Below are positions 1 through 45,897 of a DNA stretch of 45,897 nucleotides, piece after piece; position 1 is the first letter of the stretch; each line of letters starts with the position of its first letter. Source of the DNA: Candidatus Methanoperedens nitratireducens (GTDB taxonomy: Archaea > Halobacteriota > Methanosarcinia > Methanosarcinales > Methanoperedenaceae); NCBI GenBank assembly GCA_020724545.1, contig DYGR01000023.1, positions 1-45,897 on the forward strand. Direction: 5' to 3'. The translations under genes were made by a program, and so were the position numbers. The notes below the pieces were generated by a model. That model had not been told where the DNA came from, did no database searches, and saw nothing but the letters and a program-made list of their open reading frames with translations.

Positions 1-149
1 CCAGTTAGAGCCGCATCGGAGTTGTTAGAAGGCGTTTTTAAATCCAGCACACTGACCCTTTCAGGTACGTTTAATACTGGATCACAGTTGCTACGAACGT
101 GCGGAATATCCGTAGGTGTGTATGTATTTCTTTCTTCTAACTGCTGCAT
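1..149 (-). CDS. Partial unknown protein (N-terminal 49 residues)
   Basis: An open frame starts with ATG at 147-149 and runs without a stop off the left edge. A strong Shine-Dalgarno sequence (AGGAGG) lies about 9 bases before the ATG. The visible protein begins MQQLEERNTYTPTDIPHVRS and continues with a stretch containing NCDPVLNVPERVSVLDLK. I do not recognise the family from this fragment. It is preceded on the same strand by a compact three-helix RNA structure whose closing stem overlaps the ribosome binding site, so its translation may be controlled. That the gene is real is inferred from the ribosome binding site and the open frame; its function is unknown. Confidence 0.6.
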   Translation of the reverse strand, partial: MQQLEERNTYTPTDIPHVRSNCDPVLNVPERVSVLDLKTPSNNSDAALT

Positions 150-161
150 ATTTTAATGCCT

Positions 162-231
162 CCTGGTCAACCTGTTACCCTTGCTCCTCACGGAACAAGC
201 CCCTTCCGAAAAGGAGGGGTGATTGACCTGG
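162..231 (-). promoter_or_regulatory. Three-way-junction leader RNA overlapping a ribosome binding site
   Basis: On the minus strand the leader of the gene at 1-149 can fold into a closing stem (fwd 223-231 with 162-170: CC-A-GGTCAA against TTGACC-A-GG, 8 pairs with one A/A mismatch). It holds two adjacent hairpins: 200-219 (CCCCTCC side pairing with GGAAGGGG) and 180-199 (CTTGTTCC, loop GTGA, GGAGCAAG, 8 pairs including one G-U, capped by a GNRA-type tetraloop). The 3' strand of the closing stem ends in CCAGG, which is part of the AGGAGG ribosome binding site. This is the geometry of a riboswitch or protein-binding leader. I could not match it to any known riboswitch class. Confidence 0.5.
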
Positions 232-309
232 TTCTGAATAATGCGCTGTGTTGTAAATACATTTCTATAGCCGAAATTTTTAACATAATAAACGACATGA
301 AATGATCAT

Positions 310-463
310 ATGAAAGTATTAAGCTATCGAATCCTGCTTAGAAAGGAACCAGAGGGGGGATATACAGTAATAGTTCCTTCTCTTCCTGGCTGTATTACAT
401 ATGGAGATACCAACAGAGGAAGGAACTTTGGAGTACTCTCTAACGGTAGAGGCTTATGCCTAA
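310..463 (+). pseudogene. HicB-like antitoxin remnant
   Basis: The frame from ATG 310 encodes MKVLSYRILLRKEPEGGYTV followed by IVPSLPGCITYGDT, which is the N-terminal half of the HicB/UPF0150 antitoxin fold (a partial RNase H-like fold, usually 65-80 residues here followed by EEAL). Right after GDT the reading frame is lost. Another frame continues with PTEEGTLEYSLTVEAYA and stops at 461-463, against the end of trmY. No HicA toxin is nearby. This is read as a frameshifted relic and not a working antitoxin. Confidence 0.5.
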
Positions 464-1050
464 ACTTCCTTCTCTTTTTCTTGCCTGTCCATCTCATTAT
501 GCACCAAGACAATACAGTGATCAGCATGTAGTGATAGCGGACCTACACTTACAACTTCATATTCATATCCTTCAATTAATTTCTCCTCCTCATCCGTCAG
601 ACCAAGATGATCACCCAGCACGAATAGAGGCTCCTCAAATCTCTTTCCCCGGATATCCTCGCCATCTTCTCTCAGATATATTATTTTTTTATTTAATTCG
701 CTTAAAAGGTCGCCAAAATCTCCTTTCCTGATGCTCACACCTGGCATAGATTCAGTCCAGAATTCCTGCGCACTCTTTTCAAGGGCTTTCTTTATAAGTG
801 AAGCCGCGCTTCGCTCATCAGGGCTCAGGTATCTTACCTCATTTCCATCAAAGCGGATGAGCTTTGGCGGGTCGGGTTCCCCTTTGAGTACAAGGTATAC
901 GCGAACATCCCTGCGCAGATCATGGGAGAGGAAGAGCGTGGCATTAACGCACCTGCAGAGGATATCCATACGTCCTGCTGCGCCTGGAAGGTCGTTGAGC
1001 GAGAAAGGTGCTGTAACTGCTTTGTGGCCGATTATGATGAATTGCTTCAT
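460..1050 (-). CDS. trmY: tRNA (pseudouridine(54)-N1)-methyltransferase TrmY
   Basis: The 196-residue protein matches the archaeal TrmY family (formerly DUF358), a SPOUT-class methyltransferase that uses SAM to make N1-methylpseudouridine at position 54 of tRNA. Recognisable stretches are SHDLRRDVRVYLVL, a middle block RFDGNEVRYLSPDERS, and the C-terminal SPOUT knot with LGDHLGL and VGPLSLHADHCIVLVHNE. Length is normal for the family. The C-terminal tail MDRQEKEKEV is charged. The ATG at 1050 has no obvious Shine-Dalgarno. It is a single gene between a HicB relic and histidine kinases, so its context adds nothing to the assignment. Confidence 0.9.
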   Translation of the reverse strand: MKQFIIIGHKAVTAPFSLNDLPGAAGRMDILCRCVNATLFLSHDLRRDVRVYLVLKGEPDPPKLIRFDGNEVRYLSPDERSAASLIKKALEKSAQEFWTESMPGVSIRKGDFGDLLSELNKKIIYLREDGEDIRGKRFEEPLFVLGDHLGLTDEEEKLIEGYEYEVVSVGPLSLHADHCIVLVHNEMDRQEKEKEV

Positions 1051-1122
1051 GGGAGGAAGAGATGCATATGGAATATTAAAGGTAGCTTATGCCTGATGTC
1101 TCTGGGGTTCAACGAAGGGCTA

Positions 1123-2970
1123 TCATTGCTGAAAATTTCTCACTGGTATCGTAAAATAGAATGTCGAGCCCCTGCCTGCCTCAGATTCAGCCCAGATTCT
1201 GCCGCCGTGGCGCTCCACGATCCTCTTGCATATCGCAAGTCCTATGCCTGTACCAGGGTATTCGCTTTTTGTGTACTGGCGCTGGAATAGCTGGAAGAGG
1301 CGTCCGAAGAATTCAGGGGCTATTCCTATCCCGTTATCTTTTACTGAGAAAACCCATTCATTCTCCTTTCTTCTGGCAGAGACATGAACATGCGGCGGCT
1401 CCTCTCTTCTGAACTTGATACCATTACTGATCAGATTCTGGAACAACTGAATAATTTGAGTGGGATCAGCCATTATAGCAGGCAGAGGATCATGGGTCAC
1501 AAAAGCATTATTCTCCTCAATAATCACCTTAAGATTAGCCACTGCCTGATCAAAGGCTGCCTCAATGTTAGTAGGCTCAAACGGCTTGCCGCGCGTGCCA
1601 ACCCGTGAATACGCAAGCAGATCCTCGATCATCCTCTGCATCCGTGTGGCACCATCCACAATGTAAGCAATGAACTCATCAGCACTCCTGTCAAGCTTAC
1701 CTTTATATCGCCTTTCCAGCAGTTGAGTAAAGCCTGATATCATGCGCAGCGGTTCCTGGAGATCATGTGAGGCTACGTATGCGAATTGCTCAAGTTCTGC
1801 ATTCGAGCGGGCAAGCTCTGCAGTCCACCGCTTGCGTTCGATTGTTTTTCCCAATCGTTCAGTAATGGCGTTAATCAGGTCTCTCTCTTCTTTCAAGAAA
1901 GGTCCTTCATCACTTTTTGGTCTTTCCTCCAGATAACAGACCTCTAAATATCCGACATGTTCACTACTTACAATGATATCGCTTCTCTGGTTCCAGATAG
2001 TTTTCTTAAAGTTACTCGTTCTGAATTCTTTATTCTCGAAAATAACCCGTGCACAGGTAATTTCCGGATACTGATATGCAGGCGGTATGAGTTCGACTGT
2101 CCGCTTAAGCATGTCCTCCAGTGAAATATCCTGTTTCTCAAGATTAGAAATGGCATAAAGGCAATTTAGTTCTTTGATACGCTCGCCAAGATCATAGGTC
2201 GTTCTTCGAAGTTTCTCCTCAGCACGCTTTCGCTCGGTGATTTCAGCCTTCAGGGATTCGTTTGTTTTAGTCAGCTCTGCTGTCCTTTCTCGAACCCGTA
2301 TCTCCAGCTCATCGTATGCTCTGCGCAGTGCCTCCTCTGCCCTCTTGCGTTCTGTTATATCGCGCGCCACAGCCACTGTATAGCTATTTTTCCCAATTAC
2401 TGTATAACTGACATTTACCTCCACAGGAAATGTCGTACCATCTCTGCGCCTGTGTCGGCCTTCCATAACTACATACCCTTTTCTTGTGACCTCATTAACA
2501 TGTTCTTTCCAGGAAAAATCATCTGGTAGAACAGCTTCAATATCAAATACCTGCATATTGAGGAGTTCTTCCCGTGCGTATCCAAGGCTGGTGCATGCTT
2601 TATCATTGACATCAAGAATACGGCCTGTCTGTGGATCATCCACAAAAATAGCATCGTTTGATCGATCGATTAGACTTCGAAATAACCGCAACCTGTCCTC
2701 AGTTCGCTTACGCTCTGTGATATGCATGACAAGCGGATGGAACAGGAAAAAGTAAAGCGTAGGAGAAAGAAGAACAATCAGTAGAGCAGAATCGATTAAC
2801 ACCACAATCCACAGGGGAAGGGGTGGTAGTAGGGACAGGAATATCATTACAAAGGCTTCGATAATGAAAATCGAAAGAGCCATTATTATAAGTAATCGGT
2901 AAGGCGACTTGTAGACAGATGGGGTTTTATCTTTATCCCCGTAGCTATAAACTACTTCATCTTTTGTCAT
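1123..2970 (-). CDS. Membrane-anchored PAS sensor histidine kinase
   Basis: The 615-residue protein has two hydrophobic segments near residues 25-50 and 53-78, joined by a very short loop, so almost nothing is exposed outside the cell. A PAS domain follows (about 95-215, ending in the usual DITERKRAEE), then a coiled-coil linker (about 215-265), a GAF-like region (about 265-385) and a HisKA dimerisation domain with the likely phosphoacceptor His402 in ASHDLQEP. The HATPase_c domain has NLISNGIKF (N box), DNGIGI (G1) and GTGIGLAICKRIVERHGG (G2). No receiver domain is attached and no response regulator gene is visible in the window. A close paralogue lies directly behind it. The signal sensed is unknown. 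Confidence 0.9.
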   Translation of the reverse strand: MTKDEVVYSYGDKDKTPSVYKSPYRLLIIMALSIFIIEAFVMIFLSLLPPLPLWIVVLIDSALLIVLLSPTLYFFLFHPLVMHITERKRTEDRLRLFRSLIDRSNDAIFVDDPQTGRILDVNDKACTSLGYAREELLNMQVFDIEAVLPDDFSWKEHVNEVTRKGYVVMEGRHRRRDGTTFPVEVNVSYTVIGKNSYTVAVARDITERKRAEEALRRAYDELEIRVRERTAELTKTNESLKAEITERKRAEEKLRRTTYDLGERIKELNCLYAISNLEKQDISLEDMLKRTVELIPPAYQYPEITCARVIFENKEFRTSNFKKTIWNQRSDIIVSSEHVGYLEVCYLEERPKSDEGPFLKEERDLINAITERLGKTIERKRWTAELARSNAELEQFAYVASHDLQEPLRMISGFTQLLERRYKGKLDRSADEFIAYIVDGATRMQRMIEDLLAYSRVGTRGKPFEPTNIEAAFDQAVANLKVIIEENNAFVTHDPLPAIMADPTQIIQLFQNLISNGIKFRREEPPHVHVSARRKENEWVFSVKDNGIGIAPEFFGRLFQLFQRQYTKSEYPGTGIGLAICKRIVERHGGRIWAESEAGRGSTFYFTIPVRNFQQ

Positions 2971-3021
2971 TTACGTTAATGTACCGCTTATCTTATATGT
3001 TGTTAATTATATTTAAAATAG

Positions 3022-4107
3022 CTATTCGCCTCTTCTCACCGGTATTGTGAAGTAAAAGGCCGAACCTCTGCCTGCCTCAGATTCAACCCATATTCGTCCT
3101 CCAGGGCGCTCCACGATCCTCTTGCAGATCGCAAGGCCAATGCCTGTACCAGGATATTCGCTGGTATACTCGCGCTGGAATAGCTGGAAAATGCGGCCAA
3201 AGAACTCAGGTGATATTCCTATCCCATTATCCTGAACCGAGATAATCCATTCATTTCCCTTTCTTTCAGCCGAAACATGAACACGCGGCGGCTCTCCCTT
3301 TCTGAATTTGATACCGTTACCGATCAGATTCTGGAGCAACTGAACCATCTGAGTGGCATCAGCCATTACAATGGGCAGGGGATCGTGAGTTACAATAGCC
3401 TTATTTTCCTCAATTGCCATCTTAAGATTGGTAATTGCCTGCTCTAAGACTGCTTCGCAATCTGTCAGCTCAAATGGCTTGCCGCGCGTCTCATCGTGTG
3501 AAGCTATGTATGCAAACTGCTCAAGTTCAGCATTCGAGCGCCGCAGTTCTTCCTCTGCTCGCTTGCGCTGTGTGATATCGCGGAAGAAAACCGATATGCC
3601 TTTTTTGTAAGGGAAGCCCCTTGCCTCGAACCATGTATCAAGAGGCGGGTAGAACTGCTCGAACTTGACCGTGATATTCTCAGCCACTGCCCTGTGAAGC
3701 TCCCTGTAGGAGACCGTATCAACGATATCGGGGAATACATCCCAGTATATCCTGCCGATAAGGTCGCTTCGCTTCTTCCTCAGGAGCTGCTCGGCCTTTG
3801 GATTCATATATGTAACCCTCCACTTTTGATCGAGGGCCAGGAACGCATCTGTGACACTTTCAAGTATTGTGGTGATCCCACTGCGATCTTCGTCAGTACA
3901 GCACTGTCCGCAGAACGCATCTGCTATGCTCTCAAGCATTGTGACCCGTTCATCCGCGGCAGGAGCTTCGCAGCATATCAAATCTTGCTCCCCCTCTGAT
4001 CGCCTGATCTGTGTCTCTGATTTTTCTTTTTCTAACTCAGCAACTCTCCGGCGCAGCTCCACCAATTCATTTATTAATTGTCCTTTTGTATTATCCTCTA
4101 TTTTCAC
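3022..4107 (-). CDS. PAS histidine kinase lacking most of the dimerisation domain
   Basis: The 361-residue soluble paralogue of the upstream-neighbour kinase has an N-terminal coiled coil (1-35), a PAS domain (about 75-185, with the motif ILESVTDAFLALDQ) and a complete HATPase_c domain (N box NLIGNGIKF, DNGIGI, GTGIGLAICKRIVERPGG). Compared with the gene at 1123-2970, the sequence runs ELEQFAYIASHDE and then jumps straight to TRGKPFEL. About 54 codons covering the rest of helix 1 and all of helix 2 of HisKA are missing, in frame. The candidate phosphoacceptor His204 remains, but the four-helix dimer bundle cannot form. It may be inactive or act as a partner of the full-length paralogue; this is inference. 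Confidence 0.8.
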   Translation of the reverse strand: MKIEDNTKGQLINELVELRRRVAELEKEKSETQIRRSEGEQDLICCEAPAADERVTMLESIADAFCGQCCTDEDRSGITTILESVTDAFLALDQKWRVTYMNPKAEQLLRKKRSDLIGRIYWDVFPDIVDTVSYRELHRAVAENITVKFEQFYPPLDTWFEARGFPYKKGISVFFRDITQRKRAEEELRRSNAELEQFAYIASHDETRGKPFELTDCEAVLEQAITNLKMAIEENKAIVTHDPLPIVMADATQMVQLLQNLIGNGIKFRKGEPPRVHVSAERKGNEWIISVQDNGIGISPEFFGRIFQLFQREYTSEYPGTGIGLAICKRIVERPGGRIWVESEAGRGSAFYFTIPVRRGE

Positions 4108-4266
4108 TTTGTCTACCAGTTCTCCCGATCGTTACGTTTTTGCCTTGGATTAATCCTACAGTTATTAATCCAGATAAATATTAGCTTGGTTTGATTGCCA
4201 CACTACTGACAGCAAGAATTATTAGGTATGAAATATGATTGTTAACAATGATAAGGGTGTGAATAA

Positions 4267-4644
4267 TTGTTCAGAAGATTTTTGGAAGCTTATATCGATG
4301 TTTGCAATAATGTCGTAACCAGTTCAGCAAATTCTGTTCTGATGTTTGAGGCTGGTGAGCAAGCTGCTATGGATCTTAAGACCTCGAAGATAGAGGATAT
4401 CCAGGGGGAATTTGATAAAGCTGGTATGAGAGTAGCCATCGAAGTAGGTGAAAAAAAAGTGACATTCAGGATCAAAGGACTGCCGATGAGGGGGAAAGAA
4501 TGTACATACTGTGATATGTTGAGGGGATTTTTTGGAGGAATAGCCCGAAAGCATCTTGATCCACGATATTATTGTAAAAAAGGTGCAGAATGTATCCCTG
4601 AGGACGAAGGAGAATGTATTTTCGTGGCGGAGCTGATAAAATGA
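4267..4644 (+). CDS. Small cysteine-containing protein, V4R-like
   Basis: A 125-residue protein starts at TTG 4267, preceded by AAGGGTG about 8 bases upstream. The C-terminal half has ECTYCDMLRGFFGGIARKHL, then YYCKKGAECIPEDEGECIF. The spacing of cysteines and the final hydrophobic strand resemble the 4-vinyl reductase (V4R) domain, a small-ligand or metal sensor seen in archaeal regulators, but the resemblance is weak. It diverges from the histidine kinase pair at 1123-4107 and is followed by another unknown gene on the same strand. A role in signalling is only suggested by this position. Confidence 0.6.
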   Translation: MFRRFLEAYIDVCNNVVTSSANSVLMFEAGEQAAMDLKTSKIEDIQGEFDKAGMRVAIEVGEKKVTFRIKGLPMRGKECTYCDMLRGFFGGIARKHLDPRYYCKKGAECIPEDEGECIFVAELIK

Positions 4645-4715
4645 ATATACACGCTATGATGCAGACTGAAAGCTATCAAATCTTTTAGGGAAGCGGATAT
4701 GCAAAAAGGTGAGAG

Positions 4716-5324
4716 ATGCCAAAAGATTTGACTGTAACCCTGACAGATATGGAGTATGAGATTCTTAAAAAGATAAGAATAGTCGAAGGAGAGGATGGCG
4801 AAAAACTAAGAAATCTTTTGAGGTTCTATATAGCTACCATACCAGAGTTAAAATCATCAGAATATGCCCTGAAGAGAAGTGAGAATAAGGAAGAGATTGA
4901 AGAGATCCTGCGTGGGGTATGGGCTCAATATGAACTGACAGATCATCCGGTCGAGCAATGGAAAGAGGATAAAATCGATAGATTGATGAGCGACCTTGTT
5001 GAGATCAATGCTCTTGTAAGAACAGGCGAGCGAGAATTCATACCCAACAGTAAATTCAGAAGCCTGTTCAAAATGCTGCTTCACGATATTGCAACAGAAT
5101 CAAGGGATATGGATGAGTACTCTGCAGCGTGTGTGGCTACAATCCAGCTTCTGATGGAGTTTGGGGTCGGGGTACTGAGCAAAGGTGATATAAGAGACGG
5201 GGCTATTTTAATTAACGAGGGATGGATGTTTGCTTATGCAACAGCAATGAAGAGAGCAAGGGAATTCATGAAGACCAAAAAGTTATTCCCGGAGGCTCCT
5301 GAGCACACTCCAGAACCGGCATAG
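4716..5324 (+). CDS. Unknown protein, mostly helical
   Basis: A 202-residue protein starts at ATG 4716 behind the ribosome binding site GGTGAGAG. It opens with MPKDLTVTLTDMEYEILKKI, a short beta strand and helix that resemble the N-terminus of ribbon-helix-helix DNA-binding proteins. The rest is charged and helical with no cysteines outside one AACVAT stretch, and the C-terminal tail ends APEHTPEPA. I recognise no family. It follows the V4R-like gene after about 70 bases and is probably cotranscribed with it. Confidence 0.6.
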   Translation: MPKDLTVTLTDMEYEILKKIRIVEGEDGEKLRNLLRFYIATIPELKSSEYALKRSENKEEIEEILRGVWAQYELTDHPVEQWKEDKIDRLMSDLVEINALVRTGEREFIPNSKFRSLFKMLLHDIATESRDMDEYSAACVATIQLLMEFGVGVLSKGDIRDGAILINEGWMFAYATAMKRAREFMKTKKLFPEAPEHTPEPA

Positions 5325-5349
5325 AGTAGCGTTTCCCTGTGTAAAAAAA

Positions 5350-5382
5350 TTAGAGATGAGAACGTACAATTGCCATCTCTAA
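5350..5382. terminator. Hairpin between converging genes
   Basis: TTAGAGATG (5350-5358) and CATCTCTAA (5374-5382) form a perfect 9-bp stem with a 15-base loop. It sits between the end of the plus-strand gene at 5324 and the end of the minus-strand gene at 5386, with an A-run on one side and TTTT on the other, so it could act in both directions. Confidence 0.5.
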
Positions 5383-5385
5383 CTA

Positions 5386-5664
5386 TCAGGCTACAATTTT
5401 TTCTGCTCGCTTAACAATGTCCTCTGAAGGCACACCGCCAGTGTTCATTTCTTCTCTGAAGGCAAAGGATGGCCAGTCACCGGGAAGCTCATCAGTTAGC
5501 GCAAGCTGACGCTTGATCTCATCATTATCTATCATTCTGGCAATGGCGTGCGATGTGAGAACACTGTTGTTCTCTATACCATTCATTAGAATTACACGTG
5601 CCCTTGTATAGGCATCCACCGAATTCTTATCATAGGGCGGTACGATCATCTTGTTCCAGTTCAT
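5386..5664 (-). CDS. Unknown small protein
   Basis: A 92-residue protein starts at ATG 5664 (MNWNKMIVPPYDKNSVDAYT). A longer frame from TTG 5691 exists but overlaps the VapC relic, so the ATG is preferred. The sequence contains ARVILMNGIENNSVLTSHAI and a conserved-looking GDWPSFAFREEMN stretch with no cysteines. It looks soluble and helical. I do not recognise the family. It lies immediately behind a decayed VapBC pair but does not look like part of a toxin system. Confidence 0.5.
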   Translation of the reverse strand: MNWNKMIVPPYDKNSVDAYTRARVILMNGIENNSVLTSHAIARMIDNDEIKRQLALTDELPGDWPSFAFREEMNTGGVPSEDIVKRAEKIVA

Positions 5665-5680
5665 AACACAGATCGTAGTA

Positions 5681-5935
5681 TTATTTGACAAGTTTTAACG
5701 CTGTTTTTAAGTCGATAGGTTTGATAATATTCTTTAAAGGTTTAAAATGCTCGTCGTCTGTCATGTACATTTTTTCTTTATCTTTCATGCCGCGTATCTT
5801 AATCAATTCCGTGAGCGTAATTACCGAAGCAAGCCCGGTCATCTTTTCATTCTGTATTGCCCGAGCAAGCTCAAAATATGAATCATCTATGAGGATGTCA
5901 GCCACATGCATCGTATCGATCAGTATAGTTATCAT
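5681..5935 (-). pseudogene. VapC-type PIN toxin with internal deletion
   Basis: The 84-residue frame starts MITILIDTMHVADILIDDSY, which matches the first PIN-domain strand with its Asp, then ASVITLTELIKIRG with the conserved Glu. It jumps directly to MTDDEHFKPLKNI, the C-terminal PIN segment with the last acidic residues. The middle of a normal PIN domain (about 40 residues, including the D(A/C)xIAA-type block) is missing. A toxin with this gap is very unlikely to cut RNA. It starts 1 base after the stop of a VapB-like remnant. Confidence 0.6.
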
Positions 5936-6100
5936 CTAATATCTATCTTCTCTGCGCATCTCTTCGATTTGCTTTCTTACAGCTTTCGGGTCAAGGTCTG
6001 ACCACGTCCCACAGAGCGTGGTAATATCAGTGGGCGGAAGTATTTTAATACAGCCGTCCTCTTCTATGATCGCCAGCTTCTCGCCTTTCGATAAATCACT
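5936..6100 (-). pseudogene. VapB/AbrB-type antitoxin remnant
   Basis: A minus-strand frame bounded upstream by a stop at 6101-6103 encodes SDLSKGEKLAIIEEDGCIKI, then LPPTDITTLCGTWSDLDPKA and VRKQIEEMRREDRY, with its stop at 5936-5938. KGEKLAIIEEDG is the second half of the SpoVT/AbrB DNA-binding fold, and the tail is a typical toxin-binding helix. The first half of the fold and a start codon are missing in this frame. The stop abuts the ATG of the VapC relic, which preserves the usual vapBC arrangement. Confidence 0.55.
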
Positions 6101-6264
6101 TTATGACGTGTCTCAGTAGCAGAAAAGGGATAAGCAAAGATTATTTCGTCATTTTTCCTCGTTATAATATCAACATTGCTGGATTTGCAGGCAGGGCAGA
6201 TAACGCTATTATTTTTCACCTCAATTATCCTTGAGATAAGTTCGTTCTTTATTGAGTAGATCAC
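6064..6264 (-). CDS. Possible small zinc-ribbon protein
   Basis: A 66-residue frame from GTG 6262-6264 contains VICPACKSSNVDIITRKND (one CxxC knuckle) and reads into the antitoxin relic in a different frame. The first half looks protein-like, but the last 15 residues are out of frame with the VapB remnant, so it is probably the start of a gene that was joined to the relic by a deletion. It may be a pseudogene. Confidence 0.3.
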   Translation of the reverse strand: MIYSIKNELISRIIEVKNNSVICPACKSSNVDIITRKNDEIIFAYPFSATETRHKVIYRKARSWRS

Positions 6265-6322
6265 GAACCTTCACACATATTTCACACTCTTGTTTATATA
6301 CATGAGATCTTAAAAAAACATC

Positions 6323-6395
6323 TGGATTTCCCCCTCTCCCATCTATATAAAAAACTATTTTCCTGTCCCACAGGCAAAAAAAAGGGGGAAATCCA
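6323..6395 (+). ncRNA. Candidate small RNA, unit 1
   Basis: The expected transcription start, about 24 bases after the TATA box at 6293-6300, falls at the 5' arm TGGATTTCCCCCT (6323-6335). This arm pairs perfectly over 13 bases with AGGGGGAAATCCA (6383-6395). The 47-base interior holds a second hairpin, CCTGT-CCC-ACAGG (6362-6374). There is no open reading frame of note. The unit would give an RNA of about 73 bases closed by its own ends. Function unknown; it does not match a tRNA, C/D box or CRISPR repeat that I know. Confidence 0.5.
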
Positions 6396-6476
6396 TCTAT
6401 TACTACAGGCTGATAGTACCCATTTCACACATACCTCACAATTCTGTTTATATACCTTAACTCTTAAATGATACTA

Positions 6477-6545
6477 TGGACTCCCTTTCTCTTCATATTT
6501 TACACCTTTTACTCTATCTCGGAGTTAGAAAAGAGAGGGAGTCCC
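6477..6545 (+). ncRNA. Candidate small RNA, unit 2
   Basis: The same spacing from the TATA box at 6447-6454 places the start at GGACTCCCTTTCT (6478-6490), which pairs with AGAGAGGGAGTCC (6532-6544) through 13 pairs including one G-U. The interior contains a small ACTC/GAGT hairpin (6510-6525 region). The stem sequence differs from unit 1, so the pairing has been kept while the bases changed. The end of the unit is about 110 bases before the glycogen synthase start. Confidence 0.5.
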
Positions 6546-6657
6546 ATACCAGGTCTCTTAGCATAATACCTGAAACAATGGAAACGATCTGTAAGCGGTG
6601 AAGTTAACTATAATTGTAAGAACATCTAATATGAGTATATGAGCGGGGTTAGGGAGC

Positions 6658-7818
6658 ATGGATACTCTTAGAATAGCTTTTTTCTGCTGGGAATCTCTCT
6701 ATTCAGTGAGAGTTGGTGGACTTGCGGCAGCAGCTACACATCTTGCCGAAAGCCTGGCAAAAGATCACGAGGTACATTTTTTTACACCGGCTATAGATGG
6801 TCATGCAAAGATGGCAGAGATAAACGGGGTCTCTTATCACAGGTGCCATCCTTCAGGCGGGAATATAGTTGAGTACTGTAAAAACATGAGCCTTGAGATG
6901 GTTGAGGATTATATGCAGGAGGAGAAAAACGGAAGCTTCGATATCCTCCATTTCCACGACTGGCATATAACCGAAGCATTGCACTCACTCAGGGATAGAT
7001 CAACGGTTTTAACTTTTCACTCAACCGAGTACGGAAGAAGCGGGAATACATTCGGGAACTGGTGGGAGTTTAAAGAGATATCAGACAAAGAATGGTATGC
7101 AGGGCTTATGAGCAGAAAGGTTACAACAGTTTCACATGCGCTTAGAGATGAAGTGAAGCATCTCTATGATATTCCTGACTGGAAAATAGATGCCGTGCCT
7201 AACGGCATACATCCCGGGGCTTTTTACAGGGATGTTGATAAGGAGGAAGTGAAGAAGGAGTACGGCATACCTCCCCATGTACCTGTTATACTCTTTGTTG
7301 GCAGGCTTACCTATCAAAAGGGGCCTGATATTTTGCTTGATGCAGTTCCAGAAGTTTTGAAACACCAGTCTGATACAAGGTTCATCTTTGCCGGTGATGG
7401 GGATATGCGCAGTCATCTCAAGAGCAGGATAACAGGGCTTAACGGCACTGCAAAATTTCCTGGTTATTTATCGGATGATGAGTTTGTAAGAATACTCAAT
7501 GCCTGTGATATTCTTGTAATTCCAAGCAGGAACGAGCCGTTCGGACTTGTCCTGCTTGAGGCATGGAGCGCCAGGAAGTGTGCTGTAGCTACAGATGTTG
7601 GCGGGCTTTCAGAGAATATTGACAACTATGTTAATGGAGTTAAGGTGCCTGTAGATCCTGGTTCAATTGCCGTGGGAATTAACCATGTACTGGATTACCC
7701 ATCTACTATGCAGGATATGGGCAGAAAAGGCAGGGAGAAACTTGAGAAGGAATTCCGCTGGGATGTTATTTCCAAAAAAATGCTTAAGGTCTATTCAACT
7801 GTATCAGATTATGCTTAA
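6658..7818 (+). CDS. GT4-family glycogen synthase / glucan glucosyltransferase
   Basis: The 386-residue retaining glycosyltransferase of family GT4 would extend an alpha-1,4-glucan from a nucleotide sugar. The N-terminal Rossmann domain has the glycine loop at about 20-21 (VGGLAAAATHLA) and FHDWH (99-103). The C-terminal domain has PNGIHPG (181-187), FVGRLTYQKG (213-222) and the EX7E donor-site motif with Glu293 and Glu301 (EPFGLVLLEAW). It is shorter than bacterial GlgA (about 475, GT5) and closer to archaeal GT4 synthases. ATG 6658 follows GTTAGGGAG. It leads a six-gene operon with branching enzyme, so glycogen synthase is more likely than a lipid or S-layer glycosyltransferase. Donor specificity (ADP- or UDP-glucose) cannot be read from the sequence. 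Confidence 0.8.
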   Translation: MDTLRIAFFCWESLYSVRVGGLAAAATHLAESLAKDHEVHFFTPAIDGHAKMAEINGVSYHRCHPSGGNIVEYCKNMSLEMVEDYMQEEKNGSFDILHFHDWHITEALHSLRDRSTVLTFHSTEYGRSGNTFGNWWEFKEISDKEWYAGLMSRKVTTVSHALRDEVKHLYDIPDWKIDAVPNGIHPGAFYRDVDKEEVKKEYGIPPHVPVILFVGRLTYQKGPDILLDAVPEVLKHQSDTRFIFAGDGDMRSHLKSRITGLNGTAKFPGYLSDDEFVRILNACDILVIPSRNEPFGLVLLEAWSARKCAVATDVGGLSENIDNYVNGVKVPVDPGSIAVGINHVLDYPSTMQDMGRKGREKLEKEFRWDVISKKMLKVYSTVSDYA

Positions 7819-7848
7819 AGCCAGTGGCTTTCCTGCGGGGAGATAGAG

Positions 7849-9759
7849 ATGGGAGAGGTAATATACGATGTAAGCAGGTTCACAGATTACGATATCTACC
7901 TTTTCAGAGAAGGGAATCACTTAAGACTTCATGAGAAATTGGGCTCCCACGGCATGACCGTAGATGGGATCGATGGTACCTATTTTGCGGTCTGGGCTCC
8001 CGATGCACAGAATGTATCTGTCATAGGGGATTTCAATGGATGGGGTCCTGATTCTCATCATTTAAGGTTAAAAGATAATGCCTGCGGAATCTGGGAAGGA
8101 TTTATCTCCACTGCCAGCAGGGGTGCGCACTACAAGTATCACATAGCCTCTAAGTACAACAGTTATAGAGTTGATAAAGGTGATCCATTTGCCTTCTATT
8201 GCGAGACCCCGCCGCAGACCGCCTCCATTGTATGGGATTTAGGTTATGAGTGGAACGATGCAGAATGGATGGAAAAGCGCCAGAGATATAATTCACTTAA
8301 CTCACCTTTTGCGATATATGAGGTTCATCTCGGATCATGGAGGCGTGTACCTGAGGAGAACAATCGCTCTCTTACCTACAGGGAGATAGCTGAGCATCTT
8401 GCAGGGTACATAAAAGATACAGGGTTCACGCATGTTGAATTCCTGCCCCTGATGGAGCACCCTTTCTACGGCTCCTGGGGTTACCAGACATCCCAGTACT
8501 TTGCACCCACGAGCAGGTATGGCACACCCCAGGATCTTATGTATCTGATTGACTACCTTCACCAGCATGATATTGGCGTGATCATGGACTGGGTTCCCTC
8601 CCACTTTCCTGGCGATGAGCACGGGCTTGTCTATTTTGACGGCACATATCTCTACGAGCACGCCGATACCAGGAAGGGATTTCATCCTGACTGGAACAGC
8701 TATATCTTCAATTACGGTCGAAACGAGGTGCGTGGCTTTCTTATCAGCAGTGCGCTCTTCTGGCTTGAGAATTACCACATCGATGCGCTCAGGATCGATG
8801 CTGTGGCTTCTATGCTTTACCTTGATTATTCCAGAACGCATGGAGAGTGGATTCCCAACGGGCACGGAGGCAGGGAGAACCTTGAGGCAGTAGATTTCAT
8901 ACGCAGGCTAAACAGGGCAGCTTATGAGAAACACCAGATCCAGACAATAGCCGAGGAATCAACTGCATGGCCCATGGTTACAAGACCCACGTTCACAGGA
9001 GGTCTTGGTTTTGGCATGAAGTGGAACATGGGCTGGATGCATGATATGCTTGAGTACCTATCAAAAGACCCCATCTACCGCAAGTACCATCACAACAATC
9101 TCACGTTCAGCATATGGTATGCCTTCACAGAGAACTTTGTACTTCCGCTCTCTCACGATGAGGTTGTCTATGGAAAAGGTTCACTCATTGGTAAAATGCC
9201 AGGGGATGACTGGCAGAAGTTCGCCAATCTCCGCCTTCTTCTCGGCTACATGTATGCGCATCCGGGCAAGAAGCTATTGTTCATGGGAGGGGAGTTCGGG
9301 CAGTGGCGGGAGTGGAACCACGATGAGAGCCTGAACTGGCATCTTCTTCAGTATACACCGCACCAGCAGATCAGGCGATGGGTTGGGGAGTTAAACCACT
9401 TCTACAGAAAAGAGCCTTCTTTGCATGAACTGGATTTTGAGGCCGGAGGGTTTGAATGGATCGATTGCAATGACTGGGAACACAGCGTTATCAGCTTTAT
9501 CAGGAAGGGAAAGTCCAGTGATATTATGCTGGCAGTCTGTAATTTCACACCTGTTCCACGGTATAACTACAGGATTGGAGTTCCCGCAGGCGGCTTCTGG
9601 AAGGAGGTTCTGAACAGCGATGCCCAGGAATACGGTGGAACAGGTCACGGTAACTTCGGCGGGGTTGAAGCAGAGCCGATCCCTTTTCATGGAAGGCATC
9701 ATTCCCTCTCTTTAACCCTGCCGCCGCTTGGGATTATCTTCTTCAAAAAAGAGGCATGA
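7849..9759 (+). CDS. glgB: 1,4-alpha-glucan branching enzyme
   Basis: The 636-residue GH13 subfamily 9 enzyme introduces alpha-1,6 branches into glycogen. An N-terminal CBM48 module contains GTYFAVWAPDAQNVSVIGDFN. The catalytic barrel shows HPFYGSWGYQ, DWVPSHFP, the nucleophile Asp317 in LRIDAVASMLYLDY, the acid/base Glu in IAEESTAWP (about 369-370) and the third acid Asp437 in LSHDEVVYGKGSL. The all-beta C-terminal domain begins about residue 530. Length is normal for a GlgB with one N-terminal module. It starts 30 bases after the synthase and is followed by treZ within 2 bases, which supports one operon. Confidence 0.93.
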   Translation: MGEVIYDVSRFTDYDIYLFREGNHLRLHEKLGSHGMTVDGIDGTYFAVWAPDAQNVSVIGDFNGWGPDSHHLRLKDNACGIWEGFISTASRGAHYKYHIASKYNSYRVDKGDPFAFYCETPPQTASIVWDLGYEWNDAEWMEKRQRYNSLNSPFAIYEVHLGSWRRVPEENNRSLTYREIAEHLAGYIKDTGFTHVEFLPLMEHPFYGSWGYQTSQYFAPTSRYGTPQDLMYLIDYLHQHDIGVIMDWVPSHFPGDEHGLVYFDGTYLYEHADTRKGFHPDWNSYIFNYGRNEVRGFLISSALFWLENYHIDALRIDAVASMLYLDYSRTHGEWIPNGHGGRENLEAVDFIRRLNRAAYEKHQIQTIAEESTAWPMVTRPTFTGGLGFGMKWNMGWMHDMLEYLSKDPIYRKYHHNNLTFSIWYAFTENFVLPLSHDEVVYGKGSLIGKMPGDDWQKFANLRLLLGYMYAHPGKKLLFMGGEFGQWREWNHDESLNWHLLQYTPHQQIRRWVGELNHFYRKEPSLHELDFEAGGFEWIDCNDWEHSVISFIRKGKSSDIMLAVCNFTPVPRYNYRIGVPAGGFWKEVLNSDAQEYGGTGHGNFGGVEAEPIPFHGRHHSLSLTLPPLGIIFFKKEA

Positions 9760-9760
9760 T

Positions 9761-11590
9761 ATGAGAATAGGAGCTCAGTACATGGGTAATGGAAGATGCG
9801 AGTTTACGCTGTGGGCACCCTTCTTAAAAAGCGCAGCAGTAAGAGCAGTCTCTCCTGATAAGCGCATTGTTCCCATGCACAGGGACAGGTGGGACTACTG
9901 GAGGATAACACTTGATTCGGTTTTTCCAGGGACACTCTATTTCTACAGGCTTGATGAGGCTCTTGATAGACCGGATCCAGCATCCAGCTCCCAGCCAGAG
10001 GGCGTGCATGGCCCCTCCCGGGTGGTGGACCACAGTGTTTTCAGGTGGAAGGATAAGGAATGGTCTGGCCTGACTCTGGAAAAGATGATTATATACGAAC
10101 TCCATGTGGGAACATTCACACCAGAGGGTACATTTGAGGACATCATACCCCGGCTTGAGGATCTGTGTGATCTTGGGATAAATGCCCTGGAGCTTATGCC
10201 TGTGGCTCAATTCCCGGGTGAGCGGAACTGGGGATACGATGGGGCTTATCCCTTTGCTGTACACAATTCCTACGGCGGCCCTGAGGGATTGAAGAAGCTC
10301 GTCGATGCCTGCCACAGGCGCGGTATGGCCGTAATCCTGGATGTTGTCTATAATCATATCGGGCCGGAGGGGAATTACTTTGATAACTTTGGCCCATACT
10401 TTACTGATAAGTATAGATCACTCTGGGGCGGGGTTATTAACTTCGATGAGGCCTGCAGCGATGATGTAAGGAACTTTTTTATTGAGAATGCCCTTCACTG
10501 GTTTGGGAACTACCATATAGATGTACTCCGGCTTGACGCTGTCCACGGGATATACGATATGGGCGCAAAGCACTTCCTGCAGGAACTTGCAGAAAGAACA
10601 GGAGAATTCTCAGAAAGGCATGGAAGAAAATACTATCTTGTGGCAGAGGGCTGTCTGGATGATACCAGGTACGTACGTCCCGGAGAACTGGGAGGCTATA
10701 GTATTGATGCCATGTGGTGTGATGACTTTCACCACAGCGTTCATGCACTGCTCGCAGGTGAAACCACGGGCTATAATCTTGATTTCGGCAGGATAGGACA
10801 TCTTGTGAAAGCTTTTAATGAAGGTTTCGTCTACTCCTGGCAGTACTCATCCAACAGAAAAAAACACATCGGAAGCTCTTCCAGAGATATTCCGGCACAT
10901 CAATTCATCGTATTCACTCAGAACCACGATGTTACAGGTAACCGGATGTTAGGTGAGAGACTGTCAAAGCTTGTATCCTTTGAGGCCCTTAAGCTGTCAG
11001 CAGGCGCTGTACTGCTCTCTCCATATATTCCGCTCCTCTTCATGGGGGAAGAATACGGGGAAGAATCGCCATTCCTTTACTTCATCAGCCACTCAGACCC
11101 TGACCTTGCAGCCGCTGTGCGGAAAGGACGAAAAGAAGATTTTCGGGAATTTAAATGGCACGGTGAACCTCCCGACCCTCAGAGTACAGAGACATTCTAT
11201 CGGTCAAAACTCAGATGGGATAAGAGAAAAGAGGGCAGGCACAGGACACTTCTTGGGTTTTACAAGAGACTAATCCAGCTTAGAGGGGAGATCCCTGCGC
11301 TCTCAAATCTCGATAAGAGAAGCCTTAATATCTCTGGCATGGAAGATGACAGGCTCATTTTTCTGCGGAGATGGCACCATGAGAGCCAGGTATTCTGCGC
11401 TATGAATTTCAACAGTAAAGACATGATCCTCCACACCGATCTCCCGGAAGGAGAATGGAAAAAGAGGATGGATTCCTCAGAAGAGGTATGGGAAGGTCCT
11501 GGCTCTTATATGCCTCCGAGTATCGAGTCAGGACAGGAATTGATTATAAGGCCGCTGAGTTTTGTGTTATATATCCGGGAGCCGATATGA
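9761..11590 (+). CDS. treZ: Malto-oligosyltrehalose trehalohydrolase
   Basis: TreZ (GH13 subfamily 10) releases trehalose from maltooligosyl-trehalose made by TreY. A CBM48-like N-terminus (CEFTLWAPFLKSAAVRAV) is followed by the barrel with ELHVGTFTPEGTFEDII, MPVAQFPGERNWGYDG, DVVYNHIGPEGNYF, nucleophile Asp259 in LRLDAVHGIYDM, acid/base Glu296 in VAEGCLDD and Asp390 in TQNHDVTGNR. NHIGPEGNY and the short AEG motif separate it from GlgB and GlgX. The 609-residue form from ATG 9761 is chosen because GAGG lies 7 bases upstream; an earlier TTG at 9728 would overlap glgB. Its stop overlaps the next start as ATGA. Confidence 0.92.
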   Translation: MRIGAQYMGNGRCEFTLWAPFLKSAAVRAVSPDKRIVPMHRDRWDYWRITLDSVFPGTLYFYRLDEALDRPDPASSSQPEGVHGPSRVVDHSVFRWKDKEWSGLTLEKMIIYELHVGTFTPEGTFEDIIPRLEDLCDLGINALELMPVAQFPGERNWGYDGAYPFAVHNSYGGPEGLKKLVDACHRRGMAVILDVVYNHIGPEGNYFDNFGPYFTDKYRSLWGGVINFDEACSDDVRNFFIENALHWFGNYHIDVLRLDAVHGIYDMGAKHFLQELAERTGEFSERHGRKYYLVAEGCLDDTRYVRPGELGGYSIDAMWCDDFHHSVHALLAGETTGYNLDFGRIGHLVKAFNEGFVYSWQYSSNRKKHIGSSSRDIPAHQFIVFTQNHDVTGNRMLGERLSKLVSFEALKLSAGAVLLSPYIPLLFMGEEYGEESPFLYFISHSDPDLAAAVRKGRKEDFREFKWHGEPPDPQSTETFYRSKLRWDKRKEGRHRTLLGFYKRLIQLRGEIPALSNLDKRSLNISGMEDDRLIFLRRWHHESQVFCAMNFNSKDMILHTDLPEGEWKKRMDSSEEVWEGPGSYMPPSIESGQELIIRPLSFVLYIREPI

Positions 11591-14013
11591 ACCGCTATAT
11601 CTGCATTCACGGCCATTTCTATCAGCCTCCAAGGGAGAATCCCTGGCTTGAAGAGGTTGAGATGCAGGATTCAGCATATCCCTACCATGACTGGAACGAG
11701 AGAATAACAGCAGAATGTTATGCTCCGAATGCCGCTTCCCGGATCCTTGATTCTGAGAAGAGGATCGTGGATATAGTCAATAACTATGCGAAAATAAGCT
11801 TTAATTTCGGGCCTACTCTTCTTTCCTGGATGCAGGTACATGCGCCCCGTACCTATCAGGCCATTATCGATGCAGACAGGGAGAGCCAGAAGAGGTTCTC
11901 AGGACACGGCTGTGCCATTGCCCAGGTCTACAACCACATGATCATGCCTCTTGCCGGTAGCAGGGACAAGCGCACCCAGGTAATCTGGGGGATAGCCGAC
12001 TTCGAGCACAGGTTCGAAAGAAAGCCTGAAGGTATGTGGGTTCCTGAGACCGCGGTTGATCTTGAGACGCTGGACATAATGGCCGAGCATGGGATAAAGT
12101 TCACCATTCTCGCACCACATCAGGCTAAACGAGTGAAGAAAATCGATGAGAAAAACTGGAAGAACGTAACTGGAGGAAGGATTGATCCAAAGGTGCCGTA
12201 TCTGTGCAGGCTTCCGTCAGGTCGGATAATCAACATTTTTTTCTATGACGGCCCGATCTCGCATGATATTGCCTTTGGCGGTCTTTTGAGCAATGGTGAG
12301 GCTTTTGCCAGAAGGCTGCTCGGAGCTTTCTCTCAGGAAGTTCAGGATAGACAGCCGCAGCTTGTCCATATTGCCACAGATGGGGAGTCCTACGGCCACC
12401 ACCACCGCTTTGGTGACATGACCCTGGCCTACTGCCTATATTATATAGAATCGAATAAACTTGCAGAGATCACCATATATGGTGAATACCTTGAGAAGCA
12501 CCCTCCTGTACATGAGGTTGAGATCATTGAGAATACATCCTGGAGCTGCGCCCATGGTATCGAGAGATGGAGAAGCAACTGCGGATGCAATGCAGGGCAT
12601 CCGGGCTGGTCCCAGGAATGGCGGCATGTGCTTCGTGAGGCCATGGACTGGCTCAGGGAGAGCTTAAAACAGATCTATGAAAAGGAGATGTCTCAATTTG
12701 TAAAAGATCCATGGCAGGCCAGGAATGACTACATCCAGGTAATCCTGGATCGGTCTTCACAGAACGTTGAGCGCTTCTTCTCAAATCATGCCGGGAAATT
12801 GTCAAAAGAAGAGAAAGCTGTGGTTCTCAGGCTCCTTGAGATGCAGCGCCATGCCATGCTCATGTACACCAGTTGCGGCTGGTTCTTTGATGAGAACTCT
12901 GGCATTGAGACCCAGCAGGTGATGCAGTATGCTGCCAGAGCAATTCAGCTTGCAAGAAATTTAAGCAGTGTAGATCTTGAGCCTTACTACCTCAGGATCC
13001 TTGAGAGAGCAGCAAGCAACATACAGGAGTTCAAAAACGGTGCAAAGGTCTACGAAATGCTTGTAAAGCCTGCAATCATCGATCTTCTCGGAGTTGGGGT
13101 ACATTACGCTGTATTTTCATTATTTGAGGAATGTCCCCAGACATTTAAGATCTACTGCTATACAGTCAGAGGCGACGCATGCGATATGAGTGTGGCCGGA
13201 AAACAGAGACTTGCCACCGGTATGGCACGCCTTGTATCCGATATCACATGGGAGGAGAGCGCAATAAGCTTTGCAGTTCTTCACCTCGGGGACCACAATG
13301 TAATAGGAGGTGTACATGAGCACGGAACAGATGAAGATTTCGTTAATATCAATCAGAAAATAAAAGACGCTTTTATGAAAAGCGATGTACCTGAAGTTAT
13401 TTCTTTAATGGATAAATACTTCGGGACTCATAACTACTCATTGCGCCACCTCTTCAGGGATGAGCAGAGAAAGATACTGGATCAGATTCTCAGGTCTGCG
13501 ATAGAAGATACAGAGAATTCCCTTCGCCAGATATACGGTTACTATTACCCTGTCATGAACTTCATGAATGATGTGCATGTTCCCCTCCCCGGAATCCTCA
13601 CCAGTATCGCAGGGTTCATACAGAATACAGATATCCGCCAGTTGCTTGAGAGTGAGGATTTTGATCCAGGAAGGCTTCAAAAATTGATTGAAGAGGTTAA
13701 ACGATGGCATGTTGATCTGGATAAGGGTACAATATGTCTTGCAGCAGGCAGGAAAATAAACTCTCTGATGGAAGAGCTGTCCCGATCCCCTGCTGATGCG
13801 TCTTTGCTTGAGACTGCAAGGATTACGCTTGAGATTCTGGGTGCTCTATCCCTGAAACTGAATCTCTGGGAAGCCCAGAATATATATTTCTCAATCGGAA
13901 AACAACTTTATAATGATATGCTGGACAGGGCAGAGAAAGGAGAACCTGATTCAAAGAGATGGGTTGAGCATTTCAATGGCCTTGGATATCATCTGGGGGT
14001 CAGGATCAAGTAA
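11587..14013 (+). CDS. GH57 glycoside hydrolase with DUF3536 domain
   Basis: The 808-residue protein starts at ATG 11587, which overlaps the treZ stop by four bases. The N-terminal half is a GH57 domain: motif 1 HGHFYQPP (8-15), motif 3 GMWVPETAVD with the likely nucleophile Glu154, and motif 4 ATDGESYGHHH with the likely acid/base Asp265. The C-terminal half matches DUF3536, which is usually found joined to this GH57 subgroup. GH57 enzymes act on alpha-1,4 or alpha-1,6 glucans (amylase, amylopullulanase, branching enzyme, glucanotransferase). In this operon a role in debranching or trimming glycogen is likely, since no GlgX, GlgP or pullulanase-type GH13 is visible. No signal peptide is seen, so it acts in the cytoplasm. 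Confidence 0.85.
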   Translation: MNRYICIHGHFYQPPRENPWLEEVEMQDSAYPYHDWNERITAECYAPNAASRILDSEKRIVDIVNNYAKISFNFGPTLLSWMQVHAPRTYQAIIDADRESQKRFSGHGCAIAQVYNHMIMPLAGSRDKRTQVIWGIADFEHRFERKPEGMWVPETAVDLETLDIMAEHGIKFTILAPHQAKRVKKIDEKNWKNVTGGRIDPKVPYLCRLPSGRIINIFFYDGPISHDIAFGGLLSNGEAFARRLLGAFSQEVQDRQPQLVHIATDGESYGHHHRFGDMTLAYCLYYIESNKLAEITIYGEYLEKHPPVHEVEIIENTSWSCAHGIERWRSNCGCNAGHPGWSQEWRHVLREAMDWLRESLKQIYEKEMSQFVKDPWQARNDYIQVILDRSSQNVERFFSNHAGKLSKEEKAVVLRLLEMQRHAMLMYTSCGWFFDENSGIETQQVMQYAARAIQLARNLSSVDLEPYYLRILERAASNIQEFKNGAKVYEMLVKPAIIDLLGVGVHYAVFSLFEECPQTFKIYCYTVRGDACDMSVAGKQRLATGMARLVSDITWEESAISFAVLHLGDHNVIGGVHEHGTDEDFVNINQKIKDAFMKSDVPEVISLMDKYFGTHNYSLRHLFRDEQRKILDQILRSAIEDTENSLRQIYGYYYPVMNFMNDVHVPLPGILTSIAGFIQNTDIRQLLESEDFDPGRLQKLIEEVKRWHVDLDKGTICLAAGRKINSLMEELSRSPADASLLETARITLEILGALSLKLNLWEAQNIYFSIGKQLYNDMLDRAEKGEPDSKRWVEHFNGLGYHLGVRIK

Positions 14014-16838
14014 TGCAGAACCAATTAATGCATATCCCGTCAGCAACCTGCAGGATCCAGTTCAATTCTTCCTTTGGCTTTGAGGCAGCCAAAAAAATAC
14101 TTCATTACCTTTACCTGCTTGGCATCTCAGATATATACGCCTCACCCATATCAAAAGCAAGAGAGGGAAGTACCCATTGCTACGATGTGGCTGACCCGAA
14201 TCAACTGAACCCTGAGCTTGGAGCAGTGGAAGAGTTTGAAGGGCTTGTAAGAGAACTTAAGAACCATGCAATGGGATGGCTTCAGGATATAGCCCCGAAC
14301 CATATGGCCTATAGCTACCAGAACCGGATGCTCATGGATATCCTGGAGAACGGCCAGCACTCCAGGTATTACAATTTCTTCGACATAGATTGGAATCATC
14401 ACTGCGAAGGTATGAGCGGAAGACTCCTTGCTCCTTTCCTGGGAAAATTATATTGTGAGTGCCTTGAGAACGGGGAGATTAAGTTAAGGTATGACCGGGA
14501 CGGCCTGATCATCAATTATTCCAGTCTTGGATTTCCTGTAAAGATAGAGTCGTATACCAGATTTCTAACATATGATCTTGATGGGCTAAAAAAGGTGCCT
14601 GGAGAGCACCACCCTGATCTCATGAAGATCAATGAGATCCTGGAGGCTCTCTATATCCTGAAAAACCTGCCGGCTGATGAAAAAGGAAGAGAGCGATATG
14701 AAAGAGTGACGTTTATAAAAAAAACGCTGTGGCAGCTCTATAAGGAAAGCCCAGAGATAAAGGGATTTATAGATAAGAACATAGAGACCTTCAACGGCGA
14801 GAGGGGAAATCCACAGAGTTTTAACCTGCTCGATACACTGCTCTCTGAGCAGTTGTTCAGGTTATCCTTCTGGAAGGTCGCAACTGAAGAGATAAACTAC
14901 AGGCGGTTTTTCAATATAAATGATCTGATATGCATGAAAATGGAAAATAAAAACGTTTTTGACCATGCGCATTCTCTCATTTTTAAACTTATTGAAGAGA
15001 AAAAAATAACCGGGTTGAGAATAGACCATATCGATGGACTGTACGATCCAGCAGAATACCTGAAAAGAGTAAGAGAGAGATCTGGTAATGTATACATGAC
15101 CGTTGAGAAGATCCTTGATCTTAAAGAGAAGCTTCCCTCTTCCTGGCCTGTACAGGGAACAACAGGTTATGATTTTTTGAATTACGTAAACGGGGTTTTC
15201 TGTAATGGGGAAAACAAGAGTAGATTTGACAGGATATACTCTGAATTTACTGGCTCAAGTACCCGGTATAAGGATATAGTATGTGAGAAAAAGAGGCTGA
15301 TACTTGAGAAGCACATGGCAGGTGATGTCGATAATCTTGCCCACCTTATAAAGAGAATATCAAGCAGGTATAGATACGGGAATGATATTACACAGTGTCG
15401 CATCAAAAGGGCCCTGGTTGAGATCATGGTGCATTTTCCAGTTTACAGGACATACATAAGCTGCAATGGTATGGGCGGTACGGACAGATCGAACATAAGG
15501 GAGGCTGTGGATAATGCAAAGAGGACAGACCCAGAACTTTTAAATGAATTTGATTTCATCGAGAGGTTGATCCTCACTGGATTCGGAAATGGAAATTACC
15601 CGGGCAAGGATGAGCGGAACCAGTGGATTCACTTCATCATGACGTTCCAGCAATTCACTGGACCGCTGATGGCAAAGGGATTTGAGGATACTGTGCTGTA
15701 CGTGTACGATAGACTTCTGTCTCTCAATGAGGTGGGCGGGAACCCGGACCAGTTCGGGATTTTATTAGAAGAATTCCACAAATTCAATATGAACAGGGCA
15801 AAGCTCTGGCCGCATTCAATAAATGCTACATCAACCCATGATACGAAAAGGGGTGAGGATGCCAGGGCAAGAATAAACGTTCTCTCTGAGATGCCTGATG
15901 AGTGGGAGATGAGAATCAAAGTATGGAGAAGGATGAATATAATAAAAAAGAGGACTTTGAATGGCGAAGAGATACCGGATAGAAACGATGAGTACTTCCT
16001 CTACCAGACCCTTATTGGCTCCCTTCCTTCTGATTATGTCAAATATCCTGCCTTTATGGAGAGGCTAAAGAACTACATCATAAAGGCTGCAAGGGAGGCC
16101 GGCATCCACACCTCATGGCTTAAGCAGAATCCAGAGTACGAAGGCGGCTTTATCTCATTCATAGAAGAGATTCTAAAGCCCACAGAGGAGAATCAGTTCC
16201 CGGGTGATTTCCTGCGATTCCAGAGAAAGGTAGCATACTACGGTATACACAACTCCCTCTCCCAGACGCTTATCAAGATAACCTCTCCAGGCATACCTGA
16301 TCTCTATCAAGGGACAGAGCTGTGGGATCTTAATTTCGTAGACCCTGATAACCGCCGCCCTGTTGACTTTGAAGAGAGGAAAACACTCCTGTGGGAAATA
16401 AGGGATAGAGTACAGATGGATATCTTAAACCTTATATCTGAGCTTCTATCCACGGCAGAAGATGGGAGGATCAAGCTCTTTTTGATATACAGGGCACTCG
16501 GAATAAGAAGGGAAAAAAAAGAGCTATTCCAGGAAGGGGATTATATTCCACTTAAGACGGGTGGAAGATATAAAGACCATATCATTGCCTTTGCAAGAGA
16601 TCATGGGAATGCATGGGCGGTTACTGTAGCTCCAAGATTCCTGACACCTCTTATAGATGAGGGGCAGTATCCCCTTGGCATTGAGGTATGGCATGATACC
16701 TGCATCTTTATTCCAGAAGGTGCCCCTTGTCTCTGGAAGGATGCCATCACCGCACAGACAATCAGAGGCGAGAAGACCCTCATGATAGGCGAGGTCTTAA
16801 GATACTTCCCTGCAGCCCTGCTCATGAGCGAGGGATAA
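14013..16838 (+). CDS. treY: Malto-oligosyltrehalose synthase
   Basis: TreY (GH13 subfamily 26) converts the reducing-end maltose unit of a glucan to a trehalose unit inside the chain. The 941-residue length is in the range of the family (700-950). Visible motifs are ATCRIQFNSSFGFEAAKKIL at the N-terminus, SPISKAREGSTHCYDV, DIAPNHMAYS, nucleophile Asp338 in LRIDHIDGLYDP, acid/base Glu365 in MTVEKIL, and Asp610 in TSTHDTKRGEDARARI, which is characteristic of TreY. PDLYQGTELWDLNFVDPDNR is the C-terminal signature. ATG at 14013 shares one base with the stop of the GH57 gene, indicating translational coupling. With treZ it forms the TreYZ route to trehalose. Confidence 0.93.
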   Translation: MQNQLMHIPSATCRIQFNSSFGFEAAKKILHYLYLLGISDIYASPISKAREGSTHCYDVADPNQLNPELGAVEEFEGLVRELKNHAMGWLQDIAPNHMAYSYQNRMLMDILENGQHSRYYNFFDIDWNHHCEGMSGRLLAPFLGKLYCECLENGEIKLRYDRDGLIINYSSLGFPVKIESYTRFLTYDLDGLKKVPGEHHPDLMKINEILEALYILKNLPADEKGRERYERVTFIKKTLWQLYKESPEIKGFIDKNIETFNGERGNPQSFNLLDTLLSEQLFRLSFWKVATEEINYRRFFNINDLICMKMENKNVFDHAHSLIFKLIEEKKITGLRIDHIDGLYDPAEYLKRVRERSGNVYMTVEKILDLKEKLPSSWPVQGTTGYDFLNYVNGVFCNGENKSRFDRIYSEFTGSSTRYKDIVCEKKRLILEKHMAGDVDNLAHLIKRISSRYRYGNDITQCRIKRALVEIMVHFPVYRTYISCNGMGGTDRSNIREAVDNAKRTDPELLNEFDFIERLILTGFGNGNYPGKDERNQWIHFIMTFQQFTGPLMAKGFEDTVLYVYDRLLSLNEVGGNPDQFGILLEEFHKFNMNRAKLWPHSINATSTHDTKRGEDARARINVLSEMPDEWEMRIKVWRRMNIIKKRTLNGEEIPDRNDEYFLYQTLIGSLPSDYVKYPAFMERLKNYIIKAAREAGIHTSWLKQNPEYEGGFISFIEEILKPTEENQFPGDFLRFQRKVAYYGIHNSLSQTLIKITSPGIPDLYQGTELWDLNFVDPDNRRPVDFEERKTLLWEIRDRVQMDILNLISELLSTAEDGRIKLFLIYRALGIRREKKELFQEGDYIPLKTGGRYKDHIIAFARDHGNAWAVTVAPRFLTPLIDEGQYPLGIEVWHDTCIFIPEGAPCLWKDAITAQTIRGEKTLMIGEVLRYFPAALLMSEG

Positions 16839-16840
16839 GG

Positions 16841-18319
16841 ATGAAGAGAAGAGGAAGCGGCATTTTGCTCCATATCACATCCCTGCCCTCACGATACGGG
16901 ATCGGTGATCTCGGGCCTGAGGCATATAGATTTGCTGACTTTCTTGCCATGACCGGACAGAGTTTCTGGCAAATACTTTCTTTAACACCAACCAGGCCTG
17001 CCAGTGGCAACTCTCCTTACAACAGCTCATCTGCCTTTGCAGGGAATACTCTTCTGATCAGCCCCGAGCTTATGCCTGATAAAGAGGATCCAGTACCCTC
17101 ATTCCAGGAGGACAGGGTCGATTACCCTGAGGTTATATCCTATAAAGAGAGACTTTTTAATAGAGCGTATAAGCGTTTTACTGAGGATAAAGAATACAAT
17201 TATGAATACGAGAGATTCTGCTCAGAGAATTCAGGCTGGCTTGAGGATTTTTCTTTTTTTATTGCCCTTAAAGCGCATTTCCATGGACCGATATGGGGTG
17301 AGTGGCCGCATGAGATAAAAAATAGAGAGCCGCAGGCTCTGCAAGTATTAAAAAAGCAACTGCATAACCGTATCGAGAGGGAGAAATTCCTTCAGTATAT
17401 CTTCTTCAAGCAGTGGTTCTCGCTCAAGCGCTACTGCAACCAGAGGGGAATCCAGATTATCGGGGATATGCCCATTTACGTTGATTACGACAGCACGGAC
17501 GTATGGACAAATCCACACATCTTCAGGCTGGATGAGGAGAAAAGACCATCCTTTGTTGCAGGTGTTCCGCCCGATTATTTCAGCCAGACAGGACAGTTAT
17601 GGGGGAACCCGGTCTACCGGTGGGATATACTGAAAGAGAGCGGATATGCATGGTGGATCCAGCGCATGGAACATAACCTGAAGCTCTTTGATATTGTGCG
17701 GATCGACCACTTCCGGGGTTTTATTGCATACTGGCAGGTCAGGGCGGGCGAGAGGGCAGCAACAAGAGGGCAGTGGATCAAAGCGCCAGCAGAGGATTTT
17801 TTTAATACGCTGCTTCGGCACTTCCCCGATCTTCCAATCATCGCAGAGGATCTTGGTGTAATAACACCCGATGTAAGGGAGGTCATGAACCGCTTTGAGT
17901 TTCCCGGTATGCGGCTGCTTCTCTTTGCCTTTGATGAGAACCTTCCAGCAAGTCCATACGCACCGCATAACCATGTGAAAAACTGCGTGGTATATACCGG
18001 GACACATGATAACAACACGGTAAAAGGATGGTTCGAGCATGAAGCATCGCAGGACGATAAAGAGAGGTTGTTTAACTACATTGGAAAAGAGGTCTCATCT
18101 CAGGATGTCCACCTTGAGTTCATCAGGCTGGCTATGATGTCCGTGGCAAAGGTAGCTATTCTTCCCATGCAGGATATCCTGGGTATCGGTGAAGAGGGCA
18201 GGATGAACAGGCCTGCAGCCGGGAAGGGGAACTGGCAGTGGCGGCTTCTACCAGGTGAGTTAACACCTGCACTTATCAGAAGGCTGCAAAAAATGACAGA
18301 AATCTATGGGAGGGCATAA
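16841..18319 (+). CDS. malQ: 4-alpha-glucanotransferase (amylomaltase)
   Basis: The 492-residue GH77 enzyme transfers alpha-1,4-glucan segments and releases glucose. Motifs: GILLHITSLPSRYGIGDLGP at the N-terminus, GDMPIYVDYDSTDVW, nucleophile Asp289 in VRIDHFRGF, acid/base Glu336 in IIAEDLGVIT and Asp390 in TGTHDNNTVKGW. Spacing is like Thermus amylomaltase. ATG 16841 lies 2 bases after the treY stop, with the GAGGGATAAGG region as ribosome binding site; a longer upstream frame inside treY is rejected. It is the last gene of the operon, and the glucose it frees would be the substrate of the dehydrogenase downstream. Confidence 0.93.
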   Translation: MKRRGSGILLHITSLPSRYGIGDLGPEAYRFADFLAMTGQSFWQILSLTPTRPASGNSPYNSSSAFAGNTLLISPELMPDKEDPVPSFQEDRVDYPEVISYKERLFNRAYKRFTEDKEYNYEYERFCSENSGWLEDFSFFIALKAHFHGPIWGEWPHEIKNREPQALQVLKKQLHNRIEREKFLQYIFFKQWFSLKRYCNQRGIQIIGDMPIYVDYDSTDVWTNPHIFRLDEEKRPSFVAGVPPDYFSQTGQLWGNPVYRWDILKESGYAWWIQRMEHNLKLFDIVRIDHFRGFIAYWQVRAGERAATRGQWIKAPAEDFFNTLLRHFPDLPIIAEDLGVITPDVREVMNRFEFPGMRLLLFAFDENLPASPYAPHNHVKNCVVYTGTHDNNTVKGWFEHEASQDDKERLFNYIGKEVSSQDVHLEFIRLAMMSVAKVAILPMQDILGIGEEGRMNRPAAGKGNWQWRLLPGELTPALIRRLQKMTEIYGRA

Positions 18320-18394
18320 ATAAGGGCACCGCAAGGTTTATTACTACAAAATCAAAAAAACAAAATGGGGAATATGGAAGAAGGGATATTATAA

Positions 18395-19186
18395 ATGAGA
18401 AGACTTGAAGGTAAGAATGTGTTAGTAACGGGTAGCTCAAGCGGCATTGGTCGTGCAATAGCTATCAGGTTCGGACATGAGGGCGCAAATGTTGTTATAA
18501 ACTATCGTAAAGACGCTGAGAAAGCAGAAGAGACCGAAAGACTGGCCAGAGAGGCAGGCAAATCTATTAAGAGTTTAATCATCCAGGCCGATGTATCCAG
18601 GGAAGAGGATGTAGTAGAGATGTTCAATAAAATCCTGGGTGAATGGGGTACCCTGGATATACTTGTAAATAATGCCGGTATCCAGAAGCTGAGTGCAAGT
18701 CACGAGACGAAGGTAGAGGATTTCGATAAAGTGATAGCTGTGAATCTGCGCGGTACTTTTCTGTGCTCACGCGAGGCGATAAAGCATTTTCTAGCCAGAA
18801 GATACGGGGGAGTGATCATCAATAATTCCAGCGTACATGAGATCATTCCATGGCCAGGATACTTAAGTTACGCTGCCAGCAAAAGCGGTATAAGCAGTCT
18901 GACGAAAACCCTGGCCCTGGAGTATGCGGATAAAGGTATCCGTGTCAATGCTGTAGCTCCCGGAGCTATAATTACCCCGGTCAACCGTGCCTGGGTTGAG
19001 GATCCCAGACGCAGGGCAGAAGTAGAAAGTCGTATTCCACTGGGGCGTGCCGGCACACCTGAGGAGATGGCGGCCGTATTTGCGTTTTTAGCTTCAGATG
19101 ATGCCTCGTACATTACAGGTCAAACAATTCTTGCCTGCGGAGGGCTCACACTCTATCCTGAGTTCCGTAAACCATGGTCAGGATGA
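18395..19186 (+). CDS. Glucose 1-dehydrogenase, short-chain family
   Basis: The 263-residue SDR protein has the cofactor loop TGSSSGIG (12-19), NNAG (92-95) and the catalytic Ser145/146, Tyr159 and Lys163 (LSYAASKSG). Strong similarity to Bacillus-type glucose 1-dehydrogenases is seen in the VEDPRRRAEVESRIPLGRAG and FLASDDASYITGQT stretches and the C-terminal GGLTLYPEF motif. It would oxidise beta-D-glucose to gluconolactone with NAD(P)+. It lies 75 bases after malQ with its own leader and precedes a broken F420-dependent dehydrogenase. Substrate is inferred by family resemblance; other SDR activities are possible. Confidence 0.8.
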   Translation: MRRLEGKNVLVTGSSSGIGRAIAIRFGHEGANVVINYRKDAEKAEETERLAREAGKSIKSLIIQADVSREEDVVEMFNKILGEWGTLDILVNNAGIQKLSASHETKVEDFDKVIAVNLRGTFLCSREAIKHFLARRYGGVIINNSSVHEIIPWPGYLSYAASKSGISSLTKTLALEYADKGIRVNAVAPGAIITPVNRAWVEDPRRRAEVESRIPLGRAGTPEEMAAVFAFLASDDASYITGQTILACGGLTLYPEFRKPWSG

Positions 19187-19249
19187 GAATAAGGACTTAT
19201 TAGAACACAAAAGGACTAAAATAAGTTTAATCCATGAAAGGAGGGGGTT

Positions 19250-19540
19250 ATGAAAATAGGTTACCATGCATCTCATGAACAATTCAAACCAGGTGTTTTA
19301 CTGGAGCTTGCCAGAGCTGCTTAACGAGGCGATCACAGGCGACTGGTGGCCACCTGCGTCGGAAAGGAACAAAAGATTACGTGAATCGGCAGAGATCATG
19401 CGCGCCCTGTGGGCCGGGAAAAAAGTGACGCACTATGGCCTTGTCGTTGTTGAGGAGGCAAAGCTATACACACTTATGCCGGTGGAAGAAGACTTCCCGA
19501 ACGTGCGCCGATCGGCACACCTGCCCACCGGGCTTATATA
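19250..19540 (+). pseudogene. F420-dependent LLM-class oxidoreductase, deleted
   Basis: A strong ribosome binding site (AAAGGAGGGGG) precedes ATG 19250, which opens MKIGYHASHEQFKPGVLLEL and stops after 24 codons. In the next frame the sequence resumes with LNEAITGDWWPPASERNKRL, RESAEIMRALWAGKKVTHYG and LVVVEEAKLYT before it breaks off and stops at 19541. Both pieces belong to the F420-dependent LLM family that includes FGD-like glucose-6-phosphate dehydrogenases (TIGR03557 type, about 320 residues). About 80 internal residues and most of the C-terminal half are missing. The intact ribosome binding site suggests recent loss. Confidence 0.75.
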
Positions 19541-19593
19541 GGAAGGAAAGATCACACCCAGCATCCCGGCCTTCATCCATGAAGCTAAGAAAA

Positions 19594-20016
19594 TTATTTC
19601 TCAGCTTTTGCAACCTCATCGAGTATGTTATTTATACATACATTACATTCCCTTGCATGTCCAGCGATATCAGCAGACGATATAATTCCAATCAGCCTTT
19701 CGCCCTCAACAATAGGAATTCTTCTGCACTTATTTTCCCCTATCATCCGTGAAACATCCTCCAGCTGCATATCAGGTCTGGCTGTAACAGGGTTTCTGGT
19801 CATGAATTCGCTCACCTTAGTTCTGGCTGGATCCTTTCCTGCAGCTACTACCTTTGTAGTGATCTGCCTATCGACTACTATACCTTCCAGATGATCCCTA
19901 TCTGCAACAAGAACAGTTCCTACTCTCTCTTCTTGCATCTTTCTAGCCGCATCCATTGCCGAAGCTTCAGGATCTACTGTAATCGGATTTTTTGTCATTA
20001 TTTCACTAACTTTCAT
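19594..20016 (-). CDS. CBS-domain pair protein
   Basis: The 140-residue protein from ATG 20016 consists of two CBS domains: VSEIMTKNPITVDPEASAMD ... GTVLVADRDHLEGIVVDRQI and VSEFMTRNPVTARPDMQLED ... IPIVEGERLIGIISSADIAG, and ends with a short Cys-containing tail (HARECNVCINNILDEVAKAE). Tandem CBS pairs bind adenine nucleotides or SAM and regulate partners. AAGGAG sits about 9 bases before the ATG; a longer frame to 20094 lacks such support. The two cysteines in the tail (CNVC) are an addition beyond the basic CBS pair. No partner is evident next to it. Confidence 0.85.
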   Translation of the reverse strand: MKVSEIMTKNPITVDPEASAMDAARKMQEERVGTVLVADRDHLEGIVVDRQITTKVVAAGKDPARTKVSEFMTRNPVTARPDMQLEDVSRMIGENKCRRIPIVEGERLIGIISSADIAGHARECNVCINNILDEVAKAEK

Positions 20017-20136
20017 AAAACCACTCCTTACAGAGAAATTGGGTTGATCGAGCAAATAGCTTTTGGTTGAGGTTACTCTGGATAATTTAATCAATCCTCC
20101 GCAAGACCAAAATACTAAAGCGACAATTATAAACTG

Positions 20137-20832
20137 ATGATATCCATCGGCGTAATTACAAGAGGAAAATACGGCCGCCGCCTGATCGAGAATATTAAAA
20201 TCAAAAGCAATTCATATCTCAGAGTATCCTCAGCAGAGATCCCCGAGCTGCTTCCGGATTTTATTGAGGCTCCACGGGATTTCGTAGCCGACCTGAACCT
20301 TGATAAAAGCGTACTCTCAAGTAATCTCATCATAGCGTATATCCTGCATCCTGATCTAACACCAGAGATCATACGCATCGCAGGAGAATGCGGCGCCAGT
20401 GCTGTGATTATCGCAGGTGGTATATCAGGAGCAGGCGGGCACTCTGAGCTGCTCGACCTATCGAACAGATATAATATGAAGATCAAAGTACATGAGATAT
20501 GCTGCGATCTTGAGAGATGCGGCAATAAGACAGTTGATGAGTTTGCTTCATGTTTTGGGAGGCCAGAGGTCAGGATAACTACAAAAGGTGATACCATATC
20601 GAACGTGGAAGTGGTTCGTGGCGCGCCGTGCGGGAGTACATGGCATATGGCAGAGGCTCTTGCTGGAACAGGCATAAAGGATGCGCCCGCAAGAGCAGGG
20701 CTTCTTGTGCAGCAGTACCCGTGCAGGGCTCTTCGGGGCACAAGAGGCGGAATACATAAAGCGGCTGAGTTGCATAAGAAAGCATTAGAGACTGCACTGG
20801 AGGGGATTAAAGATGGGACAATCGGTATATGA
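20137..20832 (+). CDS. DUF166 family protein
   Basis: The 231-residue protein belongs to DUF166, a family found mainly in methanogens and related archaea and sometimes mislabelled thymidylate synthase. Visible features: N-terminal ISIGVITRGKYGRRLIENI, a middle LIIAYILHPDLTPEIIRIAG, two cysteines in HEICCDLERCG, and the C-terminal VVRGAPCGSTWHMAEALAGT then GLLVQQYPCRALRGTRGGIH with conserved Cys and Arg. Function is not established. It overlaps the malic enzyme start by 20 bases and so is translationally coupled to it. Confidence 0.8.
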   Translation: MISIGVITRGKYGRRLIENIKIKSNSYLRVSSAEIPELLPDFIEAPRDFVADLNLDKSVLSSNLIIAYILHPDLTPEIIRIAGECGASAVIIAGGISGAGGHSELLDLSNRYNMKIKVHEICCDLERCGNKTVDEFASCFGRPEVRITTKGDTISNVEVVRGAPCGSTWHMAEALAGTGIKDAPARAGLLVQQYPCRALRGTRGGIHKAAELHKKALETALEGIKDGTIGI

Positions 20833-22045
20833 GCAGGCACTCAGGTTCCATGAGCTGCACAGGGGAAAGATAGAGGTAAAAAGCAAGATCAGGATAAGGA
20901 CAAAAGAAGAACTGAGCCTTGCCTATACACCCGGCGTTGCCGGACCATGTCTGAGGATACACTCAAACAGGGACGATGTCTACCGCTATACCCTGAAAGG
21001 AAATCTGGTGGCTGTAGTGAGTGACGGCACGTCAGTGCTTGAACTGGACGATATCGGCCCTTTAGCAGCCATGCCTGTTATGGAAGGGAAAGCAATGCTT
21101 TTCAAGATCCTCGCAGGCGTTGATGCATTTCCCCTGTGCCTTGATACGAAGGATGTTGATGAGATCGTAAATACAGTAAAGAACATAGCGCCCTCTTTTG
21201 GAGGTATCAATCTTGAGGATATAGCTGCTCCACGGTGCTTTGAGATCGAGGCACGCCTGAAAAGATTACTTGATATTCCGGTATTTCACGATGACCAGCA
21301 CGGGACAGCGGCAGTAATTCTTGCCGGGTCGATCAATGCCTTAAAAATAGTTGGAAAAAAACTCAATGAAATAAAGATCGTTATCAGCGGGGCAGGGGCA
21401 GCAGCAACCGCAACTGCCAGGCTGCTTGTAAGCAGAGGGGCCAGGAATATTCTTGTATGCGACTCCAGAGGCATTATTTATAGAGGTAGAAGTGGCTTGA
21501 ATCCCTATAAAAAAGAGCTTGCAGAGATCACGAATAAGGATAATGAGCACGGAGCACTTTCTGATGCCATGAAAGGGGCGGATGTTTTTATCGGTCTGTC
21601 TGTAGGCGGGATCGTTTCTGAGGACATGGTGCGTTCCATGGCCGATAATGCTATTGTTTTCCCGCTTGCAAACCCTGAGCCTGAGATCGCACCTGATAAG
21701 GCAGAAAGGGCAGGTGCGCGCATTGTAGCTACAGGACGTTCGGATTGCAAAAACCAGATCAACAATGCCCTTGGTTTTCCAGGGATATTCAGGGGCGTCC
21801 TGGATGTTAGAGCCAGGGATATAAACGAGGAGATGAAACTGGCTGCGGCAGATGCGCTGGCATCCCTTGTCGATCCCGTCGGGCTGGCAGGGGATACGAT
21901 CATACCGAGCATTTTTGATCCCAGGGTTGCCCCATCTGTGGCATCTGCCGTGGCGAAGGCTGCTATGGATAGCGGTGCAGCCAGACTTCACGTTGATCCA
22001 GAACAAGTTGCAGAACACACAAGAGAGCTTATCAGATCACAATGA
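20813..22045 (+). CDS. NAD(P)-dependent malic enzyme
   Basis: The 410-residue oxaloacetate-decarboxylating malate dehydrogenase interconverts malate with pyruvate and CO2. Motifs: KEELSLAYTPGVAGPCLRI (N-terminal catalytic Tyr), the catalytic Lys region DGTSVLELDDIGPLAAMPVM ... EGKAML, the metal-binding NLEDIAAPRCFEIE and PVFHDDQHGTAAVI, and a Rossmann glycine loop VISGAGAAATATARLL. Length fits the short archaeal/bacterial form without a phosphotransacetylase tail. In a methane-metabolising archaeon it would connect C4 acids to pyruvate. It overlaps DUF166 upstream and the rhomboid gene downstream (ATGA). Confidence 0.9.
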   Translation: MGQSVYEQALRFHELHRGKIEVKSKIRIRTKEELSLAYTPGVAGPCLRIHSNRDDVYRYTLKGNLVAVVSDGTSVLELDDIGPLAAMPVMEGKAMLFKILAGVDAFPLCLDTKDVDEIVNTVKNIAPSFGGINLEDIAAPRCFEIEARLKRLLDIPVFHDDQHGTAAVILAGSINALKIVGKKLNEIKIVISGAGAAATATARLLVSRGARNILVCDSRGIIYRGRSGLNPYKKELAEITNKDNEHGALSDAMKGADVFIGLSVGGIVSEDMVRSMADNAIVFPLANPEPEIAPDKAERAGARIVATGRSDCKNQINNALGFPGIFRGVLDVRARDINEEMKLAAADALASLVDPVGLAGDTIIPSIFDPRVAPSVASAVAKAAMDSGAARLHVDPEQVAEHTRELIRSQ

Positions 22046-22653
22046 AGCTAATAGATTTTCTGATAATACTAAGCGTGGTTCTCAGTTTATATGCATGGGG
22101 TACGCCAGGCGACCTTGCTTTCAGTAAGAATGCCCTTTTACGTGGAGATTATGATACCCTGGTAACAGGTATTTTCGTACATGCAAATTTTGTTCATCTT
22201 ATTGGCAATATGCTCTTCCTGTACATATTCGGCCGCATCCTTGAGGAAAAGGTAGGTGCACTGCGTACAGCCACGGTATTCTTTACAGGCGGCGTACTTT
22301 CGTTTATCCTGAGCATACCCTTCTATCCTGATGTCAAAATGGTCGGTGCATCTGCTGCCATATTTGCCATTATGGCAGTTGTTCTGCTCATTCGGCGCCC
22401 TGGTTATTCACTCATGTTCCTCTCACCCATCGGGCCGCTGGCTCTTCTGTTTTTTGTATTTAATATAATCGCGATCCAGAACGGGGAAATGGGGAATGTC
22501 GCCTACATATCCCATGTAATCGGGTTTATTATCGGGATGTTCTTCGGGGCAAGGTGGAACAGGAAATGGAAGGAGAGCCTTATGTACACTGTTTTGCTGC
22601 TCGTTGTGTATATTATCCTTGTTGATGCAGCAATATACATACTAAGGCTATAG
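22042..22653 (+). CDS. Rhomboid-family intramembrane serine protease
   Basis: The 203-residue membrane protein has six to seven hydrophobic segments. It carries the rhomboid signature: HANFVHLIGNM with His52 and Asn56 in segment 2, the catalytic serine Ser104 in VGASAAIFA, and the catalytic His158 in YISHVIGFIIGMFFGA. The catalytic dyad is complete, so it should be active. Its ATG shares four bases with the malic enzyme stop, an odd partner for a membrane protease. Substrates are unknown. Confidence 0.88.
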   Translation: MKLIDFLIILSVVLSLYAWGTPGDLAFSKNALLRGDYDTLVTGIFVHANFVHLIGNMLFLYIFGRILEEKVGALRTATVFFTGGVLSFILSIPFYPDVKMVGASAAIFAIMAVVLLIRRPGYSLMFLSPIGPLALLFFVFNIIAIQNGEMGNVAYISHVIGFIIGMFFGARWNRKWKESLMYTVLLLVVYIILVDAAIYILRL

Positions 22654-22674
22654 GATCAGCCCCTTAATCCATAA

Positions 22675-23820
22675 TCAGAGCCGCTTAAGCATTATCGCCA
22701 TCACTCCCGGCCTGGCATCCATCTTAGGCTCTGACGGAAACCCAAACATTGGCATATCAGAGCCTCCTAAAAACTCCTTCTCCCACCGCTCTGTTATTTC
22801 TTTGAATATCCTCTTATAGGCAGTACAGTGGGGGTCGACGCCCTTTACTTCACCCTCAGTAGGTGCTATGGCATTGTAGGGACATCCTCCCCGGCAGAAT
22901 TTAATGTAGTTGCATTCCCCGCAATTCTGGTCCACATATTCCTTGAACTGGAACATGAGCTTCCATGCGTCGGACTGAGCCAGATCTTCCATTCCTGGAT
23001 GGTCATGAACATTGCCCATAACATATTCTGGCATACCCACAAAGCGATAGCAGGGATATATGCTCCCGTCAGGTCCCACCGCAAAGGTATCCCCCATACA
23101 ATCCACGAAGGTGCAGACAGTGCCCCGGTTGGTGAACACGCATTTACACAGGTGGTCAATATTCATAAGTTCAATCCTGCTCATGTTTTCCAGGTATTTA
23201 TCCAGAAGATAGACTAACAATTCCCCGTACTCTTCTGGATCAAGTGCCCATTTCCCAGGATCTTCGGAACGTAATGACGGCAGTGCGGGATGTAATTTAA
23301 GATTTAAACCATTCTCAAGGAAAAAATTGAAAATATCCTCCCTGAACTTTACAGAATAGGATGTGAAGGTGCAGATGAAACTCACCTTGAGACCGGAAGC
23401 CTTAGCAATCTCATAGCCCCGAATGGTCTTCTCGTAGTACCCTTTTCCTCTCTGCAGGTCAGTAAGCTCCTGCGGGCCATCTAAACTGGAACCGATGGGA
23501 ATATTATACTCAGCCAGGATCCGGGCCAGTTCCGGGGTAATTTTCCAGAGATTGGTCTGCAGGGCAAAAGCCGGTTTAAGATGATCCAAACCCTCAGCCA
23601 GTAGAGGTAGCGCTTTTCGGTAAAAATCAGCGCCCGCCAGGAGCGGCTCCCCGCCGTGGAAAGTAAAGGTAACCGGTTCATTCCGGAAATTCTTAAGCCA
23701 CGTAACCACTTCTTTGATGGTTTCAATGCTCATTACTGGAGATCCTTCCTCTGAACTCCAGCAATAACTACATTTAGAAGGACAGCCCAGAGTAGGGATC
23801 AGCATCACGTGAAAAGCCAT
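22675..23820 (-). CDS. Radical SAM / SPASM protein (anSME or peptide-maturase type)
   Basis: The 381-residue form from ATG 23820 opens MAFHVMLIPTLGCPSKCSYC with the radical SAM cluster Cys13, Cys17, Cys20 (CX3CX2C), the GGEPLL motif and SLDGPQELTDLQRGKG. The C-terminal third is a SPASM domain with CTFVDCMGDTFAVGPDGSIYPCYRF and CGECNYIKFCRGGCPYNA, which ligate two extra Fe-S clusters. Such proteins modify sulfatases or ribosomally made peptides. A longer frame to 23922 would leave 2 bases to rpiA on the other strand. The inner start has AAGGTG, and a TTTAAATA box lies upstream of it, so it is preferred. No short precursor peptide is visible nearby. Confidence 0.8.
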   Translation of the reverse strand: MAFHVMLIPTLGCPSKCSYCWSSEEGSPVMSIETIKEVVTWLKNFRNEPVTFTFHGGEPLLAGADFYRKALPLLAEGLDHLKPAFALQTNLWKITPELARILAEYNIPIGSSLDGPQELTDLQRGKGYYEKTIRGYEIAKASGLKVSFICTFTSYSVKFREDIFNFFLENGLNLKLHPALPSLRSEDPGKWALDPEEYGELLVYLLDKYLENMSRIELMNIDHLCKCVFTNRGTVCTFVDCMGDTFAVGPDGSIYPCYRFVGMPEYVMGNVHDHPGMEDLAQSDAWKLMFQFKEYVDQNCGECNYIKFCRGGCPYNAIAPTEGEVKGVDPHCTAYKRIFKEITERWEKEFLGGSDMPMFGFPSEPKMDARPGVMAIMLKRL

Positions 23821-23924
23821 AAAACACCTTCTTTTAGCCTTCTTCAAACTATTAATAGTATTTAAATTTAACTCAGGCTTTCTGGCGACATCATCCACAA
23901 GTATTTTTATCATCTCAGACATAG

Positions 23925-24611
23925 ATGCGCACTATGACCCATCATAACAATCCCAAGCAGGCTGCAGGAGAGCAGGCCGCCCGGCTTGTAAAAAACGGAA
24001 TGGTCGTTGGGCTTGGCACAGGCTCAACTACTGCTTATGCAATAAAAGAACTCGGAAAACGTGTCGCTTCAGGCCTCAGGATCCTGGGTGTGCCCACATC
24101 TTACCAGTCAGCATATTTAGCAGTAGAACATGGCATTCCCCTTACCACCCTGGATGAGCACCCTGCTCTTGATATTGACATTGACGGCGCTGATCAGATA
24201 GCCAGTTTCACTGCAATCAAAGGCGGAGGAGGCGCGCATACGCGGGAAAAAATAGTGGCTCTATCCTCCCGGCGGTTTGTTGCTGTAGTGGACGATTCAA
24301 AATGTGCGGATATTCTGAACCACCATGTTCCGCTTGAGGTCATACCCTTTGCACGAAAACTCGTGATAAAACAGATAGCAGAACTCGGGGGAAGGGCAGA
24401 GCTACGTATGGGCATAAATAAAGACGGGCCTGTTATTTCGGATAACGGGAATCTCATTATGGATGCTGATTTTGGAGCAATAGATGATCCTGTTTATCTG
24501 GATGAAGCTATTTCACGATGTATCGGCGTTGTTGAACATGGAATATTCACAGGTGTTGATGTTATTTATATCGGGAAAAAAGACGGCTCTGTAGAGATAC
24601 TGGAATCCTAG
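23925..24611 (+). CDS. rpiA: Ribose-5-phosphate isomerase A
   Basis: The 228-residue enzyme interconverts ribose 5-phosphate and ribulose 5-phosphate. Signature blocks are [18 protein letters not shown] (phosphate loop), [11 protein letters not shown] (catalytic Asp), [14 protein letters not shown] (with the general-base Glu and Lys) and the C-terminal [19 protein letters not shown]. Length and domain order are typical of archaeal RpiA. Two alternative starts (ATG 23925 or 23934) are possible. It diverges from the radical SAM gene and overlaps the end of the converging nucleotidyltransferase by 4 bases. Confidence 0.93.
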
Positions 24612-25783
24612 GAACCCTTTATCTCGTTGTCGAAGTCCTCATTCCCGAGGTTCTCACTGACCCTGGTTCCACTTTTTACCCTGACCTCAGGCCATATCCT
24701 CACAGGTGAATTAACCGTTACCTCATCCCCGATTATGACCCTCGGGCCAATAACTGTGCCTGTCTCAAGGATGCACGAATCTTTTATTTTAGTGGCATTA
24801 TCGATAATTGCGCCTGAGACCATGGTGTTAGAGCCTATTTCAATGTTATCAAAGATATAAGAAGAGAGAATCCTTGAACCATTGCCGATCTTGCAGTTTG
24901 AGCCGATGGATGTATATGGGCCGATCAATACATTATCTCCGATAGAGGTATTCTCTCCGATTACTATAGGACCGACAACAGCAGAATTTGAACCCAGATA
25001 TACATCATGTCCAAGATCGATTGGACCAGTCACCTTTGCATCCTTAACATTAAGGCGCCCTGAGATCTTTGTACCCGGCATCTGCTCAAGCATCCATCTG
25101 CATGCTTCCCTGTAAGCCTGCGGGTTACCTATATCTGTCCATCTCCCGTGTACAAGGAAGCCATTGATATTCTCGCCCTTTTTCATGATCTGTGGAAAAA
25201 GGTCTTTCGCAAAATCATATTTCTCCCCTGGTATCCATTTCAGGACCTCAGGGTCGCATACGTATATGCCCGTACTTGCAAGGTTGCTGAAAATCTCACC
25301 TGGCCCCGGTTTCTCAAAGAAGCGGGTTATCCTGTTATTGACATCCAGGTCAGCAATACCATACTCACGCGGATCATCGATCGGGATTAAGCCTATAGTC
25401 ACAGGAGCATCGTTTTTCTCATGAAAACGGAAGAACTCCCTGAGCCTGAGGTTCATGACATGATCTCCTCCCACGACCAGAAATGGCTCTCCTTCGAATA
25501 ACTCTTCTGCATTTTTTACTCCTCCTGCAGTTCCCATTTTTTCTTTCTCATGTACATATTCGATATGTACACCATACATACTGCCATCGCCGAGCGCTGC
25601 CTCTATTTCGCCACCAAGATATCCCAGTGTAAGCACGATATCATTAAAACCCTCCATAGCCAGATGCTCGACCAGGTGTACCAACGATGGTTTATTTAAC
25701 AGAGGGATCGTCGGTTTTGGCCTGTCAAAAGTAAGCGGTCTGAGCCTTGTGCCCTCGCCGCCGCACATTATACATGTCTTCAT
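24608..25783 (-). CDS. Sugar-1-phosphate nucleotidyltransferase with left-handed beta-helix
   Basis: The 391-residue protein has an N-terminal nucleotidyltransferase domain with [20 protein letters not shown] (nucleotide loop), [10 protein letters not shown] (metal-binding Asp), [19 protein letters not shown] and [17 protein letters not shown]-terminal hexapeptide-repeat helix (about 245-365) has repeats such as [20 protein letters not shown]. Archaeal members act on glucose-, mannose- or glucosamine-1-phosphate, and the exact sugar cannot be told from the motifs. It could supply the nucleotide sugar for the glycogen synthase, but it lies outside that operon and S-layer or lipid glycosylation is equally possible. 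Confidence 0.82.
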
Positions 25784-25835
25784 TCGAATACCCTAATTGG
25801 AAATTAATTTATGAGTATATAGAGATAACGAAACG

Positions 25836-27992
25836 TCAATAACAGACTATATTTTTTTCTAATAACCCTTTCAAAAAGTTCTTACACTTAGACTCAGCCT
25901 CATTATAAGGCATTTGATACTTCTCTCTGATTACCTCAACTATTTCTGATATATCTAATTCTCCACTGCTCCTGTCCAGCACGTCCTTTGCAAAATCGGT
26001 TATAGTAAATATCCTGTTATTATTGGTATCAAACAGTACATTTGTTCTCTCTTTATGCAGCATGTTCTCCAGGGAGTCCCCTGCCAGCATGATATGAATT
26101 ATCTGTGCCAGATTGAAATTAAACGTTCTTACAAAAACCCCTTCATTGAGAACCGGATATATTCCATTATTTTGGGTATCAGTTGTGGTGTATTTCTTTA
26201 TCTGTTCCTTCTTTATCCTATCAATCAGTTCGGATAAACCCCGCTCATTCGTATATCCCTTATAGTGAGAGATATAAAGAAAAAGATGTTCCCTATCAAG
26301 ATTGCCCCAGATAGAGAAATCCCTGTACTGCAAAGAAAGCTCATTATAGAATTCCTGTATCAACTCATCCGTCTCTTTCTTTGACATTCCGCGGGTGGCT
26401 TCATAATCATACCAGAGCGACAGGTCTATACTCTCATTTCGAATTATTGTCTTAACATCAAACAATGGTGGGTTCTCATACACTTTTGAGTGCTTTGTAA
26501 GCTGGAAACTGCCAAACGACATTGAGCGGATTATTTTATTATTATGCAGGATAAAATCTACTGTCTCTCTTGCCTCATGGCGGGTCTCTGTAGGAAACCC
26601 GAATATTAAAAAAAGATGTGACCAGATTCCCGCATCAGCGCAGTATTTACAGATGTTTAACACGTTATCTTTTTTTATACCTTTATCCATGCATGACAGG
26701 ATCCTGTCATTAGCAGATTCCAGTCCAAAATACAACATCTTACACCCTGCATCAGCGATCTTATTGCCAAACTCAGCAGAAAATATCGAATCAAATCTCG
26801 AATCTGCCAACCACGATATATCAAGATTATTCTCTATTATCTTATCAGATAATGCACTTACCAATCCTGGAGAAACCCCTTCATCCTGAAACGTGAAAAA
26901 GCTTGTTTTATATCTATCTTTTAGTGTCTTGAGATCATTAAATAATAGATCAACATCCCTGGGCCTGTAATTCCCTGAATAACCATAACTATGGTCACAA
27001 AAGGTACAGCGTCTCCAGTAGCATCCCCTTGATGAAAGTACAGGAAGGATGAGTTCAGGTGAAAAATATAATGAGAGTGGAAGACCATCAAAACATGGAG
27101 AGGGTAAAGAATTAATATCCTCTCCCTTAGAACTGAGCCTGTTGATCCTGATCCCGGATCCACTTTTATAGATGAGGTTGGGGATATCTTCAATGTCAAA
27201 TCCATTGCTCAGATGTTTTGTGAGATTCAATAAAGCGGTCTCACCTTCATGTACGATCACACTATCAAATATAGAGAAAAGCTTCTCATTTTTGCTTATC
27301 TCATTGATCAGACGCGTGAAAATACTGCCCCCTATATTTATATGTATATTCTCATCTGCTCTTTTAATAAGGCTTGCAAGCGTTAGTCCAGGGATTAATT
27401 GACTGGTATTGATTATCGAAATACCTATTAGATCAGGTCTGTTTTCAAGGATTTTAGGGACCGTCTCTTTCTCGAAATAATCAATAAAGAGATTCTCTTC
27501 CCGATCATTAATCGCAGCAAGAATAGCTTTACTTGAGCGGCATGAGTAGCGCATATCATATGAATGAAAGGTCAGGTTTGTAGGATAATAAGCCGAAGAA
27601 GCAAGCTTAAGTCCAAGCTCAAGTATTTTAAAAGCTCTAAATAGCTCTTTAACATTATAGAAATCCTTCTTATCCCTTAAAAGCTTTTTCGCATTATCCG
27701 TTTCATCAATAATGTATTTGCCAAAAAGAACAGAACTGCTCAGTTCTGTGTACTGTTTCTGAAGGTGAGGTGATAGTTCTTTTTTGGACTCCATATCCTG
27801 GAATTTCGAATAAATTCTCTCATATAAGCCAGAGAGTCTCTGTTTACTTAACAGATCATCATAAAAGGATACATTGATATCCATCTGCTCTACATCACAA
27901 TTATTGGCCTTCAGGAAGGCGAAGAGAGATGGGAGACTTAAATAAGGCTGGGTTGGGATCCATTGGGGCGGGAATAGTAATTTTGTAAGCAT
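25836..27992 (-). CDS. Cobalamin-type radical SAM protein with PqqD-like C-terminus
   Basis: The 718-residue protein has an extended N-terminal region (LLFPPQWIPTQPYLSLPSLF, residues 6-25) and a cobalamin-binding-like Rossmann part (about 180-275, with DLIGISIINTSQL and HINIGGS). Its radical SAM core has a CX4CX2C cluster, Cys324, Cys329 and Cys332 (RGCYWRRCTFCDHS). Strands FFTFQDEG and MLYFGLESANDRIL are typical of the B12 radical SAM family. The last 75 residues, VLFDTNNNRIFTITDFAKDV and on to FLKGLLEKNIVCY, look like a PqqD/RRE-type peptide-binding domain. This combination suggests peptide or protein modification. No precursor peptide is identified. It diverges from the small gene at 28050 with a shared 57-base promoter region. 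Confidence 0.75.
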   Translation of the reverse strand: MLTKLLFPPQWIPTQPYLSLPSLFAFLKANNCDVEQMDINVSFYDDLLSKQRLSGLYERIYSKFQDMESKKELSPHLQKQYTELSSSVLFGKYIIDETDNAKKLLRDKKDFYNVKELFRAFKILELGLKLASSAYYPTNLTFHSYDMRYSCRSSKAILAAINDREENLFIDYFEKETVPKILENRPDLIGISIINTSQLIPGLTLASLIKRADENIHINIGGSIFTRLINEISKNEKLFSIFDSVIVHEGETALLNLTKHLSNGFDIEDIPNLIYKSGSGIRINRLSSKGEDINSLPSPCFDGLPLSLYFSPELILPVLSSRGCYWRRCTFCDHSYGYSGNYRPRDVDLLFNDLKTLKDRYKTSFFTFQDEGVSPGLVSALSDKIIENNLDISWLADSRFDSIFSAEFGNKIADAGCKMLYFGLESANDRILSCMDKGIKKDNVLNICKYCADAGIWSHLFLIFGFPTETRHEARETVDFILHNNKIIRSMSFGSFQLTKHSKVYENPPLFDVKTIIRNESIDLSLWYDYEATRGMSKKETDELIQEFYNELSLQYRDFSIWGNLDREHLFLYISHYKGYTNERGLSELIDRIKKEQIKKYTTTDTQNNGIYPVLNEGVFVRTFNFNLAQIIHIMLAGDSLENMLHKERTNVLFDTNNNRIFTITDFAKDVLDRSSGELDISEIVEVIREKYQMPYNEAESKCKNFLKGLLEKNIVCY

Positions 27993-28049
27993 AGGTTACC
28001 ATAAGCTTTATGTGACCTAATAAAGATTTCATATCAAAAAGTGATTTCT

Positions 28050-28358
28050 ATGATTGATAAGGAAAATAAATATATAGGAGATGAATTTGTTGAAGATGCT
28101 GGAGATGTTGTTGATGAAAGAGAGAAAGCACTTGCGGATCTATACGACTTAGTTCTGCCGCCTGGATTACCTCATAAAATAATAATGGAGGCGGTAGACA
28201 AGTTTAATCTAGAAGTAACCACCCGGAAATGTGCTATTAAAACCATAGATCTAGAATCTGATAATCTCCTGGTGCTGCGCGGAGAATTAGAGGCCGTGAA
28301 CAGTGCACACGACTACATCTATCAGAAGCTAAGTGAGAAATACAGTTACAGGAAATAG
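28050..28358 (+). CDS. Unknown small acidic protein
   Basis: A 102-residue protein starts at ATG 28050 (a GTG at 28041 is an alternative). The N-terminal 35 residues are acidic (DEFVEDAGDVVDEREKALAD). The C-terminal two thirds, LPPGLPHKIIMEAVDKFNLE then LLVLRGELEAVNSAHDYIYQ, look like a small alpha/beta fold with one Cys. I do not recognise a family. It is divergent from the radical SAM-PqqD gene and converges with the zinc-finger gene behind mcrA. It is too structured to be an obvious leader peptide, but a link with the radical SAM protein cannot be excluded. Confidence 0.6.
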   Translation: MIDKENKYIGDEFVEDAGDVVDEREKALADLYDLVLPPGLPHKIIMEAVDKFNLEVTTRKCAIKTIDLESDNLLVLRGELEAVNSAHDYIYQKLSEKYSYRK

Positions 28359-28433
28359 CAGATATTAAATTATCTTTCAATTTTTTATAAAATAGTTCTA
28401 ATAAGGATATAGGGGATTCTTTGACCCCCCTCT

Positions 28434-28691
28434 TTAAAACAGGCGCTGTTTATTAACAGGTCTTGTGTGACCGGTTCCGCCGCAAGTGGTGCATGGAATT
28501 TTAGGCATCAGATAACCTCTGCCTTTGCACCATTGGCACTTTCTTGTTGAGTCAAAAACATACACTGTTCCTTTTCCGTCACAGACAACACATGTCTCAT
28601 CCTGGTGTTTCCCTGTCCCATCACAGAACATACATTTTACGTCACCGGGTACCTTGGGCTGTCTTTTTACTTCTCCTTTAGCTTCTGCCAT
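28434..28691 (-). CDS. DnaJ-type zinc-finger protein next to mcrA
   Basis: The 85-residue protein is almost entirely two zinc knuckle pairs like the central cysteine-rich domain of DnaJ (CxxCxGxG repeats): CMFCDGTGKH, CVVCDGKGTV, CQWCKGRGYL and CTTCGGTGHT, at about residues 20-77. Four CxxCxG units would bind two zinc ions. There is no J domain and no substrate-binding domain, so it is not a DnaJ. Such stand-alone domains can bind unfolded proteins or act in thiol-disulfide chemistry. It follows mcrA on the same strand after 99 bases and the mcr terminator hairpin, which suggests its own promoter or readthrough from mcr. A role in MCR assembly is only inferred from position. Confidence 0.75.
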   Translation of the reverse strand: MAEAKGEVKRQPKVPGDVKCMFCDGTGKHQDETCVVCDGKGTVYVFDSTRKCQWCKGRGYLMPKIPCTTCGGTGHTRPVNKQRLF

Positions 28692-28763
28692 TTTAAATCA
28701 CATCGCTATGAACATCAAACTATAATATATCTTTTTCCATCCAGTTATCCCAAAAAATAAGAA

Positions 28764-28784
28764 AAGTAGGCATAAAGCCTACTT
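28764..28784 (-). terminator. Terminator hairpin behind mcrA
   Basis: AAGTAGGC and GCCTACTT form a perfect 8-bp stem with a 5-base loop, 7 bases after the mcrA stop on the minus strand, followed by TTCTTATTTTTT. This is the expected end of the mcr transcript. Confidence 0.65.
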
Positions 28785-28790
28785 ATAGAT

Positions 28791-30494
28791 CTACTTTGCT
28801 GGGATAACGAATGCTCTCTCACCGGCGCAGCGATCCCATTCTCTGAGTGCTGCCTTGCCGAATGCTCCTCTTGGATCCGCGAAGTCAAAGTTGACCAGGT
28901 CATCTGCGAAGCAGCTCTTGACCAGCGGGTTCACGCAGAATGCATCCTTCTTGCCAGCATGTGCTGCTGAGACTACTGTGGTGTATCCACCCTGGTGACC
29001 TACGTTCATTGCGTAGTTCGGGTAGTTAGCACCTCTGACCTCTCCAATGGCACCTTCATCAGAGCCGAGTGAGAAGACGTTGGTTGCACCGCACTGGTCC
29101 TGCAGATCGTATCCATAGAATCCGAGTCTGCCCCATGCCTCTTTGTGGAGGTACATGGATAGATACCATGCAGATAGACCTGCATTGCTGTGTCCGGTTG
29201 CCATTGCTGTTGAGGCGCCTGCTGCCATTGCCAGCACTGTGGCTCTCTGCGAGCCTCCGAAGTGATCCTCGAGTGTGGTCGGGTACTTCTCGTACGCCTC
29301 AATACCGTAAAGGGTTACCTCTGTGCCGATATCCTTAACGGTCTCGATTGTGGCCTTTGCCTTTCCGAATCCTCCGTACTTCTTCTGTGCATAGTCTGCG
29401 CCCCAGTACACGTAGTCGTCCAGGATATCATTGGTGTATGCTGGTGTTGCATACATGGTGAATCCCACACCGCCTGACATGTAGCCGCCGAGCCAGATCT
29501 GATCGTACAGCATGCTTGCTGCGCTTGCTGTCTGTAATGCTACATTGACTGGATCATCTGGTGTCTTTCTGCTTGTCTGGACGATATCTGCCATGTGGCC
29601 GAAGGATAATCCTCCTGGCTCATTTGGTCCTCTTGCACGGCGTGCAGGGATCATATCGCTCATCTCTACAAGTCCTGCGTGTTTGGCTGTGAATGCAAGC
29701 TCACCGACTGCTGCTTCACCGGCGCACATATGGTATGCGCTGATAAAGGTCATACCGACCTGCATTGCCATCCAGCGGCTTGTGCCTGGTCCGTCCTCAG
29801 TCCTTGTGACTATGGTCGGGATATGCACTGCCTGCCATGAGGTCTTGCCTATGCCTGCTTTGATCTGCTTTGCCTGCTCTGCCGGGAATTCGTTATCGAT
29901 ATTGATAACGAACTGCTTATCGATTTCATCCTGCAGGGTTTCATCGCCTGTGAATACCTTCACATAGCAGTCATCTACTAATGCAGGGTGTGTCTCGACC
30001 ATGTGCTCCTGAACGATAGCTGCACCGGGCATTGCATGGTTTAAGACTTCAAGATAGTAGTTGATGGTCTCAGGAGTAACTTCCTTGCCCAATCTCTTCT
30101 CAAGAGTCTCATGTGCCAGGTCAAGTCCTACAATGCATGTTCTCCTTATATCGTCCCATTCCTGCTGCATTGCAGCATTGTTGACGAAGTGGAGATCGTC
30201 ACCGTCGCACACGATATCTGTTCCAGATATTGTGTATGGGGTCAACTGCCTCTGACCCATCGGGATACCGGCAAGGTGCAGCTTTGGATCATACGCCTGC
30301 AATCCTCTCTTCTTGGTGATTGCTGCTCCGCACTTTGTCATCTCTACCTTTCTTGGGTTCTGGGTATATCCAAGTCTGAGGTACTTGGTCTTCTTATCGG
30401 TTATTTTGCTCTTAGCTGTGGAGCCGCATTTGTTGGTTCCCCATTCTTTTGCGTACTTTGTTTCCATTGCTTTCTTAAATCTTGGTTCTGCCAT
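28791..30494 (-). CDS. mcrA: Methyl-coenzyme M reductase subunit alpha
   Basis: McrA, with McrB and McrG, forms the (alpha-beta-gamma)2 nickel-F430 enzyme that makes methane from methyl-CoM and CoB, or activates methane in reverse. The 567-residue form from ATG 30494 is chosen because GAGGTGA lies just upstream (GTG 30503 is an alternative). Seen in this numbering: the axial F430 ligand Gln162 (VQEHMVE), His272 and Arg286 at the N-methyl-His and 5-methyl-Arg positions, Tyr348, Gln416 (GGSQ) at the 2-methyl-Gln site, and Gly461, Asp466 and Cys468 in GYDLQDQC at the thioglycine, didehydro-Asp and methyl-Cys sites. Gln416 argues against ANME-1, which has Val there. Overall sequence is Methanosarcinales/ANME-2-like. 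Confidence 0.97.
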
Positions 30495-30506
30495 TTGACT
30501 CACCTC

Positions 30507-31256
30507 TTACGCCTTTGGCTGGAAGCCATATCTGGTTCTTAACTCCCAGACTCTCTGTACATGTTCGACTACTTCCTTGTCGCTTCTGAAGGATACGTTA
30601 TCCACTCTATATATGGATGTTCTCTTGGCAGCATCTGCCTCGCTTATTGGTTTGCCAAGGTTTACCTTTCTGTCGATTGGTACACCGACCTGGTCCTTGT
30701 CCATTACAATGCTGCCGCCTTCGAGTCTGCGCCGATCCAGCATATCGAACATTACGCCATCTTCCTGTAATCTGAGGGAGTGTCCGTGAACTGTACAGCC
30801 TCGCATTCCTGCAAGACCCCAGTCGGTTATCTCGGTCTCTGACTGTCTCTTGGTGTACTCTTCAAGGTCTCTCTCTCTCATCTCGTTAACCTGTCTGCCT
30901 GACAGTGTGCCTGGATCAACACCTCTGAAGTTGATTGCTGCGTGATACGATCTGAAGTATGGTGTTGCTGGAGCATTGTACATTGAATCAGCATACTGTA
31001 CATATCTGACTCTGTCGCCTGCTGCTGCGCCCGGTGTTGGTTCTACGATCTCTCTTATCGGGTCATCTGGTTCTCCCATCTCTGAGAGTGGCGGGTGTGT
31101 GCTGGGATAGTCCGAACCTGGTGCTCTGTGGCCCAGAATTGCGGTTAAGTCCTCATCTGCAATATCGCGCAGTTTCTCTAAGTCATCTGACATGTGTTTT
31201 CTTCTATTCTTGGCAACTGAGGTATTGCCAGGGTAGTATTGTGGTTTATAAGCCAT
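30507..31256 (-). CDS. mcrG: Methyl-coenzyme M reductase subunit gamma
   Basis: The 249-residue protein starts at ATG 31256 (MAYKPQYYPGNTSVAKNRRK), preceded by AAGGAGG. A longer upstream frame has no support. Conserved blocks include ILGHRAPGSDYPSTHPPLSE, VRYVQYADSMYNAPATPYFR (CoM and F430 contact region), RGVDPGTLSGRQVNEMRERD and MRGCTVHGHSLRLQEDG. Length is typical. It is 12 bases upstream of mcrA and 58 bases behind mcrD. mcrC, which lies between mcrD and mcrG in many methanogens, is absent here. Confidence 0.97.
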   Translation of the reverse strand: MAYKPQYYPGNTSVAKNRRKHMSDDLEKLRDIADEDLTAILGHRAPGSDYPSTHPPLSEMGEPDDPIREIVEPTPGAAAGDRVRYVQYADSMYNAPATPYFRSYHAAINFRGVDPGTLSGRQVNEMRERDLEEYTKRQSETEITDWGLAGMRGCTVHGHSLRLQEDGVMFDMLDRRRLEGGSIVMDKDQVGVPIDRKVNLGKPISEADAAKRTSIYRVDNVSFRSDKEVVEHVQRVWELRTRYGFQPKA

Positions 31257-31314
31257 ATTTTTTTTCCTCCTTATTTTATTTGAATCGGTTCCTTCCGCTT
31301 CCAGGATAAACTCA

Positions 31315-31833
31315 TTACTTTTTCTCTGTATCAATTACACAGAGGTTTGTTTCCGCTTTTGCATGTGGATCTATCAGGCCGAGTATTCGTTCATCTTCAA
31401 GATTGATTCTCTCATCAGTCTTGCTTCTGAACCCATACTTGCCGTAATCAGTCAGGGTGGGTCTTCTCTTTATAAAGTGCCCTCGTTTGAACTCAAACGA
31501 GAAGGGGAGCGCTCGCTCACACGCTTTTTTGACGTCTTCCATAGCACTTTCATTCTCCACTTCAACTATTACCTCTCCCACTATGATATGCAGCTCGAAT
31601 GCACATCCTCCAACATTGATGATCGTCCGGTCAGGATGGTTCACATCTGCGCCTGTTCCAGGTCCGCATGTGACCTTTCTGGGCAGATTTTTCCCGTTGA
31701 GGAGCATTCTTATTACACCTTTGGTCTGATCAATCTCGTTCAGGAGTTTCTCAGCGGTCTCAGGTTGTAATAATCGCTGCGGAAATACTCGTATCTGGAT
31801 GGGCTTATCCGTGACTGAAGCAGTATTTACCAT
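31315..31833 (-). CDS. mcrD: Methyl-coenzyme M reductase operon protein D
   Basis: The 172-residue McrD is not part of the mature enzyme; in methanogens it associates with immature MCR and probably helps assembly or activation. Recognised blocks are IRVFPQRLLQPETAEKLLNE, GPGTGADVNHPDRTIINVGG, and a C-terminal ferredoxin-like part with FSFEFKRGHFIKRRPTLTDY GKYG. ATG 31833 follows AAGGAG at the right distance. It lies 14 bases behind mcrB, as in known mcr operons. Confidence 0.93.
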   Translation of the reverse strand: MVNTASVTDKPIQIRVFPQRLLQPETAEKLLNEIDQTKGVIRMLLNGKNLPRKVTCGPGTGADVNHPDRTIINVGGCAFELHIIVGEVIVEVENESAMEDVKKACERALPFSFEFKRGHFIKRRPTLTDYGKYGFRSKTDERINLEDERILGLIDPHAKAETNLCVIDTEKK

Positions 31834-31847
31834 TCAATTCTCCTTAT

Positions 31848-33152
31848 TTATACGGCCTCCGCTATAGCCTTGATCGGCTCCCTGAATTCATCTACTGCAC
31901 TGAAGACATCTCCTACAAGCTGAGAGGTCTTTGCCGGGCTGTAGATCTGTACACCTGCATCAAGGGCAACGGCTGCTGCTACGCATGGCACTCCAAGTCC
32001 CTTTGAGTGTCTGGTAGTTACGTGGTTACCGTTGAATGTGCCTGGTCCTCCGCCGCCATAGATAGAGTGACTGAAGAAGGAGAATCCGACTGCAACTCCC
32101 TGTACCTTACCGAAGTCGCATCCTGGCAGTGAGGTCTCTTTCTCAATGATATCATTGAAGTACAGCAGTACTGCTGATACTGACTGTGGTGCTCTCATAG
32201 CACCGCAGTTCACCAGCGTTGCTGCCATTGTGCCTGCTGCGCAGTATGCATTCCACTTGCCTACATCAGATGTCTTGTATGTTGTATAGCCAGATGCAAA
32301 CTTCTTATCTGCACTGATTATCTTGTCATCGAGTGCCTTTCCGACAATTGCATGGACAACTGTACCGATTGTACCTGTCTTGCCCTGTTCCTTTACTGTT
32401 CCATAGACAAGGTTGTTTGCGTTCAGGCCCTGATGTGAGTATGCAAGAAGTCTGTGCCTCTCCTGTATGCCAAGTGCATCGCCCATTTCAAAGACACCTA
32501 CAGTCTCAAGGGTCGAGCACAGTGCTGCGGTGTTCATAGCATTGAACCTGCAGGTTGCTGCAAGGTGGTTTGCCATGACGTTTCTTAATGTATAGCCAAA
32601 GCCCTCGTCCTTCTGTGGGATTTCGACGATTGACTTTACATTGCCGCCTACCATATCAAGTGTCTGTGGATACTGTCCCCAGACTGCGGACTTGATGGTC
32701 GGTGAGTCGAACATTCCGATATTGAACTGGTCGATTATTGCCAGTGTGGTTGCCTGTGCTGCGCAGGTTAATGATGATACATATTCTGCGGCAACATCGA
32801 TTCTGGGGGAAGGTACCTGAACCAGCAACTGCTTGCCACCGTTTAAGGATTCAACATTGGTGTCGTCGCCGTCCTCCACTTTTACCAGATCTGCAACCTT
32901 GCTGCGGATCTTATCTGCATTCTTTACAATGTCCAGTTTCATCTCTCTTCCTGGAATCTTTCTACCTTTACCGCCTATGGATGAAGTTGCTAAGGTCTTC
33001 TCGATTCCAGCTAAGTCAACGGCTGCTGTTCGCTTTATACCGGTGACTATTTTCTTAATAGCGGCATTTTTCATCGGGCTTATGGTACTTAGATCCACGC
33101 CTGATTTGAGTTTTGCTCCTCTGTCGCTATATAGGTCTATTGAGTCAGCCAC
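31848..33152 (-). CDS. mcrB: Methyl-coenzyme M reductase subunit beta
   Basis: The 434-residue beta subunit opens ADSIDLYSDRGAKLKSGVDL, a standard McrB N-terminus. Other conserved blocks are LLVQVPSPRIDVAAEYVSSL, MFDSPTIKSAVWGQYPQTLD, LGIQERHRLLAYSHQGLNAN, AVGFSFFSHSIYGGGGPGTF (CoB/CoM channel) and GNHVTTRHSKGLGVPCVAAA. It starts with GTG at 33152, with GGAGG 8 to 12 bases upstream. It is the first gene of the mcr operon and has a long structured leader. Confidence 0.97.
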   Translation of the reverse strand: MADSIDLYSDRGAKLKSGVDLSTISPMKNAAIKKIVTGIKRTAAVDLAGIEKTLATSSIGGKGRKIPGREMKLDIVKNADKIRSKVADLVKVEDGDDTNVESLNGGKQLLVQVPSPRIDVAAEYVSSLTCAAQATTLAIIDQFNIGMFDSPTIKSAVWGQYPQTLDMVGGNVKSIVEIPQKDEGFGYTLRNVMANHLAATCRFNAMNTAALCSTLETVGVFEMGDALGIQERHRLLAYSHQGLNANNLVYGTVKEQGKTGTIGTVVHAIVGKALDDKIISADKKFASGYTTYKTSDVGKWNAYCAAGTMAATLVNCGAMRAPQSVSAVLLYFNDIIEKETSLPGCDFGKVQGVAVGFSFFSHSIYGGGGPGTFNGNHVTTRHSKGLGVPCVAAAVALDAGVQIYSPAKTSQLVGDVFSAVDEFREPIKAIAEAV

Positions 33153-33223
33153 GTTTATTTACCTCCTATGTTTTATTTTTCCAAGAGACTGATCACCTGG
33201 CGACGAAACAATAAGAGCGATAG

Positions 33224-33287
33224 ACAATATTCTGGAGTACAGGACTCAAGAAAAGATACCTACGTCCTGATTTCTCTTGAATATTGT
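33224..33287 (-). promoter_or_regulatory. Structured mcr leader with two exclusive inner helices
   Basis: ACAATATTC (33224-33232) and GAATATTGT (33279-33287) form a 9-bp outer stem in the mcrB leader. Inside, CAGGAC (33240-33245) can pair with GTCCTG (33264-33269). Alternatively TCAAG with its following A-run (33246-33255) can pair with TTTCTCTTGA (33271-33280). The two inner pairings cross each other and cannot form together as simple helices. This is about 70-130 bases upstream of the mcrB start codon. Confidence 0.45.
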
Positions 33288-33381
33288 TTTTTATTGTATC
33301 GATCTACCATTACAATCCCTTGTACACCCCATCCTATTCACTTATAGTACTTAAATCTTACGAATTATTCATGATAATCCG

Positions 33382-33389
33382 TTATAAAA
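33382..33389 (-). promoter_or_regulatory. Likely TATA box of the mcr operon
   Basis: On the minus strand TTTTATAA occurs about 230 bases before the mcrB start, giving an expected transcription start near 33357 and a leader of about 205 bases. A second, weaker candidate (ACTATAAG, 33341-33348) would give a leader of about 165 bases. Either start includes the stem at 33224-33287. Confidence 0.4.
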
Positions 33390-33454
33390 TAGCCTACAAA
33401 ATATCCGCAGCGGAGCCCTACATGCTTTGATTTTTATGAAATGTACTTTATATT

Positions 33455-33790
33455 TTATCCACCGCTCTCCACACTGATATCACTCATCTCTTTTGGAGCG
33501 GATTCCTTCTCTTTTTCTAATGCTTTGTCCATTTCCTCACGAGTGAATATTTTTTCTCCAACCTCTTTCTCCTCAACGTCCTTTATCACTGTAAGAACTT
33601 CGGTCTTATAGTATAGATTGGTCTTATCGACAAGCGCCCATGTACCTTCCTCATCAGATATAATTTCAGTTACATAACCTTTTGTACCTGTTGCCCCGTA
33701 GAGTACAGAACTCCCTACATGTAAAGGGTTGCCTATCGAATCAAATACATTTGTCTCACTCAGATCATCGCTCATATAGCGATCGCTCAT
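33455..33790 (-). CDS. DUF2098 family protein
   Basis: The 111-residue protein has the small beta-barrel DUF2098 domain found almost only in methanogens and their relatives: IGNPLHVGSSVLYGATGTKG, then GTWALVDKTNLYYKTEVLTV. The C-terminal 35 residues are charged and probably disordered (ending SDISVESGG). Two starts are possible because a 15-base tandem duplication repeats the ATG-AGC-GAT codons (ATG at 33790 and 33775). It lies upstream of the mcr operon on the same strand but is separated from it by 300 bases holding the mcr promoter. Function unknown. Confidence 0.8.
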   Translation of the reverse strand: MSDRYMSDDLSETNVFDSIGNPLHVGSSVLYGATGTKGYVTEIISDEEGTWALVDKTNLYYKTEVLTVIKDVEEKEVGEKIFTREEMDKALEKEKESAPKEMSDISVESGG

Positions 33791-33896
33791 ATAGCAATAA
33801 TACCTTTTAATACTTGCGGTTTATCCGTGGGGTCAAGGTAGCCCTAAAGTTTAGCTTTAGTTTGCGTGATCAGTTGCAGCATATAGTAAAATTACC

Positions 33897-33921
33897 GCAA
33901 AGAACGCAAAGCGTTCTTTGC
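33897..33921. terminator. Perfect hairpin, part of a dispersed repeat
   Basis: GCAAAGAACGC (33897-33907), loop AAA, GCGTTCTTTGC (33911-33921): an 11-bp perfect stem directly behind the stop of the GAF gene. It may terminate that operon. Its left part (ACCGCAAAGAACGCAAAG) resembles the 10-base-period repeats at 39470-40124. Confidence 0.55.
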
Positions 33922-33924
33922 GCT

Positions 33925-34371
33925 CTAAAACAGCCTGGATACAACCTGGCATACATTTTCAAGGAATTTTACATCCTCTTCTGTGAAGGGTGAGAGGTTA
34001 TGTGAATCTATATCGAGTTCCCCTACGATTTCTCTATTCTTAAAGATTGGAACTACTATCTCAGACTGCACTTTTGGACTGCATGAGAGATAGTTTACCT
34101 CTTTTGAGACATCCTGGATGATGAATGTTGCTTTTCTTTCTGCTGCCTGACCACATATACCCTTCCCGAAAGGTATTCTCATGTGTTCGGTAGGCTCTCC
34201 AATAAAAGGTCCGAGGACAAGCTCTCTTGATTGATCCACAAGATAGAATCCGACCCAATTATAGTGAAGAACGTTGTTCTTGAGCAGCCTGCAGATGGAT
34301 AGAAGCTTCTCATTTATATTCGCTGGTTCATCAACAATCTCTCTTACTCTGTCGAGAAGGAGAGTGAACAT
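33925..34371 (-). CDS. GAF-domain protein related to free methionine-R-sulfoxide reductase
   Basis: The 148-residue protein is a single GAF domain with the fRMsr pattern: NWVGFYLVDQSRELVLGPFI, GKGICGQAAERKATFIIQDV, LSCSPKVQSEIVVPI and GELDIDSHNLSPF. In fRMsr three cysteines do the chemistry. Here the catalytic-type Cys (SCSPK) and the GICG Cys are present, but the first one (usually ACxRI) is replaced (EHMRI). It may still reduce free methionine sulfoxide with two cysteines, or act as a ligand sensor. ATG overlaps the stop of the preceding gene (TGATG), the last step of a five-gene run. Confidence 0.8.
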   Translation of the reverse strand: MFTLLLDRVREIVDEPANINEKLLSICRLLKNNVLHYNWVGFYLVDQSRELVLGPFIGEPTEHMRIPFGKGICGQAAERKATFIIQDVSKEVNYLSCSPKVQSEIVVPIFKNREIVGELDIDSHNLSPFTEEDVKFLENVCQVVSRLF

Positions 34372-34754
34372 CAGACCTCTATCCCCTCTAAGCTCTGATT
34401 TGCTGCCATATAGTGTTTTTTCTTATCCTTTAACTTCTCAAAAGCCTCCTCACATACCTGCAGCATTCTTTCTGGCACCGTCTCGATATGCTGCTTATCT
34501 ATAAGGGCGCGAAGCTCATAATAGCAGTTTGCGCACACGTGGATTATGCGGTTGTTGCTTGAATTTAGACCAAATTCCTCTGGTATCAGGAGGTGCTGAT
34601 GAATAGAGGCATTGCTCATGTACCCGCAGATCTCGCATTCCACGTACGGCTTATCAAGTGTCTTTAGCTCAAGCCATTTCTCGATATAGTTATCGATATA
34701 TTTTTTATTCTTTATCTCAGCCGCAAACCTGGCTCTATCATTTTGATTTTGCAT
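34371..34754 (-). CDS. Unknown protein with HNH-like zinc motifs
   Basis: The 127-residue protein from ATG 34754 (GTG 34769 is possible) has two CxxC knuckles around a histidine pair: CEICGYMSNASIHQHLLIP and HVCANCYYELRALIDKQ. This layout is that of the HNH / treble-clef zinc fold, but the catalytic His-Asn-His pattern is not clear. The rest is helical and charged. It sits between two other genes in a tightly packed operon and is coupled to the GAF gene behind it. DNA binding or nuclease activity is possible but unproven. Confidence 0.6.
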   Translation of the reverse strand: MQNQNDRARFAAEIKNKKYIDNYIEKWLELKTLDKPYVECEICGYMSNASIHQHLLIPEEFGLNSSNNRIIHVCANCYYELRALIDKQHIETVPERMLQVCEEAFEKLKDKKKHYMAANQSLEGIEV

Positions 34755-34769
34755 AATTGAATCTCTCAC

Positions 34770-35144
34770 TCATGCTTTATTAAGTATTATTAAATCCGGT
34801 CTTGGTTTCTCAAAGCTGGCAAGATCATTCTTGCATCTACTACAGAGTTCTCTAGCAGTAAATGCCACTACCTCGAATGATCCAGGTAAGGTACGGGCAT
34901 AGATCAAATGAGGCTTTAATCCAATATACTTGCTTATTTCAGACAGAATGGCTACAAAGTGCTCTTGATAGACCTCTATATCCTCAATCTGCAGGCCTCT
35001 CACATCTGCAAGTATGCCAATACACCCGCACGCAGTTCCAAACACTTTTAATTCTACTATATAAACAGGTGCTCCCTTGAATTTCCTTATAGTGCTCTCA
35101 AGCTTTCCACGGCTCTGTGGGATTTTATCCAGGAAATCGCGCAT
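34770..35144 (-). CDS. Unknown protein in the U32 gene run
   Basis: A 124-residue protein starts at ATG 35144, which overlaps the U32 stop by one base (TAATG). It contains KVFGTACGCIGILADVRGLQ (a CxC pair), FEVVAFTARELCSRCKND (a CxxC pair) and a C-terminal PRPDLIILNKA. The four cysteines could bind a metal or Fe-S cluster. No family is recognised. Coupling to the Fe-S containing U32 protein upstream suggests they work together. Confidence 0.6.
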   Translation of the reverse strand: MRDFLDKIPQSRGKLESTIRKFKGAPVYIVELKVFGTACGCIGILADVRGLQIEDIEVYQEHFVAILSEISKYIGLKPHLIYARTLPGSFEVVAFTARELCSRCKNDLASFEKPRPDLIILNKA

Positions 35145-36184
35145 TAGACCACCTGAACCTCTCTTAAAGGCAGAGTCTTTCTTTGCATGTCCGTAAATTC
35201 AAAAACTCTAATAATTCTTTGTGCAGTGGCCTTACAGAATCCGCATTTATGACAGAACTTTTTGCAAGTCATCCACTGTTTTATAGTGCCGTCTAATTCC
35301 TTGTTCGGAATATAGAACATATCGCGCAATTCACTCGGGCAATCCAGTATATCCATCAGGTTTCCATCATACGATCGATCTGAATAAGCCCTCATGCAAT
35401 CTGTTATCCAGCGTATGGTGTTGGCACGACCGGATGTTTTAAAACAATCTATACCTAAAGCTTCGTATGCCCCAAGGTCCTCTGGTCTTATCCAGGGAGA
35501 TTTAATGATCAATTCTGGATACCTGACCCTGAATGAAATGCATTTTTCATAATAATAGTCACTGAAAATATTGGGCCTGTTTCCAAGCGCGGTCATATGA
35601 GAGAACAGATTGAAGTGAGAGTATCTGAACGGGCATTTATATAGACATGCCTCATTTGCCAGCAGCCTGAGCTCGCAATCAACGACTTCTCTTATACTCT
35701 CCAAAATTTCGAAGTTTCTATTTATATTAGTATCCAGCGTTATGGCATCTGCACCAAGTTCCTCAAAAAATCTTGCTCTTTCAGGTGAATCCACATGCGA
35801 TATGACAGATACTACCACCTTTATATCAGGAAATTCTTTTGTAAGCATCTCCACCAGATAAGGTTCTGCAACCGTGACAGAATCCACCCCTATCTCGCTT
35901 AGCTTGCCAAAATACCACCTGAACATATTATAACCCTGCGAAGTCAGATGCTGACCCCCCATGCAGGAAGGATTCATGACTATGCCTATTTTAAATTTTT
36001 TATCATGGATGTACTGTGTCTGCTCAGTAATTTCATCCAGCAATGGCGCATGTAAGGTAACTCTTCCGCTTCCAAGTACCTCTGGCGTACCTGCCATATA
36101 AATCTCATCTACTTCCTCTGTTGCCTCTTTGCATATCTCTTCCAGTGCTAAAGAATGGCCTGGATGCGGTATTATCAATTTCAT
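35144..36184 (-). CDS. Peptidase U32 family protein with Fe-S cysteines
   Basis: The 346-residue form from ATG 36184 (MKLIIPHPGHSLALEEICKE) avoids a long overlap with the gene upstream. It is a U32-type TIM-barrel protein: EIYMAGTPEVLGSGRVTL, KIGIVMNPSCMGGQHLTSQG, DSVTVAEPYLVEMLTKEFPD and the cluster-type block LLANEACLYKCPFRYSHF. It ends with CKKFCHKCGFCKATAQRI, four close cysteines that probably hold a further Fe-S cluster. Related U32 proteins hydroxylate tRNA or ubiquinone precursors (TrhP, UbiU/UbiV) and are not real peptidases. The substrate here is unknown. Confidence 0.8.
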   Translation of the reverse strand: MKLIIPHPGHSLALEEICKEATEEVDEIYMAGTPEVLGSGRVTLHAPLLDEITEQTQYIHDKKFKIGIVMNPSCMGGQHLTSQGYNMFRWYFGKLSEIGVDSVTVAEPYLVEMLTKEFPDIKVVVSVISHVDSPERARFFEELGADAITLDTNINRNFEILESIREVVDCELRLLANEACLYKCPFRYSHFNLFSHMTALGNRPNIFSDYYYEKCISFRVRYPELIIKSPWIRPEDLGAYEALGIDCFKTSGRANTIRWITDCMRAYSDRSYDGNLMDILDCPSELRDMFYIPNKELDGTIKQWMTCKKFCHKCGFCKATAQRIIRVFEFTDMQRKTLPLREVQVV

Positions 36185-36264
36185 CTTATTATCGTCACCT
36201 CGCCTATGGTCTAGTGGCTTCATGTAGTCATGAGGCGTAATATAGCTTTTCATACTACAGTGGT

Positions 36265-36987
36265 TTATAAAAAAATCTCTTCGAACAACCATCCATACTC
36301 TTGTGGTCTTGTCAAAAACTCCAGTTTCCTGATATCCCTCACCAGCCCGTACATTTCCCTGTTTCTCTGCAATCCCCTGATACCGGCTGGATCAAGTATC
36401 CTTATCTCTGGTACATAATCATAAACCGGGTTTTTCACAATCCCATTATCCAGAATAAAATATGCGCATCCTCCCTTTTCCTTTATTGGTGCATATACAG
36501 ATTCAAAGTCCCGTGCTACCCAGTTCGCCATTTTAAGTACCTTATTAGATGCGTTGATAGTGATATGCCCATATCCCGGGGGAATAATCACCTTGTCCCC
36601 CTGCTCAGCCTTTACCAGTATCACATCCTGTATCTTATCATTATCTGATTTCTGCATGATGTAGTGCGCCTCACCACTTAAGACCTCGTATATCTCAGGA
36701 TATGTAGTATCAGTTCCTGGTATCATGGGATGGTAATGTCCTGCTGTTTTCACGAACTCACACCCCAGCATACGTGGTGGGATGACAGTAACATCATATC
36801 TTAAGCCATGTTCTTTAATGGTAAGGGCGTCATTTCTGCTGAGCGATAGATCACGGTACATATAATACAGCTCAAGATCAGTTGCGCTGAGTAACCATTC
36901 TCGATCGTAAATGACCTCCTTCATATCAAACAGCATTCTAATACCAGGCTTAACACTCTTTGTCCCGAATTCCAGAGTATTCTGCAT
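36265..36987 (-). CDS. pgi: Glucose-6-phosphate isomerase, archaeal cupin type
   Basis: The 240-residue cupin-type PGI interconverts glucose and fructose 6-phosphates. The metal ligands are visible as His84, His86 (VKTAGHYHP), Glu98 (TYPEIYEVLSGEAHYIMQ) and His141 (IIPPGYGHITIN). The C-terminal DYVPEIRILDPAGIRGLQRN block is somewhat longer than in the 190-residue Pyrococcus enzyme. ATG 36987 begins MQNTLEFGTKSVKPGIRMLF. It heads the run that continues with the U32 gene 80 bases downstream. It would channel gluconeogenic carbon toward the glycogen genes at 6658-18319. Confidence 0.9.
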   Translation of the reverse strand: MQNTLEFGTKSVKPGIRMLFDMKEVIYDREWLLSATDLELYYMYRDLSLSRNDALTIKEHGLRYDVTVIPPRMLGCEFVKTAGHYHPMIPGTDTTYPEIYEVLSGEAHYIMQKSDNDKIQDVILVKAEQGDKVIIPPGYGHITINASNKVLKMANWVARDFESVYAPIKEKGGCAYFILDNGIVKNPVYDYVPEIRILDPAGIRGLQRNREMYGLVRDIRKLEFLTRPQEYGWLFEEIFL

Positions 36988-37059
36988 CAGATAACAATTA
37001 TCTATCCAGATATTTATAGGATTATGTTATGTCCTGTGGATGATCCCTCAAAGCTCAGA

Positions 37060-37482
37060 CTATAGCTCTATCTCCGCAATCGGCTTGCCCTCTATAGTCT
37101 GCGGTGCAAGCCAGTCGATGATTTTGAGGAGGTCGTCTTTACTCTCAGCAGAGATATCAACATATATCGAACCCAGACTCTCTTCTCCAGCCGGAAAATT
37201 CACCCTTCCTATGAATGCAACCTGTTTATTTAGACTAAATTGAGTCGTGTTCCCTCTAATCCCGGCTAAGAGTACACTGCGCGCAGTATCAAGGATATGC
37301 TCTTCTCTTAAGAGCAGATGCAGCTTTCTCAGGCTCTCAAGATTCCCCTCACCATAGAGCCGCGGGATTCCAAAATCCTGGAGATGTAGTTCAATCGGGA
37401 ATAGATTTGTGATAGCGGTTCTGACTCTCTCCTCAATCTCGGTAGGATAGATGAGTGCAGAGATTCTTACTGTTATGTTCAT
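37060..37482 (-). CDS. UPF0201 family protein
   Basis: The 140-residue protein matches the archaeal UPF0201 (DUF54) family, with an RNA-binding-like (ribosomal protein L5-like) fold: MNITVRISALIYPTEIEERV, LYGEGNLESLRKLHLLLREE, and ISLNKQ-type strand QFSLNKQVAFIGRVNFPAG. Its ATG shares four bases with the UPF0200 stop (ATGA), the usual pairing of these two families in archaea. Function is not established. Confidence 0.85.
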   Translation of the reverse strand: MNITVRISALIYPTEIEERVRTAITNLFPIELHLQDFGIPRLYGEGNLESLRKLHLLLREEHILDTARSVLLAGIRGNTTQFSLNKQVAFIGRVNFPAGEESLGSIYVDISAESKDDLLKIIDWLAPQTIEGKPIAEIEL

Positions 37483-38018
37483 AGATCTTGAAGTATTTTT
37501 TCTATTTCTTTATGAAATTTCTCAATAGACCCTGTATTCTCGATGGTTATATCTGCCATTTCCATTGCTTTATCCACTCCCCAGATCCTTTCACGCTCAT
37601 CCCGTCTTTCTAATTCCCCTGTGTTACACATATCATCAGAGCGGCAACGTTTTTTCATCCGTTCAAACCTGATATCAAACGACGTTTTGATTGCTATAAG
37701 TTTAAAATCACTCCCGAACTGTCTTTTGAAGTAATCCACCTCTTCTATATTCCTAGTGCCGTCAATAACCACAACAGGGGAATCCAGTGAACGGATTTTG
37801 GAAGTACAGCGCCTTGCAATAGAATCCATTCCCTCCTCCCTGCGAAGCTTTGTTCCCATGCCGCCAATATTCTCATCTGTAGGAGACAGGCCGCGTCTTG
37901 CAGTTTCCTCTCTTACAATATCGCCCATGCTGACAACAGGTATGTTCAATCTACGTGCTACGGCTGATGCTTCAGATTTTCCGGATGCTGGCATTCCTAC
38001 AAATGCAATGAGCCTCAT
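37479..38018 (-). CDS. UPF0200 family nucleotide kinase-like protein
   Basis: The 179-residue protein from ATG 38018 starts MRLIAFVGMPASGKSEASAV with a Walker A loop (8-15). It continues with VVSMGDIVREETARRGLSPT, VVVIDGTRNIEEVDYFKRQF (Walker B-like Asp) and an Arg-rich lid (ERMKKRCRSDDM). This is UPF0200, related to adenylate and dephospho-CoA kinases. A longer upstream frame overlaps the divergent oxidoreductase promoter and is rejected. The natural substrate is unknown. It is coupled to UPF0201. Confidence 0.87.
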   Translation of the reverse strand: MRLIAFVGMPASGKSEASAVARRLNIPVVSMGDIVREETARRGLSPTDENIGGMGTKLRREEGMDSIARRCTSKIRSLDSPVVVIDGTRNIEEVDYFKRQFGSDFKLIAIKTSFDIRFERMKKRCRSDDMCNTGELERRDERERIWGVDKAMEMADITIENTGSIEKFHKEIEKILQDL

Positions 38019-38128
38019 AGAGCAGATTAATTCTGCTGGAGGATTATAAACGTATGCACCCGGTGTCAACTGAAATGGTCTCTTTGGCATCGAAAGGTTA
38101 TAATAAGTTCGATGCAAAATGAATACGT

Positions 38129-39469
38129 ATGGCAAAAATAGTAATTTTAGGTCTTGGAAGCGGGGGTTTTGCAGCTTCACTGGCTATACGGAGGAACGAT
38201 CCTAGAGCCTCTGTTACAATCATAGAGAAAAGGGCATACGATATGTTCTCCCCGTGCGGTATGCCTTTTGCTATAGAAGGCATCGTAAGTCTTGATGACC
38301 TCAAATTCTCACTGCCTCCTGATGAGCATCTAACAAAATTACTTGAACATGAAGCTCAGGCGATAAACCCTGCTGAGAAAAATGTAGCGGTAAAGAACCT
38401 GAGAACCGGGGAGATTGTATCTATTCCCTACGATTCCCTCATTATTGCCATCGGGGCACAGCCCTTCATCCCTCCTATAAAGGGCGCAAAAGAGAGTATT
38501 GGCAGAGGTGTTTTTATCCTGCATGATATTGAGAGCGCGCAAGAGATTATAGAGAATGCTAAAGGCTCAAAAAGAGCTATCGTGGTTGGAGCCGGCCCGA
38601 TCGGGCTTGAGATTGCAGTAGCCCTGAAAGAAAAGGGGCTGGATGTCCTCGTGGTTGAAATGCTCTCCTCTGCCCTGCCGCGGGCGTTAGACAGGGATAT
38701 GGCAAAAGTGGTGGAGCGGTCACTTGAGGAAAGACAGATAAGATTGCTCTTAAACAAAACGGTGGGCAGTATAAATGGCTTCCCTGTTGAATCTGTTTCA
38801 ATCGATAACGAAATTATCAGAACCGATATGGTTATTCTCGCAGCGGGTGTGAGAGCAAATGTTGATATAGCAAAGAATGCAGGGATTGAGGTCGGGAGAT
38901 GGGGCATTAAAACAAATGCAAGGATGGAGACTAATATTAAAGGGATCTATGCAGTGGGGGATTGCATTGAGACCGTAAGCCTGATTACCCACAGACCCAC
39001 TACCATGCAGCTGGCATCGGCAGCTTTCAGGCAAGGAACAGTGGCAGGTACAAATGCGGCAGGCGGGTATGATACGTATGAAGGTGCGCTCTCCACCTAT
39101 GTTTCGCGTATCGGAAAGCTTGAGGTCGCATCAGCGGGTTTTAGTGAGTTCTTTGCAGAATCTGCCGGGTTTGAGACGATATCAGGTAAAGCCCAGGGAA
39201 AAAATAAACCCGCATACTATCCCGGAGCTAGAGATATCATAGTTAAAGTAATAGCCGATGCAAGAACTGGAAGAGTCCTGGGCGGCCAGGCAATCGGAGA
39301 GGGCGCAGCGGCGCGTATCAATATGATATCCCTTGCAGTAAAAAATGGCATGGATGTTTATTCTCTCAGCCAGACGGAGACTGCTTACTGCCCTATGCTT
39401 GCTGAAAGTTATGATGTGCTGAACAAAGCTGCGGATTTTGCGGTGAGGAAGCTGAGAAAGGGGAGATGA
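38129..39469 (+). CDS. CoA-disulfide reductase / NADH oxidase-type flavoprotein
   Basis: The 446-residue FAD protein has two dinucleotide-binding domains: IVILGLGSGGFAASLAIR (FAD) and AIVVGAGPIGLEIAVALKEK (NAD(P)H). The single redox cysteine Cys43 in FSPCGMPFAIEG is typical of the group that includes CoA-disulfide reductase, NADH oxidase and persulfide reductase. The FAD motif GIYAVGDCIE is present, and the C-terminal dimerisation domain has GGQAIGEGAAARINMISLAV and TETAYCPML. There is no rhodanese domain. In this group it would lower disulfide or oxygen stress with NAD(P)H. It is monocistronic, with a short divergent promoter shared with UPF0200. Confidence 0.87.
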   Translation: MAKIVILGLGSGGFAASLAIRRNDPRASVTIIEKRAYDMFSPCGMPFAIEGIVSLDDLKFSLPPDEHLTKLLEHEAQAINPAEKNVAVKNLRTGEIVSIPYDSLIIAIGAQPFIPPIKGAKESIGRGVFILHDIESAQEIIENAKGSKRAIVVGAGPIGLEIAVALKEKGLDVLVVEMLSSALPRALDRDMAKVVERSLEERQIRLLLNKTVGSINGFPVESVSIDNEIIRTDMVILAAGVRANVDIAKNAGIEVGRWGIKTNARMETNIKGIYAVGDCIETVSLITHRPTTMQLASAAFRQGTVAGTNAAGGYDTYEGALSTYVSRIGKLEVASAGFSEFFAESAGFETISGKAQGKNKPAYYPGARDIIVKVIADARTGRVLGGQAIGEGAAARINMISLAVKNGMDVYSLSQTETAYCPMLAESYDVLNKAADFAVRKLRKGR

Positions 39470-40124
39470 ATTTTTCTAAGAGTATATTAACCGGGGATGA
39501 ATACAGGTAGACGCAGATAAAGAGAATCAAACCCTAACTCCGCCTAATTTGGGAATATAGTATGTATTGCTTCACAGCAAGTCGAAATCATGGATTTTCA
39601 TTAACGTAAATACGTAATATAAACTCACGCTCAAATAGCTCACCGCAGAGTACGCAAAGAGCGAGACCATCCGCTAAATCCTTATAACTTTTACATTAGT
39701 TTAAGCATTATTCAACATTTCAGTAGCTCTTTCCCATGATGCTTTCAGGAAATTATAAACCGCAGATGAACGCAGATAAACGCAGATAGGAGGAATCATC
39801 GGATATTTAAAAAAAGGTTGCTATGGGCTTGATGGACAACCTCAGGATTATGCAACCACAGACGAGCACAGATTAATCCTCATCTCCGGGCAGCAGTCAA
39901 TATACAAAAATTATCAACAATTTATCGGCGTTCATCTGCGTTTATCTGCGGTTCCGTTTTTCGATAAAGCAGTAAATAGATATGAAAAAGGTTCTTTTCA
40001 ATTATTCATAAAATAATATGAACTAAAATTCAAGAAAACAAACATCTATAGTATAGTTATTAAATCTCCACAATTACGAGCAATTAAATGCAGATGAATT
40101 AAATCTGCATTTATATGCGGTTCT
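39470..40124. repeat. Non-coding stretch with degenerate CGCAGAT-type repeats
   Basis: No convincing gene lies in these 655 bases. They hold scattered copies of a roughly 10-base-period motif, CGCAGATRAA: three in a row at 39761-39790, two in reverse at 39928-39950, and diverged copies near 39511-39520, 39643-39660 (CACCGCAGAGTACGCAAAG) and 39855-39875. The forward and reverse blocks could pair over more than 20 bases. The motif family also appears at 33893-33910. Confidence 0.6.
40085..40113 (-). terminator. Hairpin behind pyrK
   Basis: TAAATGCAGAT (40085-40095) and ATCTGCATTTA (40103-40113) form an 11-bp perfect stem with a 7-base loop just after the pyrK stop. It may terminate the pyr transcript, although it also looks like a folded copy of the neighbouring repeats. 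Confidence 0.5.
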
Positions 40125-40871
40125 TCAAATCTTAACTCTCTCCCCGCACTCATTCCTTCTGTAAATCCCGAACTCAGTCTTCTTCAAAACCTCTCCTGAG
40201 AACACAGGCCCATCCTTGCACACGCGCAGCCCATCAACACAGCAGGCGCCGCATATCCCGATGCCGCATTTGATATAGCGGTGCAGGCTGAACTGGGCTT
40301 TTGAGGGAACAACCGTATCAAGGACTTTCTTCATCATGATCTCAGGCCCGCAGCAGTATATCTGATCAAAGCTCTCAGGATTATCTAACATCCGGGTCAC
40401 ATACCCGTGTTTACCTGCCGAACCGTCATCTGTTGCAATCCGCACTTCTCCTGCAGCTTCAAAACGCTCCCCGAACAGTAGTTCATCCTTTGTTCTTGCG
40501 CCCAGCAGCGTTGTGACCCTGATACCCATTGAGCCTGCCTTCTCAGCCAGAGGCGCCAGGGGGGCAGCCCCGACCCCGCCTGCGATCAATAGAATGTGCC
40601 CTTCCTTTATATCAAACCCGTTACCAAAAGGCCCGCGGATGCCGACAGAATCGCATACATCAAGTTCAAATAAAGCCGATGTAGCAGGCCCTACTTTCTG
40701 GACAGTTATCGCATTATCACAGGAAAGCGCCATCGGGATCTCATCCACCCCGCGGATCCAGACCATCACGAATTGTCCCGGGATTAATTCAAAGGAGGTA
40801 TCAAAGAAAAAAGTCCTGATGGTAGGGGTCTCATCCACTATCTTTGTTATCACTGCATTAACAGGTCTCAT
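40125..40871 (-). CDS. pyrK: Dihydroorotate dehydrogenase electron transfer subunit
   Basis: The 248-residue protein from ATG 40871 (overlapping the pyrD stop as ATGA) carries electrons from dihydroorotate oxidation in PyrD to NAD+ or another acceptor. It has an FAD-binding N-terminal domain (IPGQFVMVWIRGVDEIPMAL), a ferredoxin-reductase-like nucleotide domain (LLIAGGVGAAPLAPLAEKAG, YCCGPEIMMK) and a C-terminal [2Fe-2S] loop CGIGICGACCVDGLRVCKDG with four cysteines. Length is normal. Together with pyrD it forms the class 1B dihydroorotate dehydrogenase. Confidence 0.93.
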   Translation of the reverse strand: MRPVNAVITKIVDETPTIRTFFFDTSFELIPGQFVMVWIRGVDEIPMALSCDNAITVQKVGPATSALFELDVCDSVGIRGPFGNGFDIKEGHILLIAGGVGAAPLAPLAEKAGSMGIRVTTLLGARTKDELLFGERFEAAGEVRIATDDGSAGKHGYVTRMLDNPESFDQIYCCGPEIMMKKVLDTVVPSKAQFSLHRYIKCGIGICGACCVDGLRVCKDGPVFSGEVLKKTEFGIYRRNECGERVKI

Positions 40872-41758
40872 CGTCCATGCGCCATTCCGTATATGTCGTT
40901 CAGTGTCCATTCCTTCTCAACTAAGAACTCCCTCATACATGAGGAGATATCGCTGAAAATGTTAATATTGTTACCCACAGCAGAGCCGATCTGTACAGCT
41001 CTGGCGCCTGCCATTATAAACTCGATAGCATCCCGCCAGTCGGAGATACCGCCCACACCGATAACAGGTATATCAAGTGCTTCATAGAGGTCGTAGACAC
41101 ATCTTATCGCCACAGGTTTAATAGCACGGCCTGAGAGACCCCCGAATCTATTACCCAGTATCGGATAGCCGCTTTCAATATCAATAGCCATGCCCCTTAC
41201 AGTATTGATTGCCACAACGGCATCAGCCCCGCCCCGTTGAGCCGCCAGTCCGATGCTCTTTATATCCGTAACACTGGGTGTGAGCTTTACCCAGATCGGT
41301 GAACGAGCAGTGCTTTTGACAGCACGTGTAATCTCTTCCACAAGATCGGGCTGGGTTCCAATCTCTGCACCGTAGCCGCAGGCATGCGGACAGCTAAGGT
41401 TTAGCTCAAAAGCATCGGCATGAAGTGCGTCTGCGATCTCCAGGAACTCCTCCGTAGATCCCCCGAAAATACTTGCAATCACAGGCACGCCCGCTTCTCT
41501 TGCTCCCTCTATCTCACCCTGGAAATCTCTATAAGAGGGATTGGGAAGACCCATTGCATTCAAGTAACCACTATCCACTTCTATCATACTTGGATTACTG
41601 TGACCGCTTCTTGGCTCTTTTCCAATGGATTTTGTGACGATAGCACCTGCTCCTCCCTCTGCTACTCTTTTTAATGAGCCGCCTGTGGTGCCCATGATAC
41701 CTGCGGCAAGCATCAGCGGATTCCTGAGTTTTAATCCTGTTAATGTTAGTGCGAGCAT
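40868..41758 (-). CDS. pyrD: Dihydroorotate dehydrogenase, class 1B catalytic subunit
   Basis: The 296-residue FMN enzyme makes orotate for pyrimidine synthesis. Motifs: LRNPLMLAAGIMGTTGGSLK, the substrate loop with FELNLSCPHACGYG (catalytic Cys in NLSCPH), IWVKLTPSVTDIKSIGLAAQ, VAINTVRGMAIDIESGYPIL, LSGRAIKPVAIRCV and IPVIGVGGISDWRDAIEFIM (FMN phosphate). ATG 41758 is chosen over TTG 41770. The start lies only 40 bases from the end of an insertion sequence, so the native upstream region has been cut off. Confidence 0.93.
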   Translation of the reverse strand: MLALTLTGLKLRNPLMLAAGIMGTTGGSLKRVAEGGAGAIVTKSIGKEPRSGHSNPSMIEVDSGYLNAMGLPNPSYRDFQGEIEGAREAGVPVIASIFGGSTEEFLEIADALHADAFELNLSCPHACGYGAEIGTQPDLVEEITRAVKSTARSPIWVKLTPSVTDIKSIGLAAQRGGADAVVAINTVRGMAIDIESGYPILGNRFGGLSGRAIKPVAIRCVYDLYEALDIPVIGVGGISDWRDAIEFIMAGARAVQIGSAVGNNINIFSDISSCMREFLVEKEWTLNDIYGMAHGR

Positions 41759-41798
41759 TCTGGATAACAATGTTTGATATGTACTTAGCTTTTATCTT

Positions 41799-43624
41799 GA
41801 GATTGTCGGAAAAGTACATAACTTTTACTAAATTCGCTTAATGTCATCTCAATAATTATTTTTCGACTTGAAATGAACGTTAAGCAGCAGAGCATATATA
41901 TTCAATGACCGCTTATATTACATAAAAATTCTAAATTGGAAGTGATATAATGTTTCCTCCATGGAACCACCACCAAGCAACCTTTGTGTATGGACCGGAT
42001 ATCTATGATAAACTAGTACCGGAAGACCACATTCTCTACAAAATAAACCAACAAGTAGACTTTTCATTCGTAAACGAATCCTGCAAAGACCTATACTCAC
42101 AGGATCAGGGCAGACCAGTAAAAAATTTCCCAGAAATAATGTTTCGCTCAGCGATAGTCCAGTACATGAACGATTACTCAGATAGAGACATGGAAGAAGC
42201 TGCCAGATACAACCTTATTATAAAATGGTTCATAGGAATTCCCATAGAAGACTCCTCATACGATCACAGTGCATTGGGTGATTTCAGGGACAGGCTTGGA
42301 GAAAAGAGATGGAAAAAACTCTTCTTCATAATATTGGAACAAATAGAAGATGCAGGTTTTGCCAAAGGGAATCAGTCTGTCGATGCCACACATGTGATTG
42401 CAAACATTGCCATACCAGGAACCATTGGCTTGATAAGGCAGGGAATAAAGGCGATAATGGAAGAAATAGAAAAAGTCGATCCCAAACTTTACGAGGAGCT
42501 GGGAGGCAAAAAGACAGCTGACAAAAAAGAGAAAATCCATACTCTGAAACCTGAAGAAAAGAAAAAGAAACTTGTTGAAGTAGTTGAAGAAGCAAGAGCA
42601 ATAAGGGGCAAAGCAGAAAAACTGGAATCACTATCAGTCAAACAGAAAATTGAGCAATTGAATCAGATACTGAATGAGAACATAGAAGAAAAAAATGGTA
42701 AAATCCAGAAGAAAAAAGAGCATGTGGAGGACAAATTAGTGAGTCTTGTGGATAAAGATGCAAGACATGGAGCTAAATCTGATTCAAAACCATTCACAGG
42801 ATATAAGGGCAATATAATGAAATCAGATGATGGATTTGTGACAAACATCATTGGGACAGCAGGTAATACTTACGATGGGAATGTACTTGTGCCTCTTGTG
42901 GATGAGAAGACTGAAAACAGTTCTAAGCCGCCAAAGATCGCAGGAGATACTCACTACGGAAGTGCAGAAAATAGGTATCAGATGTCACTGAGAGGAATTA
43001 CGATCGTTGCCCCGATAAAAGAAGATTTCAATCCAACCGGGCTTCTATCCCAGGAAAAATTCGTCCTTGATAAAACTGGCCTAACATGTCCTGCCGGGAA
43101 CAGAACCATGATTTCACATTATAATGAAAAGGAGGGAACGACAGTATTCTATTTTAAGAAAGAAATCTGTAAGCAGTGTTCGTTAAAAGATCAATGCACA
43201 AAACAGGAAGGACGGACTATCACAATAGGGAAACATCATGAATTGGTGATGAAGGCAAAGGAATACAATAAAACTCAGGCTTTCAAGGATGATATGAAAG
43301 AAAGAGCTCATATAGAGCCAAAGAATGCTGAGATGAAGAGATTCCATGGGATGGCAAGAGCAAGATATTGGGGGCTGCCGAAGGTGAATGTTCAATTTAT
43401 TATCACTGCTATCGTTGTTAATGTGAAGAGGCTTGCAAATGTCATTGGTAGCGTATGCTATCTAAAAACGTGTTGAAAAGTGAGGAAAATTCTGGAATAT
43501 TGAGGAAAATAATGGGATTATAAGGATTTTTTAGTGAAAAAATACGATTTTTTCTGAAAAATCCCAGAATTCATGAAAAGATGGGGGATTTTTGGATGAA
43601 TTTGAGGGGTTATCCGACAATCTC
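41799..43624 (+). mobile_element. Complete IS1182-like insertion sequence
   Basis: The 1826-bp element has 15-bp terminal inverted repeats (GAGATTGTCGGAWAA at 41799 and its complement TTATCCGACAATCTC at 43610-43624; 14 of 15 match). It is flanked by a 5-bp target duplication ATCTT (41794-41798 and 43625-43629). It holds one intact transposase. Perfect target duplication and an intact gene point to a fairly recent insertion. It sits between thrC and pyrD, which were about 48 bases apart before insertion. Confidence 0.9.
41950..43476 (+). CDS. IS1182-family transposase
   Basis: The 508-residue DDE transposase has the N-terminal transposase domain of DUF772 type (PEIMFRSAIVQYMNDYSDRD, then WFIGIPIEDSSYDHSALGDF), the first acidic residue in GNQSVDATHVIANI, a long helical, lysine-rich insertion (about 170-265), a second core part with KDARHGAKSDSKPFTGYKGN, GDTHYGSAEN (second Asp), and a Cys-rich DDE_Tnp_1_6-type end (LTCPAGNRT, CKQCSLKDQCTKQEG) with the last Glu in HIEPKNAEMKRFHGMARARY. 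ATG follows GGAAGTGAT. It is transcribed opposite to the interrupted pyr-thr region. Confidence 0.9.
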   Translation: MFPPWNHHQATFVYGPDIYDKLVPEDHILYKINQQVDFSFVNESCKDLYSQDQGRPVKNFPEIMFRSAIVQYMNDYSDRDMEEAARYNLIIKWFIGIPIEDSSYDHSALGDFRDRLGEKRWKKLFFIILEQIEDAGFAKGNQSVDATHVIANIAIPGTIGLIRQGIKAIMEEIEKVDPKLYEELGGKKTADKKEKIHTLKPEEKKKKLVEVVEEARAIRGKAEKLESLSVKQKIEQLNQILNENIEEKNGKIQKKKEHVEDKLVSLVDKDARHGAKSDSKPFTGYKGNIMKSDDGFVTNIIGTAGNTYDGNVLVPLVDEKTENSSKPPKIAGDTHYGSAENRYQMSLRGITIVAPIKEDFNPTGLLSQEKFVLDKTGLTCPAGNRTMISHYNEKEGTTVFYFKKEICKQCSLKDQCTKQEGRTITIGKHHELVMKAKEYNKTQAFKDDMKERAHIEPKNAEMKRFHGMARARYWGLPKVNVQFIITAIVVNVKRLANVIGSVCYLKTC

Positions 43625-43637
43625 ATCTTGTAAACTG

Positions 43638-44846
43638 CTATCCATTGGAAAAAACTGCCCTTCTCACAGCTTCAATTGTGGCATCTATCTCTATTGGTTT
43701 TGGACACACAGCAAGTACATGCTCAGAATCCTTAAGAAGATGTCCTGTAGTAACACATACCACGCTTTCATCTTTTTCTATTGTGCCCATATCCACAAGT
43801 TTTCTCAATCCGCCAATCGAAGATGCACTTGCAGGTTCAACACCTATCCCTTCAAGAGAGGCAAGCTCATGCTGTGCCCTGATTATCTCCTCATCAGAGA
43901 CAGTCTCAGCAGTCCCGCCTGATTCTATTATTGCAACCAGTGCCTTCCGGGCGTTCACAGGGTTGCCTATACGGATTGCTGTCGCCACGGTCTCTGGCTT
44001 ACCTTCAGGGGTTATCATAGCTGCATTATTCCTGATAGCCCTTACTACAGGGCATGCACCCTCTGCCTGAATGCCTGTCATTTTGGGTACACTATCTATT
44101 ATTCCAAGGCGCTTGAGTTCCCCAAACCCTTTATAGATAGCCGTGATATTCCCGGCATTCCCTACAGGTAGCACAAGCCGATCAGGCGCCTGCCACCCGA
44201 GTTGATCTGCGATCTCAAAGGCAATTGTCTTCTGTCCCTCAAGCCGGTACGGATTCACTGAATTTAGAAGATAGAACCCTTCCCTGTCGCACAGGTCACG
44301 TACAAGCTTCAGCGCATCATCAAAGTTCCCCCTTATGCTCAAAACCTTAGCGCCGTGCATGAGCGCCTGCGCAAGTTTACCGAGTGCCACTTTGCCTGAT
44401 GGCAGGAGCACAACAGCAGGAATACCAGCCCTTGCCCCGTACACTGCCAGTGAAGCCGATGTATTCCCGGTCGAGGCGCAGGCAACGGTTTTCATACCAA
44501 GCTCAAGTGCTTTTGTCACGCCAACGGTCATTCCTCTGTCCTTGAACGAGCCTGTGGGGTTCATTCCCTCATGCTTGATATAGACATCTTTTAGGCCCAC
44601 GCTCTCCGCGAGCCTGTCAACACGGTACAGCGGTGTCCCACCTTCGTGAAGTGAGATCGGTTCCCTCTCCACAGGCAGAAGTGCGCGGTATTTCCAGACA
44701 GAGAGAGGGCCGATAAGATCTTTTTTCGTGATCTGGATCGCTGAGTAATCATAAATGACATCGAGAAGACCACCACATGTACAGGTATAGACGACCTCAG
44801 AAGCCTGATATTTATTATGACATTCTATGCACTCAAGATGGTACAT
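43638..44846 (-). CDS. thrC: Threonine synthase
   Basis: The 402-residue PLP enzyme makes threonine from O-phosphohomoserine. A small zinc-ribbon-like N-terminus (CIEC, CTCGG) precedes the PLP domain. The Schiff-base Lys102 is in NPTGSFKDRGMTVGVTKALE; the phosphate loop region is PVGNAGNITAIYKGF; the serine of the ring nitrogen site is in CVTTGHLLKDSEH. This is the archaeal class with the Cys-rich start. ATG 44846 is 38 bases behind the prenyl synthase gene on the same strand, so the two could be cotranscribed. Its 3' end lies 13 bases from the IS. Confidence 0.93.
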   Translation of the reverse strand: MYHLECIECHNKYQASEVVYTCTCGGLLDVIYDYSAIQITKKDLIGPLSVWKYRALLPVEREPISLHEGGTPLYRVDRLAESVGLKDVYIKHEGMNPTGSFKDRGMTVGVTKALELGMKTVACASTGNTSASLAVYGARAGIPAVVLLPSGKVALGKLAQALMHGAKVLSIRGNFDDALKLVRDLCDREGFYLLNSVNPYRLEGQKTIAFEIADQLGWQAPDRLVLPVGNAGNITAIYKGFGELKRLGIIDSVPKMTGIQAEGACPVVRAIRNNAAMITPEGKPETVATAIRIGNPVNARKALVAIIESGGTAETVSDEEIIRAQHELASLEGIGVEPASASSIGGLRKLVDMGTIEKDESVVCVTTGHLLKDSEHVLAVCPKPIEIDATIEAVRRAVFSNG

Positions 44847-44884
44847 AGGGTACTCAATAGAATTTTAAAGCTTATAGATTTGCT

Positions 44885-45847
44885 CTAATACTTGCGCTTA
44901 ATCATATAGTCCGCAAGTCCGATAAGTATATTCTTTGCCTCAGAATCGGGGAGTATCTTGAGCGCGGATTTACCTGCCTCTACGATACCCACGGCCCTGT
45001 TCATTGCGTAATCAATTGAGCCTGATTCCTTCAAGATCGAAATTGCAGCAGAGATCTCACTTCTTGTGGCATTGCTCTTTCCAAGCGCATCAATCGTAAC
45101 CCCTTTTGAGAGAGCATGGATCACAATAAGGGTGCGTTTTCCTTCTATTATGTCCCCGCCCTGCGCTTTGCCGAGTATCTCCTCAGGTGTTATAAGGTCT
45201 ATCACATCATCATATATCTGGAACCCCACACCTGTACGGCATCCAAAATCCCACAATGCCCGTGATACATCCCTGTTTACACCTGATAATATGGCTCCTA
45301 TTTTCATGGCTGCCGCAAACAGTACAGCGGTTTTTTTCTCAACCATGCGTATATATTCTTGCTCAGTCACATCTTTTCTGATCTGAAAATTCATGTCCAT
45401 CCACTGGCCTTCACATATATCTGTGCAGGTTTTGGACAGTAGCTCAATACTCTCAGCAATCTGAGATGGTTCACTTCTGGCACATGATAATATCTCAAAA
45501 GCTTTAGAGTAGAGGGCATCCCCTGCAATAATCGCCCTCGGTACTCCCCATTTTTTATGAACTGTGGCAAGCCCTCTTCGAATGTCTGCCTCATCCATAA
45601 TATCATCGTGGATCAACGTGAAATTATGTACCAGTTCAACTGCTACTGCTGCAGGGAGCATATTCTCAGCCCTGCCTCCAACTGCCTCGGCTGCGAGTAG
45701 CAACGCTGAAGGTCGAAGCCTTTTTCCTCCTGCATCCAGCAGGTGGCGCATGGCATGGTATAGTTCATCCGGAGGAGTTATTGGCAGGAACTTAGGAATA
45801 GCTTCATCCACAAGTCCGGCTCTTATCTTGAGGGCTTCTTCAATCAT
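44885..45847 (-). CDS. idsA: Short-chain polyprenyl diphosphate synthase (GGPP/FPP synthase)
   Basis: The 320-residue enzyme condenses isopentenyl diphosphate with allylic primers to give C15-C20 chains for archaeal ether lipids. It has the first Asp-rich motif Asp81-Asp82-x-x-Asp85 (HDDIMDEADIRRG) with no two-residue insertion. The second is Asp213-Asp214-x-x-Asp217 (FQIYDDVIDL), and GGKRLRPSALLLAAEAVGG lies at the start. Phe76, five residues before the first motif, is the usual chain-length stop for the archaeal GGPP type. ATG 45847 overlaps a preceding frame by 4 bases. Confidence 0.9.
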   Translation of the reverse strand: MIEEALKIRAGLVDEAIPKFLPITPPDELYHAMRHLLDAGGKRLRPSALLLAAEAVGGRAENMLPAAVAVELVHNFTLIHDDIMDEADIRRGLATVHKKWGVPRAIIAGDALYSKAFEILSCARSEPSQIAESIELLSKTCTDICEGQWMDMNFQIRKDVTEQEYIRMVEKKTAVLFAAAMKIGAILSGVNRDVSRALWDFGCRTGVGFQIYDDVIDLITPEEILGKAQGGDIIEGKRTLIVIHALSKGVTIDALGKSNATRSEISAAISILKESGSIDYAMNRAVGIVEAGKSALKILPDSEAKNILIGLADYMIKRKY

Positions 45848-45897
45848 AAAGCGACACCTCGCTTTATGCGGTCTAGGGGTATGGTCTTACGACCATA
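45844..45897 (-). CDS. C-terminal end of an unidentified upstream gene
   Basis: A minus-strand frame entering at the right edge reads YGRKTIPLDRIKRGVAL and stops with TGA at 45844-45846, overlapping the idsA start as ATGA. This four-base overlap is common in operons, so it is probably the end of a gene cotranscribed with idsA. Too little is visible to name it. Confidence 0.4.
   Translation of the reverse strand, partial: YGRKTIPLDRIKRGVAL
45848..45865 (-). promoter_or_regulatory. Ribosome binding site of idsA in a hairpin loop
   Basis: On the minus strand AAAGCG-AGGTGT-CGCTTT can form a 6-bp stem with the Shine-Dalgarno AGGTG in the loop, ending at the ATG. A second perfect hairpin, TATGGTC-GTAA-GACCATA (45880-45897), lies just upstream but is within coding sequence if the partial gene is real. 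Confidence 0.3.

Follow-up and report, generated by a model that had tools for sequence, protein, structure and literature searches.

Here we show that two tandem hairpins upstream of a glycogen operon of Candidatus Methanoperedens nitratireducens have the appearance of genes for regulatory RNAs of roughly 55-75 bases that belong to an undescribed family. The existence of the family, its paired stems, the identity of its promoter and one long antisense match that covers a start codon are established by computation. The family is probably a new one among archaeal small RNAs, for the most part under a motility promoter and with an antisense action at translation starts.

Results

Two tandem units with the same promoter and a closed terminal stem

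The window, that is the whole stretch of 45,897 nucleotides analysed, carries two tandem units at 6270-6395 and 6424-6545, each of them formed by two TCACA half-sites, the element TTTATATA, 22 bases and an RNA-like stretch closed by the pairing of its own two ends (Table 1). A repeat search in the window gave a direct repeat between 6270-6331 and 6424-6485 with an identity of 73%, together with inverted repeats of 13 nt in copy 1 (6323-6335/6383-6395, 100%) and 17 nt in copy 2 (6478-6494/6528-6544, 88%). A CCUGUCCCACAGG hairpin is present in copy 1 and absent in copy 2, the common parts being the promoter and the outer stem. Since the genome is archaeal, with mcrA and mcrB in the window and archaellin genes outside it, TTTATATA was read as an archaeal TATA box. 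Its 3' end lies at 6300 in unit 1 and at 6454 in unit 2; in both units the T preceding the GGA of the stem is found 23 bases past this end, and the first G 24 bases past it. From established promoter geometry we infer that the stem foot is the expected transcription start of both units. The first-pass annotation had described a shared promoter block, an equal spacing between TATA box and stem and 13-bp terminal stems, all of which were confirmed in both units. Its distance of 23 bases from the TATA box to the first pair is indeed the same in the two, but in copy 2 the outermost T6477 is opposite to a C and the clean helix starts at G6478.

The box pattern, allowing up to three mismatches, has exactly two matches in the window versus none in 100 shuffles. 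On the plus strand copies 1 and 2 fold with -25.9 and -27.0 kcal/mol (z of -4.87 and -3.87), values equalled by 0 of 200 shuffles; the minus strands also fold (z of -3.81 and -3.16, respectively) because the units are near-palindromes. No U-run was found within 30 bases 3' of the stem in either window unit. At gathering score the Rfam search of the window returned only an HNH endonuclease-associated (HEARO) RNA at the contig edge, leaving both units without a family, and a relaxed search gave five matches, all on the minus strand and far below gathering.

Table 1. Coordinates of the features discussed, in the window unless a contig or locus is given.
Feature	Position	Strand	Basis or remark
Motility-type box, unit 1	6271..6286; TCACA 6271-6275 and 6282-6286, 11 bp apart	+	pattern match, 0 mismatches
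Archaeal TATA box TTTATATA, unit 1	6293..6300	+	sequence
RNA 1	6323..6395	+	repeats, folding; covariance model R2 match 6323-6395, E 5.3e-13 (copy itself part of the model)
RNA 1 parts	5' arm 6323-6335, bulge 6336-6357, inner hairpin 6358-6379, 3' arm 6383-6395	+
Motility-type box, unit 2	6425..6440; TCACA 6425-6429 and 6436-6440	+	pattern match, exact
Archaeal TATA box, unit 2	6447..6454	+	sequence
RNA 2	6477..6545; outer stem 6478-6490 with 6532-6544	+	R2 match 6477-6545, E 2.3e-8 (copy itself part of the model)
Antisense stretch of RNA 2	6490..6511	+	faces the translation start of the C12 gene in an uninterrupted run of 22 pairs, one of them G-U
Predicted target gene of RNA 2	G000:C12, L015 887-1510	minus	207 aa
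Weak candidate pairing site of RNA 1	7844..7857, across ATG 7849 of the second glycogen-operon gene	+
Glycogen operon	6658..18319	+	Pfam: glycosyltransferase, branching-enzyme-like, amylase-family, GH57, 4-alpha-glucanotransferase
Candidate box regulator	L078 1988-2983, L079 11222-12265, L080 10008-11051, L081 4282-5331
HEARO RNA	4-227	minus	102.6 bits; 4-55 identical to G000:C31:145-196
TIGR04083 radical SAM enzyme (peptide-modifying), sugar-phosphate nucleotidyltransferase-like and B12-type radical SAM-like proteins	22675-27992
mcrA and mcrB	28791-33152	minus	best PDB matches of McrA: 9qqt, 9qr1
IS1182-family transposase	41950-43476

A dispersed family within the genus

Two covariance models were used, R1 with 11 copies and R2 with 20 copies and the outer stem alone paired, the latter adding further copies; neither holds any promoter sequence. 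We found 24 full copies, dispersed in 7 of the 31 genomes of the genus: four in the genome of the window (G000), nine in G015, four in G005, three in G030, two in G007 and one each in G009 and G012. The RNAs are 54-76 bases long (about 67-73 in the window), and the neighbours of the copies vary, with adenylate kinase, marC and thermosome genes among those recognised by eye. Thirteen of the 24 copies came from models favouring the stem. The promoter-free models found new copies with a box upstream in G005, G007 and G009, and with a degenerate one in G012; independently listed boxes are located directly upstream of the new copies at G009:C51 and G007:C80, and a degenerate one at G012:C5. The 3'-half remnants L010 and L011, R1 hits with E >= 0.09 and the R2 hits L138-L147 were excluded from the family. 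Among the excluded hits, L097, L098, L100, L106 and L138-L142 were seen by eye to be without a TATA box at the right place and the remaining ones were dropped by score alone; minus-strand echoes of palindromic copies were also dropped.

BLAST of unit 1 over 99 genomes gave strong copies in G000 and in G015 of the same genus, and short matches, mostly promoter-only, in the other genomes. Model R1, run over 60 genomes with stricter filters, found nothing convincing in the 29 genomes outside the genus. Plasmids and phages were searched with no match to the RNAs in either, and spread of the family on them was thus rejected. In viral contigs the hairpin pattern gave four hits, two of which score 14.2 bits by the model and the other two nothing, and there was no site of the motility box. 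No copies were found in 24 of the 31 genus genomes, and 21 of these 24 have archaellins; therefore motility does not need the RNA. Literature searches on Methanoperedens non-coding RNA and archaellum, and on archaeal small RNAs and archaella, showed, among the papers listed, no report of such RNAs in this genus; one of them was swamped by off-genus papers, so that absence from print is not established. The contamination listed for the genome of the window is 5.44%.

The G015 copy L020 shows an identity of 88.7% to window copy 1 over 6269-6416, with unlike flanks, and the genes that flank it have their G000 counterparts on two other contigs. At two further loci a full copy in G015 corresponds to the 3' half alone in G000 (L010 435-470 and L011 454-493), the flanks being 93-94% identical for about 1.5 kb in both directions. 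Copies have therefore been lost as well as gained, and in the two remnants the promoter and the 5' half were probably lost by deletion.

A conserved stem and a variable G-poor stretch

The first eight pairs of the stem are formed in all 24 copies and the pair at position 9 in 22 of them. The stem consensus, GGAYUYCC.../...GGRARUCC, is nearly constant, with position 4 being U-A in 8 copies and C-G in 16. In an alignment of 20 sequences, 11 of which were obtained from DNA similarity or adjoining DNA and the rest from the stem-favouring model, 7 of 11 pairs show changes on both sides, and covariation amounts to 0.276 versus 0.173 in shuffled alignments (0 of 500 shuffles equal). Sliding the partner by 1-3 columns led every time to fewer paired cells and less covariation. 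When the arms were swapped among the 20 copies, on average 190 of the 220 cells were paired (200 at most), compared with 204 before. The orthologues G000:C87 and G015:C2, found by eye beside adenylate kinase, display a compensatory change from C-G to T-A across the stem; these RNAs otherwise differ by one hairpin change and one indel, the variable stretch being unchanged. By these tests the outer stem is a conserved secondary structure.

Inside the stem, most of the first 11 copies have a long 5' bulge and then a helix of a U-run and an A-run that carries a small hairpin, later copies being more varied, and a CCUG...CAGG hairpin recurs in several copies. The stretch behind the 5' arm is G-poor and differs from copy to copy: positions 12-29 contain 4.5% G and 37.6% C over 22 distinct sequences, the window having 22% G. 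In the predicted folds these positions are mostly unpaired (at least 11 of 18) in 18 of the 24 copies and mostly paired in six. The idea of two related small RNAs with different targets, put forward in the first-pass annotation, agrees well with a multi-copy family having covarying stems, copy-specific middles and one strong antisense match.

The promoter box belongs to archaellum and chemotaxis genes

The box TCACA-N6-TCACA-N6-TTTATATA, with at most one mismatch, occurs at 202 sites in 22 of the 31 genus genomes, and the reversed box used as control at none in all 31. We inspected 58 distinct sites and sent 20 downstream proteins to Pfam, which gave 3 archaellins, 3 response regulators (one of them CheY and one truncated, below the Pfam cut-off), 2 MCPs, 3 histidine kinases, 1 KaiC-like ATPase and 8 proteins without a family; as clusters L077-L082 had been chosen for their richness in boxes, the sampled sites give no unbiased estimate of how frequent motility genes are. 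In G015 four box sites are found in a cluster with ArlI, ArlH, a T2SSF protein, archaellins, CheB and an MCP. The seven sites of G000 precede three RNA genes (both window units and the C87 copy), an archaellin, CheY and two further genes, one with an orthologue in the G015 motility cluster and the other, of 151 aa, 1.6 kb away from it.

As regards the 24 RNA copies, the box is exact in 14, degenerate in 3 (L137 by eye) and lacking in 7. A TATA-like box was located by script 22-25 bases before the stem in 22 of them; at L123b the script finds none, and L137 has a degenerate box alone. The motility box was rejected as the promoter of the three G030 RNAs (L096, L114 and L156), which carry instead another common promoter, AAGATTATTAA-N5-AAGATATATA, with three sites in the whole of that genome, all at RNAs. 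TACATA, the EarA site, is not found in the 100 bases before either window unit, and occurs once each before 4 of the 24 copies.

Other genes are preceded by the same box. A protein of 332-350 aa with a ribbon-helix-helix-like N-terminus (by eye) and a motility box of its own is a candidate regulator of the box (Table 1); two copies gave no Pfam match and one no NCBIfam match, and the predicted fold was unusable (pLDDT 39.7). Membrane-like proteins of 118-139 aa lie directly behind motility boxes at L056, L059, L065, L066, L070 and L083, and the three given to Pfam had no match. At L022, L024 and L048 (G007, G005 and G009) the box is followed by a different conserved stretch, outside the stem family, perhaps a short ORF, perhaps another RNA.

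A predicted target for RNA 2

BLAST of unit 2 over its own genome gave one significant hit outside the family, at G000:C12:26122-26154 (E 1.9e-4), where the site antisense to RNA 2 comprises the Shine-Dalgarno sequence GAGGTG, a spacer and ATGAAGAAA. In the predicted fold 6495-6510, that is 16 of the 22 pairing bases, are unpaired, and the duplex was calculated at -36.5 kcal/mol for the middle 35 bases and -47.5 kcal/mol for the whole RNA. The next best run of pairs of RNA 2 in 170 kb of G000 is 16, versus 22 at C12. The encoded protein has a signal-peptide-like start (by eye) and no match in Pfam or NCBIfam. It is the upstream one of two adjacent genes (L015 378-1510) for secreted-looking, repeat-like proteins, one of them with DINQ motifs. 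The complementarity suggests that RNA 2 may silence this secreted-protein gene.

Among 764 start windows RNA 1 paired best with that of the second glycogen-operon gene, but 6 of 100 shuffled bulges were as good. The ranking is biased, some of the loci having been fetched with the RNA pattern, and for RNA 2 the E-value over the whole genome should be used instead. Apart from the RNA gene itself G000 has three sites with one mismatch, of which this is one, and sites of unit 1 with up to two mismatches number 41 versus 38 for the reversed control in G000 and 41 versus 53 in G015. Predicted complementarity in trans near a start is thus strong for RNA 2 and weak for RNA 1. Over the 13 copies in G000 and G015 target pairing gave one striking match, that of RNA 2, and the other 11 copies no clear outlier at gene starts in roughly 6% of each genome.

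A generic anti-Shine-Dalgarno action was rejected, as 22 bulges against 62 G000 gene starts paired no better than shuffled ones; individual z values, at the starts of this one genome, ranged from -1.3 to 1.9 over the 22 scorable bulges, two bulges of 4 bases being unscored. Anti-Shine-Dalgarno tetramers are moderately enriched (30 versus 19.0 expected, sd 4.4; 59 of 5000 shuffles as high), with CCAC, which is not such a word, equally enriched and ACCT not enriched. The words of a first tetramer test (16 of 22 versus 8.6, 0 of 2000) had been chosen after looking, so the test with 5000 shuffles is relied on instead.

Discussion

We consider it fairly likely that these are trans-acting antisense small RNAs made with the motility regulon and encoded by a family of independent small-RNA genes. 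Both units would then be independent genes for structured RNAs of about 67-73 bases, members of the dispersed family, whose transcription would begin at the stem foot, about 23 bases past the TATA box. The RNAs would be made when the swimming genes are on, because most copies use the archaellum/chemotaxis promoter box. The nearly constant terminal stem may shield both RNA ends and present the G-poor, copy-specific 5' stretch, which would pair with the Shine-Dalgarno/start-codon region of target mRNAs and so block translation. By this route RNA 2 would silence, in the motile cell, the gene of a secreted, repeat-like surface protein. Transcription, the exact ends, repression and the motile/sessile purpose are what we infer from the computed features.

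The first-pass annotation had also raised the possibility that the hairpins regulate the glycogen operon, 110-330 bases downstream on the same strand. A cis-acting leader, either an attenuator or a protein-binding site, would suit this position, and the copy 1 bulge is complementary to the region where the second operon gene starts. The first gene of the operon (glycogen synthase), however, is found in 1 of the 31 genus genomes (E <= 1e-60), and 22 of the 24 RNA copies are located elsewhere; in L020, the closest G015 counterpart of copy 1, the bulge is almost unchanged although the glycogen operon is absent, and the pairing itself is matched by the shuffled bulges mentioned above, in start windows enriched for the pattern. 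A leader function is therefore very improbable and the case for regulation of the operon weak. Its adjacency to both units is probably incidental, because of the single occurrence of the first gene and the weak pairing of RNA 1. Relatives of the synthase in named genomes number nine loci, four of them in Methanospirillum or Methanomicrobiales with 48-50% identity.

Dispersed intergenic and tandem copies, the likeness of copy 1 and L020 between unmatched flanks and the reduction to a 3' half, in G000, of two copies that are full in G015 are what would be expected if the units were a non-autonomous, MITE-like mobile element with a promoter and a hairpin and no RNA function. In such an element it would be hard to place middles that diverge while the pairs are kept, including the compensatory change in orthologues, or the spacing of 22-25 bases between TATA box and stem in almost all copies; together with the absence of hits on plasmids or phages, these features leave this explanation decidedly unlikely. 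We regard as unlikely, though the least so of the three, that the RNA binds a protein, as sponge or scaffold for a regulator, with the stem as binding site and the variable stretch as spacer. The stem is more constant than pairing alone requires, the general target test was negative and the CCUG...CAGG hairpin is recurrent, all in keeping with a bound protein; a spacer, however, would hardly be both G-poor and copy-specific, and the 22-pair start-codon match of RNA 2 would be hard to account for.

An antisense action of these RNAs would resemble that of sRNA162 of Methanosarcina mazei, described as a trans-acting RNA with stem-loops and a variable single-stranded region masking the ribosome binding site of an mRNA (PMC3510493), a feature that is here predicted. 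As portrayed in that account, sRNA162 has about 191 nt with a linker between stem-loops, whereas the present RNAs, of 54-76 bases, are closed by a terminal stem, have a box-driven promoter and reach nine copies in one genome. In Escherichia coli the sigma28-dependent small RNAs UhpU, MotR, FliX and FlgO are likewise reported to have their expression tied to the signal of the motility regulon (PMC10578931); these are bacterial and UTR-derived, whereas the genes found here are intergenic and stand alone, have an archaeal promoter and share one scaffold. In Haloferax volcanii hvo_1211s is presented as a regulatory RNA of the motility and cell-shape network that overlaps its target gene cirA, with no sign, in the parts of the source at hand, of a multi-copy family or a common promoter box such as those of the present RNAs (PMC13286277). 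EarA-dependent fla promoters are reported to have activator sites directly upstream of the BRE/TATA of archaellum genes, with TACATA as the EarA site in Methanococcus, in contrast with the TCACA direct repeats 11 bp apart observed here (PMC5512572, PMC10665913).

More tentatively, the family may constitute an antisense-display system, in which a constant closed-end scaffold and the motility promoter are multiplied together and the fast-changing antisense stretch of each copy fits a different gene start. If this were true, duplication of a 150-base cassette would let the archaeon place new genes under its swimming programme. The box amounts to a prediction of the motility regulon of the genus, and the family offers a small natural scaffold in which the stem is kept and the antisense part varied. 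Control of archaeal motility after transcription has received little study. The hosts are anaerobic methane-cycling archaea, whose motile/sessile decision would become testable at the RNA level through a multi-copy family of small RNAs that is driven by the archaellum promoter and has a specific predicted target.
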